Source: an uncultured Clostridia bacterium
GTDB lineage: Bacteria > Bacillota > Clostridia > Tissierellales > Peptoniphilaceae
Assembly: GCA_947254025.1 (NCBI GenBank)
Contig: CAMYBS010000004.1
Coordinates: forward strand, 30,215 to 94,214
Length of the DNA: 64,000 nt
Direction: 5' to 3'
Shown here: piece after piece, positions 1 to 64,000 of the stretch
How the letters are laid out: every line of letters begins with the position of its first letter
Numbering within the stretch: position 1 is the stretch's first letter
Translations under genes and position numbers: made by a program
Notes under the pieces: generated by a model
Database searches by the model: none
What the model was told of the DNA's origin: nothing
The model's input: only the letters and a program-made list of their open reading frames with translations

Positions 1-162
1 AGAGCTTTAAATGAAATTAGCTCTATGCAAGGCGCTGATGATGAAACTATTGACGGATCTAAAAAGGTTTTAAGAGCAGCAGCACTAACATATGTAGCTT
101 CAGCATTTGCGGCACTTAGTGAACTACTAAGACTATTATCAATGAGGAGAAGAAATGACTAA
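1..162 (+). CDS. zinc metallopeptidase, YugP-like (C-terminal end only)
   Basis: The window opens inside this gene; only the last 53 codons are present, so the HExxH zinc site is off the left edge. The readable tail contains DGSKKVLRAAALTYVASA followed by a leucine-rich helix and a basic end (MRRRND). This matches the usual C-terminus of the membrane-bound YugP / Zn_peptidase_2 family, where a KVLRAAALTYVA stretch precedes the last membrane helix. The gene overlaps the rsmB start by 8 bp, so the two are probably cotranscribed. YugP-like peptidases are commonly found just upstream of rsmB-rlmN-prpC-prkC in clostridia, which supports the call. Function of the family in vivo is poorly known. Confidence 0.72.
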   Translation, partial: RALNEISSMQGADDETIDGSKKVLRAAALTYVASAFAALSELLRLLSMRRRND

Positions 163-1441
163 AAACAGCGATAGATATACAAGCTTTTTAATATTGAAAG
201 ATATATTTGCAAGTGGGGCTTACTCAAACATTAGCCTAAGAAGTGAACTTAATAAATTAGATAGCGAACAAAGTAAGTCTTTCGTAACAAAGCTTGTTTA
301 TGGTGTTGTAGAGAGAAAACTGTATCTTGACTACATCATCTCAAAGCTGTCGTCGACTAAGCTTAGTAAGATTGACATCGATATACTGATTGTCTTAGAG
401 ATGGCTTTGTATCAAATCATATACATGGATAAGGTACCTGAGAGTGCTGCAGTTAATGAAGCGGTGAAGCTTACTAAGACTATCAATAAAAGATTAGCAG
501 GCTTTGTTAATGCAAACTTAAGAAATTTTCTAAGAAATAAAGACGATTTAGTTAAAGTTGATATTTCTGACGAGCTTGAGAGATTATCTGTAGAATATTC
601 CATAAGCAAAGAGTTTTTGAAGATTTTAATGAGTGATTATGATAATGAAACTCTTCTAAACTTTTTAAAGAGGTCAATGGATGAGAGACTTCTTGATATA
701 AGGATCAACACAAAGAAAACGAATAAGAAAGATTTAGAAGCTCTTCTTGATAAGTTTAATATCAAGTATGAAGAGAGCGATATATCTATTGACAGCCTTA
801 TCATATATGACAAGGTGAGTGATGTCATCAAGAGTTTATTTAGTCAAGGATATATATCCTTTCAAGATGCAACGAGTGCGAGTCTTCAAGATCACATAAA
901 GCTTAATAAGGGCGATAGGATACTAGACCTTTGCGCAGCACCTGGTGGAAAGAGCATGCACATGGCTGAAAAGTTATTAGAAGGTTCTATAACTAGCTGC
1001 GACATATATGAGCACAAGATAAAACTTCTTGAAAAAGAAGCAGCTAGGCTTGGACTTGATAACATTGAATTTAAACTTAATGACGCATTGAAACTTAACA
1101 AAGACTTTGTTGATGTCTTTGATAAGGTTTTGATAGATGTGCCATGTTCAGGAAGTGGTATAATATCAAGAAAGCCAGAGATAAAATATCAAATAGGAAT
1201 AAAGGAGCTTAAAGAGCTTAATCAAAAGCAGTGGAAGATATTAAATAATGCGAAGGACTATGTCAAGAAGGATGGACTACTTGTATATAGTACATGCAGC
1301 ATACTTAAGATGGAAAACGAATATATACTGAAGAAGTTCCTTGAAGAGAACAAAGACTTTACATTGGAAGAATATATCAAACACATGCCAAAAGATAAGA
1401 TTAACGACGGCTTTTTCATTTCATATCTAAGGAAGGATTAA
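155..1441 (+). CDS. rsmB: 16S rRNA m5C967 methyltransferase RsmB
   Basis: Methylates C967 of 16S rRNA using S-adenosylmethionine. Residues about 1-130 form the NusB-like RNA-binding domain and the C-terminal half is the Rossmann methyltransferase. Visible motifs are the SAM loop LDLCAAPGGKS (about residue 252), the DVPCSGSG motif with one conserved cysteine (about 328), and YSTCS with the catalytic cysteine (about 380). The two-cysteine arrangement is diagnostic of RNA m5C methyltransferases. At 428 aa it is a normal length. A GAGGAGA-type ribosome binding site lies just before the ATG. It overlaps the peptidase gene upstream, and rlmN follows within 1 nt, so an rRNA-modification operon is likely. 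Confidence 0.95.
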   Translation: MTKNSDRYTSFLILKDIFASGAYSNISLRSELNKLDSEQSKSFVTKLVYGVVERKLYLDYIISKLSSTKLSKIDIDILIVLEMALYQIIYMDKVPESAAVNEAVKLTKTINKRLAGFVNANLRNFLRNKDDLVKVDISDELERLSVEYSISKEFLKILMSDYDNETLLNFLKRSMDERLLDIRINTKKTNKKDLEALLDKFNIKYEESDISIDSLIIYDKVSDVIKSLFSQGYISFQDATSASLQDHIKLNKGDRILDLCAAPGGKSMHMAEKLLEGSITSCDIYEHKIKLLEKEAARLGLDNIEFKLNDALKLNKDFVDVFDKVLIDVPCSGSGIISRKPEIKYQIGIKELKELNQKQWKILNNAKDYVKKDGLLVYSTCSILKMENEYILKKFLEENKDFTLEEYIKHMPKDKINDGFFISYLRKD

Positions 1442-1442
1442 C

Positions 1443-2474
1443 TTGAGAAACATTATTAACAATATGTATATATCGGAGCTAGAGTCATACTTTTTAGAGC
1501 TGGGCGAAAAGAAATTTAGATCTAAGCAGCTCTTTGAAGCCTTGCACAAGCAAAAGATAAAGAGCTTAGATGAACTTACTACATTTTCAAAGGATTTGAA
1601 AGAAAAGATTGCTATGAGTTCTGAGATATACGGCGTACAAATGGTTTTAGAGCTAAAATCAAAACTTGACGAAACAAGGAAATATCTTTTTGAGCTTCAC
1701 GATGGCAATGTTATCGAAAGCGTCTTGATGAAGTATAAGTATGGTTACACGGTCTGTATATCAACACAGGTTGGTTGTAAGATGGGATGTGCCTTTTGTG
1801 CTTCAACAAAGAAAGGCTTAATAAGAAACCTTTATGCGTCAGAGATGCTTGATGAGATATACGAGATAGAAAGATTAAACAATATAAATGTATCAAACAT
1901 TGTACTAATGGGTAGTGGCGAAGCACTTGATAACTTTGATGAGCTTATAAGGTTTATCGAGTTAATAAGTGCAAAGGAAGGCAAGAACCTTTCAAAAAGA
2001 AACATCACTATATCAACGTGCGGCTTAGCAGATAAGATACTAAAGCTTGCCGAGTATAACTATCCAGTAACGCTAACGATATCTTTACATAATGCAGACG
2101 AGGAAGAAAGAAAGAAGATCATGCCGATTACTAGGAAGTATCCTTTCAAAGATCTTGTGCCTGCTCTTAAGGAGTATCAGGCCAGGATTAATAAGAGGAT
2201 ATCTTTCGAATATGTTTTGATTGACGGTCTTAATGATTCTTACAAATCTGCTTTAGATATAAAAAATTTACTAAAAGATATTAAGTCACACATCAATTTA
2301 ATTCCGCTTAACAAAATTAAAGAGTACGATGAAGAGCCAAGCACTTCCGAGAATATAAATAAATTTAAGAAGTACTTAGAAGACTTTGGTTTCAACGTAA
2401 CAGTTAGGCGCGAACTTGGAGCAGACATAAACGCTTCGTGTGGACAACTAAGAAACAATTATCTTGAACAATAG
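1443..2474 (+). CDS. rlmN: dual-specificity 23S rRNA/tRNA adenine C2-methyltransferase RlmN
   Basis: Radical SAM enzyme that makes 2-methyladenosine at A2503 of 23S rRNA and A37 of some tRNAs. The [4Fe-4S] ligands are visible as C-KMG-C-AF-C (about residues 111-118), preceded by the SVLMKY and CISTQVG strands typical of RlmN. MGSGEALDN is the local form of the usual MGMGEP..N motif. The conserved C-terminal cysteine is in INASCGQLR, next to the end. It starts with TTG, one base after the rsmB stop, with AAGGATT as the ribosome binding site. Length (343 aa) is normal. Confidence 0.95.
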   Translation: MRNIINNMYISELESYFLELGEKKFRSKQLFEALHKQKIKSLDELTTFSKDLKEKIAMSSEIYGVQMVLELKSKLDETRKYLFELHDGNVIESVLMKYKYGYTVCISTQVGCKMGCAFCASTKKGLIRNLYASEMLDEIYEIERLNNINVSNIVLMGSGEALDNFDELIRFIELISAKEGKNLSKRNITISTCGLADKILKLAEYNYPVTLTISLHNADEEERKKIMPITRKYPFKDLVPALKEYQARINKRISFEYVLIDGLNDSYKSALDIKNLLKDIKSHINLIPLNKIKEYDEEPSTSENINKFKKYLEDFGFNVTVRRELGADINASCGQLRNNYLEQ

Positions 2475-2486
2475 GAGGTGGTCTAT

Positions 2487-3218
2487 GTGAATCTTGGTTA
2501 TGTATCAGATAAGGGTAAAACGAGGAGCAATAATGAAGATAACTTTTTTATCTATGATGACTATCCATTCCCTTTCTTTGTAATTGCTGATGGAGTGGGC
2601 GGACACAAGGCAGGTGAACTAGCTAGTAAGATGGCGGTTGATACCATTGCAGATGTTTTGAAAAATAAAAAAGATGCAGTTTGTATAGACGATGTTGAAG
2701 ATGCTATAAGAACTAGCATAGTAAACGCTAACAATTCCATTTACAAATATTCAAAGTTTAATAAAGATTGCGAAGGCATGGGCACAACGGTTTTAGTTTG
2801 TGCATATTACAAAAATACTTGCCTTATAGCTCATGTTGGTGACTCAAGAGCATATCTTATTAGAGATCACGAGATAGCTCAGCTAACAGAGGACCATACC
2901 TTTGGTAATGAGCTAATAAAAAGGGCAGGAAGCAAGATTTTTAATGTAAAAAATATAGATAACAAAAACGCTTTGACGAGAGCACTTGGTACAGAGAAGA
3001 CAGTTGTCATTGACACATATAAGTTTATACACAGAAACGATGACATAGTTCTACTATGTACTGATGGACTTAACAAAGAGGTCGAAGATAGCTCGATACT
3101 TGCAATAATTGAGAAGAATAAAAATATTTCGATGCAAAAAGTTGCAGAGGAGTTAAAGGATAGAGCTATACTTATGGGCGGAAGAGACAATGTTACTATA
3201 ATAACAATAAAAGCTTAG
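2487..3218 (+). CDS. prpC: PP2C-type Ser/Thr protein phosphatase (PrpC/Stp)
   Basis: Metal-dependent phosphatase that reverses PrkC-type phosphorylation. Metal-binding acidic motifs are visible: GxxRSNNEDNF near the N-terminus, VIADGVGGHKAGE, HVGDSRAYL, LCTDGLN and GGRDNVTII near the end, in PP2C order. I chose the GTG at 2487: AGGAGG at 2473-2478 sits eight bases upstream, whereas the GTG at 2478 overlaps that ribosome binding site. The protein then starts MNLGYVSDKGKTR, as relatives do. It lies between rlmN and the PASTA kinase, the standard operon order, with about 10 bp to prkC. Confidence 0.94.
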   Translation: MNLGYVSDKGKTRSNNEDNFFIYDDYPFPFFVIADGVGGHKAGELASKMAVDTIADVLKNKKDAVCIDDVEDAIRTSIVNANNSIYKYSKFNKDCEGMGTTVLVCAYYKNTCLIAHVGDSRAYLIRDHEIAQLTEDHTFGNELIKRAGSKIFNVKNIDNKNALTRALGTEKTVVIDTYKFIHRNDDIVLLCTDGLNKEVEDSSILAIIEKNKNISMQKVAEELKDRAILMGGRDNVTIITIKA

Positions 3219-3228
3219 AGGTGATGAA

Positions 3229-5259
3229 ATGGATAAGATGATAGGAAAACTTTTATCGGATAGATATGAAATTCTTGAAAAAATTGGCGATGGCGGCATG
3301 GCAACAGTTTACAAAGCCAGATGTAGAGTTTTAGATAGATATGTTGCCATAAAGATATTAAGGCCTGAATATGCTAATGACGAGGAATTTATAAGAAAAT
3401 TTAATAGAGAGTCAAAAGCGGCAGCATCGCTTTCAAGCCAAAACATTGTTGGCATATACGATGTTGGCACAGATGTGATAGACGAGGAAACTATATACTA
3501 TATCGTTATGGAATACATCGATGGTACGACTCTAAAGGATATAATCGACAGCAAAGGTAAGTTATCAGAAGATGACGCTATAAAATATTCAATACAAATA
3601 CTTGGCGCCTTGAAGGATGCACATGATCATAACGTTATCCATAGAGACATCAAGCCACACAACATAATGATTACTAAGCAAGGAAGTGTAAAGGTAACTG
3701 ACTTTGGTATAGCGAGGGCATCAACATCAACAACAGTAACAACTACGTCAGACGTACTTGGTTCGGTGCATTATATATCACCTGAGCAAGCAAGGGGCGG
3801 CTATACTGATAACAAAACAGATATATACTCCTTTGGTATAGTTCTATATGAAATGTTAACGGGCAAGAAGCCATATGATGGGGACAACCCTATATCAGTA
3901 GCGATGAAGCAAATACAAGACGACATTGTTCCACCGTCTGAGTACCTTCCAGGCATGAATAAAAATCTTGAAAAGATAATATTAAAGTGTACAAGGAAGA
4001 AGCAAAGTGAAAGATATCAAAATGTTAATGAGATATTATCTGACTTCTTGCACTTAGATGATGATGATGATTTTAATTATGATAAACAAAATGATAACTG
4101 GAATGATGAAACGGTTGTTTTGAAGCAAGAGGATATAATTAGAGAAGAAAAAATTGATAAGAAAAATAGGAATAGGGAGGAAAATATTTCTGAAATGAGA
4201 CAATCAAACAGAAGTCATCGTAGAAGAAAAAAAGAAAATGGCTTAGTAGGTGTTTTCTTAGGTATAATAACAGCACTAATATTAGTTGCGGGTCTGTTCT
4301 TTGGATATAACTACTTAAAGGGAGCTTTAAGTGGCGGGGGATCAGATGATATTTTAGTGCCAAACCTTGTTGGCGATGATTTAGATACTGCAAAATCTAA
4401 ACTTGAAAGCCTAGGACTAAGTTATGAAGTAGTAGCAACAGAAAAGACTGATGGCAAGGCAAATATAGTTACAAAGCAAGATCCAGAAGCAAACTTTAAA
4501 GTTAAAAAAGACTTTAAGGTATCACTTACTATATCTGAGTCGGAAGATAGTGTTGAAGTTCCAAACATAGTTGGCGAAACAATACTTGATGCAGAAAGTA
4601 TACTTAACAAATATGGCTTAAAGCTTGCTGAACCAAGCTATGAGGAAGACAGCGAGCACGACGAAGGAACTATTATCAAACAAGAACCAAGTGAAGGTTC
4701 ACAAGTTGAGAAAAACTCATTGGTAAAAGTAGTTGTAAGCAAAGGTAATCAAAATGAAGTGCAAGTTCCAGAGTTCGTAGGAAGAAATAAGGATGAAGTT
4801 ATAAAAGAAATTACAGATTTAGGACTTAAATATAAGATTACAAGCAAAGACAGTGAAGACTACGAAAAAGATATTGTAACTGAGCAATCAATTGCCTCAG
4901 GTTCAACAGCTCAAAAGGATGAAGTTATAGACCTTGTGGTTTCAAAAGGTAAGATCGAAAGACCTAGCGAGGAAGAAAACAATGAGGGCAGTGAAACAAA
5001 TGAAAAAACTTCTGACGCAGACAAGAAACACAAAGACAAAAGCACAGTTGTTATAGACATTGTTCTTCAAGCTGACACTGAACTTGAACAAACACACTTT
5101 ACTATAGTTAAAAACTCTGGTGGAGTAAAAGAAACTGTTTATGATGAACTTGTTAGCAGAGAAGATGGACAAGTAAGGTTTAAATACAATGCTAAAGAAG
5201 GAGATACCTTCGATATCTATAAGAATGACACTTATATAACTACAAAGCAAGCTAACTAA
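3229..5259 (+). CDS. prkC: PASTA-domain Ser/Thr protein kinase PrkC
   Basis: Transmembrane Hanks-type kinase that senses cell-wall fragments and controls growth and division. The kinase domain spans about residues 12-275 with the glycine loop GDGGMATVYKA, VAIK lysine, HRDIKPHN catalytic loop (about 138-145), DFG and a Thr-rich activation loop. A basic linker (HRRRKK) leads to one membrane helix at about 339-361. Three extracellular PASTA domains follow at about 373-438, 442-506 and 511-575, each opening with VPN/VPE-x-VG. The last 100 residues are a charged linker and an unassigned beta-rich tail (TFDIYKNDTYITTK). RsgA begins within its stop codon, and the cognate phosphatase is upstream. Confidence 0.96.
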   Translation: MDKMIGKLLSDRYEILEKIGDGGMATVYKARCRVLDRYVAIKILRPEYANDEEFIRKFNRESKAAASLSSQNIVGIYDVGTDVIDEETIYYIVMEYIDGTTLKDIIDSKGKLSEDDAIKYSIQILGALKDAHDHNVIHRDIKPHNIMITKQGSVKVTDFGIARASTSTTVTTTSDVLGSVHYISPEQARGGYTDNKTDIYSFGIVLYEMLTGKKPYDGDNPISVAMKQIQDDIVPPSEYLPGMNKNLEKIILKCTRKKQSERYQNVNEILSDFLHLDDDDDFNYDKQNDNWNDETVVLKQEDIIREEKIDKKNRNREENISEMRQSNRSHRRRKKENGLVGVFLGIITALILVAGLFFGYNYLKGALSGGGSDDILVPNLVGDDLDTAKSKLESLGLSYEVVATEKTDGKANIVTKQDPEANFKVKKDFKVSLTISESEDSVEVPNIVGETILDAESILNKYGLKLAEPSYEEDSEHDEGTIIKQEPSEGSQVEKNSLVKVVVSKGNQNEVQVPEFVGRNKDEVIKEITDLGLKYKITSKDSEDYEKDIVTEQSIASGSTAQKDEVIDLVVSKGKIERPSEEENNEGSETNEKTSDADKKHKDKSTVVIDIVLQADTELEQTHFTIVKNSGGVKETVYDELVSREDGQVRFKYNAKEGDTFDIYKNDTYITTKQAN

Positions 5260-6119
5260 TGAAGGGGAAGATAATTAAATCTATATCTGGTGTTTTCTAT
5301 ATTGAAAGCGAAGGACGTGTTTATGAAGCAAAGCAGTTTGGAAGCTTTAAAAAGCAAAAAGTAAAACCTCTTGTAGGTGACATTGCAAACTTCGTAGAAA
5401 AGGACGGCTCTTGCCTTATAGAAAGCATAGTAGATAGAAAGAACGTATTAATAAGGCCTAATGTTGCCAACATTGACAATCTATTGATAGTTATGACTAT
5501 AAGCACGCCAAGTATAAACTTACTCTTGCTTGATAAGTTTTTAGTCATGGCTGAGTACAATAAGATTAGGCCTATAATTATAATAAATAAAAAAGACATC
5601 AAGCTTGATGAGATGATATACAATATGTATAAGAACATTGGCTACGATGTCTTCGAGACGAGCATATATGATGACGAGTCCATACACAAGGTCTTAGATA
5701 AAATAAAGAACGAGACATCAGTTTTATCTGGGCCGTCAGGTGTTGGAAAGTCATCAATTATGAACTATCTTAATAAGAACAAGCTCATCAAGACGCAAGA
5801 GATATCTATGAAGCTTAATAAAGGCAAGCAAACAACAAGGTCAGTGCAGCTATATTCTATTGATGATATGACTAATATCATAGACACGCCTGGTTTTACC
5901 TCGCTTGAGATAGACTTTTTAGAGAGCGAAGATGAACTTAAAAATTATTACAGAGAGTTTAATAAGTATAAAAGCAAGTGCAGGTTTTCGTCATGCTTAC
6001 ACATCAACGAGCCTGACTGCGAGATAAAAAAACAAATCGAAGAAGAAAATATTTCATCCATAAGGTACAAAAATTACCTTTTGATGTATGAAGAGATAAA
6101 AGCAAAGAGGAGGTATTAA
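5259..6119 (+). CDS. rsgA: small-subunit assembly GTPase RsgA
   Basis: Circularly permuted GTPase that checks late 30S subunit maturation. Residues 1-65 form the OB-fold, followed by the permuted GTPase with NKKD (G4) before the P-loop GPSGVGKSS and DTPGF (G3). The zinc-binding C-terminal motif C-x-SSC-L-H-x5-C (CRFSSCLHINEPDC) is intact. The start ATG shares its A with the prkC stop codon (TAATG), a sign of translational coupling. The prpC-prkC-rsgA-rpe-thiN order is widespread in Firmicutes. Length 286 aa is normal. Confidence 0.96.
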   Translation: MKGKIIKSISGVFYIESEGRVYEAKQFGSFKKQKVKPLVGDIANFVEKDGSCLIESIVDRKNVLIRPNVANIDNLLIVMTISTPSINLLLLDKFLVMAEYNKIRPIIIINKKDIKLDEMIYNMYKNIGYDVFETSIYDDESIHKVLDKIKNETSVLSGPSGVGKSSIMNYLNKNKLIKTQEISMKLNKGKQTTRSVQLYSIDDMTNIIDTPGFTSLEIDFLESEDELKNYYREFNKYKSKCRFSSCLHINEPDCEIKKQIEEENISSIRYKNYLLMYEEIKAKRRY

Positions 6120-6120
6120 T

Positions 6121-6765
6121 TTGAGAGAGATAGCACCATCGCTACTATCAGCGAACTTTTACAATTTAAAAGACGACTTAGAGAGATTAAAAAACGAAGG
6201 TATTAAGTACTTACACCTTGATGTTATGGATGGAAATTTTGTGCCGAATATATCATTTGGCCTGCCAATTATTAAGTCAGTAAGAAAGAACACAGACTTT
6301 ATTCTTGACTGCCACCTAATGATTGAGAAGCCTGAAAGATATTTGGAAGATTTTAAAAATGCTGGAGCAGATATACTTACAGTGCATCAAGAATCAACAA
6401 TACACTTGCAAAGAACGCTTAATGAGATTAGAAGACTTGGCATGAAAGCTGGAGTGTCACTAAACCCATCAACAAGCGAAGAAACCCTTAAGTACGTTAT
6501 GGACGACCTTGATCTAATACTAATCATGTCGGTTAATCCAGGCTTTGGTGGTCAATCATATATCAAAGCTGTAGATGAAAAAATTAAAAGAGTTAAGAAG
6601 ATGATTGTCGAGAGCGGAAAAGATATTATGCTCGAAGTTGATGGTGGAGTGAACAAGGACAATATAAAATACTTAGAAAGCTTAGGTGTAGATCTATTTG
6701 TTGCAGGATCAGCAGCATTTAAAAATTCAGAGATAGAAAAAAATTTAGAGGAGTTGAGAAGATAA
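6121..6765 (+). CDS. rpe: ribulose-phosphate 3-epimerase
   Basis: Interconverts ribulose 5-phosphate and xylulose 5-phosphate in the pentose phosphate pathway. A TIM barrel with PSLLSANF at the N-terminus, HLDVMDGNFVPN (metal-binding His/Asp), DCHLMIEKPE, MSVNPGFGGQ phosphate-binding loop and LEVDGGVN near the end, all in the expected order. It starts with TTG two bases after rsgA; GGAGG at the end of rsgA is the ribosome binding site. 214 aa is a typical length. ThiN overlaps its stop by one base. Confidence 0.97.
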   Translation: MREIAPSLLSANFYNLKDDLERLKNEGIKYLHLDVMDGNFVPNISFGLPIIKSVRKNTDFILDCHLMIEKPERYLEDFKNAGADILTVHQESTIHLQRTLNEIRRLGMKAGVSLNPSTSEETLKYVMDDLDLILIMSVNPGFGGQSYIKAVDEKIKRVKKMIVESGKDIMLEVDGGVNKDNIKYLESLGVDLFVAGSAAFKNSEIEKNLEELRR

Positions 6766-7412
6766 TGAAAAAAGATAGGATAGCAATAGTATTAAATGGA
6801 CCGATAGACTGTTTTTTAACTGGAGATATAAAGGATTATGCTTTGGTTATAGCTGTTGATGGCGGCTTGAATCACTTAGTTAAGTATGATATGGATGCTG
6901 ATCTATATATAGGCGATCAAGATAGTATTAACGATGATGCTAAGTTCTACTTAGAGACTAGCGGTATAGTTAAATTAGAATATGAGAGAGAAAAGGATAA
7001 AACCGACTTTGAACTTGCGCTAGAGTATGTTAAGAACAAGTGCGAAATAAAGAAAGTTGATATATATTGCGCTATGGGCAACAGAGTGGACCATACTATG
7101 ACAGTTTTAAACAATGTCTTAGCATATAGCAAAGACTTAAATATGACTGTCTTTGGTGGAGATCAAATAGTAAAAGTTCTTAATGAAGGTGACAAGATAA
7201 GAGTTATAAACAGATATGATATCGTTTCATTCTCTTTAGTGCCAGCAGATGAAGACTTCACTGTTTCGATAGAGTCTGCAAAGTGGGAACTAGATCATAA
7301 GACTGTATCAAGAGGCAGCTCATTACTTATGAGCAACAAGGCAGAAGGTGACTATGCAGTAGTAACAGCACATAAGAACAGAGCGTTCTTGTTTTCAACA
7401 TTGTTCTTATAA
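6765..7412 (+). CDS. thiN: thiamine diphosphokinase
   Basis: Transfers pyrophosphate from ATP to thiamine to make thiamine diphosphate. Recognisable by AVDGGLNHL, the aspartate-rich YIGDQDS loop, KDKTDFELAL and GNRVDHTMTVLNN motifs, and the C-terminal substrate-binding segment with the VSRGSSLLMSN stretch. The ATG overlaps the rpe stop by one base. A strong terminator follows 35 bp downstream, so this is the last gene of the operon. In the usual Firmicute order rpe-thiN-rpmB it is followed by rpmB on the opposite strand, as here. Confidence 0.93.
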   Translation: MKKDRIAIVLNGPIDCFLTGDIKDYALVIAVDGGLNHLVKYDMDADLYIGDQDSINDDAKFYLETSGIVKLEYEREKDKTDFELALEYVKNKCEIKKVDIYCAMGNRVDHTMTVLNNVLAYSKDLNMTVFGGDQIVKVLNEGDKIRVINRYDIVSFSLVPADEDFTVSIESAKWELDHKTVSRGSSLLMSNKAEGDYAVVTAHKNRAFLFSTLFL

Positions 7413-7447
7413 AGAGAGCATATATATAAAGAGATAACACATATAAG

Positions 7448-7478
7448 AAGGTCGAAGCAGATGCTTCGACCTTTTCTT
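7448..7478 (+). terminator. intrinsic terminator after thiN
   Basis: Perfect 11-bp stem AAGGTCGAAGC / GCTTCGACCTT with an AGAT loop, followed by a T-rich tail (TTCTTTAT). It ends the long + operon. Confidence 0.9.
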
Positions 7479-7487
7479 TATATACGC

Positions 7488-7520
7488 AAAGAGGCAAGGC
7501 AAAATCGTCCTGCCTCTTTT
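7488..7520. terminator. second hairpin between convergent thiN and rpmB
   Basis: Arms AAAGAGGCA and TGCCTCTTT enclose a 14-nt loop and are followed by T-rich sequence on the + strand. It may back up the thiN terminator; the flanking A run means it could also act on the minus strand. Confidence 0.5.
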
Positions 7521-7526
7521 ATGTAA

Positions 7527-7554
7527 CGAAAAAAATTGCAGAAAGTCTGCAATT
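7527..7554 (-). terminator. intrinsic terminator of rpmB
   Basis: Stem AATTGCAGA / TCTGCAATT with a three-base loop, lying two bases beyond the rpmB stop. On the minus strand it is followed by a run of T (seven A on the + strand at 7528-7535). Confidence 0.85.
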
Positions 7555-7556
7555 CT

Positions 7557-7748
7557 TTATTCGGCTCTTTGTACCTTGCCTGATCTTAGGCATCTAGTAC
7601 AAACATTTATTCTTTTTACTGTTCCGTTAACGTTTGCTCTAACTCTTCTTAGGTTTGGCTTCCAAGTTCTTCTTGTATGTCTTAAAGAGTGAGATACTTT
7701 GTTACCGGCAATCATTCCTTTACCACATATATCGCAAACTCTACCCAT
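7557..7748 (-). CDS. rpmB: 50S ribosomal protein bL28
   Basis: Small basic ribosomal protein of 63 residues with two CxxC zinc motifs (CDICGK near the N-terminus and CTRCLRSGK near the C-terminus) and the SHSLRHTRRTWKPNLR core. I start it at MGRVCDICGK (7748), eight bases after a GAGGAGG ribosome binding site; the six codons upstream in frame are that leader, not protein. It is transcribed alone from its own consensus promoter and closed by its own terminator. Confidence 0.96.
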   Translation of the reverse strand: MGRVCDICGKGMIAGNKVSHSLRHTRRTWKPNLRRVRANVNGTVKRINVCTRCLRSGKVQRAE

Positions 7749-7780
7749 GTCTTTACCTCCTCTCAAGCTTTAACTACCTA

Positions 7781-7809
7781 ATTATAACAAAGTTCTATAT
7801 AAAAATCAA
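7781..7809 (-). promoter_or_regulatory. sigma-A promoter of rpmB
   Basis: Reading the minus strand: TTGATT, exactly 17 bp, then TATAAT. It lies about 35 bp upstream of the rpmB start. Confidence 0.85.
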
Positions 7810-7898
7810 GCCTTTTTTATAAAAAACAGATAAATTTTAAATAAAATGGCAAAAAAAGCTAAAATTTCTATTTAATTCTTTAAAAATTGTCTATTTGA

Positions 7899-7907
7899 TG
7901 ATATAAT
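7899..7907 (+). promoter_or_regulatory. extended -10 promoter of the asp23-fakA operon
   Basis: TGATATAAT is an extended -10 element 73 bp upstream of the asp23 start. No good -35 hexamer is visible at 17 bp, which is usual for extended -10 promoters. Confidence 0.6.
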
Positions 7908-7979
7908 ATAAATACATATGAGTATGAATAAATTAGTTAAAAGATTAAAAAAGTTTATTAATTGAATGGAGGGAGATTT

Positions 7980-8342
7980 ATGCCTTGTCAATATACTAAT
8001 GATTTAGGAACTATTAACATTGCTGATAATGTTGTCGCTAAGATAGCAGGCCTTTCTGCTATGGAAAGCTACGGCATAGTAGGTATGAGTGCAATTGATG
8101 CAAAGGACGGTTTTTATAAGTTGCTTAACATGGAGAACTTATCTAAGGGAGTTAAGGTTAGCTCTGATGGTAAAAATCTAGATATATCTCTATATGTTGT
8201 CTTAGAGTTTGGAGTAAAAATTTCAGTTGTATGCGACAACATTGTTGAAAAGGTTAAGTATAATGTTGAAAAGCAAACAGCTATGTCTGTTAAGAATGTC
8301 AATGTTTTTGTCCAAGGACTAAGAATAAATGACAAAAAGTAG
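7980..8342 (+). CDS. Asp23/Gls24 family envelope-stress protein (YloU)
   Basis: Small alpha/beta protein of the Asp23 family, thought to act at the membrane in envelope homeostasis. The family core is visible: IADNVVAKIAGLSAMES near the N-terminus, LDISLYVVLEFGVKIS in the middle, and the NVNVFVQGLR end. I chose the ATG at 7980, which follows GGAGGGAG by seven bases; an in-frame TTG 18 bases earlier lacks a ribosome binding site. It stands between rpmB and fakA exactly as yloU does in Bacillus. About 120 aa, normal. Confidence 0.93.
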   Translation: MPCQYTNDLGTINIADNVVAKIAGLSAMESYGIVGMSAIDAKDGFYKLLNMENLSKGVKVSSDGKNLDISLYVVLEFGVKISVVCDNIVEKVKYNVEKQTAMSVKNVNVFVQGLRINDKK

Positions 8343-8351
8343 GAGGTAAAT

Positions 8352-9995
8352 GTGAGTACTAATAGAATTGACGAACTTGTTTTAAAGAGAGCATTGATTG
8401 GTGCACTTAATTCTCTTGGAGATAATAAAGAAACAGTAGACGCACTAAATGTATTCCCTGTTCCAGATGGTGATACAGGTACTAATATGCTTTTAACAAT
8501 GAAGTCAGCAGTTACAAATGCAGTTAAAGAAGAAAATAAAACTATTAAAGCGATAGCAAATGGCTTAAGCAAAGGAGCACTTCTTGGAGCAAGAGGAAAC
8601 TCTGGGGTAATTTTATCTCAGCTTTTAAGAGGCTTTAAAGAAGCTATAGAAGACAAAGAATACATTGACATCGAAGTTTTGATGGAAGGCTTTGTCAAGG
8701 CAAGCGAGGTTGCATATAAGGCTGTAATGAGACCTACTGAGGGAACTATACTTACAGTTTCAAAAGACCTAGCTAATTTTGCTATGAAAAATTACAGGAA
8801 CTATACAGAACTTTCTAAGTTTGCAGACGATGCTCTAGTAGCTATAGAAGAGTCATTAAATAGAACACCAGAGCTTCTTAGTGTACTAAAAGAGGCAGGC
8901 GTTGTTGACGCAGGTGGTAAGGGACTTTATTACATCGTAAAGGGTGCGATAGAAGGAGCTAGAACTGAAAATCTTGAAATCAAGGTTAAAGATATAAACA
9001 AGACTAAGCAAACTGCCAACAGAAAAGAAATTTCTACAGACAACATTAAATATGGTTACTGTACAGAATTTATAATCACTGGTGATACTAGCAAGGTTGA
9101 TGAATTTAAGGAAACTATATCAAAGATAGGTGACTCAATGGTTGTAGTTGCTCTTGATGATATAATTAAGTGTCATATACATTCAAACAACCCTGGTCAA
9201 GTTATTGAAGAAGCATTAAAGCTTGGTTACCTAAAGGATATCAAGATTGATAATATGCGTCTTCAACACCACGAGATATTATTTAGTGAAGAAGAATATA
9301 AAAACAGCAAAGAAGAAGCTAATACAGCAAAAGAGCACAAGAAGTATGGTTTTATAGCTGTAAGCTCAGGTGAAGGATTTACTAAGATATTTAAAGATTT
9401 AAAGGTTGATGAAGTAGTTACTGGCGGTCAAACTATGAACCCATCTACAGAAGACTTCATGAGAGCCATCGACAATATCAATGCTGATGAAATTTTCATC
9501 TTCCCTAACAACAAAAACATCATTATGGCTGCTAAGCAAACTATAGATCTTAGCGACAAGAAGATACATGTTGTTGAAACAAGGAATATGCCTGAAGCTA
9601 TCAGCGCTATGATTACTTTTGATGAAGAGATGAGCGCAGATGAGATACTTGAGGCTATGAAGGACGCTATAGCAAGCGTTAAAACTGGTGAGGTTACTTT
9701 TGCGGTTAGAGATACTACTATCGATGGCAAAGAGATAAAGAAGGGTAACTACCTTGCTATCAGCTCATCAAAGATACTTGCAAGCTCAGAAGATTTAAAC
9801 GAAACTACTATGGTGATGATTGATGAGCTTATCGATGAAGACACATCTTTAGTAACTTTATACTTAGGCGAAGATGCTGAAAAAGTTTTAGCAGATGAAC
9901 TAATTGCAGAGCTTGAAGAAAAGTATGAAGATATCGACTTCGAAGTAATTGAGTCTAAGCAAGCTTTGTATTACTATATAATTTCATTGGAATAA
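8352..9995 (+). CDS. fakA: DAK2/DegV-like fatty acid kinase subunit FakA (YloV)
   Basis: ATP-binding half of the fatty acid kinase that phosphorylates exogenous fatty acids bound to a FakB (DegV) partner. The N-terminal DAK2 domain shows NVFPVPDGDTGTNM, GARGNSGVILSQ and PTEGTILTV. The middle domain has YGYCTEF, IKCHIHSNNPG and the C-terminal part has VVTGGQTMNPST, all characteristic of FakA. Start is GTG; the ATG two bases earlier reads directly into a stop. An AGGAGG site sits nine bases upstream. It is coupled to recG (TAATG overlap). No fakB is in this window. Confidence 0.93.
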   Translation: MSTNRIDELVLKRALIGALNSLGDNKETVDALNVFPVPDGDTGTNMLLTMKSAVTNAVKEENKTIKAIANGLSKGALLGARGNSGVILSQLLRGFKEAIEDKEYIDIEVLMEGFVKASEVAYKAVMRPTEGTILTVSKDLANFAMKNYRNYTELSKFADDALVAIEESLNRTPELLSVLKEAGVVDAGGKGLYYIVKGAIEGARTENLEIKVKDINKTKQTANRKEISTDNIKYGYCTEFIITGDTSKVDEFKETISKIGDSMVVVALDDIIKCHIHSNNPGQVIEEALKLGYLKDIKIDNMRLQHHEILFSEEEYKNSKEEANTAKEHKKYGFIAVSSGEGFTKIFKDLKVDEVVTGGQTMNPSTEDFMRAIDNINADEIFIFPNNKNIIMAAKQTIDLSDKKIHVVETRNMPEAISAMITFDEEMSADEILEAMKDAIASVKTGEVTFAVRDTTIDGKEIKKGNYLAISSSKILASSEDLNETTMVMIDELIDEDTSLVTLYLGEDAEKVLADELIAELEEKYEDIDFEVIESKQALYYYIISLE

Positions 9996-12019
9996 TGAAG
10001 CTAAGAGAGGTCAAAGGAGTAGGAAGCAAAACTGAGGAGTACCTAAAGAAGCTTGGTCTATATACCCCAGAAGATGCATTGTTAAATAGGCCTAGAAGGT
10101 ATGAGGACAGAAAAAATCTTAAGTTTATCTCTGATGAAAGCTTAAGTGAGGCTGCTTTATTTAAGGTAAAAGTTTTAACTTCGCCTATGATGAAGCAGAG
10201 AAATATGATGATGTTTGACGTTTGCGATGCTAAAAATAGTGCAAAAGTATTCTTCTTTGGTATGAACTACTATAGAAACATCTTCAAAGCTGGGAAAACA
10301 TACTACTTTTTTGGCAAATTAAGTAAAAATAAATTTGGATATAGCTTTTCTAATCCAGAATTTTATACTAGTTTAAATACTGACAGGCTTGGCTACATTG
10401 GGCCCATATATAATCTTGTAAAAGGTCTATATAATTCAAAGCTAGTTTCAATTGTTACTGAGCTACTTAATACAAAAGGCTTAGTAAAAGAGATAGTGCC
10501 TGAAATTTTAATTAGAGATTATGATTTGTATGGCATAGACGAGGCTCTTAAAGAACTGCACTTTCCAACTTCGAACGAGACTTTGGAGAAGGCAAGAAGG
10601 ACTTTAGCTTTTAGAGAGATATTTACTGTTGAATATGGCTTTAAAGTCCTAAGAAAAGAAGTTCAAGATGAAAACTATATAAAATTCAAGCATTTTGATA
10701 AAGAAGAAGACTTTATTAATGGCCTTGGCTTTGAGCTAACGCTTGACCAAAAGACTGTTATAGATGAGATCAATGCTGATATGCAAGCTGATAAGAGGAT
10801 GAACAGACTCGTGCAAGGTGACGTTGGTAGCGGTAAGACCATAGTTGCGGTATATGCGATGTATAAAGCCTACCTCAATGGCTACCAAGCCGCCATGATG
10901 GCGCCTACTGAAATACTTGCTAAGCAGCACTACGAGAGCCTTAAAAGTATTTTTAAGGACAAGGACATAAAGCTAGCACTCTTATCGTCATCTATCAGCG
11001 CAAAAGAAAAGAAAGATATCTACGATTGTTTGGAGAGTGGAGATATAGACATGATTGTTGGAACTCACTCTATCATTCAAGATAAGGTGAATTTTAAGAA
11101 TCTTGGGCTTGTAATAACAGATGAGCAGCACAGATTTGGTGTAAAGCAGAGGGCTAATCTAACGAATAAATCAGTATACGCGGACACTCTTGTAATGAGC
11201 GCAACGCCTATACCAAGGACTATGTCACTAATATTCTACGGCGACCTTGATATATCTACTATCAAGACTATGCCGCCAGGAAGAAAAAAGATAGAGACTT
11301 ATGCTGTGTCATATGACTATAAAGAAAGAATTTTCAATTTCATATTAAAAGAGCTTAAGAATAAAAAGCAGGTATATGTAGTCACACCTCTTATAGAAGA
11401 GAGCGAGTCACTAGACTTATCAAACGCAAACGATGTCTACTTGGAACTTAAAGAACACTTCAAGGACTACAATGTTGCACTTCTACATGGCAAGACCTCA
11501 AATGATGAGAAGAACAAGATAATGTCGGCTTATGAAGCTAACAAGGTACAGATACTTGTATCAACTACTGTAATTGAAGTTGGAGTTAACGTTGCCAACG
11601 CTAACCTTATGATAATACTAAATGCGGAAAGGTTTGGACTATCGACACTGCATCAATTAAGAGGCAGGGTAGGAAGAAGTTCTGACCAAGCATACTGCAT
11701 ACTTGTTTACGACAAGCTTAATGACATTAGCTATGAGAGATTAAAACTTATGCAAGAGACATCAGATGGCTTTGAGATATCGAAGAAGGACTTGATACTA
11801 AGAGGACCAGGTGACTTCTTCGGAACAAAGCAGCATGGAGCTATAGATTTTAAGTTCTTTGACTTTGATAAAGATACAGAGATGATTAATGACATCAACA
11901 AAGAAGTCTTATCTATACTAAGAGGCGACATTGACTATGAAAAAGATAGATACGAAGCCTTGCTAAGCAATATGGACTCGGTCTTCTACGACAGCAAACA
12001 GGATATCATCTTAAATTAA
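9995..12019 (+). CDS. recG: ATP-dependent DNA helicase RecG
   Basis: Superfamily 2 helicase that remodels stalled forks and branched DNA. The N-terminal wedge (OB) domain is at about 55-150. Helicase motifs follow: GDVGSGKT (Walker A), MAPTEILAKQHY, GTHSIIQ, DEQHRFGV, MSATPIPRT, and then LHGK, STTVIEVGV and QLRGRVGRS. The C-terminal DGFEISKKDLILRGPGDFFG is the RecG signature. Its first base is shared with the fakA stop. 674 aa is normal. Confidence 0.97.
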   Translation: MKLREVKGVGSKTEEYLKKLGLYTPEDALLNRPRRYEDRKNLKFISDESLSEAALFKVKVLTSPMMKQRNMMMFDVCDAKNSAKVFFFGMNYYRNIFKAGKTYYFFGKLSKNKFGYSFSNPEFYTSLNTDRLGYIGPIYNLVKGLYNSKLVSIVTELLNTKGLVKEIVPEILIRDYDLYGIDEALKELHFPTSNETLEKARRTLAFREIFTVEYGFKVLRKEVQDENYIKFKHFDKEEDFINGLGFELTLDQKTVIDEINADMQADKRMNRLVQGDVGSGKTIVAVYAMYKAYLNGYQAAMMAPTEILAKQHYESLKSIFKDKDIKLALLSSSISAKEKKDIYDCLESGDIDMIVGTHSIIQDKVNFKNLGLVITDEQHRFGVKQRANLTNKSVYADTLVMSATPIPRTMSLIFYGDLDISTIKTMPPGRKKIETYAVSYDYKERIFNFILKELKNKKQVYVVTPLIEESESLDLSNANDVYLELKEHFKDYNVALLHGKTSNDEKNKIMSAYEANKVQILVSTTVIEVGVNVANANLMIILNAERFGLSTLHQLRGRVGRSSDQAYCILVYDKLNDISYERLKLMQETSDGFEISKKDLILRGPGDFFGTKQHGAIDFKFFDFDKDTEMINDINKEVLSILRGDIDYEKDRYEALLSNMDSVFYDSKQDIILN

Positions 12020-12028
12020 GAGGCAGCT

Positions 12029-12583
12029 ATGAGAGTTATATCAGGCAAATTAAAATCAAGAAAGTTACTTGCACCAAAGGGGCTTAAAACGAGGCCAACT
12101 TTGGATAATATAAAAGAAACGATATTTAATATCATATCGCCAATTGCGATAAATGCATCTGTCTTGGATCTCTTTAGTGGGACAGGGCAGATTGGTATAG
12201 AATTTTACAGTAGAGGCGCGAAGGATGTTTATTTAGTGGATAATTCTTTTGAAGCCGTTACTGTAATAAAAAAGAATTTAGAAAGCTTGGGGCTATCTAA
12301 TGAGATAAAACTTATGAAGATGGACGGCTTAAGGGCACTAAAAGGTCCACTCAAGGAGATAAAATTTGATTATATCTTTCTAGATCCACCATATAAACAG
12401 CACGAGCTTCTAAATGAGGTACTTAAAACTATAGTAGAGATGAATTTACTTAGCGAATGTGGCGAGATTATTATAGAAGAAAACAAGGACTATGAACTAA
12501 ACGAAACCATTAGCAACGATGATTTTGATATCGATATCAGAGCAATGGGTGACAAGAAAATATTTTTTATAAAGAGGAATTAA
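12029..12583 (+). CDS. rsmD: 16S rRNA m2G966 methyltransferase RsmD
   Basis: Methylates G966 of 16S rRNA. Begins MRVISGKLKSRKL, followed by RPTLDNIKETIFN, the SAM-binding VLDLFSGTGQIGIE and the FLDPPY catalytic motif, all typical. The C-terminus is short and beta-rich. It abuts coaD with no gap, the common rsmD-coaD pair in Firmicutes. 184 aa, normal. Confidence 0.95.
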   Translation: MRVISGKLKSRKLLAPKGLKTRPTLDNIKETIFNIISPIAINASVLDLFSGTGQIGIEFYSRGAKDVYLVDNSFEAVTVIKKNLESLGLSNEIKLMKMDGLRALKGPLKEIKFDYIFLDPPYKQHELLNEVLKTIVEMNLLSECGEIIIEENKDYELNETISNDDFDIDIRAMGDKKIFFIKRN

Positions 12584-13063
12584 ATGAAAGCTATTTATCC
12601 AGGTAGTTTTGATCCTATAACTAACGGTCACATAGACATCATCAATAGATCAAAGGACATCTTTGACGAGTTGATTATAGGCATAACTACTAATGTACAG
12701 AAAAAACATTTATTTACTATAGAAGAAAGAAAAAAGATGATAGAGGAGATTTTTAAAGACGAGAAGAAGATTAAGGTAAAGACATTTGATGGCCTCTTAA
12801 CTTCATTTTGTGAAGAAGAGAAGACGAACTTCGTTATCAGAGGTTTAAGAGCCGTTTCAGATTATGAGTATGAACTTCAAATGGCGATGGCGAATAAGTC
12901 GCTTAATAAAGATTTAGAGACTATATTTTTAGTAGCCTCACACAAGTTCAACTTCCTTAGCTCTTCGATTGTGAAAGAGATTGCATACTATCATGGAGAT
13001 GTATCGGCACTAGTGCCAAAAAATGTTGAAAATGGATTGAAAAAGAAATACGAAAGGGGTTAA
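12584..13063 (+). CDS. coaD: phosphopantetheine adenylyltransferase
   Basis: Fourth step of coenzyme A synthesis: 4'-phosphopantetheine plus ATP gives dephospho-CoA. Nucleotidyltransferase motif GSFDPITNGHIDII (T/HxGH type) at the N-terminus, RGLRAVSDYEYELQMA in the middle, and LSSSIVKEIAYYHGD near the end, all as in bacterial CoaD. The gene begins at the base after the rsmD stop. 159 aa is the usual length. Confidence 0.97.
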   Translation: MKAIYPGSFDPITNGHIDIINRSKDIFDELIIGITTNVQKKHLFTIEERKKMIEEIFKDEKKIKVKTFDGLLTSFCEEEKTNFVIRGLRAVSDYEYELQMAMANKSLNKDLETIFLVASHKFNFLSSSIVKEIAYYHGDVSALVPKNVENGLKKKYERG

Positions 13064-13066
13064 AAA

Positions 13067-13561
13067 ATGGATGTATTAGGTCTTATCGATGAGATTGAGG
13101 ACATTGTTGAATCAGCAGGTTCTCTACCTCTAACAAGTAAGGTTTTAGTTCAAAAAGAAGAGTTACTAGACATCATTAGCGAATTAAGAATAAAGCTTCC
13201 AGATGAAATAAAACAAGCTGCATGGATTAAAGAAGAAAGAGAAAGAATTATTAGCGAAGCAAATAAAGATGCAGAACAAATTATCAAAGAGACAAGATTA
13301 AAACTTGAAGAGCTTGTAAGCAAGGAAGAAGTATTAAAAGAAGCTAACGAAAGAGCAAAAGATCTTATGAGCAAAGCTCAAGTAGCATCAACAAACTTAA
13401 AGCGCTCTTCGCTTGAATACTCTGACAAGCTACTAATGAACGCACAAGAGAACTTAAAAGAAATGATTACTACTTTGAACGAAAACAGAACAGAGCTTAG
13501 AAAGATGGCTGCTAGTGTTAGTCAAGAAAGCCAAGTAGCACAAGAAAAAGAAGAAAAGTAA
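13067..13561 (+). CDS. coiled-coil protein, ATP synthase subunit b-like
   Basis: No catalytic motif is visible. Almost the whole 164-residue chain is predicted helical and charged (EQIIKETRLKLEELVSKEE, then EANERAKDLMSKAQ), with alanine/glutamate heptads like those in ATP synthase b or DivIVA-type proteins. There is no membrane segment. Proteins of this kind are found downstream of coaD in related clostridia, often labelled only 'ATPase'. Three bases separate it from coaD, so it is probably the last gene of the fakA-recG-rsmD-coaD operon. Role unknown. Confidence 0.75.
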   Translation: MDVLGLIDEIEDIVESAGSLPLTSKVLVQKEELLDIISELRIKLPDEIKQAAWIKEERERIISEANKDAEQIIKETRLKLEELVSKEEVLKEANERAKDLMSKAQVASTNLKRSSLEYSDKLLMNAQENLKEMITTLNENRTELRKMAASVSQESQVAQEKEEK

Positions 13562-13564
13562 AAA

Positions 13565-13606
13565 AATAAATGCGAAAGTACATATACCTTCGCATTTATT
13601 TTTTTG
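13565..13606. terminator. bidirectional terminator between the coiled-coil gene and lpdA
   Basis: A 12-bp perfect stem AATAAATGCGAA / TTCGCATTTATT with a 12-nt loop. T-rich tails are present on both strands, matching the convergent genes. Confidence 0.88.
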
Positions 13607-13619
13607 TTTGTTTATAAAA

Positions 13620-15014
13620 TTATTTTGCCATAGGTGAGTTAGTCGACTTACCTTCAAGAGCCTCTATTGTGTCTTTAAATACTTCGGCAATAGTTGGATG
13701 AGCATATATCATGTTTGATAAGTCTTCAACACTTAGGCCATTAGCCATAGCTATAACAGCGTAGTGGATCAATAAGTCAGCGTCTTTACCAATGATGTGG
13801 CAGCCTAAGATCTTCTTGTGATCCTTTGTAGATAGTATCTTTATAAAGCCCTTTGTTCCACCAACTGCAAGTGCCTTACCATTTGCTTGGTACATAGACT
13901 TTGCCTTGTCATACTCAACGCCTTCTTTTTCAAGCTCTTGTTCAGTCTTACCTACTTGAGCAAGTTCTGGAACTGTATATAAAACAGCTGGGACGATGGA
14001 TAGATCAGTCTTTGGTTCAAGGCCAGACAATTGTTCAACAACGTGGAAGCCTTGAGCTGTAGCAAAGTGAGCTAATTGAGTGTTCTTGTATATAACGTCG
14101 CCGATAGCGTAGATGTTGTCATTTGATGTCTTTAAGTTTTCATCAACTAAAACGCCGCCGTCCTTTGTTTCAACTTTAGCAGCTTCAGTGTTAAGACCGT
14201 CAGTGTTGCTTGCTCTTCCTAGCGCAACTAATACATATTCAGCTTCATACTCTTTTAAAGTATCCTTGCCTACCATTTGAGTAGTTACTTTAAGCATATC
14301 GCCAGATTGTTCTATCTTCTTAGAGTGTTGCTTAGTTGCAAACTTTAGATTTGGATTCTTAAGTATAGATTGAAGTCTCTTTTGTATTTCCATATCTGCT
14401 GTTTTAAACATATTGTTACCGATAACAGTTACATCAGTACCGAAGCTTGCATATATAGTTGCAAACTCAAGACCTATAACACCTGTACCAATAACTATCA
14501 TTGACTTAGGTATTTCTTTTAAGCTTAGTAGAGTAGTTGAGTTTAAAACCTTTGGTAGGTCGCAGCCTTCAAGCGGCTTTATGTCCTTTGATCCAGTTGC
14601 TATGATGCACTTATCAAAAGTAACGTTTTCTTCGCCGCCATCGTTTAAAGCGACTTTAACTTCATTTTCACTTACGAATGAAGCAGTACCCTTTATTAGC
14701 TTGATGTTGTCATAAGTAGAGATTAAGTACTCAATACCATCTCTAAGCTTAGTCATAACATCTTGCTTTCTTTGATAAATCTTTTCAGTGTCAAGTCCAT
14801 AGCCGTCAATCTTTACGCCAAATTCTTCCGAATTTTGTACTTCGCTATAAAAATCAGCTATCTTTACCATAGTCTTAGTAGGTATACAGCCAATGTTTAG
14901 GCAAGTACCACCAAGCAAGTTCTTTTCAACAAGAACTACATCATTTCCTAGTTGGGCAGCTCTGAAAGCGGCTTCGTATCCACCAGGACCTGCACCGATA
15001 ATTAGTAATTTCAT
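13620..15014 (-). CDS. lpdA: dihydrolipoyl dehydrogenase
   Basis: FAD-dependent E3 enzyme that reoxidises dihydrolipoamide using NAD. FAD-binding GAGPGGYEAA is at the N-terminus, the redox disulfide is in GGTCLNIGCIPTK, the NAD-binding loop is GTGVIGLEFA, and AIGDV precedes the dimer domain with the catalytic His-Pro-Thr pair in YAHPTIAEVF. There is no lipoyl domain at its N-terminus. It stands alone, with no pyruvate dehydrogenase or glycine-cleavage genes beside it, so the partner complex cannot be read from context. GGAGGAC is the ribosome binding site. Confidence 0.95.
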   Translation of the reverse strand: MKLLIIGAGPGGYEAAFRAAQLGNDVVLVEKNLLGGTCLNIGCIPTKTMVKIADFYSEVQNSEEFGVKIDGYGLDTEKIYQRKQDVMTKLRDGIEYLISTYDNIKLIKGTASFVSENEVKVALNDGGEENVTFDKCIIATGSKDIKPLEGCDLPKVLNSTTLLSLKEIPKSMIVIGTGVIGLEFATIYASFGTDVTVIGNNMFKTADMEIQKRLQSILKNPNLKFATKQHSKKIEQSGDMLKVTTQMVGKDTLKEYEAEYVLVALGRASNTDGLNTEAAKVETKDGGVLVDENLKTSNDNIYAIGDVIYKNTQLAHFATAQGFHVVEQLSGLEPKTDLSIVPAVLYTVPELAQVGKTEQELEKEGVEYDKAKSMYQANGKALAVGGTKGFIKILSTKDHKKILGCHIIGKDADLLIHYAVIAMANGLSVEDLSNMIYAHPTIAEVFKDTIEALEGKSTNSPMAK

Positions 15015-15049
15015 GTATATGTCCTCCTTTATTTTTTTCTTATATAATA

Positions 15050-15058
15050 ATTATATCA
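15050..15058 (-). promoter_or_regulatory. probable extended -10 promoter of lpdA
   Basis: The minus strand reads TGATATAAT about 35 bp upstream of the lpdA start. The -35 position is weak (TTAAAA), so this is tentative. Confidence 0.45.
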
Positions 15059-15085
15059 TATATTGTCTTATTTTTAAGAAATATT

Positions 15086-16237
15086 TCATACACTTAGTAA
15101 ATTAATCTTATAAGCATCTTTTACGTTCATGCCCTTCATCAGATAATAAATTTGATCATTATTTACCATCATCTCAAGGTCTAACTTGCTCTCATGACTT
15201 AAATTATCAAGATCTTTGTACTTGCTAATGATATTTAGCTCGCTATGTTTTTTTATCTCTTTTAAAATTTTTTTTCCTTTTTCATTTGCACATAAAGGAA
15301 TTATAAAATCATATTCTTTGTCTCTTGAAACACTATCTTTATAAATGTTTAATAGCATTGATAATAAAAATCTATTGATTCTGCTCTTTGAAAAGTTTTT
15401 TATTGAGACCATATCCATAAATTCATTATAGCTCTTCGCCTCATAGATGTATTTTTTAATATAGTTTACAGCGTCTTCATCATATTCAAAACACCATGTT
15501 AAATTCTTTTCTCTTATGAAAATGGATTTAATATAAGAAAAATATTTTTCTAAATCAAGTATTTTTTCTTGGGGAAGTACTGGGACTAAACCCATTACAT
15601 CTTCACCTTTATATATAAGAGAGCGTATGTGACTAGCACTTGCTATACCATCGTCATCGCACTTATCATTATAGCCGGGGCCATGTCTTTGCACGGCGAA
15701 TGGCTTTACCTTGCTCTTTGTTTCGTCAAGTGCACTTATATACTTATAAGCAAGTATATTATTTGATTTACTCATTATGTCACTTGATGTTAGCTCATTA
15801 AAGCTTAAAGCGTAAGCCCTTGAGTAAGAGAGGCCACTATTCAAATGCTTTTTAATTAGCTCATCAAATTCATTCTTCTTAGCCTTCATTATTTCATCTG
15901 CTTTTCTAAGAGTCTCTATACCATCTTCACTTCCAAAGCTTAGGTAATCTATTACGTTTAGTTTATTTAGTATAGTAACAGCGTTTTTAGCAAATATGTC
16001 AGCAGGAGCAATCGAAGAGAACAGTGGCAGCTCTAGTACAAGATCGCAGCCGCACTCGCAGGCAATTTTGGCTCTTTCATACTTAGAGTAGGCACTAGGA
16101 AGACCTCTTTGCACAAAATTACCACTCATAAGAGCAACCACGGCATCAAGACCTAGCTCCTCTTTACTTTTACGTACATGGTAGAGGTGACCATTATGAA
16201 ATGGATTGTATTCACAAATAATTGCAGCTATTTTCAA
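15086..16237 (-). CDS. tmcAL: tRNA(Met) cytidine acetate ligase TmcAL
   Basis: Makes N4-acetylcytidine at the wobble base of elongator tRNA-Met from acetate and ATP. N-terminal nucleotidyltransferase motif IICEYNPFHNGHLYHV, then MSGNFVQRG, LELPLFSS and the GPGYND segment, which is characteristic of the family (COG1323). I chose the TTG at 16237, giving LKIAAIICEYN, because AGAAGGGA lies six bases before it; a GTG nine codons upstream has no ribosome binding site. It precedes the divergent ackA, fitting because acetate is its substrate. 383 aa, normal. Confidence 0.9.
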   Translation of the reverse strand: MKIAAIICEYNPFHNGHLYHVRKSKEELGLDAVVALMSGNFVQRGLPSAYSKYERAKIACECGCDLVLELPLFSSIAPADIFAKNAVTILNKLNVIDYLSFGSEDGIETLRKADEIMKAKKNEFDELIKKHLNSGLSYSRAYALSFNELTSSDIMSKSNNILAYKYISALDETKSKVKPFAVQRHGPGYNDKCDDDGIASASHIRSLIYKGEDVMGLVPVLPQEKILDLEKYFSYIKSIFIREKNLTWCFEYDEDAVNYIKKYIYEAKSYNEFMDMVSIKNFSKSRINRFLLSMLLNIYKDSVSRDKEYDFIIPLCANEKGKKILKEIKKHSELNIISKYKDLDNLSHESKLDLEMMVNNDQIYYLMKGMNVKDAYKINLLSV

Positions 16238-16264
16238 CTTTTTCCCTTCTTTCTTAAAAAACAC

Positions 16265-16293
16265 TTGAAATTTTCTATGTTTTATTATATCAT
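16265..16293 (+). promoter_or_regulatory. sigma-A promoter of ackA
   Basis: TTGAAA, 17 bp, TATCAT, ending 37 bp upstream of the ackA start. Confidence 0.75.
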
Positions 16294-16329
16294 ATATATG
16301 TATTTTGTTAAATATTTAGGGAGGTAAAA

Positions 16330-17529
16330 ATGAAAATATTAGTAATTAATTGCGGATCATCATCATTAAAGTACCAATTAATGAACATGGATGATGAAAG
16401 CGTAATCTGTAAAGGTTTAGTAGAAAGAATCGGTATCAATGGCTCAAAGCTTACTCACAAAGTAGAAGGAAAAGAAAACTTTGTTGTTGAAGAAGACATG
16501 AAGAACCACAAGGACGCTATGAAGCATGTATTTGATGCACTAGTTAATAAAGAACACGGCGTTGTTGCTTCACTTGATGAGATTGACGGTATCGGTCACA
16601 GAGTACTACATGGTGGAGACATAATAACTGATTCAACACTAGTTACTGAAGATGTTAAGAAGACTATCGAAAAGTTCATCTGCTTTGGACCACTTCACAA
16701 CCCAGCAAACCTTATGGGTATAGAAGCTTGCGAAGAGCTTGTAAAGGGCAAACCAAACGTTGTTGTTATGGATACAGCCTTCCATCAAACAATGCCAGCT
16801 AAGAACTACATGTACGCTATCGACTACGACCTATACGAAAAGTACAGACTTAGAAAATACGGTTTCCACGGAACTTCTCATAAATATATAGCACATAGAA
16901 TGGCTGAAATACTTAATAAAGATTTATCAGAACTAAACATTATCAACTGCCACTTAGGCAATGGCTCAAGCTTAGCTTGCATTAAGAATGGTAAAGTGTA
17001 CGATACATCAATGGGTGTTACACCGCTAGAAGGACTTGTAATGGGTACAAGATCAGGCGACATTGACCCAACAGTAGTAACATTCCTTTGCGAAAACGAA
17101 CACATCACACCATACGAAGCTAACCAATGGTTAAACAAGAAGTCAGGTGTGCTTGGAGTTTCTAAATTAAGCTCAGACTTCAGAGACCTTGAAGAAGCAA
17201 GAGACAAAGGTAACGAAAAGGCAGGTCTTGCACTTGATATGTTCACAAACAGAGTTAAGAAATACATCGGTGCTTACATGGCTCAAATGCCAGAGCTTGA
17301 CGCTATCGTTATGACAGGTGGTATCGGAGAAAACTCTGACACAATGAGAAGAGAAATTCTTCACGGACTTGAACACCTAGGCATAGAACTAGATGACAAT
17401 AAGAACGATGGAACAAGAGGAAAAGAAGTTAACATCGCTAAAGACGGAGCTAAGATTAAGATCTACATTTGCCCAACAAATGAAGAGTTAATGATAGCAA
17501 GAGACACAAAAGAAATTATTTCAAAATAA
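16330..17529 (+). CDS. ackA: acetate kinase
   Basis: Converts acetyl phosphate and ADP to acetate and ATP, the energy-yielding end of fermentative acetate production. The N-terminal VINCGSSSLKYQL, HRVLHGG, DTAFHQTMP, YGFHGTSHKYI, HLGNGSS, GTRSGDIDP and the C-terminal TGGIGENS and NEELMIARDT motifs are all present. GGGAGG lies seven bases before the ATG. No pta is adjacent. Codon use is neat (many preferred codons), as expected for a highly expressed gene. 399 aa, normal. Confidence 0.98.
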   Translation: MKILVINCGSSSLKYQLMNMDDESVICKGLVERIGINGSKLTHKVEGKENFVVEEDMKNHKDAMKHVFDALVNKEHGVVASLDEIDGIGHRVLHGGDIITDSTLVTEDVKKTIEKFICFGPLHNPANLMGIEACEELVKGKPNVVVMDTAFHQTMPAKNYMYAIDYDLYEKYRLRKYGFHGTSHKYIAHRMAEILNKDLSELNIINCHLGNGSSLACIKNGKVYDTSMGVTPLEGLVMGTRSGDIDPTVVTFLCENEHITPYEANQWLNKKSGVLGVSKLSSDFRDLEEARDKGNEKAGLALDMFTNRVKKYIGAYMAQMPELDAIVMTGGIGENSDTMRREILHGLEHLGIELDDNKNDGTRGKEVNIAKDGAKIKIYICPTNEELMIARDTKEIISK

Positions 17530-17553
17530 TTTAAAATAAAAAAAGAAAAAGTC

Positions 17554-17582
17554 TTGACAAAAGACACAAAAAACAGTATAAT
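17554..17582 (+). promoter_or_regulatory. consensus sigma-A promoter of rpmF
   Basis: Perfect TTGACA and TATAAT hexamers separated by 17 bp, 64 bp upstream of the rpmF start. Confidence 0.93.
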
Positions 17583-17646
17583 TGTAATGTTATAAATGTG
17601 AATTAGTATAGAAATACATTTACTGTAAGTTAAGGAGGTGTTTTTA

Positions 17647-17826
17647 ATGGCAGTACCTAAAGGACGTACATCAAAACAAAGACGTAACAAAAGAAGAGCT
17701 TCATCTTATACATTAAGAAAAGCAACATTCGTTGAATGTCCTCAATGTCATGAAATGAAAAGACCACACAGAGTATGCATGAGCTGTGGTTACTACAATG
17801 GTGAAAAGGTTTTAGATGTTGAATAA
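17647..17826 (+). CDS. rpmF: 50S ribosomal protein bL32
   Basis: 59-residue ribosomal protein starting MAVPKGRTSKQRRNKRRA, with the zinc-binding CPQCHEMKRPHRVCMSCGYYNG segment (two CxxC pairs). Start chosen six bases after AAGGAGGTG; the three codons upstream in frame are not part of the family. In many relatives ackA, a YceD/DUF177 gene, rpmF and plsX lie in a row; here no YceD gene is between ackA and rpmF, and plsX is displaced 5.7 kb by an accessory insert. Confidence 0.96.
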   Translation: MAVPKGRTSKQRRNKRRASSYTLRKATFVECPQCHEMKRPHRVCMSCGYYNGEKVLDVE

Positions 17827-17831
17827 AAAAT

Positions 17832-17858
17832 ACTCAGGTTAAATCCTGAGTTTTTTTA
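17832..17858 (+). terminator. intrinsic terminator of rpmF
   Basis: Stem ACTCAGG / CCTGAGT with a six-base loop and a seven-T tail, five bases past the rpmF stop. Confidence 0.9.
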
Positions 17859-18031
17859 TTGTTAGTGTTTCCACTATGTTAACATGATTTGTAAGGGTTT
17901 GTAGTAGGACACATAAAAAAGACTAAAGAATTTAAAGAAACATTTAGAATAATAAGAAAAAATGGAAAAATATTACCATAGATATTATATGATAATATAC
18001 TAGAAAAGGTAATCAAAAATATGAAAAAGTA
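17859..18031 (+). other. degenerate intergenic DNA at the left edge of the accessory islet
   Basis: No intact gene. One frame gives a 24-codon stretch (GHIKKTKEFKETFR...) that ends at a stop, followed in another frame by YDNILEKVIKNMKKY and a stop. These look like pieces of a decayed gene, but I cannot assign them. Sequence is more AT-rich than the flanking core genes. Confidence 0.3.
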
Positions 18032-18060
18032 TTGAATTTTGAACAAAATTATGCTAAACT
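18032..18060 (+). promoter_or_regulatory. probable promoter of the secreted protein gene
   Basis: TTGAAT, 17 bp, TAAACT, about 140 bp upstream of the next gene. A small inverted repeat (TAAACCT-TT-AGGTTTA, 18113-18128) lies in the resulting leader. Confidence 0.5.
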
Positions 18061-18200
18061 ATAGTTAAACAAATAAAGATGAAGTAATAAATAATAGAAT
18101 CGAGAAATACCGTAAACCTTTAGGTTTATCGCAACATAGATTTAAAAAAAGCAGTGATATCAAAGACAAGTATAAACAAAATTATATGAGGAGGTAAGAA

Positions 18201-18803
18201 ATGAAGAATATAAAAAAACTTTCAATAGCACTTGTGCTTTTTGCATTAGTTTTTAGTCTGAATGTAGTAATGGCTGCGAAAAAAAGTAACAATGAAAAAT
18301 GTTTTTCAAGTAAGACTTTTTTAGTAGAATCTAGAGATACGAAAGGATCTACGCATTTTAAAATCCGCTTGTTAAAAGGAAGTGTAGCTATTTTTGGTAG
18401 AGAGAAATGGGAAAAAGGTGATACCGTAGTTATTAAGCTAAAGTCTTTAAAAGGAAAAGATTTAGAAGTAGGTATTTTACCTGCCGAAGATATTAAAGCT
18501 GGTTGGGGCTATAATGATTATGGTGCTCCTATAAAAAAGAGAGTAGAAAACCCAGAAGATGATGTAAAATTTACTATTCCGAATGATGGAGAATATGGAA
18601 TTTACGTTAAAGATATGAAATCAAATGCTTTTTCTTTTCTAGAATTATTTAGGGGAAAAGAAATAGTATCTACAAAGTCGGAAGGGAAAAAATCAGAAAA
18701 AGATCATGGTCATGAATTAAATAAACATAATTGTATTGAATTTGAGTTAGAAGTAAATAAAAAATTTATAAATCCTTTAACTAAAACAGAAGAATTGAAA
18801 TAA
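18201..18803 (+). CDS. secreted protein of unknown function
   Basis: I do not recognise this 200-residue protein. The first 26 residues are a clear Sec signal peptide: MKNIKK basic start, hydrophobic LSIALVLFALVFSLNVV, and an AXA-type site (VMA-AKK). The mature part is highly charged with alternating beta-type segments (FKIRLLKGSVAIFG; GEYGIYVKDMKS) and an acidic/basic, histidine-containing tail (KKSEKDHGHELNKHNC). There are only two cysteines in the mature form. An AGGAGGT site lies six bases before the ATG. It is the first gene after rpmF in the accessory insert, with its own promoter. Confidence 0.7.
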   Translation: MKNIKKLSIALVLFALVFSLNVVMAAKKSNNEKCFSSKTFLVESRDTKGSTHFKIRLLKGSVAIFGREKWEKGDTVVIKLKSLKGKDLEVGILPAEDIKAGWGYNDYGAPIKKRVENPEDDVKFTIPNDGEYGIYVKDMKSNAFSFLELFRGKEIVSTKSEGKKSEKDHGHELNKHNCIEFELEVNKKFINPLTKTEELK

Positions 18804-18960
18804 AATTATTATCATAGCTCTTGTGGTAGCATACCTGACTCCGATGTTTATTATAAAAGCCATTAAAAGTGATGGAGATAGATCTTAGCATTATACAATT
18901 TTGTCTGGAATATGTCTATCTTTATTCCTTCTATATCTAACAGCTTTAATAAACAGTTGA
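18799..18960 (+). pseudogene. remnant of a small membrane protein
   Basis: One frame reads KIIIIALVVAYLTPMF, then IIKAIKSDGDRS, an in-frame TAG, and a second hydrophobic helix (ILSGICLSLFLLYLTALINS) to a TGA. The two hydrophobic helices around a charged loop look like a two-pass membrane protein. There is no start codon or ribosome binding site at its left end, and it overlaps the preceding stop. I infer a broken fragment; the family is unknown. Confidence 0.35.
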
Positions 18961-19007
18961 TTAAATTTATTATAAAAAATGATGTAAAAATATCTTCAGA
19001 ATATTTT

Positions 19008-19043
19008 AAAACGATTAAGATTAAAACTTAGTCGTTTTTTCTT
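19008..19043 (+). terminator. intrinsic terminator in the accessory islet
   Basis: Arms AAAACGATTAAG and CTTAGTCGTTTT pair over 12 positions with one G-T pair and are followed by a T run. It probably closes the transcript that begins before 18201. Confidence 0.75.
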
Positions 19044-19156
19044 TGTCAAAAATAAGAAAGAAAATAAAATGCAAAAAAAATGTTTCTACTAGGTCCAAGT
19101 GATTTGGAGCAGTTCCAAGTGGGACAAGGAAAAAAACAAGGACTATCTCAATAAAT

Positions 19157-19176
19157 ACTAACGCAAGCACAAGTAT
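19157..19176 (+). repeat. left copy of a 20-bp direct repeat
   Basis: ACTAACGCAAGCACAAGTAT occurs here and again at 22781-22800, same orientation, 3.6 kb apart. Both copies are followed by A/T-rich sequence and then a consensus promoter. See the finding on possible element ends. Confidence 0.85.
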
Positions 19177-19177
19177 A

Positions 19178-19218
19178 AAATAGGCTAAATTGATTTATCA
19201 GCCTATTTATGATATAAT
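19178..19218 (+). promoter_or_regulatory. promoter of the Sec/CopZ-like gene with an overlapping dyad
   Basis: TTGATT (19190-19195), 17 bp, TATAAT (19213-19218). A perfect 9-bp inverted repeat AAATAGGCT / AGCCTATTT (19178-19186 and 19200-19208) brackets the -35 box and could be an operator. Confidence 0.75.
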
Positions 19219-19226
19219 ATAGATTA

Positions 19227-19335
19227 ATGAATAAAGAAGACTTAAAAAGAGCTGCAACCTGTAGATCCATTGAAAGAGGTATTAGATATCCTGATTAACT
19301 ATAGAAATAATATTTATTTAGACAGGAGGAAATAA
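19227..19335 (+). pseudogene. short leader ORF, apparently frameshifted
   Basis: An ATG nine bases after the -10 box gives a 23-codon ORF (MNKEDLKRAATCRSIERG...). Removing one A from an A5 run near 19243 instead gives a 35-codon peptide continuing PVDPLKEVLDILINYRNN to a stop at 19335, one base before the next gene. Either a small ORF damaged by a one-base insertion, or a short unrelated leader. The first frame vaguely recalls small DUF6870-type proteins of conjugative elements. No firm assignment. Confidence 0.3.
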
Positions 19336-19336
19336 A

Positions 19337-19837
19337 GTGAGTCAAGAAAATAAGATAAATCAATCTTGCTGAGGTTCAATACAAAAAACCACTGGTACAG
19401 TGGAAGAAAAAGCAAATTGCCCCAAATGTCACAAAATAGGAGAAAAGGTTAAGAATATAACTGTAAAGCATATGGTATCAGAAAACCTTATGGGAAAGGT
19501 TGTAGATGAAGAAACTTACTATTTATGTATGAATGAAGATTGTGATGTCGTGTATTATAACTTAAACAATGAAAGAGTTTTTTATAAGGAAGATGTAAAA
19601 GTTCCTATATGGTTTAAAAAGGATGCAAATCCCAAATATATATGCTATTGCAACCAAGTTACAGAGCAACAAATTATAAACGCTGTTTTAGATGATGGTG
19701 CAAAGAATATTAAAGATATTATTAGACTTACAGGGGCAATGAAAAATGCAAAGTGCGAAATTAACAATCCTTTGGGTAAATGCTGTAGTCCTTTTATTCA
19801 AGAAACCATCAATAAAGCATTAAATAGCAAAAAATAG
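19337..19837 (+). CDS. CopZ-like [2Fe-2S]/BFD-domain protein, candidate selenoprotein (TGA read as Sec at codon 12)
   Basis: The reading frame opens at GTG 19337, seven bases after a perfect AGGAGG, and reads MSQENKINQSC, TGA (19370-19372), GSIQKTTG and on without interruption to 19837 (166 residues). A Cys-Sec pair followed by Gly is a classic redox arrangement. Downstream are C28-PK-C31, C64/C69 (YLCMNEDC), then the BFD-type C103-Y-C105 and C140/C149/C150 set (KCEINNPLGKCC). This is the pattern of CopZ of Archaeoglobus, which binds Zn, a [2Fe-2S] cluster and copper. The GTG at 19400 has no ribosome binding site and lies inside the predicted SECIS stem. Alternative: a nonsense mutation. No selABCD genes are in this window. 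Confidence 0.78.
19370..19403 (+). promoter_or_regulatory. candidate bacterial SECIS element
   Basis: The TGA is followed 16 nt later by CCACT-GGTAC-AGTGG (19389-19403), a stem of five to six GC-rich pairs in otherwise AT-rich sequence. The apical loop begins GGU, 21 nt after the TGA. Bacterial SECIS hairpins lie directly downstream of the Sec codon, at about this distance, with a G at the start of a small loop. Confidence 0.7.
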
Positions 19838-19978
19838 TTTGCGACAAATAATTTATAAAGTACGTCATAACAGTAATAAAATTAAAAATAATAAAAAACT
19901 ATAGAATTAAAATTTCAGAGGTTCAGATGTAAAAGTCTGGGCCGCTTTTTTATTTTCCCCGGAAAGGAGGTCACCTAT

Positions 19979-20356
19979 ATGGTAAATGATGAAGTTAATA
20001 ATAAGGCTATAAATATTGAGATAAAAGTGGCTCAGTATTCAGCAAAGGCTATTTTAAAAGCTATGAAAAAGATTATAGAAGATGCCTATGAAAAAAGTCA
20101 ACAACTTGCAGATTATATTAGTGAAAAAAGAAAAACTAATTCAAGGAAACTTAAGGATATGGTAAAGAAAGGTCATCTGGAAAATATTGATAAGCAAATC
20201 GAAAATAAATTCTATGCTTTTAAGGATTATGCAGATAGACGTAAAATAAATTGGGGGTTTGTTAGAGATAAAGATACAAGACTTTATATTAACAATACAA
20301 ACTACACAAAAGAAATGAATAATGAAAACTGTAAAAGGCTGGAAGATTTATTTTAA
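19979..20356 (+). CDS. PcfB-like (DUF3801) conjugation protein
   Basis: The N-terminus VNDEVNNKAINIEIKVAQYS, then AKAILKAMKKIIED, matches the start of PcfB-family proteins of Gram-positive conjugative elements, and LKDMVKKGHLENID corresponds to their central LK.LVKQGQ segment. PcfB-like proteins work beside the relaxase and coupling protein. The C-terminal 40 residues are divergent and end EMNNENCKRLEDLF. GGAAAGGAGG lies nine bases before the ATG. Neighbouring relaxase and coupling genes are missing, so this is probably a stranded piece of a conjugative element. A second copy of its 3' end is at 20791-20838. Confidence 0.72.
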   Translation: MVNDEVNNKAINIEIKVAQYSAKAILKAMKKIIEDAYEKSQQLADYISEKRKTNSRKLKDMVKKGHLENIDKQIENKFYAFKDYADRRKINWGFVRDKDTRLYINNTNYTKEMNNENCKRLEDLF

Positions 20357-20358
20357 TG
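20311..20358 (+). repeat. 48-bp repeat, copy 1 (3' end of the PcfB-like gene)
   Basis: This segment encodes KEMNNENCKRLEDLF and its stop. A copy with four mismatches lies at 20791-20838 and encodes EEMNNENWKRLEDLF plus stop. The copies share the same frame and stop. Confidence 0.85.
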
Positions 20359-20448
20359 CGTTGTTGGATGACAAGAAATTTAATAATGAAACTTTTAAAG
20401 AGATAGCATAAATGTTAACTCTTTTTTATTACAAGAAAGGAGTTATAT

Positions 20449-20708
20449 ATGAATAAATTAGAACAAATAAGACAAGAGTCAAAAGAAATAAAAGATAAAA
20501 TAGATGATACAGAAAAAAGATTAAGGCAACAAAAAAATCAAGAACAAAAGATATTAAAACAAGACATAGTGAAAAGAAGAAAAGATAGAACTCATAGGCT
20601 AATAACAAGAGGAGCAATCTAGAAAGCCTTATAGAAAACGCAGAAAAACTAACAGATGAAGAAATAAAAATCCTACTAGAAGAGGCAAAAAAGACAATTT
20701 TTTTTTAA
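20449..20708 (+). pseudogene. DUF3847-family protein, frameshifted
   Basis: Starts at an ATG seven bases after AAAGGAG and reads MNKLEQIRQESKEIK, a charged coiled coil, then RTHRLITRGAI and a TAG. In the next frame ESLIENAEKLTDEEIK continues to 20708. Together these give the DUF3847 pattern (RTHRLITRGAILESL...LTDEEI) common on integrative and conjugative elements; one T appears to be lost near 20621. The final codons run into a T9 stretch and do not resemble the family. It is probably non-functional. Confidence 0.7.
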
Positions 20709-20738
20709 TTTCTGATTTCCATGTACATAAAGTTAAAA

Positions 20739-20791
20739 TATAAAAACTTGATTTAATAAGCAAAATAATGTATAATAATTATGATTTAGAA
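20739..20791 (+). repeat. extra copy of the plsX promoter region
   Basis: About 53 bp nearly identical to 23439-23493 just upstream of plsX (differences: one A indel, one A/G change, one missing G). It includes TTGATT (20748-20753), 17 bp and TATAAT (20771-20776), so it should work as a promoter for the SEFIR pseudogene downstream. Confidence 0.85.
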
Positions 20792-20838
20792 GAAATGAAT
20801 AATGAAAATTGGAAAAGACTAGAAGATTTATTTTAATG
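20791..20838 (+). repeat. 48-bp repeat, copy 2 (orphan 3' end of a PcfB-like gene)
   Basis: Encodes only the last 14 residues of a PcfB-like protein, EMNNENWKRLEDLF, and a stop, fused directly to the plsX-promoter copy upstream. It marks an old recombination joint. Confidence 0.8.
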
Positions 20839-20847
20839 AGGTGTTAA

Positions 20848-21749
20848 ATGATAGAAAACAATGTTCCAAAAGTATTTATATTATATTCATGGGAAAGTAA
20901 AGAACACTCAGGTTGAGTAAATCTTTAGCAGATAAATTATTATCAGATGGTATTGGAGCTATAATAGATAGCTATGATGTAAGTCCAGGGGATAGACTAC
21001 CAAAATTTATGGAAAGCTCAATAAGAGATAGTGATTATGTAATTATAATATGCACTGAAGAGTATAAAAGGAAAGCTAATAATAGAGAAAAAGGTGTAGG
21101 TTATGAAAGTCATATAATATCTGCGGAACTCTACAATAATCACAATGATAGGAAGTTTATTCCAATCATTAGACAAGGAGATTTCAATACAGCTTTACCT
21201 ACTTACCTAGACGGAAAACTTGCAATAGATTTAAGAGTTAATCCATTTAATGAAGATTCATATAAGAATCTTATTGCATCGATATTTAAAGTTAAAAAGA
21301 AACCTAAAGTAGGTATAAGACCATATTATTTAGAAGAATATGAACCAGTATCAATTGAGGGAGAGGATATAAAAATCATAGGCATAATAATAAATGAAGT
21401 TACCTTGCCAAAAAATGATGGAACAAGAGGTTCTGCTTCATATAGTATCCCTTTTAGATTATCTAACAAACCAACTAGCACATGGTCTAATTGTTTTTAG
21501 AAAATTGGGATTGCCCACCAAGATTTACATCAATTCATAGACCTGGAATAGCTAGAGTTGAATCTGATAAAATTATTTTAGACGGAACAACAATCGAAGA
21601 GGTAAAACAATATCATAGAGATACCTTGATTTTGTGTGTAGAAAAAACAAATTAGAAGAAGAGAAGAACAATTAAAAAGAAAGAAGCAAGAAGAAATAGA
21701 AAATCATTATAGAAACATAAATGATATTTCAAAAGACATAAGATTTTAA
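20848..21749 (+). pseudogene. SEFIR/TIR-domain protein, broken by several frameshifts
   Basis: Begins ATG at 20848 after GAGGTG and reads MIENNVPKVFILYSWESKEHS, then hits a TGA at 20914. The next frame continues KSLADKLLSDGIGAIIDSY, with GDRLPKFMESSIRDSDYVI and VGYESHIISAELYN, the pattern of SEFIR/TIR_2 domains. A second shift in a T run near 21497 leads to LENWDCPPRFTSIHRPGI, and a third near 21645 to a charged coiled-coil tail ending at 21749. TIR-like proteins of this size often act in anti-phage or immune-like defence. With three disruptions the gene is most likely dead. Confidence 0.8.
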
Positions 21750-21790
21750 TTGCACAATGATTTATACCTTGAGAGAGGAGGCAAACTGAA

Positions 21791-22288
21791 TTGATGAAAA
21801 CACTTGGTATGTTAACAATCATCTGCTTAACAGCATCAATTATGATGGTGAATTTTATACTTATTATACCGAAATTTGGCTCGAAGCATTTCGGCGCACC
21901 TGATGATATCAAAGTTATGATGAGTAAGTTGCCAGATAAACCGATTTGGGTCAATATATTCGGCGGACTTATCATGATACTTGGATTGCTAACCATTGCA
22001 GCCGTTCTAGTCTGGGCAATTGTTGATACAGTAAAATTTAGTTTAACTTTTCAGCAAGCCTTTGTTAGATTTTTAATACTATTTGAAGGATATAAGCTTT
22101 TTGATATTATCTTTTTTGATTATCTCATGCTTACCAAGTTAAAATTGCCGACTAAAGTTTACCCAGAGACGGTTGGTGCTAAGGGTTATGATAATTTTGG
22201 TTTTAATGCGAAAAGTCAGATTGCAAAAATTATAATCTTCTTTTTCGTGAGCCTAATTTTGGCATATTTACTGACCGTTTTGGTTTAA
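21791..22288 (+). CDS. four-helix integral membrane protein of unknown function
   Basis: I cannot assign a family. The 165-residue chain has four hydrophobic segments: about residues 6-28 (MLTIICLTASIMMVNFILII), 54-78 (NIFGGLIMILGLLTIAAVLV), 90-112 and 143-165. Between the first two is a short polar loop (GSKHFGAPDDIKVMM), and a soluble segment with KVYPETVGAKGYDNFGFNAK precedes the last helix. It follows AGGAGG by nine bases if the TTG at 21791 is used, or twelve if the ATG at 21794 is used. The frame is intact. GC content is a little higher than the pseudogenes around it, suggesting a separate origin. Confidence 0.65.
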   Translation: MMKTLGMLTIICLTASIMMVNFILIIPKFGSKHFGAPDDIKVMMSKLPDKPIWVNIFGGLIMILGLLTIAAVLVWAIVDTVKFSLTFQQAFVRFLILFEGYKLFDIIFFDYLMLTKLKLPTKVYPETVGAKGYDNFGFNAKSQIAKIIIFFFVSLILAYLLTVLV

Positions 22289-22352
22289 CTAAAAATTCAT
22301 AACTTGTAATGTTCAATTCAACTTCTTGGCTATTTGTTTTAAGGGGATGTAG

Positions 22353-22715
22353 CTTAAAAAGAACCAATTAGCAGAATTAGATAGAAGCTATGAACAGTTA
22401 TATGAAGATAGGTTAGAGGGAAATATAACCGAAAGAAACTTCAATCTAATGAATGTGAGCATATCTAAAAAACAAGACAAGTTAATCGAGGAAATCAAGG
22501 TCTTAGAGGGCGATATAGAAGTATCTTTTGAAACTGAAGATAACTACAAGAAATTCATGAATAATATTAGCAAGTACGCTAAGATAAAATCGCTAAACAG
22601 ATATATTTTAAATCAAATAATAGATAAGATATATGTCTATGACAAGGAAGAAATAGACGGTCAAATAAGCCAAAAGGTTGAAATTCACTACAAGTTTATA
22701 GGTAAATTAAATTGA
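22353..22715 (+). pseudogene. C-terminal fragment of a large serine recombinase (TnpX/TndX-like)
   Basis: An open frame begins right after a stop at 22350 and reads KNQLAELDRSYEQLYEDR, LEGNITERNFNLM, a helical region, and the final INQIIDKIYVYDKEE and KVEIHYKFIGKLN. This is the coiled coil plus DUF4368-type end of large serine recombinases carried by Tn4451/Tn5397-like elements. The N-terminal catalytic serine domain and the zinc ribbon are absent, so it cannot recombine DNA. An internal ATG at 22449 is not a real start. It shows that a mobilisable or conjugative element once ended here. Confidence 0.8.
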
Positions 22716-22725
22716 CCACTTCGGA

Positions 22726-22763
22726 CTACTCACCAGAGTTTGGACTGAGTAGGAACTTTTTTT
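22726..22763 (+). terminator. intrinsic terminator after the recombinase fragment
   Basis: CTACTCA / TGAGTAG stem with a 13-nt loop, then GAAC and seven T. Confidence 0.7.
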
Positions 22764-22780
22764 ATTTTCTTATTGAAAAA

Positions 22781-22800
22781 ACTAACGCAAGCACAAGTAT
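22781..22800 (+). repeat. right copy of the 20-bp direct repeat
   Basis: Identical to 19157-19176. It lies 18 bp beyond the recombinase-fragment terminator, where the end of a TnpX-type element would be expected. Confidence 0.85.
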
Positions 22801-22813
22801 TAAATTATCGTAG

Positions 22814-22842
22814 TTGACTTTTACACTGGCGTATGCTATAAT
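22814..22842 (+). promoter_or_regulatory. strong promoter next to the right repeat
   Basis: TTGACT, 17 bp, TATAAT. Transcription would start near 22849, only about nine bases before the ATG of the following small ORF. Confidence 0.75.
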
Positions 22843-22857
22843 TTAAAACAAGATTTA

Positions 22858-23001
22858 ATGCAAGTTGATGGTTGATCATTTTTGATAGGATGTGCAGTTG
22901 TCGCTTATATTGCACTTTTTGATCTAGGAGTATATAATGGATATAAAGATACTAAGGATCAAAAAATAAACCGTTATAGATTGGAGTTGACTTTTTTATG
23001 A
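22858..23001 (+). pseudogene. possible double-glycine bacteriocin precursor remnant, interrupted by TGA
   Basis: The frame through ATG 22858 reads LKQDLMQVDG, TGA (22873-22875), then SFLIGCAVVAYIALFDLG and VYNGYKDTK with a charged tail, and stops at 22999-23001 overlapping the next ATG (ATGA). DLMQVDG just before the TGA fits the -8 to -2 part of a double-glycine leader (ELxxVxGG), and TGA is one base from GGA, the missing Gly. The small hydrophobic, Gly/Ala-containing core is typical of class II bacteriocins. The leader start and a ribosome binding site are not visible. Speculative. Confidence 0.35.
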
Positions 23002-23129
23002 AATTTTTAGAAAAATTAAAGGATTCTTATCCTACATCTTATAAAATAGTAGTTATCCTTATACTTATGTTTCTTTTATATAAGTTTGGGTATTTAATTG
23101 GTAAGTTTGTTGCAAATATCAATTTATAA
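22998..23129 (+). CDS. 43-residue single-pass membrane protein
   Basis: MKFLEKLKDSYPTSYK precedes one hydrophobic helix (IVVILILMFLLYKFGYLIG) and a short tail ending ANINL. The ATG overlaps the stop of the preceding frame (ATGA) and GGAG lies about twelve bases upstream. Too short for family assignment. Its position after a bacteriocin-like ORF suggests an immunity or accessory role, but this is inference only. Confidence 0.45.
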   Translation: MKFLEKLKDSYPTSYKIVVILILMFLLYKFGYLIGKFVANINL

Positions 23130-23179
23130 ACTGAGTACTGATTATTTTTAAAGCTCAACATATTTGTAAAGGAGAATAA

Positions 23180-23374
23180 ATGAAAACAGAAATACTTAGA
23201 GTTTTTAAAATTGTATTGCTATTTATTTCATTATTTGTGATTAATATTATATTCTTTAAAATTATTTCACTTTTAGGGTTTAGTATTATTATGACAGATT
23301 TAAGTTTTTTGGTGCCTCCGTTATTTGCAACAATTGTATTGTTATTAATTAATAAATATAAAAAAACTAAGTAA
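23180..23374 (+). CDS. 64-residue two-pass membrane protein
   Basis: Preceded by AAAGGAG with good spacing. Two hydrophobic helices: IVLLFISLFVINIIFFKIIS and LVPPLFATIVLLLI, with short basic ends (KYKKTK). No recognised family. Small two-helix proteins of this kind are common as bacteriocin immunity proteins, which would fit the locus, but nothing in the sequence proves it. A very strong terminator follows directly. Confidence 0.5.
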   Translation: MKTEILRVFKIVLLFISLFVINIIFFKIISLLGFSIIMTDLSFLVPPLFATIVLLLINKYKKTK

Positions 23375-23386
23375 TTATTTGATATG

Positions 23387-23426
23387 TACCCTCCTTACTG
23401 GACAAACCAGTAAGGAGGGTATTTTT
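23387..23426 (+). terminator. very strong intrinsic terminator at the right end of the islet
   Basis: A perfect 15-bp stem TACCCTCCTTACTGG / CCAGTAAGGAGGGTA with a five-base loop and T5 tail. It insulates plsX from the islet. Confidence 0.93.
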
Positions 23427-23438
23427 ATGTGATATAAT

Positions 23439-23493
23439 TATAAAAAACTTGATTTAATAGGCAAAATAATGTATAATAATTATGGATTTAGAA
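23439..23493 (+). promoter_or_regulatory. promoter of the plsX operon (one of two copies)
   Basis: TTGATT (23449-23454), 17 bp, TATAAT (23472-23477), 28 bp before the plsX start. The whole block is repeated at 20739-20791. No FapR-type palindrome is visible. Confidence 0.88.
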
Positions 23494-23504
23494 CGGAGGA
23501 AATT

Positions 23505-24479
23505 ATGAAGTTATTAATTGATACACAAGGCGGGGACAATGCACCTAAGGCTATGCTCATGGCTGTGCAAAAGGCAAAGGCAGAGGACAGCTCTTTAGAT
23601 TTTGTTTTGTTCGGCGATAGAAAAGAAATTGAAGAGCATCTTGGAGCTGATGCAGCGAATTATGAGATAGTTCAAACTGAAGACGTCATAACAAATGAGG
23701 ATGAGGCTGCTCTATCCATAAGAAAGAAAAATAAAGCATCCATAGTCCTAGCATCAAAGTACTTAGTAGAGCATGATGATGCAGATGCCTTTATATCTGC
23801 TGGTTCAACAGGTGCACTTCTAGCAGCAGCTATGCTTATAGTTAAGAGGATAGATGGCTATAAAAGAGCTAGCATACCAACATTCTTACCAGGACTAAAG
23901 GGACCAACACTACTTTTGGACTCAGGTGCAAATGTTGACTGTGAACCAGAATTTATTTATGAGTTTGCAAAACTTGGCTCAAAGTACGTTGAAAAGCTTC
24001 TTGGCATCGAAAATCCAAAGGTTGCTTTAGTATCTAACGGAGCTGAAGCTAAGAAGGGTAATGAGCTTACTAAGAAGGCTCATGAGATTCTTAAAAACTC
24101 TGAGCTTAATTTCATTGGCAACATCGAAGCGAATGAGATACTTACAACTGAAGCGGACATCATTGTTCAAGATGGCTTTGTTGGCAACGTAATCTTAAAA
24201 GAGCTTGAAGGTATGAGTAAAGTCTTTGTAGGCAATGTTAAGAATTTTATTATGCAAGATAAAAAATATTTCTCATCTGATGAGATGAAGATGTCATTTA
24301 TGAAAGACTTAATGTCTCTTATGGGACTTACTAAGTATGGCGGATCACCAGTATTAGGAGTGAACAAAGCTATAGTTAAGGCGCACGGCAACAGTGACGA
24401 AAAGGCATTTTATTTAGCTATAAGGAACACTGTTGACCTTGTTAATTCTAAAGTTATAGAATATTTAAAAGAAAACTAG
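23505..24479 (+). CDS. plsX: phosphate acyltransferase PlsX
   Basis: Converts acyl-ACP to acyl-phosphate, the first committed step of phospholipid synthesis. Signature segments are DTQGGDNAP near the N-terminus, SAGSTGALLAAA in the middle, LLDSGANVDC, and the C-terminal GGSPVLGVNKAIVKAHG. I start it at the ATG 23505 eight bases after CGGAGG; twelve in-frame codons upstream overlap the promoter. AcpP and rnc follow, as in most Firmicutes; rpmF, the normal left neighbour, is 5.7 kb away because of the islet. Confidence 0.96.
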   Translation: MKLLIDTQGGDNAPKAMLMAVQKAKAEDSSLDFVLFGDRKEIEEHLGADAANYEIVQTEDVITNEDEAALSIRKKNKASIVLASKYLVEHDDADAFISAGSTGALLAAAMLIVKRIDGYKRASIPTFLPGLKGPTLLLDSGANVDCEPEFIYEFAKLGSKYVEKLLGIENPKVALVSNGAEAKKGNELTKKAHEILKNSELNFIGNIEANEILTTEADIIVQDGFVGNVILKELEGMSKVFVGNVKNFIMQDKKYFSSDEMKMSFMKDLMSLMGLTKYGGSPVLGVNKAIVKAHGNSDEKAFYLAIRNTVDLVNSKVIEYLKEN

Positions 24480-24490
24480 GAGGGACTATC

Positions 24491-24718
24491 TTGGAAGAAA
24501 AAATTAAAGAGATAATTGCTAAACAATTTAAGGTAGATGCTAAAGATTTAAAGGACGAAACTACTTTTAAGGAAGATTTAAAGGCAGACTCTATCGCCAT
24601 AGTTGAACTAATTATGAATTTAGAAGATGAATTAAATGTAAGCTTGGATGATGATAGAGTTACAAGCGTTAAAACAGTTGGAGAAGCAATAGCACTAGCT
24701 AAAGAAGCGTTAAAATAA
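24491..24718 (+). CDS. acpP: acyl carrier protein
   Basis: 75-residue acidic carrier of acyl chains. The phosphopantetheine attachment serine is in LKADSIAIVELIM. The helix II continuation VELIMNLEDELNV is typical. It starts with TTG, six bases after an AGGAGGG that overlaps the end of plsX, so translation is likely coupled. Its stop shares a base with the rnc start. Confidence 0.96.
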   Translation: MEEKIKEIIAKQFKVDAKDLKDETTFKEDLKADSIAIVELIMNLEDELNVSLDDDRVTSVKTVGEAIALAKEALK

Positions 24719-25431
24719 TGAAGATTTATGATATATCCGATGCTCGCGAAAAGCTCAAAAGCTTGCAGGCGATTATCGGATATAATTTTAATGACGAAAA
24801 TTTACTATACACAAGTTTAGTTCACAAGAGTTCACAGGAAGCTAAGACCTTAACTGCGCCATACAACGCACAGAGCCTAGAGTTTTTAGGTGACAAAGTA
24901 TTATCTTATGTCTTGGCAAAATATTTATTTGCTAAGTATATTAACAAGGACGAAGGTACTTTATCTAAGCTTATAGCTATGCTTGCTAAGGCTTCATACC
25001 AAAATATTGTTGCTAAAGAGCTTCACTTAGAAGACTACATTTATATGGAGGCAAATTTGAGGTTCAATATTGATAAAACGTCGATACTTGCTGATCATTT
25101 AGAAGCACTAATAGCAGCTATTTACTTAGATTCAGGCATTGATGAAGCTGAAAAATTTATTTTAGATAAATATTTAAAGAATGCACACATGGTTTTGGAT
25201 GCGAACAATGATTTTAGGAATTATAAGAATATCTTGATTGAATATGCACAAAAACATGGTTTAGACTTAGTATATACTTTATTAAAAGAATATGGTCCGG
25301 ACAATGATAAGATTTTTGAGTACGCTGTAGAGCTTGATGGGTATAGAGCCATTGCTAGAGCTAAGAATAAAAAGACCGCTCAGCAAATGGCATCCAAAGA
25401 GCTTGCACTTGAGATGAAATTGATAAAATGA
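24718..25431 (+). CDS. rnc: ribonuclease III
   Basis: Double-strand RNA endonuclease for rRNA and mRNA processing. The catalytic helix reads LEFLGDKVLSYVLA with Glu and Asp in place, and the second metal cluster is DHLEALIAAIYLDSG. The residue before LEFLGD is Ser where relatives usually have Arg (NERLEFLGD), a small local change. The C-terminal 70 residues are the double-stranded RNA-binding domain ending AQQMASKELALEM. It overlaps acpP by one base and the next gene by four. Confidence 0.95.
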   Translation: MKIYDISDAREKLKSLQAIIGYNFNDENLLYTSLVHKSSQEAKTLTAPYNAQSLEFLGDKVLSYVLAKYLFAKYINKDEGTLSKLIAMLAKASYQNIVAKELHLEDYIYMEANLRFNIDKTSILADHLEALIAAIYLDSGIDEAEKFILDKYLKNAHMVLDANNDFRNYKNILIEYAQKHGLDLVYTLLKEYGPDNDKIFEYAVELDGYRAIARAKNKKTAQQMASKELALEMKLIK

Positions 25432-26507
25432 AAAAAAACTATATAATACCAATTTTTATACCGCATCTAGGCTGCCCAAATGATTGTATCTTCTGCAATC
25501 AAAAGAAGATCGCTAAGGACTACGATGCGCAAAAAGAAGAAAATATAAAAAATGATATAGAAAAGTATTTGGCGCTATATGAAGGAAAGCAGGATATAGA
25601 GCTTGCTTTTTATGGAGGCAGCTTTACTGCACTTGATTATCCACTTATGCTTAGCTACTTAAAGCTTGCGAATACATACATCGAGAAAGGCCTCATAGAT
25701 AGCATTAGGATATCGACAAGGCCGGACGCTATAAATGAAGAAATTCTTGACGAGCTTGAAAAGTATAGAGTGAAAACCATCGAACTTGGTGCACAGTCAA
25801 TGAATGATGAAGTTTTAGATGCACTAAAGAGAGGTCATAAGGCGGCTGACACCATTCGCAGCGCTAAAATGATTAAGGACAAAGGATTTACCCTTGGCCT
25901 TCAAATGATGACGGGCCTATATAAGTCTACAGAAGAGATGGATATTGCTACAGCAGAAGCGATAGCAGCTCTGGAGCCTGATTTTGTTAGGATATATCCG
26001 ACGCTTGTCATTAAAGATACTGAACTACTTGACAGACTTGAAGATGGTTCGTATACATCATTAGATGTAGATGAAGCAGTTCATACACTTAAAAGAATTG
26101 TCACTATATTTGAAGCAAAGAACATTGAGATAATCAGGATAGGTCTGCAAACGACTGATAACATACAGCTAGGTAAGGACGTAGTTGCAGGGCCATTTCA
26201 CCCAGCGATACGCTCATTAACTTATGAGGCTATCTACCTTGACATCATAGAAGAATTTATTGAAATAAATAAAATTACTAATGATTTCACAATAATTTCT
26301 TCTAAAAAAGTAGCTTCCTTCTTAAGCGGCTCGAATAAAACGAATAGAAAGAAAATATATAATAAATATAAAATTAATTATGAGATAAAAGGGATCTTTG
26401 ATGATGACGATAGGCTAATGTTTTACGATGGAAGCCCGCAAAGTTACTCATTTAAGGATCTTATAAAGAATAAATACGAAAGGGGCAAGTATTTTGCGTT
26501 TAAATAA
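25428..26507 (+). CDS. radical SAM protein (Elp3/HemN-like), rnc-smc neighbour
   Basis: The [4Fe-4S]/SAM motif is C16-PND-C20-IF-C23, followed by [13 protein letters not shown] (glycine-rich SAM loop), [18 protein letters not shown] and [13 protein letters not shown]. This is the COG1243/Elp3-like radical SAM family that clostridia often encode between rnc and smc. Its substrate is not established; an RNA-modification role is likely by similarity to Elp3 but there is no acetyltransferase domain here. It starts with an ATGA overlap on rnc. The TTG of smc lies inside its last codons. Confidence 0.88.
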
Positions 26508-29500
26508 ATTAATATTGAAGGGTTTTAAATCCTTTGCAAATAAAACTGAAATAGTCTTTACCCCTGGAGTTACAACTGTTGTTGGACCTAATGGTAGCGG
26601 CAAGAGTAACATATCTGATGCTGTTAGATGGGTTCTAGGAGAGCAAAGCAATAAATCACTTAGAGCAAACAAGTCAAGTGATGTTATCTTCCAAGGGACT
26701 GAAGAGAAAAAGGCGCTTGGCTACGCTCAAGTAAGCATAATATTTTCAAATGATGATAATTCTTTACCTGTTGAGTACCAAGAGGTAGAGGTAACAAGAC
26801 GTATGTACCGCTCAGGTGAGAGCGAATTTTTGATTAACAACAAAAAAGCTAGGATGAAGGACGTTAGAGAACTTTTCCTAGATACAGGTGTTGGTAAGGA
26901 CGGCTACTCCATCATTGGTCAAGGTAGGATTGATGAGATACTATCTAATAAACCGGAAGACAGAAGAGCCATATTTGAAGAGGCATCTGGTGTTAGTAAG
27001 TATAGATACAAAAAGGAAGAGTCATTAAGAAAACTTGATAAGACTGAGGCAAATCTATTAAGAATAAAAGATATACTTTATGAGATAGAGCAAAATGAAG
27101 CAAGACTTAAGAGTGAATCTGAAAAGGCTCGAGAGTACAAGGGCCTTATGGAAGAGTACAAAAAGGTAGATGTATCTATTTCATACAGTGCTTATGAAAA
27201 GATTGAGAAGAACCTACTTAAATTTACTGCCGACAAAGACAGACTAGTTGATGAATTAAAGCTAAGCGAGATTAAAAATAAAGAGGTTGAAGAGAGCTCT
27301 GCGCCATTACAAAGTGAGCTTAAGAGGTACGAAGCGCTTATTGATGAGATTAAAGAGCAAAGAAATAAAGACCTTAGAGACTTTGATATCAATAGACAAA
27401 AGCTTGAGATCAATAAAGAAAAGTTAAACTCTATCGAAGACAAGATACTTGACAATAAACTAAAAGAGAAAGAACACGCCAATAAATTATTAGAATCAGA
27501 AGAGAAGATAAAAACTTTATCTCAAGTTAAAAAATCTAGCGAAGAGAATCTTTTAAATATAGCGAAAGATTTAGAAGCGCTTAAGAGCGAAAAAGCATCC
27601 TATGATAAGACAAGTTATGATGAAGCTATGAACAAGGGGCTTGAACTTGATAGAGAGCTAGAGGCTACTAAGATAGGGATTGCAAATTATGAGAGCAATA
27701 AGACTACAGATAGGGAAAAAGCTAAAGAACTTGAGAAGAAAATTCTAGAAAAGGAAAATGACTTAAAGAAGCAAAATGATGAGTTTAAGAAAGCTAGTGA
27801 AGGCTTGGATGACTTAAACAATTCTTTTGTAGAGAAGGACAAATTGCATGAAAAAGCAAAGAACGATATCGCTTCAATATCAGATGACTTAGCTAAGTCT
27901 AAAGACGCATACTTTGCTTTGGAAAATGACCTTAAAGTATTGCAAAAGAGTTATGAGATGCATAAGAACCTAGAAGAGAACCTTGATGGTTATTATAGAA
28001 GTGTTAGAGAGATTTCTAAGGCTGCAAGGAAAAACTTCTTCAAGTCTGACTCAAGTTTATTAGTTGATATATTTAACTGCGAAGAAAAGTATTCGCTTGC
28101 TATAGAGTCAGCGCTTCAATCAAACTTACAAGCTATAGTCATAGATAAAGATGACGATGCTAAAGAATACATCGACTTTTTGAAGAAGAATAACTATGGT
28201 AGAGCAACTTTCTATCCACTTAATAGATATAAAAGCTATGCGAGTGAAAACTTTGGCTTCAATGATAAAGATGCTATAGACTTTGCGAGTGAACTAATTA
28301 CCTTTGATAAGAAGTATGAGAATTTATTTAAGAGTCTGCTTCAAAGAACGGTAGTAACAAAGACTTTTGATGCAGCACTCAGAATATCGAAGACTTATAA
28401 GCAATATAGATATGTAAGTTTGGATGGACAAATCATAAATCCATCTGGATCAATAGTGGGTGGTAGTCAAGTTAAGTCATCATTTATTTCGCGTAAACAT
28501 ATGTTAAGTAAGCTTATGGAAGAGATCAATGATAAGAAAGCCGCTTTAGATGAAGCAAAGACTTCAGTGATTAAAAAAGAAGAAGAGATTAAGAATGAAA
28601 AGTCTATTTACGATAAGCTTAATGAAGAGATATTAAGTATCAATGAAAAGATTGATATGCATAAGAAAGAAATAAATTCATTAGAGATCAATATCAATTT
28701 TGCACAAAGAGATATCAGTCAAGCAAAGAAAGAGCTAGAGGATATCAAGCTTTCATTGAATGCATTTGATGAGAAAATCGTTCAAGCTAATAAGGATTTA
28801 GAAGTTCTTAAGGAGAAAAAAGCTGAGCACGAGAAGAAGATTGAATTAGAAAAAGAACTTATAAAAGGCTTTGAGGAAGAAAAGGATAGACGTAATGAAA
28901 AGCTTCTTCAAATAAGTGTTGAAAAGTCTACCTTAGAAGCAAAGCTAGAAAGAACAGTTGAAGACATTGCTCTTTCAGAAGAATATATAGCTAAGTCACA
29001 AGATATAAAGGCAGCACTTGCTAGTGACTTCAAAGAGCTTAGTCAAAATAAAGAAGCACTTGAAAGTGAAAACACTAGCATCATGGATTTCTTAAAGAAG
29101 AACGAAGAACTTGAACAAGTATACATTGACAAGATAAATGAAAAAACAGATGAAAAAGAAAAAGTTTTATCAAAGATATTTGAACTTCAAAATGAAATAA
29201 AAGCTTGTCAAGAAAATATTATATCTATCAAAGACGAGATAAATAAAAATGAGGTCTTACTTGCTCGTAACGAAGTAATGAAGGATAACATTAAAGAAAA
29301 GTTATCAAATGACTACTTTATTAACATCGAGACCATTGACAAAGAAAGCCTTGTTAAAGCAAGCACTAAGGATCTAAGAGAGCTACAAGAGAAGATAGAT
29401 GTACTTGGCGAAGTCTCTCTATCTTCAATAAAAGAGTATGAAGATACACTAACAAGACTTGAGTTCTTAAGAAAGCAGTTTGATGATATGCAAGAGTCAA

Positions 29501-29997
29501 AAGAGGACCTATTAAATATAATTGACGATATCGATGAGACTATCAAGATAAAGTTTAAGGACAACTTCAATATCATACAAGGCTACTTCTCTGAAATATT
29601 CCAAAACCTATTTGGTGGCGGAGAAGCTAAGATTTATATTAGTGATGAAAATGATATACTTAACTCAGGTATTGAGATAGAAGCGCGTCCACCAGGAAAG
29701 AGCATGCAGTCCTTAAGTCTTTTATCTGGTGGTGAGAAGACTTTAACAGCGATAGCATTATTGTTCGCAGTTTTAAAATCTAAGCCATCGCCATTCTGTA
29801 TACTTGACGAGATAGACGCTGCACTTGACGATGCAAACATCAGTAAGTATACTGCCTACCTTGATAGAATAAAAGAGGAAACACAATTTATTCTTATCAC
29901 ACATAGAAAGGTAACTATGGAGATATCAGACGCTATATATGGCATTACTATGAAAGAAAAGGGCATAAGCTCTATACTTTCGATGAAATTAACTTAA
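26494..29997 (+). CDS. smc: chromosome segregation ATPase SMC
   Basis: Condensin core subunit that compacts and separates chromosomes with ScpA and ScpB. Walker [10 protein letters not shown] is near the N-terminus (about residue 32). Long coiled coils fill about residues 170-500 and 660-1000, and the hinge lies at about 500-660 with the GGSQVKSSF loop. At the C-terminus are the ABC signature [11 protein letters not shown] and Walker [15 protein letters not shown]. It starts TTG ([14 protein letters not shown]) nine bases after AGGGG inside the upstream gene. 1167 aa, full length. Confidence 0.97.
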
Positions 29998-30007
29998 GAG
30001 GTGAAAT

Positions 30008-31102
30008 ATGTTTAATTGGTTTAAAAAGAAAAATAAAGATGAAGAAGTAATTGAAATTAAAGAAGAAAAGATTGATCTAGTTAAAGACGAGACTAAAGAA
30101 GAACAGGCAGTCGAAGAGACTGAGGCAAAGCAAGATATTGAGTCAAGCGGAGAAGCACAAGTAGAAGAAAAGCCAGGGGTCAAAGAGGAAAAATCATCTT
30201 TCTTTAAGAGGATGTTCTCTGGTCTTGAGAAGACGAGACAAAACTTAAATTACAAACTTCAAACTGTATTTAAGGGAACAGACATCAATGATGACTTCTA
30301 TGATGAACTTGAAGAGGTATTAGTAACATCAGACATAGGAGTAGAAACTGTTATGAACATCATTGACAATTTAAAAGAAAGAATTGTCAGAGAAAATATC
30401 TTAGATAGAAAAGATGCCTTCCCTATACTTAAGGATGAGATCAAGAAAATCATGAATGACAATGTTTCATCAAGGGATTTAAAACTTGAACCGTCTCCAG
30501 CCATACTTTTAGTTGTTGGTGTCAATGGTGTTGGTAAGACAACTACCATAGGTAAGCTTAGCTACCAATTTAGAGAAGAAGGTAAGAGCGTTTTGATTGC
30601 TGCGGCAGATACCTTTAGAGCCGCTGCCATAGAACAGCTTAAAGAGTGGGCAAACAGAGCCAACGTTGACATCATTGCTCATGAAGAGTCAGCAGACCCA
30701 GCAAGTGTTATTTTTGATGCCATCATGGCGGCTAAGGCAAGGAAGACTGACATACTTATCTGCGACACAGCAGGTAGACTTCACAACAAGCAAAACCTAA
30801 TGAACGAGCTTAACAAGATTAAGAGAGTTATAGATAGAGAGTTCCCTAATGCTGTTAAAGAAAATTTATTAGTACTTGATGCGACAACTGGACAAAACGC
30901 CATCATACAAGCAAAGGCATTTAAAGAGACCAGCGACATAACAGGTGTATGCGTTACTAAACTTGACGGCACTGCAAAGGGCGGTGTTATCATTGCACTA
31001 GAGAGCGAACTACATCTACCTGTTAAGATTATAGGTGTCGGTGAAAAGATAGAAGATCTTCAAGCTTTTAATGTTGATGACTTTGTAGAAGCATTATTTT
31101 AA
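30008..31102 (+). CDS. ftsY: signal recognition particle receptor FtsY
   Basis: GTPase that receives ribosome-nascent chain complexes from SRP at the membrane. The first 70 residues are the charged A domain (Glu/Lys-rich), then the N domain, then the NG GTPase: GVNGVGKTTTIGKL (G1), AADTFRAAA, DTAGRLHNKQNLM (G3), TKLDGTAKGG (G4) and GVGEKIEDL. Ten bases separate it from smc. The ftsY-ylxM-ffh order is conserved in Firmicutes. Confidence 0.97.
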   Translation: MFNWFKKKNKDEEVIEIKEEKIDLVKDETKEEQAVEETEAKQDIESSGEAQVEEKPGVKEEKSSFFKRMFSGLEKTRQNLNYKLQTVFKGTDINDDFYDELEEVLVTSDIGVETVMNIIDNLKERIVRENILDRKDAFPILKDEIKKIMNDNVSSRDLKLEPSPAILLVVGVNGVGKTTTIGKLSYQFREEGKSVLIAAADTFRAAAIEQLKEWANRANVDIIAHEESADPASVIFDAIMAAKARKTDILICDTAGRLHNKQNLMNELNKIKRVIDREFPNAVKENLLVLDATTGQNAIIQAKAFKETSDITGVCVTKLDGTAKGGVIIALESELHLPVKIIGVGEKIEDLQAFNVDDFVEALF

Positions 31103-31130
31103 AAATAGCAAAGAAAATGATAAAAAGGTA

Positions 31131-31159
31131 TTGACAAACGTCAATCTATATAGTATTAT
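31131..31159 (+). promoter_or_regulatory. consensus promoter directly before a terminator
   Basis: TTGACA, 17 bp, TATTAT. The hairpin at 31163-31189 starts three bases after the -10 box, so any transcript would begin inside or beside the hairpin. See findings. Confidence 0.7.
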
Positions 31160-31162
31160 ATT

Positions 31163-31193
31163 AACTGTCAAGCAAATAGCTTGACAGTTTTTT
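31163..31193 (+). terminator. hairpin with T tail after ftsY
   Basis: Perfect 11-bp stem AACTGTCAAGC / GCTTGACAGTT with a five-base loop and T4-5 tail. It can terminate ftsY transcripts; it may also attenuate transcription into ylxM-ffh. Confidence 0.85.
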
Positions 31194-31245
31194 GTGAGAG
31201 AACACTAAGTATGATACGTGTTCTACATGATGATTGGATGATAAA

Positions 31246-31599
31246 ATGAAAGTATTAGATGATTATATATATATTGGAAGGCTCTTAGACTTCTACGGAA
31301 GCCTCTTAACAGAGAGCGAATACAAGTCGATTGACTACTACTACAATGAAGATTATTCATTAACAGAGATAGCTGAGCTAATTTCTATATCAAGACAAGC
31401 AGTGAGCCTTAACATTAAAAGAGCTATAGACAAATTAAAGTCTTTCGAGGCAGCGCTTAAGCTTATAGAAAAGTTTGACAAGAAGAAAGAAGACAAAGAG
31501 AAATTAGAAATTATATTTCAAGGTTTAATCGACAGTGACGATATAGATGAAATAAAGACAAGAATTAAAGAAGCTAAAGAGATTATAAACGAGATGTAA
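31246..31599 (+). CDS. ylxM: YlxM family SRP-associated DNA-binding-like protein
   Basis: Small protein with a sigma-70 region-4-like helix-turn-helix: DYSLTEIAELISISRQAVS, then IKRAIDKLKSFE. It is known as a regulator or partner of SRP assembly in Gram-positive bacteria and is almost always encoded upstream of ffh, as here. I use the ATG at 31246 (MKVLDDYIYIGRLLDFY); an in-frame TTG four codons upstream is also possible, and the ribosome binding site is weak for both. The C-terminal half is a charged helix. Confidence 0.9.
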   Translation: MKVLDDYIYIGRLLDFYGSLLTESEYKSIDYYYNEDYSLTEIAELISISRQAVSLNIKRAIDKLKSFEAALKLIEKFDKKKEDKEKLEIIFQGLIDSDDIDEIKTRIKEAKEIINEM

Positions 31600-31610
31600 A
31601 AGGAGCAAGA

Positions 31611-32951
31611 ATGATATTCGAGAGCTTATCAGAAAAACTACAAAAAACATTAGACAGCCTAAGAGGCAAGGGAAGGCTTAGTGAGAAAGATGTCGATGCT
31701 GCACTTAGAGAAGTAAAGCTAGCACTTCTAGAAGCCGATGTTAATTATAAGGTAGTTAAAAAATTTATAGATAATTTAAAAACAAGAGCCATCGGTTCTG
31801 AGGTTATGGAGAGCTTAACTCCTGGTCAACAAGTTATCAAGATAGTTAATGAAGAATTAATTAATCTTATGGGCAAGACTAAAGAAGGACTTACGCTAAG
31901 CAAGAACCCAAGCATCATATTGATGTGCGGTCTTCAAGGTGCTGGTAAGACAACAACAACTGGTAAACTTGCAATAAACCTTAGAAAGAAAGGCAGAAGA
32001 CCACTACTAGTTGCCTGCGACGTCTACAGACCAGCAGCTATAAAGCAGCTAGAAGTAGTAGGAAAGTCAGTTGACGTTCCAGTATTTACCATGGGTGATA
32101 AGATAAAGCCACTTGATATAGCAAAGAGCGCTTTAGAGCACGCAAAGAAGAATGGTAATGACGTAGTCATCATAGATACTGCGGGCCGTTTACACATAGA
32201 CGAAGTGCTTATGGATGAGCTAAAAGGTTTGAAAGAAAACTTAGATCCATCAGAGATACTTCTTGTACTTGACTCAATGACAGGTCAAGATGCGGTAAAT
32301 GTAGCAAAATCATTCGATGATGCACTTGGTATAACAGGTGTTATACTAACAAAGTTAGATGGTGATGCAAGAGGCGGTGCGGCACTTTCAATCAGAGCCG
32401 TAACTGATAAACCTATCAAATACGTTGGTATGGGCGAAAAGATGGATGAGCTTGAAGAGTTTCATCCAGACAGATTAGTCTCTAAGATACTTGGTATGGG
32501 CGACGTACTTACTCTTATAGAGAAGGCACAAAGCAATATCGACCAAAAGAAGGCAATGGAGCTTGAGAAGAAATTAAGAGAAGAAACATTTACACTTGAT
32601 GACTTCTTAGATCAGATAGCTCAAATGAGAAACTTAGGACCAATTGAAAACCTATTACAAATGATACCAGGAATGAATTCAAAAGCCTTAAAGGGCATTA
32701 ATATAAGCGATAAAGATATAGGCAGAGTTGAAGCCATCATCAGAAGTATGACAATGAAAGAGAGAGTTACTCCAAACATTATCAACGCTTCAAGAAAGAA
32801 AAGGATTGCACAAGGTAGTGGAACGACAACAAATGATGTCAACAAGCTATTGAAGCAATTCGAAGATACAAAGAAGATGATGAAGCGCTTTGGCAGCATG
32901 GAAAAGTCTATGAAGAGAAAAGGAAAATTCAATTTTCCATTTAATATATAA
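31611..32951 (+). CDS. ffh: signal recognition particle protein Ffh
   Basis: SRP54 GTPase that binds signal sequences and SRP RNA. The NG domain shows GLQGAGKTTTTGKL (G1), CDVYRPAAI, DTAGRLHIDEVLM (G3), TKLDGDARGGAALS (G4) and GMGEKMDEL. The methionine-rich M domain occupies about 300-446 and ends in MKRFGSMEKSMKRKGKF. AAAGGAG precedes the ATG. No SRP RNA gene is visible nearby. Confidence 0.97.
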   Translation: MIFESLSEKLQKTLDSLRGKGRLSEKDVDAALREVKLALLEADVNYKVVKKFIDNLKTRAIGSEVMESLTPGQQVIKIVNEELINLMGKTKEGLTLSKNPSIILMCGLQGAGKTTTTGKLAINLRKKGRRPLLVACDVYRPAAIKQLEVVGKSVDVPVFTMGDKIKPLDIAKSALEHAKKNGNDVVIIDTAGRLHIDEVLMDELKGLKENLDPSEILLVLDSMTGQDAVNVAKSFDDALGITGVILTKLDGDARGGAALSIRAVTDKPIKYVGMGEKMDELEEFHPDRLVSKILGMGDVLTLIEKAQSNIDQKKAMELEKKLREETFTLDDFLDQIAQMRNLGPIENLLQMIPGMNSKALKGINISDKDIGRVEAIIRSMTMKERVTPNIINASRKKRIAQGSGTTTNDVNKLLKQFEDTKKMMKRFGSMEKSMKRKGKFNFPFNI

Positions 32952-32969
32952 TTTTAAGGAGGTGAGATT

Positions 32970-33269
32970 GTGGTAAAAATTCGTTTAAAGAGAATGGGAT
33001 CTAAGAAGAATCCATTTTACAGAATTGTTGTAGCTGATTCTAGAAGAGCTAGAGATGGCAAATTTATTGAACAACTTGGTTACTATAACCCATTAACTGA
33101 GCCAAAGACAATAAAATTCGATCAAGAAAAGGCTGAACAATGGATAGCAAACGGAGCTAAAGCAAGTGAAACAGTTCAAAGATTATTCAAATCTCAAGGA
33201 TATGATATAACAGCAAAAACTGCTAAAAAAGCTGAAGCTAAAGAAGAAACAGAAGCTGTAGAAGCTTAG
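32970..33269 (+). CDS. rpsP: 30S ribosomal protein bS16
   Basis: Begins [20 protein letters not shown] with [20 protein letters not shown], the unmistakable S16 N-terminus. The last 20 residues are an Ala/Lys/Glu-rich tail ([10 protein letters not shown]). GTG start after AAGGAGGTG. It is the third gene of the ffh-rpsP-khpA-rimM-trmD-rplS cluster. Confidence 0.97.
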
Positions 33270-33284
33270 GATGTGGGGGTTAAT

Positions 33285-33512
33285 ATGAAAGAATTAGTTG
33301 AATTTTTAGCAAAATCTATTGTTGAAAACAAAGACGATGTTAAAGTTACAGTTAATGAAGCATCAGATGAGATCAACATTGATCTATACGTAAATCCAGA
33401 TGATATAGGTAGAGTTATCGGTAAAGGCGGTAAGGTTGTTAAAGCAATCAGACTTATTGCCGGAGCTACACTTAAAGACTCAAGAAGAATTAATTTAGAG
33501 ATAAAGGAATAA
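33285..33512 (+). CDS. khpA: KH-domain RNA-binding protein KhpA
   Basis: Single KH domain of 75 residues: MKELVEFLAKSIVENKDDV, then VNPDDIGRVIGKGGKVVKAI with the GxGGK loop, ending SRRINLEI. KhpA works with KhpB (Jag) in RNA binding and cell-wall control. Start chosen at ATG 33285, five bases after GGGGG; the in-frame GTG at 33273 gives four extra residues not found in relatives. It is always placed between rpsP and rimM. Confidence 0.93.
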   Translation: MKELVEFLAKSIVENKDDVKVTVNEASDEINIDLYVNPDDIGRVIGKGGKVVKAIRLIAGATLKDSRRINLEIKE

Positions 33513-33515
33513 ATC

Positions 33516-34004
33516 TTGGAGCTTATTAAGATAGCAAAGATTGTCTCAGCACATGGCTTAAATGGAGAGGTAAAAATCTTTCCTTACACAGATGATTTAA
33601 GCAAATTTAAAGAGTATAAGAAAATATATCTTGATGGAGAAGAGCTTGAGATACTAAGTCAAAAGATAGCTTCAAAATTTATTGTACTTAAACTAAAAGG
33701 CTTTGATTATATAGATGATGTCAAAAGACTCATTGATAAGGATGTTTTTATTGATAAAGCTGATATGCCTTCATTAGATGAAGGTGACTACTATATACAC
33801 GATCTTATGGATATGGAAGTATATAGTGAAGCTGATGAATTTATTGGCACTGTTAAAGACGTTATGACAACAAGCGCAAACCATGTGCTAGTAGTAGATC
33901 ATGACGGAAAGGAAGCACTTATTCCTTTTGTTAAGGCCTTTATCAAGGAAGTCGATTTGATTAAAAGAAGAATCAAAGTCAAACTTATAGAAGGTATCTT
34001 ATGA
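33516..34004 (+). CDS. rimM: 16S rRNA processing protein RimM
   Basis: Binds S19 and helps mature the 30S head. IAKIVSAHGLNGEVKIFPYTD at the start (the HGLxGE motif) and the PRC-barrel part DYYIHDLMDMEVY with EALIPFVKAFIKEVD are present. TTG start four bases after khpA; GGA in AAGGAAT serves as ribosome binding site. It overlaps trmD by four bases (ATGA). Confidence 0.95.
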   Translation: MELIKIAKIVSAHGLNGEVKIFPYTDDLSKFKEYKKIYLDGEELEILSQKIASKFIVLKLKGFDYIDDVKRLIDKDVFIDKADMPSLDEGDYYIHDLMDMEVYSEADEFIGTVKDVMTTSANHVLVVDHDGKEALIPFVKAFIKEVDLIKRRIKVKLIEGIL

Positions 34005-34732
34005 TAAAGTTTAATGTCTTGACTCTGTTCCCAGAGATGTTTGCAGCGCTTACTGATTTTAGTATAATCAAAAGAGCTATAGACAATAAACTTATAGAGA
34101 TCAATCTTATTAATTTTAGAGACTACTCAAAGGACAAGCACAAAAATGTTGACGACTACCCATATGGTGGCGGCAGTGGTATGCTTTTAAGAGCGGATGT
34201 ACTTAAGGACTGCTTAGAAGATATTAAGCCAAAGAAGCTTATATATCTTTCACCAAAAGGAAAGCTCTTCAATCAAGACTTGGCTAAAGAGTATGCAAAA
34301 CTTGATGAGATAACAATTCTTTGTGGACACTACGAAGGTTTGGATGAGAGAATCATACAAAACTATGTCGATGAAGAGATATCAATCGGTGATTATGTAT
34401 TAACTGGTGGCGAACTACCTGCTATGGTAATCATAGATACTATATCGAGGTTAGTTGATTCAGTAATAAAAGAAGATTCGTATTCTGACGAAACTCACAT
34501 GTCAAATTTTTTAGAGTATCCTCAGTATACCAGACCATATGATCTGGATGGGGACAAGGTTCCAGAAGTTTTGCTTAGTGGAAACCATCAAGATGTCGAC
34601 GACTTTAGACTCATTGAGTCATTCAAAGCGACTGTAAAAAACAGGATAGACTTACTTGACTTTGCTAAGCTAGATAAAAAGGAAATGAAAAATTTGAGAG
34701 AAATTTTAAATAAACTAAAGAAGGAGGACTAA
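34001..34732 (+). CDS. trmD: tRNA m1G37 methyltransferase TrmD
   Basis: Methylates G37 next to the anticodon and prevents frameshifting. [11 protein letters not shown] at the N-terminus, [26 protein letters not shown], and the trefoil-knot SAM loop [16 protein letters not shown] are all intact. The C-terminus has [12 protein letters not shown]. 243 aa, normal. Two bases separate it from rplS. Confidence 0.97.
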
Positions 34733-34733
34733 G

Positions 34734-35081
34734 ATGGACTATATAAAGATGCTTGAAGCACAACAATTAAAAGACAACATTCCTCAATTTCATGTAGGTG
34801 ATACTGTTCAAGTACACTATAAAGTTGTAGAAGGTACACGTGAAAGAATCCAAGTGTACGAAGGTACTGTAATTAAGAGACAAAACGGCGGAGCTAAAGA
34901 AACATTTACAGTAAGAAGATTGTCATATGGTATTGGTGTTGAAAGAACATTCTTACTACACTCTCCAAGAATCGATAAGATCGTTCTTGTAAGAAAAGGT
35001 AGAGTTAGAAGATCTAAGCTATACTACTTAAGAAACAGAGTAGGTAAAGCTGCTAAGGTTAGAGAAAAACAATCATTTTAA
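34734..35081 (+). CDS. rplS: 50S ribosomal protein bL19
   Basis: 115 residues with [35 protein letters not shown] and the [20 protein letters not shown] end. AAGGAGG precedes the ATG. The last 16 bases of the gene and its terminator are duplicated 1.14 kb downstream (36210-36269), around an inserted gene. Confidence 0.97.
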
Positions 35082-35125
35082 TTAAGGTAAAGACATTCTA
35101 TATAGAGAGTGTCTTTTTTCTTTGC
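35066..35125 (+). repeat. 60-bp direct repeat, copy 1: rplS 3' end plus terminator
   Basis: Contains the last codons of rplS and its terminator, stem AAAGACATTCT / AGAGTGTCTTT followed by a T run. Copy 2 at 36210-36269 matches at 55 of 60 positions, and four of the five differences fall in the hairpin loop. Confidence 0.92.
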
Positions 35126-35245
35126 GATTTATATAAATATAAAATAAGAAAATTTGATAATATATATTAAAAAATACAGATTAAGATATAAATAAAACTA
35201 ATACTAATACATTTAGTTCGTTATTAGACGATTTAAACGATTAAA

Positions 35246-35283
35246 AAAGCAGTGGATAATAAAACCCACTGCTTTATTTTTTT
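35246..35283. terminator. bidirectional terminator downstream of the transglutaminase-like gene
   Basis: Stem AAAGCAGTGG / CCACTGCTTT with a ten-base loop; T-rich on both strands. It lies just past the stop of the minus-strand gene. Confidence 0.85.
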
Positions 35284-35289
35284 TGCTTA

Positions 35290-36090
35290 TTATTGTTGGT
35301 CCTTAAAAGCTTTTTCTGCATCAAATTTCTCTATTTGGAAACAAGGTCCTCCATATCTCTTTAATATTTCCTCGGTTACATTAAAGAAATGCTCTTTATC
35401 TTTTATAACATCAGCAGTATAGAATGAGGCATCAAAATACTTCCATTCTTTGTCAATCTTTACAGCACTCCACACATGATTAACCCCAGTAATTTCAGCT
35501 GTATCGAAGCCCATTAAACTAGCTAATTTATTGAAGAAATCAGTAATATCGCCACAAGCTCCTACCTTATTAGCGTATGCTGTTCTCCATCCATTGTTTT
35601 TGCCTTTATTTAATCCATTTTGGTATCTTCTATAATCGCTTAATTCAACACCCTCTACATTTTCATGTATATAATCCATTATATTTTTAAGTTTTTCAAG
35701 GTCTGTTAATTTCTTATCTTTTGGATTTAAAGAATCAGCTATTTTCTTTATGCCTTGTTCCATTTTGTCATACTTATCAAATTCTGCTTTTCTAGTTTTT
35801 GCATCTTGATAATATATTAAAGTATATTGTATTTTATTGCCAGGTAGCATTTTATACTTATATTTCCAAGAAATAACTTCTGGTCTTTTAAAGAATTTCC
35901 TATTAAAAGTTTCGTTCATAACCTCTTGAGCATACTCGTTAGTTTGTTTTGCATTGCCAATTACAAATACAGTTCCTTCATACTTCGACTTTACTATATC
36001 ATCAACTAACTTTTTACTTTGTTGTTGTGGAGTAAGTATAGTACTTACTACTGTCACCGCTAAAAATAAATTTCTTATAATGTTTATCAC
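35290..36090 (-). CDS. transglutaminase-like cysteine protease domain protein, probably secreted
   Basis: 266 residues starting MINIIRNLFLAVTVVSTIL, a short hydrophobic segment that is probably a signal peptide or anchor. The C-terminal half carries a Transglut_core triad: Cys in KVGACGDITDFF, His in GVNHVWSAVK, Asp in WKYFDASFY. Such domains are usually proteases or peptide-remodelling enzymes rather than true transglutaminases. GTG start eight bases after GGAGGAG. It is the only gene inside the duplicated rplS ends, on the opposite strand to its neighbours, with its own promoter and terminator, so it looks like an acquired cassette. Substrate unknown. Confidence 0.8.
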   Translation of the reverse strand: MINIIRNLFLAVTVVSTILTPQQQSKKLVDDIVKSKYEGTVFVIGNAKQTNEYAQEVMNETFNRKFFKRPEVISWKYKYKMLPGNKIQYTLIYYQDAKTRKAEFDKYDKMEQGIKKIADSLNPKDKKLTDLEKLKNIMDYIHENVEGVELSDYRRYQNGLNKGKNNGWRTAYANKVGACGDITDFFNKLASLMGFDTAEITGVNHVWSAVKIDKEWKYFDASFYTADVIKDKEHFFNVTEEILKRYGGPCFQIEKFDAEKAFKDQQ

Positions 36091-36137
36091 AATATTCTCC
36101 TCCTTATATGCTATGTATAAACTTTATATCTAGTTAC

Positions 36138-36166
36138 ATATTACCATAATAAGATTTGCATGTCAA
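36138..36166 (-). promoter_or_regulatory. promoter of the transglutaminase-like gene
   Basis: Minus strand: perfect TTGACA, 17 bp, TAATAT. It lies about 50 bp upstream of the gene start, inside the inserted segment. Confidence 0.85.
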
Positions 36167-36209
36167 TATTATATCTAGTAATTATAAAAATATAATTTTT
36201 TTTGATTAG

Positions 36210-36269
36210 AAAACAATTATTTTAATTAAGGTAAAGACATTCTGTTATGAGAGTGTCTTTTTTCTTTGC
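36210..36269 (+). repeat. 60-bp direct repeat, copy 2: orphan rplS 3' end plus terminator
   Basis: Reads EKQLF and stop in the rplS frame, then a second functional-looking terminator hairpin with T tail. The rest of rplS is absent here. Confidence 0.92.
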
Positions 36270-36277
36270 ATTAGTCA

Positions 36278-36306
36278 TTTACATTGAAGACCTTTTGTGA
36301 TAATAT
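36278..36306 (+). promoter_or_regulatory. promoter of the rbgA operon
   Basis: TTTACA, 17 bp, TAATAT, 26 bp before the rbgA start. Confidence 0.7.
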
Positions 36307-36332
36307 AGAAGATAGTTAGGAAGGTGTATGCT

Positions 36333-37172
36333 ATGAACATAAATTGGTACCCTGGACATATGAAGAAGACTAGAGAGTCTTTAATAGAGATGTCAAAGCT
36401 AGTTGATATAGTTATTGAGCTAATAGATGCGAGAGCACCTATGTCAAGCACGAACCCAATTATAAAAGACATAACTGAGAACAAAGCAAAGCTAGTATTA
36501 TTAAATAAGGCTGACTTGGCGGATGATAAAGTTAATAAAAAGTGGATAGCTCACTATAAAGATGCGAAGTGTATAGAGTTCAACGCGAAAGACAAGTCTA
36601 ATGTTAAGAAAATTATCGACTTATCGCGCAAGGAAGTTGATAGATATCACAAAGAACATAAACAAAGAGAGCACTTTGGACCTATCAAGGCTATGGTTGT
36701 CGGCATACCAAATGTCGGCAAGTCAACTTTTATTAACTTGATGAACAATAGAAAGAGCCTTAAGACAGGCAATAAGCCAGGTGTAACTAAGAAGAACCAA
36801 TGGATTAAAGTTGACAATGACTTTATGCTACTTGATACACCCGGTGTTTTATGGCCAAAGTTTGAAAACCAAGATATAGGTATGCACCTAGCATTCATTG
36901 GTTCCATCAAAGATGAGATACTTAACAAGGATGATATCGCCCTAGCACTAATCAAATTTCTTAAGAATAATTATAGCGGCGCACTTAATAAGAGATACAA
37001 GGTTAACGAGGGCGCCACAGAGCTTGAAATTCTTGAAGAGATAGCAAAGAACAGAGGCTTTATACTTAAGGGCAATGAACTTGATGTTTACAAAGCTATA
37101 AATATATTAGTTGATGAGTTTAGGAATGGCCTTTTAGGCAGGATTTCACTTGAGGAGCCTCTAGATGAATAA
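36333..37172 (+). CDS. rbgA: ribosome biogenesis GTPase RbgA (YlqF)
   Basis: Circularly permuted GTPase for late 50S assembly. Starts MNINWYPGHMKKTRESL, then the G4 motif LNKADL comes before the P-loop GIPNVGKSTF and DTPGVLWPKF (G3), the permuted order. The C-terminal region (KRYKVNEGA, LDVYKAINILVDEF) is the RNA-binding extension. Start at ATG 36333, six bases after GGAAGG; an upstream GTG overlaps that site. In Bacillus it also follows rplS, so the insert at 35.1-36.2 kb separated a native pair. RnhB overlaps its end. Confidence 0.95.
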   Translation: MNINWYPGHMKKTRESLIEMSKLVDIVIELIDARAPMSSTNPIIKDITENKAKLVLLNKADLADDKVNKKWIAHYKDAKCIEFNAKDKSNVKKIIDLSRKEVDRYHKEHKQREHFGPIKAMVVGIPNVGKSTFINLMNNRKSLKTGNKPGVTKKNQWIKVDNDFMLLDTPGVLWPKFENQDIGMHLAFIGSIKDEILNKDDIALALIKFLKNNYSGALNKRYKVNEGATELEILEEIAKNRGFILKGNELDVYKAINILVDEFRNGLLGRISLEEPLDE

Positions 37173-37788
37173 GGATTATGAAGATAAACTCTTTGACGAA
37201 GATCATAAAATTATAGTTGGTATAGACGAAGTTGGTAGAGGACCCTTTTTTGGTGATGTACTTGCCTGTGCTATAGCTTTTGATAAGAACTTCTTTATGG
37301 AAGAGGTAAACGATTCGAAGAAGCTCAGTCAAAAGAAGAGAGAAAAAATTTTTAAAGAGCTTGTGAAAAACGCCATCGGCATAGGGATTGGCAAGGCAAG
37401 TCCTGAGGAAATTGATGAGATTAACATCAAAGAGGCTACTCACTTAGCTATGCAAAGAGCGGTAGAAGACTTTCATGATATGAATAATAAGCTTAAGCCT
37501 GACATAATTTTAATTGACGCTGAAAAAATTAACGTAGATATAGAGCAAAGAAGTATTGTTCACGGTGATGCTACTGTATTTACTATAGCTGCGGCAAGTA
37601 TTGTAGCGAAGGTTTTAAGAGACTCTGAGATAAGTTATTTAGCTAGTAAGTATCCAGAGTATGATCTTGAAAATAATAAAGGTTACGGAACTAAAAAGCA
37701 TAGGGAGGCAATACTAAAGTATGGAGCTACGCCGCTACATAGAAAAACTTTTTTAAGAAAGCTTTTGGGTAATAGCGATGCAAAATAA
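37165..37788 (+). CDS. rnhB: ribonuclease HII
   Basis: Removes RNA from RNA-DNA hybrids and single ribonucleotides. The catalytic DE is in GIDEVGRGPFFGDVLA, with LSQKKREK, the Asp in ILIDAEKIN, and the SIVAKVLRDSEI helix. The C-terminal part YDLENNKGYGTKKHREAI is typical. Eight-base overlap with rbgA and eleven-base overlap with the next gene show tight coupling. Confidence 0.96.
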   Translation: MNKDYEDKLFDEDHKIIVGIDEVGRGPFFGDVLACAIAFDKNFFMEEVNDSKKLSQKKREKIFKELVKNAIGIGIGKASPEEIDEINIKEATHLAMQRAVEDFHDMNNKLKPDIILIDAEKINVDIEQRSIVHGDATVFTIAAASIVAKVLRDSEISYLASKYPEYDLENNKGYGTKKHREAILKYGATPLHRKTFLRKLLGNSDAK

Positions 37789-38155
37789 TTTTAATAGAAA
37801 AGATAACAGAAAAAAGGGAAGGTTTGGCGAAGAAGAAGCTAAAGACTACCTAAAGAATGAAGGCTACTTTATACTAGATCAAAACTATCAAGTAAGAGAT
37901 GGCGAGATTGACATCATTGCTAGGGATGATAAGTATTTGATCTTTGTTGAAGTTAAGGCTAGAAACAAGATGGACTACGGAAGGCCCATGGAGGCTGTAA
38001 CAAAGTCTAAGCAAAAGAAGATAATCAAGACGGCTGAGTACTACTTATACGAGCATCAAAACTTGAACTATCAGCCAAGATTTGATGTTGTTGAAGTGGA
38101 TTTTTCTACGAACAAGATTAAGCATATTAAAAATGCATTTTGGATAGGAGATTGA
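37778..38155 (+). CDS. yraN: YraN/UPF0102 family nuclease-like protein
   Basis: RecB-like nuclease fold protein of unknown role. GRFGEEEAKDYLKNEGYFIL and the DGEIDIIARDDKYLIFVEVKARN segment carry the E-ID-x-x-VEVK pattern of the restriction endonuclease fold. 125 aa, normal. It lies between rnhB and comM, the usual order. Confidence 0.92.
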   Translation: MQNNFNRKDNRKKGRFGEEEAKDYLKNEGYFILDQNYQVRDGEIDIIARDDKYLIFVEVKARNKMDYGRPMEAVTKSKQKKIIKTAEYYLYEHQNLNYQPRFDVVEVDFSTNKIKHIKNAFWIGD

Positions 38156-38157
38156 AG

Positions 38158-39684
38158 ATGTATTCTAAAGTAAATACTTGTGTTTTGCAAGGTTTGAACG
38201 CAAAGATAATCAATGTTGAGAGCGACTTATCAAGTGGCCTACCACAGTTTAACATCGTTGGACTTGCTGATACTGCAATAAAAGAGTCTAAGGAAAGAGT
38301 TAGAACAGCGGTTAAAAACTCAGATATAGAGTTTCCAATCAAAAGGATAACAATCAATTTAGCACCTGCAAATGAAAAGAAGGAAGGTTCTCAGATGGAC
38401 CTTGCTATAGCGGTTGGCATCTTACTTGCAAATGGCGATATTGACAATCAAGACACAGATGATATGGTTATCATAGGTGAGCTTGCACTTGATGGAACAG
38501 TAAACTCGGTGCAAGGTGCTCTTCCGATGCTTATATCGATGCGTGACCTTAAAGTTAAGAAGTGCATAGTTCCTGATGCTAATAAAAAAGAGTGTGCCAT
38601 AGTTGAAGACATTGAGATAATTCCTGTTAAGAACTTAAGAGAAGTTGTTGATTATCTCAACGGTCAACTTGAGATAGAGCCATATAAGAATGATGAAGAA
38701 GAGATTATAAATGCTGTTGATGATAGTGTTGATTTTTCAGATATGAAAGGCCAAGAAGGTCTTAAAAGAGCGATGGAGATAGCTGCAGCAGGAGGACATA
38801 ATATGCTCATTATAGGCCCACCAGGCTCAGGTAAAACCATGGCAGCAAGGAGACTTGCTACAATACTTCCTGATTTAACTTTTGAAGAAGCCATAGAGAT
38901 TACGAAGATCTACAGTATATCAGGTTTATTAAAAGACGAGGGTCTTGTAAAGAGAAGACCGTTTAGGTCGCCTCACCATACATCGTCAGATGTTGCCTTG
39001 ATAGGCGGAGGAAGAATACCAAAGCCAGGCGAAGTTTCGCTTGCACATCACGGTGTCTTGTTCCTTGATGAATTACCAGAGTTTCCTAGAAAAGTATTGG
39101 AAGTTTTAAGGCAGCCAATTGAGGACGGAGAGGTTACTGTATCCCGTGTAAATGCAACATTTAAGTATCCATCAAAGTTTATGTTTGTTGCATCGATGAA
39201 TCCATGCCCATGCGGTTACTATGGCGATGAAACTCATCAATGCACATGTACACAAAGTCAAATTGACAGATACTTAGGCAAAATTTCAAGTCCACTACTT
39301 GACAGAATTGACATTCACATAGAAGTAAAACCTGTTAAGTATGATGAATTAAGCTCTAAGACTGAGTGCGAGTCTTCAGAAACTATTCGCGAGAGGGTCA
39401 ATAGAGCTAGAAAAAGACAGCTTGAAAGATATAAAAATGAAGGAATCATTTCTAACTCTGAGCTTACGAATAAAATGATTAAAAAGTACATCAAACTTGA
39501 TGAAAAGGCTCAAGAGATTATGGAATTTGCGTTCAAAAAGTTTAATTTCAGCGCTAGAAGCTACAACAAGATACTAAAGCTTGCTAGAACCATAGCCGAC
39601 CTTGCTGATAGCGACTTAGTATTAGAAAAGCATGTATTAGAAGCAATTCAATATAGAACTCTAGATAAAAAGTATTGGAGATAA
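38158..39684 (+). CDS. comM: YifB/ComM family Mg-chelatase-like AAA ATPase
   Basis: Hexameric AAA+ helicase related to ComM, which promotes branch migration during natural transformation. Order: N-terminal LonC-like domain (QFNIVGLADTAIKESKERV), Walker A GPPGSGKTMAARR, the KRPFRSPHHT signature, Walker B LFLDELPEF, the zinc-type ASMNPCPCGY segment and the C-terminal FNFSARSYNKILKLARTIADL. Start at ATG 38158, after ATAGGAG; six codons upstream in frame belong to the preceding gene. DprA follows one base later, a competence-linked pair. Confidence 0.95.
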   Translation: MYSKVNTCVLQGLNAKIINVESDLSSGLPQFNIVGLADTAIKESKERVRTAVKNSDIEFPIKRITINLAPANEKKEGSQMDLAIAVGILLANGDIDNQDTDDMVIIGELALDGTVNSVQGALPMLISMRDLKVKKCIVPDANKKECAIVEDIEIIPVKNLREVVDYLNGQLEIEPYKNDEEEIINAVDDSVDFSDMKGQEGLKRAMEIAAAGGHNMLIIGPPGSGKTMAARRLATILPDLTFEEAIEITKIYSISGLLKDEGLVKRRPFRSPHHTSSDVALIGGGRIPKPGEVSLAHHGVLFLDELPEFPRKVLEVLRQPIEDGEVTVSRVNATFKYPSKFMFVASMNPCPCGYYGDETHQCTCTQSQIDRYLGKISSPLLDRIDIHIEVKPVKYDELSSKTECESSETIRERVNRARKRQLERYKNEGIISNSELTNKMIKKYIKLDEKAQEIMEFAFKKFNFSARSYNKILKLARTIADLADSDLVLEKHVLEAIQYRTLDKKYWR

Positions 39685-39685
39685 G

Positions 39686-40768
39686 ATGGAACAAAGAGAT
39701 ATACTTTTGTACTTAAACAGCATATATGCTGAAAGATCTGCTGTATATAGCCTTTTTGACTTAAATATTGACTTAAATGATATTATGAGCATGGATAGGG
39801 CGTCATTGAAGAGGCTAAACATATTTACAGATGCAATAATAGATAAAATTACAAAAGACGACAAGGAAGCTATAGTATATAGAATAAAGGAGAAATTAGA
39901 AAAGCTAGGAGCGTACTTCATAACTTTTCTTGATAAGGAGTTTCCTAGTAGACTTCTTTTTATAGATGATCCGCCATATTTATTATTTATTAAAGGCGAG
40001 ATACTAGATGAAGACGAAAATTCGGTAGCCATAGTTGGAGCGAGAAAGTCGACTAGCTATGGTCAGCTTGCATGCAAAGAGATAGCAAGAGACTTATCTA
40101 TGAAGAAGATATGTATTATATCTGGTCTTGCATTAGGTATAGATGCTATAGCACATACAACAGCACTTGAGAACGCAAACAGGACCATAGCCGTTATTGG
40201 TAACGGCATTGACGGGGTGTATCCAAGACGCAATGAAAGACTGTATGCCGAAATTGCTGAACATGGAGCTGTTGTATCTGAGTTTCCTATAGGAGAGCAG
40301 CCGCTTAGATATAATTTTCCGGTAAGGAATAGAATCATTAGTGGACTTTCAAAGCTAGTTATAGTTGTTGAAGCTCAAAAGAGAAGTGGCTCACTTATTA
40401 CTGCAAGGCTCGCTCTTGAACAAGGCCGTGATGTGTACGCAGTGCCAGGAAATATTTTCTCCGCTAATAGTGAAGGCTGTAACACACTTATTAGAGATGG
40501 AGCAGGCATATATACAAACTGTGAAGACCTTATCGAAACAAGCAGTTTAGTTGATAGGTCAGTAGCTACAAAAGAAGAAGATTTAGATTTAAGTGATGAT
40601 GAGAGAAAAGTTTATGATATAATTAAAAATGGCGATGTAAATTATGAGATAATACTCGCAAAAGCAGGACTAGATAGCGCCTCTTTGTCGGCTCTACTAA
40701 CTATACTTGAGCTTAAGGGAGTAATTACTAGTCAAGGACAAAGAACATACTATGCAAACAGAAGGTGA
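39686..40768 (+). CDS. dprA: DNA processing protein DprA
   Basis: Loads RecA on incoming single-stranded DNA during transformation. The Rossmann-like core shows VAIVGARKSTSYG, IISGLALGIDAIAHTTAL, VIGNGIDGVYPRRN, VSEFPIGEQPLRYNFPVRNR, RSGSLITARLALEQGRDVYAVPG. The N-terminal SAM-like domain is present, and the last 70 residues form the winged-helix DML1 domain. 360 aa. TopA follows six bases later. Confidence 0.96.
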   Translation: MEQRDILLYLNSIYAERSAVYSLFDLNIDLNDIMSMDRASLKRLNIFTDAIIDKITKDDKEAIVYRIKEKLEKLGAYFITFLDKEFPSRLLFIDDPPYLLFIKGEILDEDENSVAIVGARKSTSYGQLACKEIARDLSMKKICIISGLALGIDAIAHTTALENANRTIAVIGNGIDGVYPRRNERLYAEIAEHGAVVSEFPIGEQPLRYNFPVRNRIISGLSKLVIVVEAQKRSGSLITARLALEQGRDVYAVPGNIFSANSEGCNTLIRDGAGIYTNCEDLIETSSLVDRSVATKEEDLDLSDDERKVYDIIKNGDVNYEIILAKAGLDSASLSALLTILELKGVITSQGQRTYYANRR

Positions 40769-40774
40769 TGAAAG

Positions 40775-42850
40775 ATGGATTTAATTATAGTTGAGTCCCC
40801 GACGAAGGCGAAAACTATTTCGAAGTTTTTACCAAAGACATATAAGATAGTTGCATCGAAGGGACACTTAAGAGACCTACCAAAGAGTAGGTTTGCAATT
40901 GATGTAGAAAATAATTTTGAACCAGAATATATTAATATAAGAGGCAAAGGACCTGTAATCAACGAGCTTAAAAAACTTTCTAAGGAAGCTGAAAGAGTAT
41001 ATCTTGCAACCGACCCCGATAGAGAGGGGGAGGCTATTAGCTACCACTTGGCATATATTTTAGGTATCGATACAAAGGACTTAGATAGAGTTGAGTTTCA
41101 CGAAATTACAAAAAATGCTGTTACAAACGCTATAAAAGAGCCGCGTAAGATTAACATGGACTTAGTTGATGCTCAGCAAGCAAGAAGAGTTCTTGATAGA
41201 ATCGTTGGTTATAAGATAAGCCCGATACTATGGAAGAAAATAAAATCTGGCTTATCAGCAGGTAGAGTGCAGTCGAGTGCGCTTAAGCTTATTGTTGATA
41301 GAAAAAGAGAGATAGACGCCTTTGTTCCTGAAGAATATTGGAACTTAAAGGCTCTATATAAACATGACAAGGAAGAGTATGAGGCAAAGTTCGTAGGAAC
41401 TATCGATGCTAAAGGCAATGTAAGCAAAGTCGATATACACAATATTAAGGAAAAGAATGCCATAGCAAAGGAGATAAAGGCCGCTGACCACATATGCGAT
41501 AGCATAAAAAGATCAGTATCAAATAGGATGCCAAGTCCACCGTATACAACGAGTACCCTACAACAGGATGCCTCAAGGATATTAAACTTTTCATCTTCAA
41601 AGACAATGAAGCTGGCACAGAGCTTGTATGAAGGTATCAACATAGGAAAAGGCTCACAAACTGGCCTTATAACGTACATGAGAACCGACTCAACAAGATT
41701 GTCAGATGAAGCATGTAAGTCTGCTCAAGAATATATACTTAATAAATATGGCAAAGAGTATCACAAGAAAAACAATTATGCGCATAAAAAATCTAAGAAC
41801 GTTCAAGATGCTCACGAGGCAATAAGACCGGTTAATATAAATATATTACCTAGCCAAATATCAAAGTATCTATCACAAGATGAACTAAAGCTTTATAGAC
41901 TTATATGGCAAAGATTTTTAATGACGCAAATGACAAGTGCGAAGTTCGATACTTTAACCATAGATTTTGCTTCAGGTAAATATATATTTAGATCAAACTA
42001 TAAGAGCTTAAACTTTGATGGCTTCTTAAAGGTGTCTTCGTATGAAAAGTTTGATGAGAAAAAGGAAATAAAGCTTAAACAGAAGGATAAGGTGGACTTA
42101 GATAAGCTAGAAGGTGAGAAGAAATTCACACAGCCTAAGAGTTATTATACAGAGGCAACACTTATAAAAACACTTGAAGAGCTAGGCATTGGTAGACCAA
42201 GTACTTACTCACCAACTATATCGACACTGCTTAATAGAAACTATATAGAGATAGAAAAGAAGATGTTTATACCAACAGATCTTGGCATATCAGTAATAAA
42301 ACTTTTAGAAGAAAACTTTAAGTCTATAGTCGATGCAAAGTTCACGGCTTATCTTGAAAGCAAGCTTGATGACATCTCATTTGGTAAACTTGATTGGAAA
42401 GACGTCATAGCTAGCTTCTACAAAGACTTTATTAAGGATGTAGACAAGGCTGAGAAGGAAGCAAAAGAGTATGAACTTAAGGATGAAGTAACAGATATCA
42501 AGTGCAAGCTATGCGGAAAACCTATGCTTATCAAGAGGTCCAAGTATGGTAAGTTCCTTGGATGTTCAGGCTTCCCTGAATGTAAATACACCGAAGCAAT
42601 AGTTGAGAAGACTGGAGCAATATGCCCTAAGTGTGGACATGATATAATCAAGAAGAAGTCAAAGAGTGGAAGGATATTCTACGGCTGCTCTAACTATCCA
42701 AAATGTGACTTTGCTACTTTTGATGAAGTGTACTCAAAGCCATGTCCTAATTGTGGCAAGTATAGGACCATAAAGAGAAAGAGCAAAGAAAACATAATCA
42801 CTTGTCCTAATTGTGGCTTCGAAGAAGTTGTAGATAAGAAAAAAAGTTAA
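40775..42850 (+). CDS. topA: DNA topoisomerase I
   Basis: Type IA enzyme that relaxes negative supercoils. Toprim motifs IVESPTKAKTI and ATDPDREGEAISYH, active-site tyrosine in GLITYMRTDSTRLS, and EELGIGRPSTYSPTI are all present. Three C-terminal zinc ribbons (about residues 570-690): CKLCG...GCSGFPEC, CPKCG...GCSNYPKC, CPNCG...CPNCG. 691 aa, normal. It ends the rbgA-rnhB-yraN-comM-dprA-topA run. Confidence 0.97.
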   Translation: MDLIIVESPTKAKTISKFLPKTYKIVASKGHLRDLPKSRFAIDVENNFEPEYINIRGKGPVINELKKLSKEAERVYLATDPDREGEAISYHLAYILGIDTKDLDRVEFHEITKNAVTNAIKEPRKINMDLVDAQQARRVLDRIVGYKISPILWKKIKSGLSAGRVQSSALKLIVDRKREIDAFVPEEYWNLKALYKHDKEEYEAKFVGTIDAKGNVSKVDIHNIKEKNAIAKEIKAADHICDSIKRSVSNRMPSPPYTTSTLQQDASRILNFSSSKTMKLAQSLYEGINIGKGSQTGLITYMRTDSTRLSDEACKSAQEYILNKYGKEYHKKNNYAHKKSKNVQDAHEAIRPVNINILPSQISKYLSQDELKLYRLIWQRFLMTQMTSAKFDTLTIDFASGKYIFRSNYKSLNFDGFLKVSSYEKFDEKKEIKLKQKDKVDLDKLEGEKKFTQPKSYYTEATLIKTLEELGIGRPSTYSPTISTLLNRNYIEIEKKMFIPTDLGISVIKLLEENFKSIVDAKFTAYLESKLDDISFGKLDWKDVIASFYKDFIKDVDKAEKEAKEYELKDEVTDIKCKLCGKPMLIKRSKYGKFLGCSGFPECKYTEAIVEKTGAICPKCGHDIIKKKSKSGRIFYGCSNYPKCDFATFDEVYSKPCPNCGKYRTIKRKSKENIITCPNCGFEEVVDKKKS

Positions 42851-42877
42851 AATATTTAATAATATTTAATAAAAAGC

Positions 42878-42905
42878 TTGACATTTATATCGTTTCTGAT
42901 ATAAT
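42878..42905 (+). promoter_or_regulatory. promoter of the rplU-prp-rpmA operon
   Basis: Perfect TTGACA and TATAAT with a 16-bp spacer. Confidence 0.9.
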
Positions 42906-42911
42906 AGATAG

Positions 42912-42983
42912 GTAAACCGCTCAGAATTGGTATTAAGTTTATCACCAATGATGGCGAGACTAAGTTAGAGGAGGTAAATAGAC
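42912..42983 (+). promoter_or_regulatory. probable L21 leader RNA
   Basis: About 70 nt of leader between the promoter and rplU. It contains GGTAAACCGCTC, a hairpin ATTGGT...ACCAAT (42927-42951) and GATGGCGAGACTAAG before the ribosome binding site. Position and composition match the autoregulatory L21 leaders of Firmicutes. A covariance search (Rfam L21_leader) would decide. Confidence 0.6.
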
Positions 42984-43295
42984 TTGTACGCAATAGTAGA
43001 AACAGGTGGAAAACAATACATGGTTAAAGAAAACGATGTAATCCACGTAGAAAAGTTAGAAGCTAACGAAGGTGACGAAATTAGCTTAGAGAATGTACTT
43101 TTCGTCTCTAATGATGGGGATAATAAAGTAGGTAAACCTTACGTAGAAGGCGCTAAGGTTACTTGCAAAGTTTTGAAACAAGGTAAATCTAAAAAGATTA
43201 TTGTATTCAAATATAAACCTAAAAAGAACGAAAGAAAGAAAAAAGGTCACAGACAACCATTTACAAGATTAGAAGTAACTAAGATCGAAGCTTAG
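42984..43295 (+). CDS. rplU: 50S ribosomal protein bL21
   Basis: 103 residues: [19 protein letters not shown] at the start, then the conserved end [22 protein letters not shown] start eight bases after GAGGAGG. First gene of the L21-Prp-L27 operon. Confidence 0.97.
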
Positions 43296-43297
43296 TT

Positions 43298-43660
43298 ATG
43301 ACAAAGGTAACTTTTTTCGAAAAGGATGGCAAGATATTAGAGTTTGAATTCGATGGACATGCAAATTACGCTCATGAAGATGGTATAGTTTGTGCAAGTC
43401 TTTCAGCACTTTCAATATCAACAGTCAATTCTTTAGAAGAAATAGCAGGATTAAATGAAAACGAAGAATACTTCGTGGAAATTTATGAAGATGAGGATAA
43501 AGACGAAGTTAAATTAAAATTTAAGTATAAGACAGATAATCCTGACAAGGACTACATAAGTCAAATACTACTTAGGTCTTTATTACTAAGCGTTAAAAAT
43601 ATATATAAGGAATACTCAGATAGAGTTTGTTTATATGTGAAGGAGGTAAAAAAATGTTAA
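43298..43660 (+). CDS. prp: ribosomal-processing cysteine protease Prp
   Basis: Cleaves the N-terminal extension of L27. The catalytic pair is His in [10 protein letters not shown] (about residue 20-26) and Cys in [10 protein letters not shown] (about 32). 120 residues, normal. It lies between rplU and rpmA, and rpmA indeed carries the extension. The gene overlaps the rpmA start by seven bases. Confidence 0.94.
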
Positions 43661-43944
43661 AAATTAATTTACAATTATTCTCCTCTAAAAAGGGACTTGG
43701 TTCTTCAAAAAACGGTAGAGATAGTAAGCCTAAAATGCTTGGAACAAAGCGTGGAGATGGCCAATTCGTTCTATCAGGTAATATACTTGTAAGACAAAGA
43801 GGAACAAAGATTCATCCCGGTAATAATGTCGGAAGAGGAAAAGATGATACACTTTTTGCTATGATCGATGGTGTTGTTAAATTCGAAAGAAAAGACAAGA
43901 AAAGAAAACAAGTAAGTGTATATCCAAAAGAAGTTTTAGCATAG
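43654..43944 (+). CDS. rpmA: 50S ribosomal protein bL27 with cleavable N-terminal extension
   Basis: Begins MLKINLQLF, the Prp-recognition extension, then [18 protein letters not shown] and the rest of L27 ([21 protein letters not shown]). Prp is expected to cut after LQLF, leaving the mature N-terminus that reaches the peptidyl-transferase centre. Start is ATG 43654 after AAGGAGG; earlier in-frame codons belong to the prp gene's other frame. Confidence 0.96.
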
Positions 43945-43950
43945 TTTGAA

Positions 43951-43977
43951 GGAACCGGTACACGGTTCCTTTTTTTA
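43951..43977 (+). terminator. intrinsic terminator after rpmA
   Basis: GGAACCG / CGGTTCC stem, GTACA loop, seven or eight T. Only 14 bp before obgE, so it may be partly read through, because no other promoter is obvious before obgE. Confidence 0.85.
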
Positions 43978-43990
43978 AGGTGGTGATAAT

Positions 43991-45259
43991 GTGTTAGACA
44001 TGGTAGTATTAGAACTAAAAGCCGGTAAAGGCGGAGACGGCATGGTTGGCTGGAGAAGAGAAAAGTTTGAACCTGCAGGAGGACCTTACGGCGGTGATGG
44101 AGGCAAGGGAGCATCCATCATATTGAGAGCTGACTCAAATATGAGAACGCTTATAGATTTTAAACATAAGAGAATATTCAAGGCTGATAATGGCGAGAAC
44201 GGCAAGAATAAATTGCAATACGGTAAAGATGGTGAAGATTTGATTCTTACAGTTCCTGTTGGTACACTTGTTAAGGAGTATAATTCGAAAGGGCTTATTA
44301 TAGACTTAAAAAACGATGGTGACGAATGCATCATAGCTAAGGGAGGCCGTGGAGGCAGAGGCAATGCTAAGTTCAAAAACTCTGTAAGACAGGCACCAAC
44401 ATTTGCAGAGCCTGGTAAAAAAGGTGAAGAGATAAAGGTAATACTTGAGTTAAAGCTTATAGCGGACGTTGGCTTTATAGGATATCCAAACGTTGGTAAG
44501 TCTTCATTACTATCGGTTATATCTAGAGCTAAACCAAAGATTGCAAACTATCACTTCACAACACTTGAACCGAACCTAGGAGTAGTAACAACAAAGGATA
44601 ATAACAGCTTTGTTGTGGCTGACATACCAGGACTTATAGAGGGCGCACATGAAGGACTTGGACTTGGACATAATTTCTTAAAGCATATAGAAAGAACTAA
44701 TGTGCTTGCTCATGTCGTTGATGCATCAAAATCAGAAAGACAAGACCCTATTGAAGATTTTAAAAAGATAAATGAAGAATTATTTTCTTATAATGAGAAA
44801 TTAAGAGATAAGAAGCAATTAGTCATATTAAACAAGGCTGATTTAGTTTATGATAAAGAAGATTTAGAAAAGCTTCAAAACGAGTTTAAAGAGATGGGCT
44901 ACGATAGCGTAATAACAAGCAGTGCAACACTTGAAGGCGTAGAGCTGCTTAAGTATAAACTATATGACATCATAAAAGACATGCCTAAAAATGTTAACGA
45001 AACATTTGATGATACAGTCTACATTAAGGAAGATAACGAAGTACCTGTACATGTATATAAGTCCAATGGCATATACTTTGTAGAGGGAACAAAGGTTGAA
45101 AATGTATTGGAAGGCGTATATGCAGATAATTTAGACTCGTTAAGATATTTCCAAAGATTCCTTGAGAATGAAGGTATCATGGATGAACTTAGAGAGTTAG
45201 GACTAGAAGACTCAGACACAGTTGATGTATGCGGATTTGAGTTTGATTATTATAAATAG
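43991..45259 (+). CDS. obgE: GTPase Obg (CgtA)
   Basis: Essential GTPase in 50S assembly and stress. Glycine-rich Obg fold at the N-terminus (KAGKGGDGMVGWRREKF, GGDGGKGASII, GGRGGRGNAKF), GTPase motifs GYPNVGKSSLLS, DIPGLIEGAHEGLGLGH, NKADL, SSATLEG, and the C-terminal OCT domain from about residue 345. GTG start six bases after AAGGTGGTG. 422 aa, normal. Confidence 0.97.
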   Translation: MLDMVVLELKAGKGGDGMVGWRREKFEPAGGPYGGDGGKGASIILRADSNMRTLIDFKHKRIFKADNGENGKNKLQYGKDGEDLILTVPVGTLVKEYNSKGLIIDLKNDGDECIIAKGGRGGRGNAKFKNSVRQAPTFAEPGKKGEEIKVILELKLIADVGFIGYPNVGKSSLLSVISRAKPKIANYHFTTLEPNLGVVTTKDNNSFVVADIPGLIEGAHEGLGLGHNFLKHIERTNVLAHVVDASKSERQDPIEDFKKINEELFSYNEKLRDKKQLVILNKADLVYDKEDLEKLQNEFKEMGYDSVITSSATLEGVELLKYKLYDIIKDMPKNVNETFDDTVYIKEDNEVPVHVYKSNGIYFVEGTKVENVLEGVYADNLDSLRYFQRFLENEGIMDELRELGLEDSDTVDVCGFEFDYYK

Positions 45260-45267
45260 GTGATATT

Positions 45268-45561
45268 ATGACAGGAAAAGAAAGAGCAAAGTTAAAATCA
45301 ATCGCACAAAATTTAAAAGCTACATTCCAAATAGGTAAGGAAGGAATTTCAGCTGAATTTATAAATCAAATCGATGATTATCTAGAAAAGAATGAGATCG
45401 TTAAGATTAGAGTTTTAAATAATTCATCAGAAGATGTAAAAGAAGCACAAGCCTTTCTTATGGAAGAGCTAAACTGCGAATTTGTTCAGCAAATTGGTTC
45501 TATATTTGTTATATATAGAGAGTCTTTAAAGAGACCAAGACTTTTGCAAGATGAAAAATAA
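45268..45561 (+). CDS. yhbY: CRM-domain RNA-binding protein YhbY
   Basis: 97 residues with LKSIAQNLKATFQIGKEGIS (the QIGKxG loop), NEIVKIRVLNNS and IGSIFVIYRES. Associated with 50S precursors. It lies between obgE and nadD, overlapping nadD by eleven bases. Confidence 0.93.
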   Translation: MTGKERAKLKSIAQNLKATFQIGKEGISAEFINQIDDYLEKNEIVKIRVLNNSSEDVKEAQAFLMEELNCEFVQQIGSIFVIYRESLKRPRLLQDEK

Positions 45562-46141
45562 AGTGCTTATTTTTGGTGGCACCTTTAATCCCATACACAA
45601 TGGTCATTTAATCTTAGCTGAGCAATGTATAAACGAAGAGGGCTATGATAAGGTAGTCTTTATTCCGACTATGAATCCATATTATAAGGATACACTTGAC
45701 TTTGATATAAGACTTAAAATGTTAAAGATGGCGATAAAGGATAATGATAAATTTGCCTACTCAAGCATAGAAAAGAGATATGACTTAGAAGGTAAGCTTT
45801 ACCTCATGCTTGAAAAGATTTCAAAGCTTAGTGATGATGACATCACTATACTTATAGGCTCGGATAGTCTTATGAATCTTGATTGGTGGTACAAGGCAGA
45901 TGAGATACTTAAAAAGTATAAAATACTAGTACTAAGAAGAGATGATGAAGACAAGGCTATTGAAATGAAGATCAATGAATACAAAGAAAAGTATGGAGCC
46001 CACATAAAAGTTTTAAACAATAAAAGGCTTGAGATATCATCAAGTATGATACGCGAGATGATAGAGAACGGCAAATCGATTAAGTATCTAGTAAGTGATG
46101 AAGTGGAAAAGTTTATAAAGGAAGAGAAACTATATGTATGA
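45551..46141 (+). CDS. nadD: nicotinate-nucleotide adenylyltransferase
   Basis: Makes nicotinate adenine dinucleotide in NAD synthesis. GGTFNPIHNGHLILAEQ carries the HxGH motif; FIPTMNPYYK, IGSDSLMNLDWWYKADEI and ISSSMIREMI follow. 196 aa, normal. YqeK overlaps its end by eight bases, a common pair. Confidence 0.96.
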   Translation: MKNKVLIFGGTFNPIHNGHLILAEQCINEEGYDKVVFIPTMNPYYKDTLDFDIRLKMLKMAIKDNDKFAYSSIEKRYDLEGKLYLMLEKISKLSDDDITILIGSDSLMNLDWWYKADEILKKYKILVLRRDDEDKAIEMKINEYKEKYGAHIKVLNNKRLEISSSMIREMIENGKSIKYLVSDEVEKFIKEEKLYV

Positions 46142-46709
46142 TATAGAAAAGTTTAAAGAAAAACTTAAGAGCGAAGTAAAACAGTCAAGGTATGAGCACT
46201 CTTTATCTGTTATGAATTTTTCAGTAGAGCTTGCAAAATACTATGGAGTAGATGAAGAGAAGGCAAGGGTCGCAGGACTTTTGCACGACTGCGCAAAATA
46301 TAAAGATACTGATAAGATATTGCAAAAAGCAAAAGAATTTGATATAATAATTGATGGTGACTTAAAGCACACCATAAAAGTTTTGCATGCTTTGCTAGGA
46401 TACTATATAGCTAGATATGAGTATGGAGTAGAGGATGAAGAAGTGCTTTTAGCAATAAAGAATCACGCACTTGGAAGAGAAAACATGAGTGATTTAGAGA
46501 AGATTGTGTTTTATGCAGACTTTGCAGAGCCATTAAGAACTTACTCTATGGCTGAAAAGTTAAGAGAGTTTAAGTATGAAGGGCTTACAAAGGCAGCATA
46601 TGAAGCCGTTAACTGCAACCTATGCTATTTACTAGAAGAAGGCTTATATGTACATCCACAATCATTAAAGACAAGAAATTCTTTATTATTGGAATTGAAA
46701 GGAGAGTAA
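46134..46709 (+). CDS. yqeK: HD-domain phosphohydrolase YqeK (Ap4A hydrolase, symmetrical)
   Basis: Splits diadenosine tetraphosphate to two ADP. HD motif in RVAGLLHDCAKY, first His in SRYEHSLSVM, then DLKHTIKVLHALLGYYIA, IKNHALGRENMS and VFYADFAEP. 191 aa. It lies between nadD and rsfS, the normal order. Confidence 0.94.
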   Translation: MYDIEKFKEKLKSEVKQSRYEHSLSVMNFSVELAKYYGVDEEKARVAGLLHDCAKYKDTDKILQKAKEFDIIIDGDLKHTIKVLHALLGYYIARYEYGVEDEEVLLAIKNHALGRENMSDLEKIVFYADFAEPLRTYSMAEKLREFKYEGLTKAAYEAVNCNLCYLLEEGLYVHPQSLKTRNSLLLELKGE

Positions 46710-46716
46710 TTTATTT

Positions 46717-47058
46717 TTGGAAACTAAAGAAAAGTTAGAAATTATACAAAATGCAATAGAAGCAAAGAAAGGTTTTGATATTGATACTTTGTTTATAGGA
46801 GATAAAAGTTCTATTGCTGATTATTTTGTAATCTGTTCAGCCAATAATAAATCACAAGCCGAGTCAATCATGGACGAGGTAGATGAAAAACTTGCTGTAC
46901 AAGGTATTTTACCAAGACGCGTTGAAGGCAAGGCAACTAGCAAATGGATCATTATGGATTATGAAGACGTAATCGTTCACATATTTTTAAACGATGAGAG
47001 AGAATACTATAATCTAGAAAGATTATGGCAAAATTTAGAAACAGAAAGTGAGGAATAA
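46717..47058 (+). CDS. rsfS: ribosome silencing factor RsfS
   Basis: Binds L14 and blocks subunit joining when nutrients are low. GDKSSIADYFVICSANNKSQ, VEGKATSKWIIMDYEDVIVHIF and EREYYNLERLW are the family signatures. TTG start; AAAGGAGAG lies about twelve bases upstream. Usual neighbour of yqeK. Confidence 0.95.
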   Translation: METKEKLEIIQNAIEAKKGFDIDTLFIGDKSSIADYFVICSANNKSQAESIMDEVDEKLAVQGILPRRVEGKATSKWIIMDYEDVIVHIFLNDEREYYNLERLWQNLETESEE

Positions 47059-47060
47059 CT

Positions 47061-47441
47061 ATGAGTCTAAATACTGTAGACACTAAAAAAGCACCAGGTG
47101 CTGTAGGACCATATTCACAAGCAATAGCTTTTGAAAGATTTTGTTTCACATCAGGCCAATTACCTATCGATCCTGAAACAGGAGTATTAATATCTGACGA
47201 TATTGAAAAAGCTACTGAACAATCAATTAAGAATGTAGAAGCAATTCTAAACGAAGCTGGTTTCACATTGGAAGACGTAGTTAAGACAACTATATTCGTA
47301 AAGAATATGAAAGATTTTTCAAAAGTTAATGGCGTATACGAAAAATACTTCTCAAAACATAAACCTGCAAGATCTTGTGTAGAGGTAAGCACTCTACCAA
47401 AGGATGGGCTTATTGAAATAGAAGCAATTGCATACAAATAG
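47061..47441 (+). CDS. ridA: RidA/YjgF family enamine/imine deaminase
   Basis: Hydrolyses reactive 2-aminoacrylate-type enamines to keto acids. APGAVGPYSQAI, SGQLPIDPETG, NVEAILNEAG and the Arg-containing PARSCVEVSTLPKDGLIEIEAIA are conserved. 126 aa. AGGAATA before the ATG is the ribosome binding site. Next to a threonine dehydrogenase, which fits amino-acid catabolism. Confidence 0.94.
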   Translation: MSLNTVDTKKAPGAVGPYSQAIAFERFCFTSGQLPIDPETGVLISDDIEKATEQSIKNVEAILNEAGFTLEDVVKTTIFVKNMKDFSKVNGVYEKYFSKHKPARSCVEVSTLPKDGLIEIEAIAYK

Positions 47442-47450
47442 GAGGAAGAA

Positions 47451-48404
47451 ATGAGAAAAGTATTAGTTACTGGAGCTTTAGGACAAATAGGTTCTGAACT
47501 TGTTAAAAGATTTAGAAAAGAATACGGCGACAGCAATGTTGTTGTATCAGATGTAAGAGAACTACCTGAAAGAAAAGACATCATAGACGCAGGTCCATTT
47601 GAATTAATTGACGTTACTGATGGTAAGAGAATTAAAGAAGTAGCTGACAAATATAAAGTTAACACTATAGTTCACTTAGCAGCACTACTATCAGCAGTTG
47701 GAGAAAAGGTACCTCAAAAGTGCTGGCAAATAAACATGGGCGGTTTATTCAACGTTCTTGAAGTTGCTAGAGAAAATGAGTGTCAAGTATTTACTCCAAG
47801 CTCAATCGCATGCTTTGGACCAGATACACCAAAGGATAAGACACCTCAAACAACATTACAAAGACCAACATCTATGTACGGAGTAACTAAGGTTGCTGGC
47901 GAAAACCTATGCGACTACTACCACTTAAGATTTGGCGTTGACACAAGAGGAGTCAGATTCCCTGGAATCATATCATACGACACACTTCCAGGCGGAGGAA
48001 CAACTGACTACGCTGTTGATATTTATTATGATGCAATTAAAAAAGGTTCTTACGAATGCTTCATCAAAGAAGGTACATACATGGATATGATGTATATGCC
48101 AGATGCTTTGAACGCAGTAATTCAACTTATAGAAGCTGACGGATCAAAACTAATACACAGAAATGCATTTAACATTGCTGCAATGAGCTTTGAACCAGAA
48201 CAAATTAAGAAGTCAATACAAAAGTTCATGCCAGAGTTTACTATGACATACAATGTTGACCCAGTTAGACAAGCAATTGCAGACTCATGGCCAAACTCAT
48301 TAGATGACAGCTGTGCAAGAGCAGAATGGGGCTGGAAGCCTGAGTATGATCTTGACACAATGAGTAAAGATATGCTTGAAAAGCTAAGAGAAAAATTAAA
48401 ATAG
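47451..48404 (+). CDS. SDR-type L-threonine 3-dehydrogenase (NAD-dependent epimerase family)
   Basis: Extended short-chain dehydrogenase. NAD-binding VTGALGQIGSELV at the N-terminus, HLAALLSAVGE, the Ser (TPSSIACFGP) and the Tyr-x3-Lys pair in SMYGVTKVAGE. GVRFPGIISYDTLPGGGTTDYA and MDMMYMPDALNA are close to the SDR threonine dehydrogenases of bacteria and mammals, which oxidise L-threonine to 2-amino-3-ketobutyrate. The kbl partner gene is not adjacent. GGAGGAAG precedes the ATG and a terminator follows. 317 aa, normal. Confidence 0.9.
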   Translation: MRKVLVTGALGQIGSELVKRFRKEYGDSNVVVSDVRELPERKDIIDAGPFELIDVTDGKRIKEVADKYKVNTIVHLAALLSAVGEKVPQKCWQINMGGLFNVLEVARENECQVFTPSSIACFGPDTPKDKTPQTTLQRPTSMYGVTKVAGENLCDYYHLRFGVDTRGVRFPGIISYDTLPGGGTTDYAVDIYYDAIKKGSYECFIKEGTYMDMMYMPDALNAVIQLIEADGSKLIHRNAFNIAAMSFEPEQIKKSIQKFMPEFTMTYNVDPVRQAIADSWPNSLDDSCARAEWGWKPEYDLDTMSKDMLEKLREKLK

Positions 48405-48421
48405 TTTATTAGTATTATATA

Positions 48422-48452
48422 AAACAGAGTGAGAGATCACTCTGTTTTTTTA
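48422..48452 (+). terminator. intrinsic terminator after the threonine dehydrogenase
   Basis: AAACAGAGTGA / TCACTCTGTTT stem with GAGA loop and T7 tail. Confidence 0.92.
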
Positions 48453-48688
48453 TGTAAGAGACTCAATAATGACAAGCTCATTATAGGAGCTCTTTCTATA
48501 TATAATCAAAAGAGTATCATATGCGAGAGCTAAGCTTAAGTATATGTATAAAGTAAGCTCAGGTATAATAAATCGATATGAATGAATAATGTGTAAATGG
48601 GTATAAAGAGTATGGCGGGATGAGTATAAATTAAAATGTTTAGTCTATCTTATCAATATCATTAAAATTTAAAAATTATGCTTATTTC
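48453..48688 (+). other. intergenic stretch without recognised genes
   Basis: About 235 bp of AT-rich DNA between the terminator and the iscS promoter. I see no ORF with a ribosome binding site, no tRNA-like fold and no repeat beyond simple TATA-rich runs. Confidence 0.6.
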
Positions 48689-48717
48689 TTGACAAAATGG
48701 GATATATATATTATAAT
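48689..48717 (+). promoter_or_regulatory. consensus promoter of the iscS operon
   Basis: Perfect TTGACA, 17 bp, TATAAT. It leaves an unusually long leader of about 130 nt before iscS. Confidence 0.9.
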
Positions 48718-48723
48718 CGATGT

Positions 48724-48852
48724 ATAATTAAATACATACATATACATATTACAGGCCAATCATATTACATAGATAATTTTATTATCACATACATACATAT
48801 TAAAATAAAATAGGGATATTTGTTTTGGTATGATTTTATATAAAGGGGGATT
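48724..48852 (+). promoter_or_regulatory. long leader of iscS with a repeated ATACATACATAT motif
   Basis: The motif CATACATA occurs near 48735 and again near 48793, each within a longer A/T-rich frame (TACATACATAT). No riboswitch fold is obvious. It may hold binding sites for an Fe-S regulator such as an Rrf2-family protein; this is inference. Confidence 0.4.
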
Positions 48853-50043
48853 ATGATGGGCTTTATTTATTTGGATAATGCTGCAACAACTAGAGTTAGA
48901 AAAGAAGTTATAGATGCTATGCTACCTTATTATGGTGAAAAGTATTATAATGCTTCATCTCTATACTCATTAGCTACAGATGTTAAGAAGGATGTTGTAG
49001 CGGCAAGGGAGAAGATTGCTTCTTACTTTAATTGTAAGGCAGATGAAATATATTTTACAAGCTGTGGTTCAGAATCAGACAACTGGGCTTTAAAGGGTTG
49101 TGCTTTCAAGTATATGGACAAGGGAAGACACATAATAACAACTAAGATTGAACATCCAGCTATACTTAACACATGCAAGTTCCTTGAAAAGGAAGGTTTT
49201 GATATAACATATCTAAGTGTTGACGAGGAAGGCTTTATCGACCTTAAAGAGCTTGAGAATGCTATCAGAGAGGATACTATATTGGTAAGCATAATGTTTG
49301 CTAATAATGAGATAGGAACTATACAGCCAATCAAAGAAGCGGCTGCTATAGCTCATAAGCACAACGTACTATTCCATACTGACGCCGTTCAAGCTGTTGG
49401 TAATGTTAGGATAGACGTAAAAGACTTAGGAGTTGATATGTTGAGCTTATCTGGTCATAAATTATTTGGACCAAAAGGTATAGGAGCACTTTATATTAAG
49501 AATGGCGTAAACATAGACAACTTAATTCACGGCGGAGGACAAGAAAGAAAGAGAAGAGCTGGAACTGAAAATACTGCTGAAATCATTGGTCTTGCTAAAG
49601 CTATAGAATTATTATATGATAACTTTGATAAACATAACAAACATTTAAGAGACAGAAGAGACAGATTAGTTAAAGAAGTTATGGAGAGAATTCCATATAC
49701 ACTATATAACGGAAGTAAAGATGTAAACAGAAGATTACCTGGTAACGCATCATTCTGCTTTAAGTATGTAGAAGGCGAAGCGCTTTTACTAATGCTTGAT
49801 GCTATGGGCATAGCTGGATCAACAGGTTCTGCGTGCGCATCAGGTTCACTTGATCCATCACACGTACTTCTTGCAATAGGACTTCCACATGAGATTGCAC
49901 ATGGATCTTTGAGACTAACATTCTCAGAAGAAATTACAGAAGAAGATGTAGACTATGTTGTAGATAGTCTTGTAAAGATTATAGAAAGATTAAGACAAAT
50001 GTCACCTCTATATGATGAGGCGATTGCGAAAGGAGAAATATAA
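48853..50043 (+). CDS. iscS: cysteine desulfurase (IscS/NifS type)
   Basis: PLP enzyme that takes sulfur from cysteine for Fe-S clusters. YLDNAATTRVRKEV at the N-terminus, HTDAVQAVGNVRIDV, PLP lysine in SLSGHKLFGPKG, RRAGTENTAEI, and the active-site Cys loop GSTGSACASGSLDPSH. 396 aa. GGGGG six bases before the ATG is the ribosome binding site. iscU follows by one-base overlap. No Rrf2 regulator gene is beside it. Confidence 0.95.
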   Translation: MMGFIYLDNAATTRVRKEVIDAMLPYYGEKYYNASSLYSLATDVKKDVVAAREKIASYFNCKADEIYFTSCGSESDNWALKGCAFKYMDKGRHIITTKIEHPAILNTCKFLEKEGFDITYLSVDEEGFIDLKELENAIREDTILVSIMFANNEIGTIQPIKEAAAIAHKHNVLFHTDAVQAVGNVRIDVKDLGVDMLSLSGHKLFGPKGIGALYIKNGVNIDNLIHGGGQERKRRAGTENTAEIIGLAKAIELLYDNFDKHNKHLRDRRDRLVKEVMERIPYTLYNGSKDVNRRLPGNASFCFKYVEGEALLLMLDAMGIAGSTGSACASGSLDPSHVLLAIGLPHEIAHGSLRLTFSEEITEEDVDYVVDSLVKIIERLRQMSPLYDEAIAKGEI

Positions 50044-50492
50044 TGTTATATTCTGAAAAAGTTATGGATCATTTTATGCATCCAAGAAATGTAGGAGAGA
50101 TGGAAAATCCAAGTGGTGTTGGCGAAGTTGGTAACGCAAAATGCGGCGACATCATGAGAATGTATCTTAAAATAGATGAAAACGACATAATTACAGATGT
50201 TAAGTTTAAAACTTATGGCTGCGGTACTGCTATCGCGTCATCATCAATGGCAACTGAGTTAATTAAGGGCAAATCAATAAATGATGCAATAAATTTATCA
50301 AACAAGGAAGTAGCAGAAAACCTAGATGGACTACCACCAATTAAGATGCACTGCTCAGTACTTGCTGAGGAAGCTATAAAGGCTGCACTTTATGACTATC
50401 AACAAAAATCTGGACATAAGGTAAAAGGTCTTGAAAACTACGAACCACCAAAGGATGATCTACACGATCACGAACACATGAGTTTAGATTAA
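50043..50492 (+). CDS. iscU: Fe-S cluster scaffold IscU/NifU
   Basis: Scaffold on which new clusters are assembled. The three cluster-binding cysteines are in GNAKCGDIMR, TYGCGTAIASSS and MHCSVLAEEAI. Begins YSEKVMDHFMHPRNVG. The last 20 residues are acidic and His-rich (DDLHDHEHMSLD). 149 aa. Translation is coupled to iscS (TAATG). Confidence 0.95.
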   Translation: MLYSEKVMDHFMHPRNVGEMENPSGVGEVGNAKCGDIMRMYLKIDENDIITDVKFKTYGCGTAIASSSMATELIKGKSINDAINLSNKEVAENLDGLPPIKMHCSVLAEEAIKAALYDYQQKSGHKVKGLENYEPPKDDLHDHEHMSLD

Positions 50493-50496
50493 TAAG

Positions 50497-51705
50497 ATGA
50501 ATTTATTAACAAGTAATATTAATAAAAATATTGTTAATTTGATAAATCAAGGAGGAGCTTTAAACGGTATCCTCCTTGGTTTGCAAATAATAATTTTGGC
50601 TTTAGGCATATATTATCTTATAAATATAGGCAACAGACATGTGGAAAATGGCGAAAAACTTATATTCTCAAAGACTGTAATCATAAAATTTCTTATAACA
50701 GTATTAGCGGTCTTATTTTTTATATACATATACAAGAGTTTTCTTATGGTAAGGACACTAAGCTTGTCCATACTAGTTTCGGCTATGCTCGCGTACTTTT
50801 TAAACCCTATGGTAAAGAGCGTGCGTAAGAGACTTAAGATTTCAGAGACTCTTGCGATTTTGACTGTTTTTCTAATAGTTGCTCTTATATTTATAATCTT
50901 AGGTTTTACAGTCTTTCCAAAGACTATCTCAGATATTAAAAATCTTATAATTAAATTCCCTCAGTACTACAAGCAAACGCTTGAATCAATTAATGAATTT
51001 ATTGGTCAATACGAAGTTTTTAAGGGATTAAATTTAGACAATAAGCTAATAGTTGACAATTTATCAAAAATCTATAACAATCAAAAAGCAAATGCTGCTA
51101 ATCTTATACTTGCATCGGCAAAAAACGTTATGAGCTTTGTTTTTTCTGTTGTTTTGATTCCAATCTTTGCATTTTATTTCTTGAAGGACAAAGACGATAT
51201 AAAAGAGAAATTTAGATCAATGCTTCCAGAATCAAAAAAGGAAGGTCTGCTTGGACTATTCTCCAAAATTCATGACGACATGACTAAGTACATCATAGGT
51301 AAGATAAAGATGGCAATTTTCGTCGGTTTCGCAACATTTATAATGCTTGCGATTTTAGGCGTTGAGTTTTCTTTCATCATAGGTATGATAACTTGCTTTG
51401 CAGACATCGTTCCATACGTTGGACCGCTTATGGGATTAGTGCCAGCCTTTGTTTTTGCCTTTATTGAAAGTCCAATCAAAGCGCTTTGGATATTGGTTTT
51501 ATATCTATTCATTCAATGGATAGAAAATAATATAGTGGGACCGAAGATACTTTCGAACGAAACTGGCTTCCATCCAATAGTTGTTTTATTCTTGTTAGTA
51601 CTTGGTGCGTCACTATTTGGATTCTTAGGCATGATACTAGCTGTGCCTATTGCACTTGTTATCAAAACGGTGTATAATGAGTATATTGTAAATAAAAATA
51701 ATTAG
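50497..51705 (+). CDS. AI-2E/PerM family transporter
   Basis: Integral membrane protein of 402 residues with about eight helices. The family's central soluble segment with YYLKDKDDIKEKF-like spacing is present (FYFLKDKDDIKEKFRSMLP), followed by FIIGMITCFADIVPYVGPL and the FLVLGASLFGFLGMILAVPIA end. Substrates in the family vary (autoinducer-2 export, Na+/H+ exchange) and are not known here. Four bases after iscU; ribosome binding site weak. The first 20 residues are polar and unusual for the family. Confidence 0.88.
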   Translation: MNLLTSNINKNIVNLINQGGALNGILLGLQIIILALGIYYLINIGNRHVENGEKLIFSKTVIIKFLITVLAVLFFIYIYKSFLMVRTLSLSILVSAMLAYFLNPMVKSVRKRLKISETLAILTVFLIVALIFIILGFTVFPKTISDIKNLIIKFPQYYKQTLESINEFIGQYEVFKGLNLDNKLIVDNLSKIYNNQKANAANLILASAKNVMSFVFSVVLIPIFAFYFLKDKDDIKEKFRSMLPESKKEGLLGLFSKIHDDMTKYIIGKIKMAIFVGFATFIMLAILGVEFSFIIGMITCFADIVPYVGPLMGLVPAFVFAFIESPIKALWILVLYLFIQWIENNIVGPKILSNETGFHPIVVLFLLVLGASLFGFLGMILAVPIALVIKTVYNEYIVNKNN

Positions 51706-51715
51706 AGGTGTATAT

Positions 51716-54349
51716 ATGAAACATTTATCTTTAGACCAAATAAGAGATGAATATTTAAATTTCTTTAAAAATCAAGGTCACTTAGCTGAAAAAAGTTTTT
51801 CACTAATACCTAAGGATGATAAATCATTATTATTAATAGGTGCTGGTATGGCACCACTTAAAAAGTTCTTTACAGGCGAATTAAGTGCCCCATCTAAGAG
51901 GATGACAACTTGTCAAAAGTGTATAAGAACAGGTGACATTGACAATGTTGGTAAGACTGATAGACATGGAACTTTCTTTGAAATGCTTGGAAACTTTTCT
52001 TTTGGAGACTATTTCAAAAAAGAAGCAATACATTGGGCATGGACTTTACTTACAGAAAAATTTGAAATAGAGCCTGAAAAGCTATGGATTACAGTCTTCA
52101 AGGACGATGATGAAGCTTTTGACCTATGGGTTAAAGAGGGACAAGATCCAAAGAGATTAGTAAGACTTGGCAAAGAAGACAACTTCTGGGAACTTGAGAC
52201 AGGTCCATCAGGTCCATGTACTGAGATTTTTTACGATAGAGGAGAAAAATACGGCACATTAAAAGACTTTGATGATGGTGTTGAAAATGAAAGACTTATC
52301 GAAGTTTGGAACTTAGTATTTACACAATTTGACAGAAAATCAAAGGATGAGTACGAGCCACTAAGTCACCCTAACATAGATACTGGTATGGGTCTTGAAA
52401 GAATGGCGTGCGTAATGCAAGGAGTACACTCCATCTTCGATATAAAAGAAATCAGAAGCATTATTGAAGAGATTGAAAGACTTTCTAATAAAAAATATAA
52501 AGAGAATGAAAAAGATGACATATCTATAAGAATAATCGCTGACCACGTTAGAAGCATGACTTTTATGGTTTCAGACGGCATCATACCTTCAAACGAGTCA
52601 AGAGGTTATGTACTTAGAAAGATAATCAGACGTGCGATTAGACATGGCAAGCTTCTTGGTATAGATAGACCATTCTTAGCTGATCTTGTTCAAAAAGTTA
52701 TAGATGGCTGGTCATATCACTACACTGAACTTGCACAAAATAGAGATACTATAATCAAGATTATAAGCGCTGAAGAAGCAAAATTTGAAGAGACTATTAA
52801 CCAAGGTATGAACATTCTAAACTCATATATTGATGAGCTTAAAAAAGAAGGTAAGACTAGTCTTTCTGGCGAAAAAGCTTTCATTTTATATGACACATAT
52901 GGTTTCCCATTTGATATAACAAAGGAAATTCTTGAAGAAAATAAAATTAGTGTAGATGAAGAAGAATTTAACAAGAACATGCAAGAGCAAAAGCTTAGGG
53001 CAAAGGAAAATGCTCATGTTGAAGACTCTGGCTGGAACAGCGACCTTAACTTAGACATCTACGATAATTACAAGAATGAGTTTATAGGCTACGAATATAA
53101 CGAGAACGAAGATGCTAAAGTAAATGCTATAGTTGTTAATAAGAACTTAACAGAGTCTATTAAAAAAGGCGATAAAGCGATAGTAATACTTGATAAGACA
53201 CCATTCTATGGCCAATCAGGCGGACAAGTTGGTGACGTTGGTACGCTTAAGAATGATAAAGTAAGTCTTAGAGTAATAGATACAAAGAAGACTAAAACTG
53301 GACTTGTGCTTCACGAAGTTGAAGTAGAAGAGGGCGAGTTAAAAACAGGTGATAAGCTAGATGCTGTAATCGACTACAAGTTAAGACAAGATACTCGCAA
53401 GAACCATACAGCAACTCACTTACTACACAAAGCATTAAAGATGGTTTTAGGATCACATGTTAATCAAGCAGGCTCATTAGTTAGTCCTACAAGACTTAGA
53501 TTCGACTTTACACACTTCCAAGCAATGACAGCTGATGAAATTAAACAAGTTGAAAATATTGTTAATGAAAGCATATTTGATGCTATAGATGTTGAAACAT
53601 CGGTAGTCAGCTTAGATGAGTCTAAGAAGATGGGAGCAACAGGCTTATTTGAAGATAAGTATGGAGACTTAGTAAGAGTTGTACAAGTAGGAGACTTCTC
53701 AATGGAGCTATGCGGCGGTACTCACGTTAAGAACACTTCAGAAGTAGGCTTATTTAAGATAGTTCAAGAAACAGGTATAGCTGCAGGCGTTAGAAGAATT
53801 GAAGCATTGACTGGAAGAAACACTTATAAGTACTTAAATGAAAATGAAGATGAACTTGATAAGTTAAGCGATGCATTTAAGGCAAAGAAGGAAGACCTTC
53901 TTGTCAAAGCAGAACAAACTATTAATGAACTTAAAGATAGAGAAAGAGAAATTAAAGAGTTAAAGAACAAAATACAAAGTGCTGAGCTTAAGAACTTAGA
54001 TAGTGAAGTTAAAAATCTTAATGGCATTAATTATATAATCAGTGTAATAGATGCGGACAATATGAATGAATTAAGACAAGCAGGCGATAAGCTTAAAGAT
54101 AAAGTTAAGTCAGGTATAGTAATGGTAGCTGCAGATATTGGAGGCAAAACTTCGTTTATCATAACACTTACTAAGGATGTTGTAAGTAAGGTAGTTACAG
54201 CTAACATCTTAATGAAGAACATTGCACCACTTCTTGATGCAAAGGGTGGCGGAAGAGACGACATGGCACAAGCAGGTGGCGGTAACTCTGATAAGCTTAA
54301 AGAATTTGAGGCTAAGGCAGAAGAAAAATTAAAAGAGATCTTAGCTTAA
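51716..54349 (+). CDS. alaS: alanyl-tRNA synthetase
   Basis: Charges tRNA-Ala. Class II motifs at the N-terminus (FFKNQGH, TCQKCIRTGDIDNVG, FFEMLGNFSFGDYFK), editing domain zinc site with HTATHLLHKAL and MELCGGTHVKN, and the C-Ala domain with GGGRDDMAQAGG. 877 aa, full length. GAGGTG lies seven bases upstream. No T-box leader is visible in the ten-base gap to the transporter. The alaS-ireB-ruvX-DUF1292 order is typical. Confidence 0.97.
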   Translation: MKHLSLDQIRDEYLNFFKNQGHLAEKSFSLIPKDDKSLLLIGAGMAPLKKFFTGELSAPSKRMTTCQKCIRTGDIDNVGKTDRHGTFFEMLGNFSFGDYFKKEAIHWAWTLLTEKFEIEPEKLWITVFKDDDEAFDLWVKEGQDPKRLVRLGKEDNFWELETGPSGPCTEIFYDRGEKYGTLKDFDDGVENERLIEVWNLVFTQFDRKSKDEYEPLSHPNIDTGMGLERMACVMQGVHSIFDIKEIRSIIEEIERLSNKKYKENEKDDISIRIIADHVRSMTFMVSDGIIPSNESRGYVLRKIIRRAIRHGKLLGIDRPFLADLVQKVIDGWSYHYTELAQNRDTIIKIISAEEAKFEETINQGMNILNSYIDELKKEGKTSLSGEKAFILYDTYGFPFDITKEILEENKISVDEEEFNKNMQEQKLRAKENAHVEDSGWNSDLNLDIYDNYKNEFIGYEYNENEDAKVNAIVVNKNLTESIKKGDKAIVILDKTPFYGQSGGQVGDVGTLKNDKVSLRVIDTKKTKTGLVLHEVEVEEGELKTGDKLDAVIDYKLRQDTRKNHTATHLLHKALKMVLGSHVNQAGSLVSPTRLRFDFTHFQAMTADEIKQVENIVNESIFDAIDVETSVVSLDESKKMGATGLFEDKYGDLVRVVQVGDFSMELCGGTHVKNTSEVGLFKIVQETGIAAGVRRIEALTGRNTYKYLNENEDELDKLSDAFKAKKEDLLVKAEQTINELKDREREIKELKNKIQSAELKNLDSEVKNLNGINYIISVIDADNMNELRQAGDKLKDKVKSGIVMVAADIGGKTSFIITLTKDVVSKVVTANILMKNIAPLLDAKGGGRDDMAQAGGGNSDKLKEFEAKAEEKLKEILA

Positions 54350-54368
54350 GCTGTAAGATAAATATTTA

Positions 54369-54397
54369 TTGAAGACTTAGGTCTTTTGTGTTATACT
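54369..54397 (+). promoter_or_regulatory. promoter of the ireB-ruvX-DUF1292-rnjA operon
   Basis: TTGAAG, 17 bp, TATACT, ending 20 bp before the ireB start. Confidence 0.7.
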
Positions 54398-54416
54398 ATA
54401 GTTAGAGGTGATAGTA

Positions 54417-54668
54417 GTGGATAACAAATTTGATGAAACAATGAAATTTAATGTTCAAAAGGAAACAATTCAATCACCAAAAGAAATATTGAATAAGGTT
54501 TGCGAAGCCCTAGAAGCAAAAGGATACAATCCTATCAACCAAATCATTGGCTACATTCTATCAGGCGATCCGACATATATAACTAGCTACAATGATGCAA
54601 GATCGATGATTATACAAATGGAAAGAGATGAGCTTTTGGAGGCAATACTCGTTGATTATTTGAAATGA
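54417..54668 (+). CDS. ireB: IreB family regulatory phosphoprotein
   Basis: Small protein phosphorylated by the PASTA kinase IreK/PrkC in enterococci, affecting cell-wall stress. Reads DNKFDETMKFN, EILNKVCEALEAKGYNP, INQIIGYILSGDPTYITSY and ARSMIIQMERDELLEAIL, the complete family pattern. The conserved Thr-rich N-terminal segment (TMKF) contains the likely phosphorylation site. GTG start six bases after AGAGGTGA; three codons upstream in frame are not conserved. Its kinase is at 3229-5259. Confidence 0.93.
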   Translation: MDNKFDETMKFNVQKETIQSPKEILNKVCEALEAKGYNPINQIIGYILSGDPTYITSYNDARSMIIQMERDELLEAILVDYLK

Positions 54669-54709
54669 TTAATAGGGGCTTATAACCCTTATTATTTTTA
54701 GGTGAAATT

Positions 54710-55141
54710 ATGGAAAGAATTTTGGCTTTAGACGTTGGCGATAAAACGGTAGGACTTGCAATTTCAGATGAATTGCAAATTATAGTCACAACGCTAAACA
54801 CTATATTTAGAACTTCAAAATTAGAAGATAGAGACAAGTTAAAAGAAATTATTGATCAGTACGGCGTAAAGACTTTGGTTGTTGGACTTCCTAAGAACAT
54901 GGATGGAAGCCTAGGACCACAAGCAAAAAAAGTAAAGAAGTACATGGATTTTATGAAGAAAAACATAGAAGACATTGAACTTGTCTATGTTGATGAGAGA
55001 CTAACAACAGTTAGCGCTACAAGAGTTTTAATTGATACGAATGTGCGTAGAGAAAACAGAAAGAAGTTTGTAGACTCTATAGCAGCAAATTATATATTAA
55101 GAACATATTTGGATATGCAAAGGGGAAAAGATGGACAATAA
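54710..55141 (+). CDS. ruvX: Holliday junction resolvase-like protein YqgF/RuvX
   Basis: RNase H-fold nuclease linked to 16S rRNA processing. LALDVGDKTVGLAISDE carries the catalytic Asp, LVVGLPKNMDGSLG and YVDERLTTVSATR follow, and DSIAANYILRTYLD ends it. 143 aa. It overlaps the DUF1292 gene by eleven bases. Confidence 0.95.
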   Translation: MERILALDVGDKTVGLAISDELQIIVTTLNTIFRTSKLEDRDKLKEIIDQYGVKTLVVGLPKNMDGSLGPQAKKVKKYMDFMKKNIEDIELVYVDERLTTVSATRVLIDTNVRRENRKKFVDSIAANYILRTYLDMQRGKDGQ

Positions 55142-55370
55142 AATTAAGCTTCTTGATGATAATGGCAAAGAAGTAGAATTTATCGTGGAAGCAACATTTG
55201 AGATTGATACAGATAAGTATATAGTCATGTATGAAGATGAAGCGGATGATGACTACTATATTATGAAGTATCAAGAAGATAAAGAAGGTAATTTAGTATT
55301 CATTGGCTTGGACGATGAGGAGCTTAAGGAAGCTCAAGAAGCCTATGAAGAATTAGATAAGACAAATTAA
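55131..55370 (+). CDS. DUF1292 family protein (YrzB)
   Basis: 79 acidic residues: IKLLDDNGKEVEFIVEATFE, then DKYIVMYEDEADDDYYIMKY and DEELKEAQEAYEEL. This is the DUF1292 pattern (short beta strands, acidic), encoded after ruvX in most Firmicutes. Function unknown. Confidence 0.92.
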   Translation: MDNKIKLLDDNGKEVEFIVEATFEIDTDKYIVMYEDEADDDYYIMKYQEDKEGNLVFIGLDDEELKEAQEAYEELDKTN

Positions 55371-55385
55371 TAAAAGGAGGAGAAG

Positions 55386-57047
55386 ATGTTAAAGAGTAAC
55401 AAACTAAGAATCATCCCGCTGGGTGGTCTTAATGAGATCGGAAAGAATATTACTCTTATTGAATGTGATGAAGATATAGTTATATGTGATTGCGGTATGA
55501 CATTTCCAGAGGACGAGATGCTGGGCGTGGATATCGTAATTCCTGATATCACATACTTAGAAAAAAATAAAGAGAGAATAAAGGGTATAGTTTTAACACA
55601 CGGTCATGAGGACCATATAGGAGCTATACCATATGTTTTAAAGAAGATTAATGTGCCTATTTATGGTACAAGACTTACTTTGGGACTATTGGAGAATAAA
55701 TTAAAGGAGCACAACCTAAAGCCAAAGATGCACGTTGTGAACTTTAACGATAAGGTAAGATTAGGTAAAATTGTTGTTGAATTCATTAGACAATGTCACA
55801 GTATACCTGATTCAGCAGCTTTAGCCTTCCATACGCCTGCAGGAGTCATAGTTCATACAGGAGACTTTAAGATTGACTTTACACCAATTATGGGAGGAGT
55901 GAACGATTTAAACAGATTCGCTGAGCTTGGCGATAAAGGCGTTCTTTGCTTAATGGCAGAAAGTACTAACGTTGAAAGGAAGGGATACACTCTTAGCGAA
56001 AGAGTAGTTGGTGAGACATTTAGAACTATCTTCCACGAATATACTGAGAATAGAATTATAGTTGCAACATTTGCATCAAATATACAAAGAATTCAACAGA
56101 TTATAGAAGCGGCTGAAAAGCACGGAAGGAAGATTGTTTTATCAGGCAGGTCCATGATAAATAACGTCAATGTTGCTAAGGATTTAGGCTACTTAAGAGT
56201 TAAAGAATCAAGTCTTATTGACATAAATAAGATGAATAAGTATGACGACAGAGAACTTTGTATTATAACAACAGGTTCTCAAGGTGAGCCTATGAGTGCA
56301 CTTACAAGGATTGCTTATAATGAGCATAGAAAAATTCAGCTCACACCAAATGACTTAATTATACTTTCAGCGCATCCTATACCAGGAAATGAAAACGCAA
56401 TATCAAAGGTAATTAACAAACTTATAGAGCTTGATGCAAAAGTTATATACGAATCACTTGGTGAGATACATGTTTCAGGACACGCTTGTCAAGAAGAACT
56501 TAAGCTTATACACTCACTTATTAAGCCAAGATATTTTATTCCAGTTCACGGAGAACAAAGACATCTTAAGATACATGCTTCACTTGCAGAGAGCATGGGC
56601 ATGAACCCTAAGAACATCTTTATAATGAAGAATGGAGAGGTGCTTGAACTTGACAAGAGAAAGGCTGAGATAGTCGATGAAGTTACTTCAGGCAATGTCT
56701 TAGTTGATGGCCTTGGTGTTGGTGATGTTGGTAATATCGTCTTAAGAGATAGAAAACATTTATCTGAAGACGGTTTAATTATAGTTGTTTTAACACTAAG
56801 TAAGGAAGACGGCTCAACTATAGCTGGACCAGACATCATATCAAGAGGCTTTGTCTATGTTAGAGAAGCAGATGATCTGATGGAAGAAGCAAAGAACAAG
56901 GTTGTTCTTGCTATTGAAGATTGTCAAAAAAGACATATATCAGACTGGTCAAGCATCAAAAATGCAATTAGAGACAGTTTGAAGAAGTATATATATCAAA
57001 CAATGAAAAGAAATCCTATGATACTTCCTGTAATTATGGAGGTATAA
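55386..57047 (+). CDS. rnjA: ribonuclease J
   Basis: Metallo-beta-lactamase/beta-CASP nuclease with 5'-3' exo and endonuclease activity on mRNA. IIPLGGLNEIGKN, the zinc motif HGHEDHIGA, HTGDFKID, the beta-CASP segment (FASNIQRIQQI, GSQGEPMSAL), SAHPIPGNE, HVSGHA and PVHGEQRHL are all present. 553 aa, normal length for J1. AAAGGAGGAG precedes the ATG. ValS follows after 24 bp. Confidence 0.95.
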   Translation: MLKSNKLRIIPLGGLNEIGKNITLIECDEDIVICDCGMTFPEDEMLGVDIVIPDITYLEKNKERIKGIVLTHGHEDHIGAIPYVLKKINVPIYGTRLTLGLLENKLKEHNLKPKMHVVNFNDKVRLGKIVVEFIRQCHSIPDSAALAFHTPAGVIVHTGDFKIDFTPIMGGVNDLNRFAELGDKGVLCLMAESTNVERKGYTLSERVVGETFRTIFHEYTENRIIVATFASNIQRIQQIIEAAEKHGRKIVLSGRSMINNVNVAKDLGYLRVKESSLIDINKMNKYDDRELCIITTGSQGEPMSALTRIAYNEHRKIQLTPNDLIILSAHPIPGNENAISKVINKLIELDAKVIYESLGEIHVSGHACQEELKLIHSLIKPRYFIPVHGEQRHLKIHASLAESMGMNPKNIFIMKNGEVLELDKRKAEIVDEVTSGNVLVDGLGVGDVGNIVLRDRKHLSEDGLIIVVLTLSKEDGSTIAGPDIISRGFVYVREADDLMEEAKNKVVLAIEDCQKRHISDWSSIKNAIRDSLKKYIYQTMKRNPMILPVIMEV

Positions 57048-57071
57048 TATAAATTTTACTAGGGAGGAACT

Positions 57072-59696
57072 ATGAAGAATTTAGAAAAATCATATAATCC
57101 AGCTGAATTTGAAGATAATATTTATAAGTTTTGGATGGACAATGAGTACTTTAAGCCAAGTACTGATGATAGTAAAGAGTCTTTTACCATCGTTATGCCG
57201 CCACCAAACGTAACAGGTAAGCTTCACCTTGGCCACGCACTTAACGGAACTTTACAAGATATTGTAATAAGATACAAGAGAATGCAAGGTTACAACGCAC
57301 TTTGGCTACCTGGAACTGACCATGCGTCAATTTCTACAGAAGCAAAGGTTGTAGAAAAACTTAAAAAAGAAGGCATTAAGAAGAGCGACCTTACAAGAGA
57401 AGAGTTCCTAAAAGAAGCATGGGATTGGACACATAAATATGGCGGTAACATTAAAGAGCAGCTAAAGAAACTTGGTTCATCATGTGATTGGTCGCGCGAT
57501 AGCTTCACTCTTGATGAGCACTTAACAAAGGCTGTTTACGAAGTATTTGAAAGATTATACAAAAAGGATTATATTTATAGAGGCATGAGGATAGTTAACT
57601 GGTGTCCACACTGCCACACAGCTATATCTGATACAGAAGTTGTTCACGAGCCACAAGAGGGTAAGTTGTGGTACATTAAGTATCCATACTCAGATAAGAC
57701 TGGCTATGTAACTATAGCGACAACTAGACCGGAGACACTTCTTGGCGACTTAGCTGTTGCTGTTAATCCAGAAGATGAAAGATATACTGAGATAGTTGGT
57801 AAAACACTTGATCTACCATTAACAGATAGACAAATACCTGTTATTGCAGATGAATACGTTGATTCATCCTTCGGTACTGGCTGCGTTAAGATTACTCCAT
57901 CACACGACCCTAACGACTTTGAAGTAGGCGCTAGACACAATCTTGGTCAACTAATCGTTATAGATGAAGATGCTAAGATGAACGAGAATGCTTATGCTTA
58001 CAAGGGACTAGATAGATACGAAGCAAGAGAGAGAATCATTAAGGATCTTGATGAGCAAGGATTATTAGTAAAAGTAGAAAAACACGAAAACTCTGTTGGT
58101 CACTGCGAAAGATGCAATACCATCATTGAGCCACTAGCATCTCTACAATGGTTTGTAAAGATGGACGAGATGGCAAAGAAGGCACTAGAAGCATACAGAG
58201 AAAATAAAGTAAACATTATCCCTGAAAGGTTCGGCAAGATATATGAAAACTGGCTAGAAAACATCAGAGACTGGTGTATATCTCGTCAACTATGGTGGGG
58301 ACATAGAATACCAGTTTATTACTGTGACGACTGCGGCGAGTACATTGTGAGCAAGGAAAGACCAGAAAAGTGTGACAAGTGCGGTTCAGAACATTTAAGA
58401 CAAGATGAAGATACACTTGACACATGGTTCTCATCAGCTTTATGGCCATTCTCAACACTTGGCTGGCCTGATGTAGATTCAGAAGATTACAAGAGATTCT
58501 TCCCAACAGACCTACTAGTAACAGGCTACGACATTATTTTCTTCTGGGTAAGTAGAATGATATTCTCATCATTAGAACAAACTGGCGAGGTACCATTTAA
58601 AGACGTTTTATTAACAGGACTTATTAGAGACGAACAAGGAAGAAAGATGGCTAAGTCACTTGGTAATGGTATAGATCCACTACAAGTTATCAGTGAGTAT
58701 GGAGCGGACGCGCTAAGATACTCACTAATTACTAATAACGCTCCAGGCAATGATATTAAATATAGCGTTAAAAAAGTTGAGCCACAAAGGAATTTTGCCA
58801 ACAAATTATGGAACGCATCAAGATTTGTTCTTATGAACCTTGATGATAGAGATGACTATAGCGTTGACTACGACAAATTAGAAAGAGAAGACAAATGGAT
58901 TATCTCAAGACTAAAAACTGTTGTAGATGAGATCAACAATAACCTTGACAAGTACGAGATAGGTATAGCAGCTGCAAAGGTACAAGACTTTATATGGGAG
59001 GACTTCTGCGACTGGTATATAGAACTTGTTAAGACAAGATTATACGATAGAGACAACATTAACGCGCAAAACGTTATTTTATATATCTTAGAAAATATAT
59101 TAAAGATACTTCATCCATTCATGCCATTTATCACAGAAGAGATTTGGAGCTACTTACCAAACAGAAAGACTCCATTAATCATCAGCGATTGGCCAAAGGA
59201 TATTAAGTACTACGATGCAGAGCTTAATGATTTAGAACTAATCAAAAATGCTATCAAAGCAATTAGAAAGATGAAGACAGATATGAATATCGAGCCATCA
59301 AAACACTTCTCAATGCTAGTTTATCCAAACGATGAAGAAGCAGGAAGACTATATAGTGACAGTGCTAATTACTTTAAAGACCTTGAACATATAGATAAGA
59401 TAACTATACTTGACAATAAGGATGCCATAAACAAAGATTTCACATCGATAATGATGACAAATGCGGAAATTTTCTTCCCATTAAACGAGCTTATAGATTT
59501 TGAAAAAGAAAAACAAAGACTTAAGGAAGAAAAAGAAAAATTAGATTTTGAAGTAGAAAGACTTGAGAAAAAACTTTCAAATGAAAAATTTGTTAGCAAG
59601 GCACCAAAGGATGTTGTTGATAAAGAGAAAGAAAAGCTTGAGAACTACAAGGAGCTATTAGATAAAACGTTAAAGAGATTAGAAGAGTTAAAGTAG
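57072..59696 (+). CDS. valS: valyl-tRNA synthetase
   Basis: Charges tRNA-Val. HIGH motif in PPPNVTGKLHLGHALNG, editing domain with TTRPETLLGDLAVAV, zinc-type Cys pairs CERCNTI and CDDCGEYI...CDKCG, KMSKS motif KMAKSLGNG, and a C-terminal coiled coil (about residues 805-874, rich in EKEKL). 874 aa, full length. AGGGAGG before the ATG. No T-box is visible upstream, since only 24 bp separate it from rnjA. Confidence 0.97.
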   Translation: MKNLEKSYNPAEFEDNIYKFWMDNEYFKPSTDDSKESFTIVMPPPNVTGKLHLGHALNGTLQDIVIRYKRMQGYNALWLPGTDHASISTEAKVVEKLKKEGIKKSDLTREEFLKEAWDWTHKYGGNIKEQLKKLGSSCDWSRDSFTLDEHLTKAVYEVFERLYKKDYIYRGMRIVNWCPHCHTAISDTEVVHEPQEGKLWYIKYPYSDKTGYVTIATTRPETLLGDLAVAVNPEDERYTEIVGKTLDLPLTDRQIPVIADEYVDSSFGTGCVKITPSHDPNDFEVGARHNLGQLIVIDEDAKMNENAYAYKGLDRYEARERIIKDLDEQGLLVKVEKHENSVGHCERCNTIIEPLASLQWFVKMDEMAKKALEAYRENKVNIIPERFGKIYENWLENIRDWCISRQLWWGHRIPVYYCDDCGEYIVSKERPEKCDKCGSEHLRQDEDTLDTWFSSALWPFSTLGWPDVDSEDYKRFFPTDLLVTGYDIIFFWVSRMIFSSLEQTGEVPFKDVLLTGLIRDEQGRKMAKSLGNGIDPLQVISEYGADALRYSLITNNAPGNDIKYSVKKVEPQRNFANKLWNASRFVLMNLDDRDDYSVDYDKLEREDKWIISRLKTVVDEINNNLDKYEIGIAAAKVQDFIWEDFCDWYIELVKTRLYDRDNINAQNVILYILENILKILHPFMPFITEEIWSYLPNRKTPLIISDWPKDIKYYDAELNDLELIKNAIKAIRKMKTDMNIEPSKHFSMLVYPNDEEAGRLYSDSANYFKDLEHIDKITILDNKDAINKDFTSIMMTNAEIFFPLNELIDFEKEKQRLKEEKEKLDFEVERLEKKLSNEKFVSKAPKDVVDKEKEKLENYKELLDKTLKRLEELK

Positions 59697-59703
59697 GTGC
59701 ATA

Positions 59704-60675
59704 ATGTATAGAGAGAACAAAGTAAACAGGACAGGGATTGATATCAATAAAGCCTCATGGCTATATACAATACTTTTCATATCATACATCCTCATAGGAT
59801 CTATGCTTCAAACAATAGACCTTTACCTAGGTTTATTCGCTGGAGAGGTATTGATACTATTAGTACCAGTTCTTGTTTATGTAAAGCAAAAGAAAGTTAA
59901 TTTCAAAAGATACTTTAGACTAAATAAAATCACTGGAAAAGAAGCGCTTATATCAGTTTTTCTAACACTTTTAGTTTATCCACTAGTTGGTATAAGCTCG
60001 ACACTTTTAATCAAGTTCTATAGCCTATTTGGCGAGGTAAGAGTGCCTCAAATCAATGTCAAATCAGGCGGACTAATGAGCATATACAGCGTTTTGATTA
60101 TAGGTGTGCTTCCAGCCATATGCGAAGAGTTCTACGTAAGAGGACTACTCAGCGCACCAGCAAGGAAAGCAAAGGGAAGGAAATCCACATACTTTTACAC
60201 AGCACTACTATTTATGCTAATGCATGTTAATCCATTCAACATAGTTGCGCCATTCATATTAGGCTATGTATTTTCAGTTTTAAACGAAAAAACAAATTCA
60301 CTTTACTCGTCAATGCTTGGCCACTTCACATTCAATACTTGCTCAGTCATACTTAGCATATTCCAAAAGGATATTGCCGAGGGCGCAGTAAACGATATGA
60401 AGATGATTACGCTAGGTGAAGCAGACTTAAATATAGGCTTATTACAAGGAGTTTTCATGGTACTCATATCCATAGTGATAATTTTCGTCCTATATAGAGT
60501 ACTTTCAAAAATGAAGACAAAAGAAGTAACAGAAGATGTAGACTGCACTTTGGACGTAGAAGCGCCAGCAAAGTTCTCATACCTGCCACTAGCCTTTAAC
60601 ATAGTAGTATGGATCATCATGGCAGGATTGCCTCTACTTATGTCACTAGGCATGATAAAAAATTTAGCAGTATAA
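59704..60675 (+). CDS. CPBP family intramembrane metalloprotease
   Basis: 323 residues with about eight membrane helices. The Abi/CAAX protease motif EEFYVRG (EExxxR) is at about residue 141, followed by LLFMLMHVNPFNIV (second His motif) and LGHFTFNTCSVIL (third). Such proteases process prenylated or peptide substrates and are often next to bacteriocin loci, but here the neighbours are valS and a tRNA cluster. Seven bases from valS. The substrate is unknown. Confidence 0.9.
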   Translation: MYRENKVNRTGIDINKASWLYTILFISYILIGSMLQTIDLYLGLFAGEVLILLVPVLVYVKQKKVNFKRYFRLNKITGKEALISVFLTLLVYPLVGISSTLLIKFYSLFGEVRVPQINVKSGGLMSIYSVLIIGVLPAICEEFYVRGLLSAPARKAKGRKSTYFYTALLFMLMHVNPFNIVAPFILGYVFSVLNEKTNSLYSSMLGHFTFNTCSVILSIFQKDIAEGAVNDMKMITLGEADLNIGLLQGVFMVLISIVIIFVLYRVLSKMKTKEVTEDVDCTLDVEAPAKFSYLPLAFNIVVWIIMAGLPLLMSLGMIKNLAV

Positions 60676-60710
60676 TATTTTTAAAATATTAAATATATAT
60701 AAAAAAAGCC

Positions 60711-60739
60711 TTGACAATTAAATCAATTTATAGTATCAT
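60711..60739 (+). promoter_or_regulatory. promoter of the tRNA-Phe-Gly-Cys operon
   Basis: TTGACA, 17 bp, TATCAT. A perfect 8-bp dyad ACTAGTCA-GTAATA-TGACTAGT (60742-60763) lies at the expected start of transcription. Confidence 0.85.
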
Positions 60740-60765
60740 AGACTAGTCAGTAATATGACTAGTGT

Positions 60766-60841
60766 GCCCAGATAGCTCAGTCGGTAGAGCAGTAGACTGA
60801 AAATCTACGTGTGGCTGGTTCGATCCCGGCTCTGGGCACCA
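60766..60841 (+). tRNA. tRNA-Phe (GAA)
   Basis: 76 nt with a complete cloverleaf. Acceptor GCCCAGA pairs with TCTGGGC; anticodon stem-loop TAGACTGAAAATCTA has anticodon GAA; T loop GGTTCGATCCC. Discriminator A and CCA are encoded. Confidence 0.96.
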
Positions 60842-60844
60842 TGT

Positions 60845-60919
60845 GCGGAAATGGCTCAGTGGTAGAGCATCGCCTTGCCAAGGCGAGGGTCGCGAGTTCG
60901 AATCTCGTTTTCCGCTCCA
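60845..60919 (+). tRNA. tRNA-Gly (GCC)
   Basis: 75 nt. Acceptor GCGGAAA pairs with TTTCCGC; anticodon loop TTGCCAA gives GCC; D arm GCTC/GAGC; T loop TTCGAAT. Discriminator T and CCA are encoded. Confidence 0.96.
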
Positions 60920-60922
60920 TAT

Positions 60923-60996
60923 GGCGGCATAGCCAAGTGGTAAGGCACAGGTCTGCAAAACCTTGACCACCAGTTCAAATCTGGTTGCCGCCTCCA
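60923..60996 (+). tRNA. tRNA-Cys (GCA)
   Basis: 74 nt. Acceptor GGCGGCA pairs with TGCCGCC; anticodon loop CTGCAAA gives GCA; T loop TTCAAAT. Discriminator T and CCA are encoded. Confidence 0.95.
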
Positions 60997-61003
60997 CAAA
61001 CTT

Positions 61004-61033
61004 GAAGCGTGTTTGAAGCACGCTTCTTTTTTT
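61004..61033 (+). terminator. terminator of the tRNA operon
   Basis: GAAGCGTG / CACGCTTC stem with T7 tail, eight bases after tRNA-Cys. Confidence 0.9.
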
Positions 61034-61306
61034 GCGCCTAAATCATATTAAAAGCATAACGATTTCTGATGAAGCATCTAGATCAAAATCATTTCGATTG
61101 CATATCGCTTCGCCTTAAACGATTAAATACAAAAAACGTTTCACACGAAGATTAATTTGCCACGAATCTATATACGTGTTTAATTTAATAAAAATAATAT
61201 TAGCAGAAAGAGACACTAGGTGTCTTTTTTTTTTTTTTTTTTGATATGTATTGTTATAAATGAGCATATAGCTGCATTAGAAGAGAAATTTTTTAAATAA
61301 AAATCC
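61034..61306 (+). other. intergenic region with a second hairpin and an 18-T run
   Basis: No gene is seen. The only structure is AGACAC-TAG-GTGTCT (61211-61225) followed by 18 T in a row (61225-61242), which looks like a terminator whose T tract has expanded. There is no visible gene ending just before it, so it may be a leftover. Confidence 0.6.
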
Positions 61307-61335
61307 TTGACAATTAGACAAAAGTATTCTATAAT
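61307..61335 (+). promoter_or_regulatory. consensus promoter of the LRR surface protein gene
   Basis: Perfect TTGACA and TATAAT with a 17-bp spacer, leaving a leader of about 190 nt. An orphan AAGGAGGAT (61442-61450) inside that leader has no start codon at a usable distance. Confidence 0.88.
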
Positions 61336-61532
61336 TTAATAGAAGCAATATATCATTTTATTAGAGTATATTATTAGACTTTAATTATAATGTTTAAGTA
61401 TATATTTTAAAAAAGCTTAGTCGTATGTGAATTTTGTCACGAAGGAGGATTGTTTATCAAGACGCACATAGCGATACTTTATAAATATATATAAGGATAG
61501 TAAAAAATATATATAGAAAGGATATGAAATTA

Positions 61533-64000
61533 ATGAAAATCAAAAAAACGAGGATTTTAGGCTTAATTCTAGCCTTTATCATCTTTTTCACCAACCTTCC
61601 ATTTGGAAGCGGCATAGTACATGCTGGGGCGGGGGATGTTGAAATTAATGGTACAAACTTTCCTGATAAAATATTTAAGGGATTTGTAAAACAATATGAT
61701 AAGAATAACAATGGCATTTTAGAGAAATGGGAAACAAGTGGTGTAACAAATATTTATCTAAAGTCTACAAGTAGTAAAGGAAAAATTACAAGCCTTGAAG
61801 GGATTGCATGTTTTAAAGACCTTGAAATACTTGATTGCTCAAACAATCAAATAACATCATTAGATTTAAGCCAAAACATCTATCTTAAGACACTTATTTG
61901 CGAACTGAACGAACTAAGCTCATTAAAAGTAAGTAAAAATATGGCCCTTACAAGTCTTAAATGTTCAAGAAACCAACTAAGTTCATTAGATGTAAGCCAA
62001 AACAAAGCGCTTACGACACTTAGCTGCTATAATAACCGACTAACATCATTAGGCGTAAGCAATAACAGCGCCCTTACAGATCTCGATTGCAGGGGTAACC
62101 AACTAACATCATTAGATTTAAGCCAAAACAAAGTCCTTGCGAAACTTACCTGCTATGATAACCAACTAAGTTCATTAGATGTAAGCCAAAACTATGCTCT
62201 TACAAATCTCTCTTGCGGAAGTAACCCACTAGGAACATTAGATGTAAGCAAAAATAAAGCGCTTACGACACTTAGCTGCTATGATAACCAACTAACATCA
62301 TTAGATGTAAGCCAAAACAAAGCGCTTACGACACTTAGCTGCAGTAATAACCGACTAACATCATTAGATGTAAGCCAAAACACTGCCCTTACAAATCTCG
62401 AGTGCAGTGATAACCAACTAAGATCATTAGATGTAAGCAATAAAACAAACTTAAAAAAATTAGGTTGTAGGAGAAATAACTTAACAAATCTTAATGTAAC
62501 AGGCGCTTCTGCTCTAGAAGAAATAGTCTGTGCCGATAATAAATTATCAACCATAGATTTAGACACTAATACAAATCTTAAAAATGTAATAGTAAAAGGC
62601 AACAATATGACGACTTTAAACTCACCAAATGAAACAGCAGTACCTTTTATCGGAGGGATACAGTTTAGTGAAGTGAATCCGTATTATATTGCTGTTGATA
62701 AAAAAACAAAGAAATTCAAATATAGCGTGTTACCAGGAAAATTTGACGTGGGCAGAGCAAAAAATCTAAACGGTCTAAAAATTGAGTATGATTATTTTAA
62801 TATAACTGAAGAATATGAAGACGAAGGATATTACAAATGTTCTTATAAATACTCCTTTAATAAAAGATGGACAATTCCAGTAAAATTATATGTAAAATTT
62901 GTAGATGAAAAGGTAACTATCGGAAATGATCCGGAAATCCCTGCATTAGGAAATATTGAAAGAGTAATCTTTGATGCAGGCGAAGGCAATACAGTAGACG
63001 GAACACACAGATACAAAGTTATAGACGTACTAGCAGAAACAGCATGGGATAACAAAGCTGTAAAAGATGAAATTCCAGAAAAAGCAATAAACCAAGATAC
63101 AAAACAAGAATTTGACAAATGGAGCGAAACAGTACCAACAGCAGGTACAGTAGAAGCAAAGACATTTACAGCAACATATAAAGCAAAAGAACTAGTGAAA
63201 GCAGGAACAGATCCTAACGCAGCAGTTCCAAACGGATATACAAGAGTAAAATTTGACGCAGGCGAAGGAAATACAGTAGACGGAACACACAGATACAAAG
63301 TTATAGACGTATTAACAGGAACAGCATGGGATAACAAAGCTGTAAAAGATGAAATTCCAGAAAAAGCAATAAACCAAGATACAAAACAAGAATTTGACAA
63401 ATGGAGCGAAACAGTACCAACATCAGGAAACGTAACAACAAAAACATTTACAGCAGTCTACAAGATAAATCTAACATTTGATGCAGGCGAAGGAACCATC
63501 AACGGCGAGCAAAAGGTGGTCTTAAATGTACCTAGTACCGCGGATTTCGGATCACCAGCATTAAGGATGCGAATATTAGCGATTAAACCAATAGCCAATG
63601 ATCCCACTAAGGCATTTTTGAGTTGGCTTCCAGAAGTACCTCAAAGTGGAAAAGTAACAACACAAACATTTACAGCAACATATAAAAGCAAACCAAAATT
63701 CAGCGAAGTAACCGATCCAGACAGTCAAGTACCAGCAGGCTATGTGAGACTAAAATTCGACGCAACATCAGCTGGTAAGATTGGAAAAGTTCAAGTAAAA
63801 GCAATAGATGTACTAGATGGAACAACATACAAAGACGCAGAACTAAAAGAAAAGATTGCGGCAATAGTAGCAGTTCCAACAGACACAACACAAGAATTTA
63901 ACAAATGGAATCCAGAAGTACCAGCAACAGGAAACGTAGCAACAGAAACATTCACAGCAATCTACAAAGACGCAGAAAAAGTTGTAGTACCAAACCCAGT
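61533..64000 (+). CDS. secreted leucine-rich-repeat surface protein with C-terminal repeat modules (3' end beyond window)
   Basis: The frame is open from 61533 to the window edge (more than 820 residues). Residues 1-32 are a Sec signal peptide (KIKKTRILGLILAFIIFF, then SGIVHA-GAG). An EF-hand/dockerin-like segment DKNNNGILEKWE comes next (about 59-70). Twelve LRRs of 21 residues (consensus LDVSQNKALTTLSCxxNQLTS) fill about 110-361. From about 480 there are 94-residue beta modules with F-D-A-G-E-G and TFTATYK motifs, resembling InlB-type repeats. The protein probably continues to a cell-wall anchor off the edge. An upstream ATG at 61524 is also in frame but too close to AAAGGAT. Likely adhesion or host interaction. 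Confidence 0.88.
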   Translation, partial: MKIKKTRILGLILAFIIFFTNLPFGSGIVHAGAGDVEINGTNFPDKIFKGFVKQYDKNNNGILEKWETSGVTNIYLKSTSSKGKITSLEGIACFKDLEILDCSNNQITSLDLSQNIYLKTLICELNELSSLKVSKNMALTSLKCSRNQLSSLDVSQNKALTTLSCYNNRLTSLGVSNNSALTDLDCRGNQLTSLDLSQNKVLAKLTCYDNQLSSLDVSQNYALTNLSCGSNPLGTLDVSKNKALTTLSCYDNQLTSLDVSQNKALTTLSCSNNRLTSLDVSQNTALTNLECSDNQLRSLDVSNKTNLKKLGCRRNNLTNLNVTGASALEEIVCADNKLSTIDLDTNTNLKNVIVKGNNMTTLNSPNETAVPFIGGIQFSEVNPYYIAVDKKTKKFKYSVLPGKFDVGRAKNLNGLKIEYDYFNITEEYEDEGYYKCSYKYSFNKRWTIPVKLYVKFVDEKVTIGNDPEIPALGNIERVIFDAGEGNTVDGTHRYKVIDVLAETAWDNKAVKDEIPEKAINQDTKQEFDKWSETVPTAGTVEAKTFTATYKAKELVKAGTDPNAAVPNGYTRVKFDAGEGNTVDGTHRYKVIDVLTGTAWDNKAVKDEIPEKAINQDTKQEFDKWSETVPTSGNVTTKTFTAVYKINLTFDAGEGTINGEQKVVLNVPSTADFGSPALRMRILAIKPIANDPTKAFLSWLPEVPQSGKVTTQTFTATYKSKPKFSEVTDPDSQVPAGYVRLKFDATSAGKIGKVQVKAIDVLDGTTYKDAELKEKIAAIVAVPTDTTQEFNKWNPEVPATGNVATETFTAIYKDAEKVVVPNP
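61860..62615 (+). repeat. twelve 63-bp leucine-rich repeats
   Basis: Exact 63-bp periodicity. The central units share long identical stretches (for example GTAAGCCAAAACAAAGCG at several positions), showing recent duplication. The last three units are diverged. Confidence 0.9.
62973..63422 (+). repeat. tandem copy of a 94-residue surface module
   Basis: 62973-63140 and 63255-63422 match at 163 of 168 positions at an offset of 282 bp, in frame. A third, diverged module follows from about 63475, and a fourth from about 63745. Confidence 0.9.

Follow-up and report, generated by a model that had tools for sequence, protein, structure and literature searches.

Copper chaperones of the CopZ type carry an HMA copper-binding domain in their full-length form. 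Two NCBIfam families are named after the CopZ N-terminus: NF045877 (CopZ_Nterm_CU, "Csac_0668 family 2Fe-2S cluster-binding (seleno)protein") and NF047645 (CopZ_Nterm_CC, putative iron-sulfur cluster-binding metallochaperone). In two reviews, the former group is filed among predicted selenoproteins (PMC9312934; PMC13188914, with the motif CU) under the name (2Fe-2S)-binding protein, copper chaperone CopZ family, form 2; the words CopZ, 2Fe-2S and copper chaperone are absent from the main text of the 2008 paper that is cited in review for the family. Form 1 of these CopZ-like selenoproteins (motif GxUC) has the same core, but its selenocysteine (Sec) lies in the cluster motif near the C-terminus and not in an N-terminal pair. 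A functional likeness, without homology, can be drawn between such a pair and the NmerA domain of mercuric reductase, in that a thiol pair sits on an arm that would pass metal to the MerA core (Ledwidge 2005, by its title as cited in PMC8261052).

The gene reported here lies in a stretch of 64,000 nucleotides (the window) from a host that is likely a Fenollaria, and it is a member of the already catalogued family NF045877. The sequence-only reading had presented it as an unannotated selenoprotein candidate; its family, however, is already described by NF045877 and by the CU entries in the two reviews. In our view the gene, located in mobile DNA, very likely works as a selenoprotein gene, and it belongs to a known family and not to a new kind. 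What is added here to the known family is the covariation of a hairpin, co-occurrence with selA, the codon states at the Sec site, near-identity of copies across hosts, and links to genes for MerA and ATPases. Judging from these comparisons, we assign a probability of roughly 0.6 to the reading that the window encodes an NF045877 member in which UGA is very likely decoded as Sec by means of the hairpin, and in which the Cys-Sec tail is predicted to capture a soft metal such as Hg(II).

Family membership and predicted structure

Translation through the TGA gives a protein that matches NF045877 with 266.5 bits (cut-off 190) over positions 2-161 of the 161 in the profile. It shares its two domains with NF047645, but scores 93.7 bits there, below the cut-off of 100. 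Only zf_CopZ and Fer2_BFD were found above cut-off by the Pfam search, which returned no HMA domain within the 166 residues; the protein thus differs from CopZ in having no C-terminal HMA domain. The best match in the PDB is the N-terminal domain of Archaeoglobus fulgidus CopZ, 2hu9 (sequence E 1.1e-21; structure E 4.4e-11, TM 0.66 by query and 0.82 by target), which has the same fold and domain order. However, the match begins at residue 27, and the Cys-Sec tail is without a counterpart in the 2hu9 chain. The predicted structure has a mean pLDDT of 86.9; two segments of the tail, residues 1-10 and 13-22, fall below 50.

All 27 members of an alignment picked for diversity have Cys before the site and either Cys or Sec at it (27/27), as had been expected of homologues, and nine further core cysteines are likewise invariant. 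A [2Fe-2S] cluster and zinc are predicted from the conserved motif cysteines. The full-length match, the N-terminal CU pair and the zinc- and cluster-motif cysteines are common to the window protein and NF045877; nothing sets it apart as a protein, and what is particular to it is its host and its near-identity with copies in distant hosts.

Form 1 was also encountered among the sequences collected. Eight distant relatives (L180, L181, L183, L190, L203, L206, L212, L218) carry a TGA-coded GxUC at the cluster-motif cysteine pair, reading GTUC, GSUC, GRUC or GAUC. Genome G040 has five short partial matches (L011, L015, L017, L018, L019) with one TGA each, of which L018 reads GTUC; several small form-1-like genes may thus be present there.

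Reading frame and start codon

The frame opens with GTG at 19337 and runs for 11 codons to a Cys codon (TGC, 19367-19369), followed directly by the TGA; 154 sense codons then lead to a TAG at 19835-19837 (Table 1). Direct reading confirmed this layout, including the AGGAGG before the GTG, just as the sequence-only reading had described it. The UGA-bearing relatives for which upstream sequences were compared also have a GG-rich sequence resembling a Shine-Dalgarno element 5' of their start codon.

Table 1. Features of the locus, in window coordinates.
Feature	Position	Strand	Basis
Block common to several other genera and a genome of another class (G731), ~97% DNA identity	19226..20371	+	DNA comparison
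Shine-Dalgarno sequence AGGAGG	19324..19329	+	Read directly; 7 bases 5' of GTG
CopZ-N-terminal-like (seleno)protein gene, 166 residues if TGA is an amino acid	19337..19837	+	Matches to NF045877, zf_CopZ, Fer2_BFD, PDB 2hu9
Predicted selenocysteine codon TGA, residue 12	19370..19372	+	Only in-frame TGA; TGA in 13/17 distinct close copies
Hairpin CCACTG-GTA-CAGTGG, predicted bacterial SECIS upper stem-loop	19389..19403	+	Fold and covariation
125-residue ORF, likely a truncated DUF3801-like gene of conjugative DNA	19979..20356	+	Match of a relative

The sole other start listed in this frame is a GTG at 19400, which falls within the 3' arm of the hairpin. Only the piece beginning there is reported by the standard ORF listing. 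At the corresponding position the 22 UGA-bearing relatives have GTG (10), GTA (10) or ATG (2). Since GTA is not a start codon, an internal start at this place cannot be general, and the earlier statement that 19400 is the only alternative start agrees with the listing even though homologues cannot generally use it.

A covarying hairpin downstream of the UGA

The hairpin begins 16 bases after the TGA in the window, and the stem lies 14-16 bases after the UGA in 22 relatives. A hairpin at a distance typical of SECIS elements had been proposed with a GGU loop: the stem is indeed present and covaries, but energy folding gives a 6-bp stem with a GUA triloop, and GGU would require the top pair to be open. 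In order to assess the stem, we compared the 22 UGA-bearing relatives with equal spacing, in which 80.7% of 176 cells are paired, versus 25.6-55.7% when the arms are slid by 1-3 columns; two-sided changes occur in seven of eight pairs, and none of 500 shuffles reached the covariation score. Because relatedness among the sequences favours the hairpin against shuffles, the slid controls carry more weight. The set of 22 omits eight of the 30 distinct UGA sequences, which differ in spacing or N-terminus. When all 30, including these eight, are used, 75.0% of cells are paired versus 26.7-50.8% in the slid controls, and all eight pairs change on both sides; the consensus structure was drawn from the sequences on which it was scored, which favours its pairing score. 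With pairs counted in a single register, the 30 distinct UGA sequences keep 5.8 of 8, versus 3.6 of 8 in 54 others (4.4 in the best of three registers), a group that includes two close copies (L147, L164) in which the hairpin is kept but counted as out of register. The energy z-score is weak as proof of a hairpin, with a mean of -1.30 for 36 UGA sequences versus -0.31 for 62 others.

The relatives that keep the hairpin with paired changes span 46-99% identity. Among close copies, the stem is kept in all 13 with TGA (with five pairs instead of six in L152), and in L149 and L151 a C-G pair has become U-A through changes on both sides, despite the alteration of two residues. One stem pair is lost in both copies that have Cys at the site, and the Gly and Leu copies described below retain the stem. 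These patterns of change indicate that the hairpin downstream of the UGA is under selection.

Codon states and the selenocysteine machinery of the hosts

Seventeen distinct close copies (91-99% protein identity) have TGA at the Sec site in 13 cases, TGT (Cys) in two, GGA (Gly) in one and TTA (Leu) in one; the Gly and Leu copies are the exceptions to the Cys-or-Sec rule among close copies. Named hosts include Fenollaria, Ezakiella, Anaerococcus, Finegoldia, Peptoniphilus, Oribacterium, Lagierella and Mediannikoviicoccus. The gene, with its TGA and hairpin, is also present in the nearest genome (G001), where model searches found selA, selB, selD and tRNA-Sec, all above cut-off, as they did in its congeners G002 and G003; selD itself contains an in-frame TGA in all three. 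We considered the G001 copy (L220), which shows apparent stops, as a broken gene and rejected this. Over the gene, it departs from the window at eight gaps of one or two bases, most of which fall in homopolymer runs, and at one substitution, and the TGA and the hairpin stem are identical. The gaps are likely an assembly error, not decay, and would hide the gene from automatic callers.

In 14 control genomes the tRNA-Sec model scored above cut-off in five, selB in two and selA in one; the tRNA-Sec model being weak on its own, selA was chosen for the main co-occurrence test. It was found above cut-off in 35 of 35 UGA-bearing genomes versus 19 of 45 with only non-UGA copies (Fisher p 3.7e-9, ancestry ignored), where two of the 35 (G390, G939) have no Cys before the UGA and some of the 45 non-UGA assignments rest on the absence of TGA in tables, not on reading by eye. 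The test covers 80 of 89 genomes drafted; G630, G575, G141, G922, G751, G954, G724, G129 and G809 were left out irrespective of result, and G630 and G724 were examined separately for selB and tRNA-Sec. The host of the TTA copy (G731) gave no selA match, and neither selB nor tRNA-Sec above cut-off. Both Cys copies, as well as the one with Gly, sit in genomes with selA, so Sec is dispensable there. Together, the covarying hairpin and the co-occurrence with selA support, by comparison, the earlier proposal that the UGA is decoded as selenocysteine.

A Thermoanaerobacterium-type copy, seen in L046 and in L165 (genome G724), has a TGA three codons beyond the Sec site and is possibly a broken gene. 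The profile search found neither selB nor tRNA-Sec above cut-off in G724; a TGA within the NF045877 family therefore need not mean Sec.

Three other accounts of the UGA can be weighed against this evidence. The UGA could be a real stop and the gene a relic in decaying mobile DNA, its hairpin merely inherited; truncated mobile genes around it and the absence of partners beside it would fit, but the 154 open codons after the TGA, the family match over the full length, the paired changes in relatives as distant as 46% and the presence of selA in every UGA genome tested make this very improbable. A start at GTG 19400, with the UGA never read, is what the standard ORF list offers, and the codon there is ATG in two copies; such a start is barely credible given GTA in ten of 22 relatives, the role of this GTG in the hairpin arm, and Cys-bearing relatives that are open through the N-terminus. 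Equally hard to sustain is readthrough with another residue (Trp or a near-cognate) and no selenium: one close copy each has Gly and Leu at the site, but all 27 chosen members have Cys or Sec, and UGA copies co-occur with selA and the hairpin. Under decoding as Sec, SelB with Sec-tRNA would read the UGA where the hairpin is present.

Linked genes and the predicted metal

We examined the genes directly upstream, on the same strand in the case of MerA, in 132 distinct loci. A MerA-like gene is found there in at least five and a P1B ATPase gene in at least ten, both counts being lower bounds because most flanks are about 1.5 kb. The linked relatives are 49-60% identical to the window protein; two MerA-linked copies (L154, L194) have UGA, and the other thirteen linked copies are without UGA at the site. 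Four of the fifteen linked neighbours were scanned against NCBIfam. Against a cut-off of 454.45, the two MerA proteins scored 564.5 and 559.3 bits; the sequence SCCAE ends each of the five linked MerA. The two ATPases matched the cadmium family with 537 bits (cut-off 313.5), and the copper family with 380.6 and 377.4 bits, below its cut-off of 397. No HMA match was found in the three linked MerA scanned for it, each of which begins near the FAD domain. At seven close-copy loci inspected, no metal gene was recognisable beside the close copy. The copy of Pasteurella bettyae (L097, 5048-5515), which lies behind a P1B ATPase, has an in-frame TAA after its CPVC motif and looks broken.

The MerA and cadmium-type ATPase neighbours of relatives favour soft divalent metals of the Hg/Cd type over copper as the probable metal of the protein. 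Copper handling, which had been attributed to the gene, derives from the analogy with CopZ, and the neighbours of some relatives point elsewhere. Reduction of Cu(II) or disulfides has been proposed for A. fulgidus CopZ, and the protein could likewise be a selenoprotein whose Cys-Sec pair and [2Fe-2S] cluster carry out such a reduction, Hg and Cd playing no part. The closest solved structure is that of the CopZ N-terminal domain, and the family is filed under copper chaperone CopZ in both reviews (PMC13188914, PMC9312934), which agree with such a role; the missing HMA domain, the fit of the scanned ATPases to the cadmium family and not the copper family, and the five loci with MerA speak against it, and we regard it as rather unlikely. 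Under the soft-metal reading that we prefer, the predicted zinc and [2Fe-2S] core would stand beside a Cys-Sec tail of low predicted order that may bind or exchange the metal and hand it to a partner, mercuric reductase or P1B ATPase where linked, and the cluster may keep the Cys-Sec pair reduced or pass electrons. The linked MerA, starting near the FAD domain without an HMA domain, suggest that the arm for metal docking could be a separate protein. The window gene stands apart from MerA and ATPase genes; a partner there would therefore be encoded elsewhere or be missing. The links in relatives offer a concrete, testable function for a family whose name comes from nothing but its cluster.

Mobility and genomic surroundings

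Comparison with Fenollaria massiliensis (L020) gave 98.3% DNA identity over 19226-20450, versus 89.7% in one flank (12002-19235) and 85.4% in the other (23426-30000). Oribacterium (L026) is 98.3% identical over 19309-19835, and G731, of the same phylum but another class, is 97.1% identical over 19226-20371. Neighbouring genes vary across the seven inspected loci with close copies. From these identities, the gene appears to have moved recently between distantly related bacteria. The proposed placement in a mobile islet is upheld by near-identity across distant hosts, as opposed to 85-90% in congeneric flanks, and by truncated neighbours of mobile type; the position of the islet between rpmF and plsX is our reading of the ORF list, not a search result.

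The surroundings of the window gene look like decayed mobile DNA, as judged from an ORF with a SEFIR domain and a DUF4368 piece. The former, a bSEFIR/TIR_2 ORF at 20913-21500, matches PADLOC bSEFIR with 192.9 bits over positions 58-203 of 412 in the profile; related ORFs in L025 and L164 have 306 residues, and it therefore looks truncated. The latter, at 22449-22715, scores 64.7 bits; DUF4368 is presumably the C-terminal part of large serine recombinases. The ORF at 19979-20356 has only a match below cut-off to another family, and its longer relative in L028 matches DUF3801 with 60.4 bits. In Oribacterium (L026, 7752-7964), a 70-residue Cro/C1-type HTH gene (HTH_26; VanU-like below cut-off) lies directly 5' of the selenoprotein gene, and the window seemingly retains only its first codons at 19227-19260. 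A 200-residue ORF at 18201-18803, which gave no Pfam or NCBIfam match, is 96.6% identical in DNA to Peptoniphilus duerdenii L031 (10045-10667), where the related 200-residue ORF follows the selenoprotein gene at a distance of about 2 kb; the two genes are possibly shared cargo.

We tentatively suggest, as a conjecture that goes further than the main reading, a travelling selenium-dependent gene. In this picture, the gene for a Cys-Sec protein of metal capture, with a SECIS of its own, would travel on a mobile block between orders and classes. Hosts equipped for Sec would read the UGA, and a host without the machinery could preserve the frame by replacing UGA with UUA. The tail would then act as an in-trans metal-docking arm for partners that have none, such as MerA without NmerA. 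Many hosts are without Sec decoding, so a selenoprotein gene on mobile DNA amounts to a natural experiment on a UGA reaching a new host. With four codon states (TGA, TGT, GGA, TTA) at 91-99% protein identity and a readable selA status, the value of Sec versus Cys becomes testable with nearly identical proteins.

Among the best matches in titles and abstracts, we recognised no paper on such a selenoprotein gene in mobile DNA, and a phage collection gave no match to the gene. Plasmid records yielded two partial matches (67-75% identity), one of which bears the family name in its annotation. Prevotella, Porphyromonas, Peptoniphilus, Veillonella and a Coriobacteriales genome (part of L058-L094) have a second version, of the Cys type, in nearly identical form; it shares about 53% identity with the window protein, and its occurrence in these hosts suggests a separate wide transfer.
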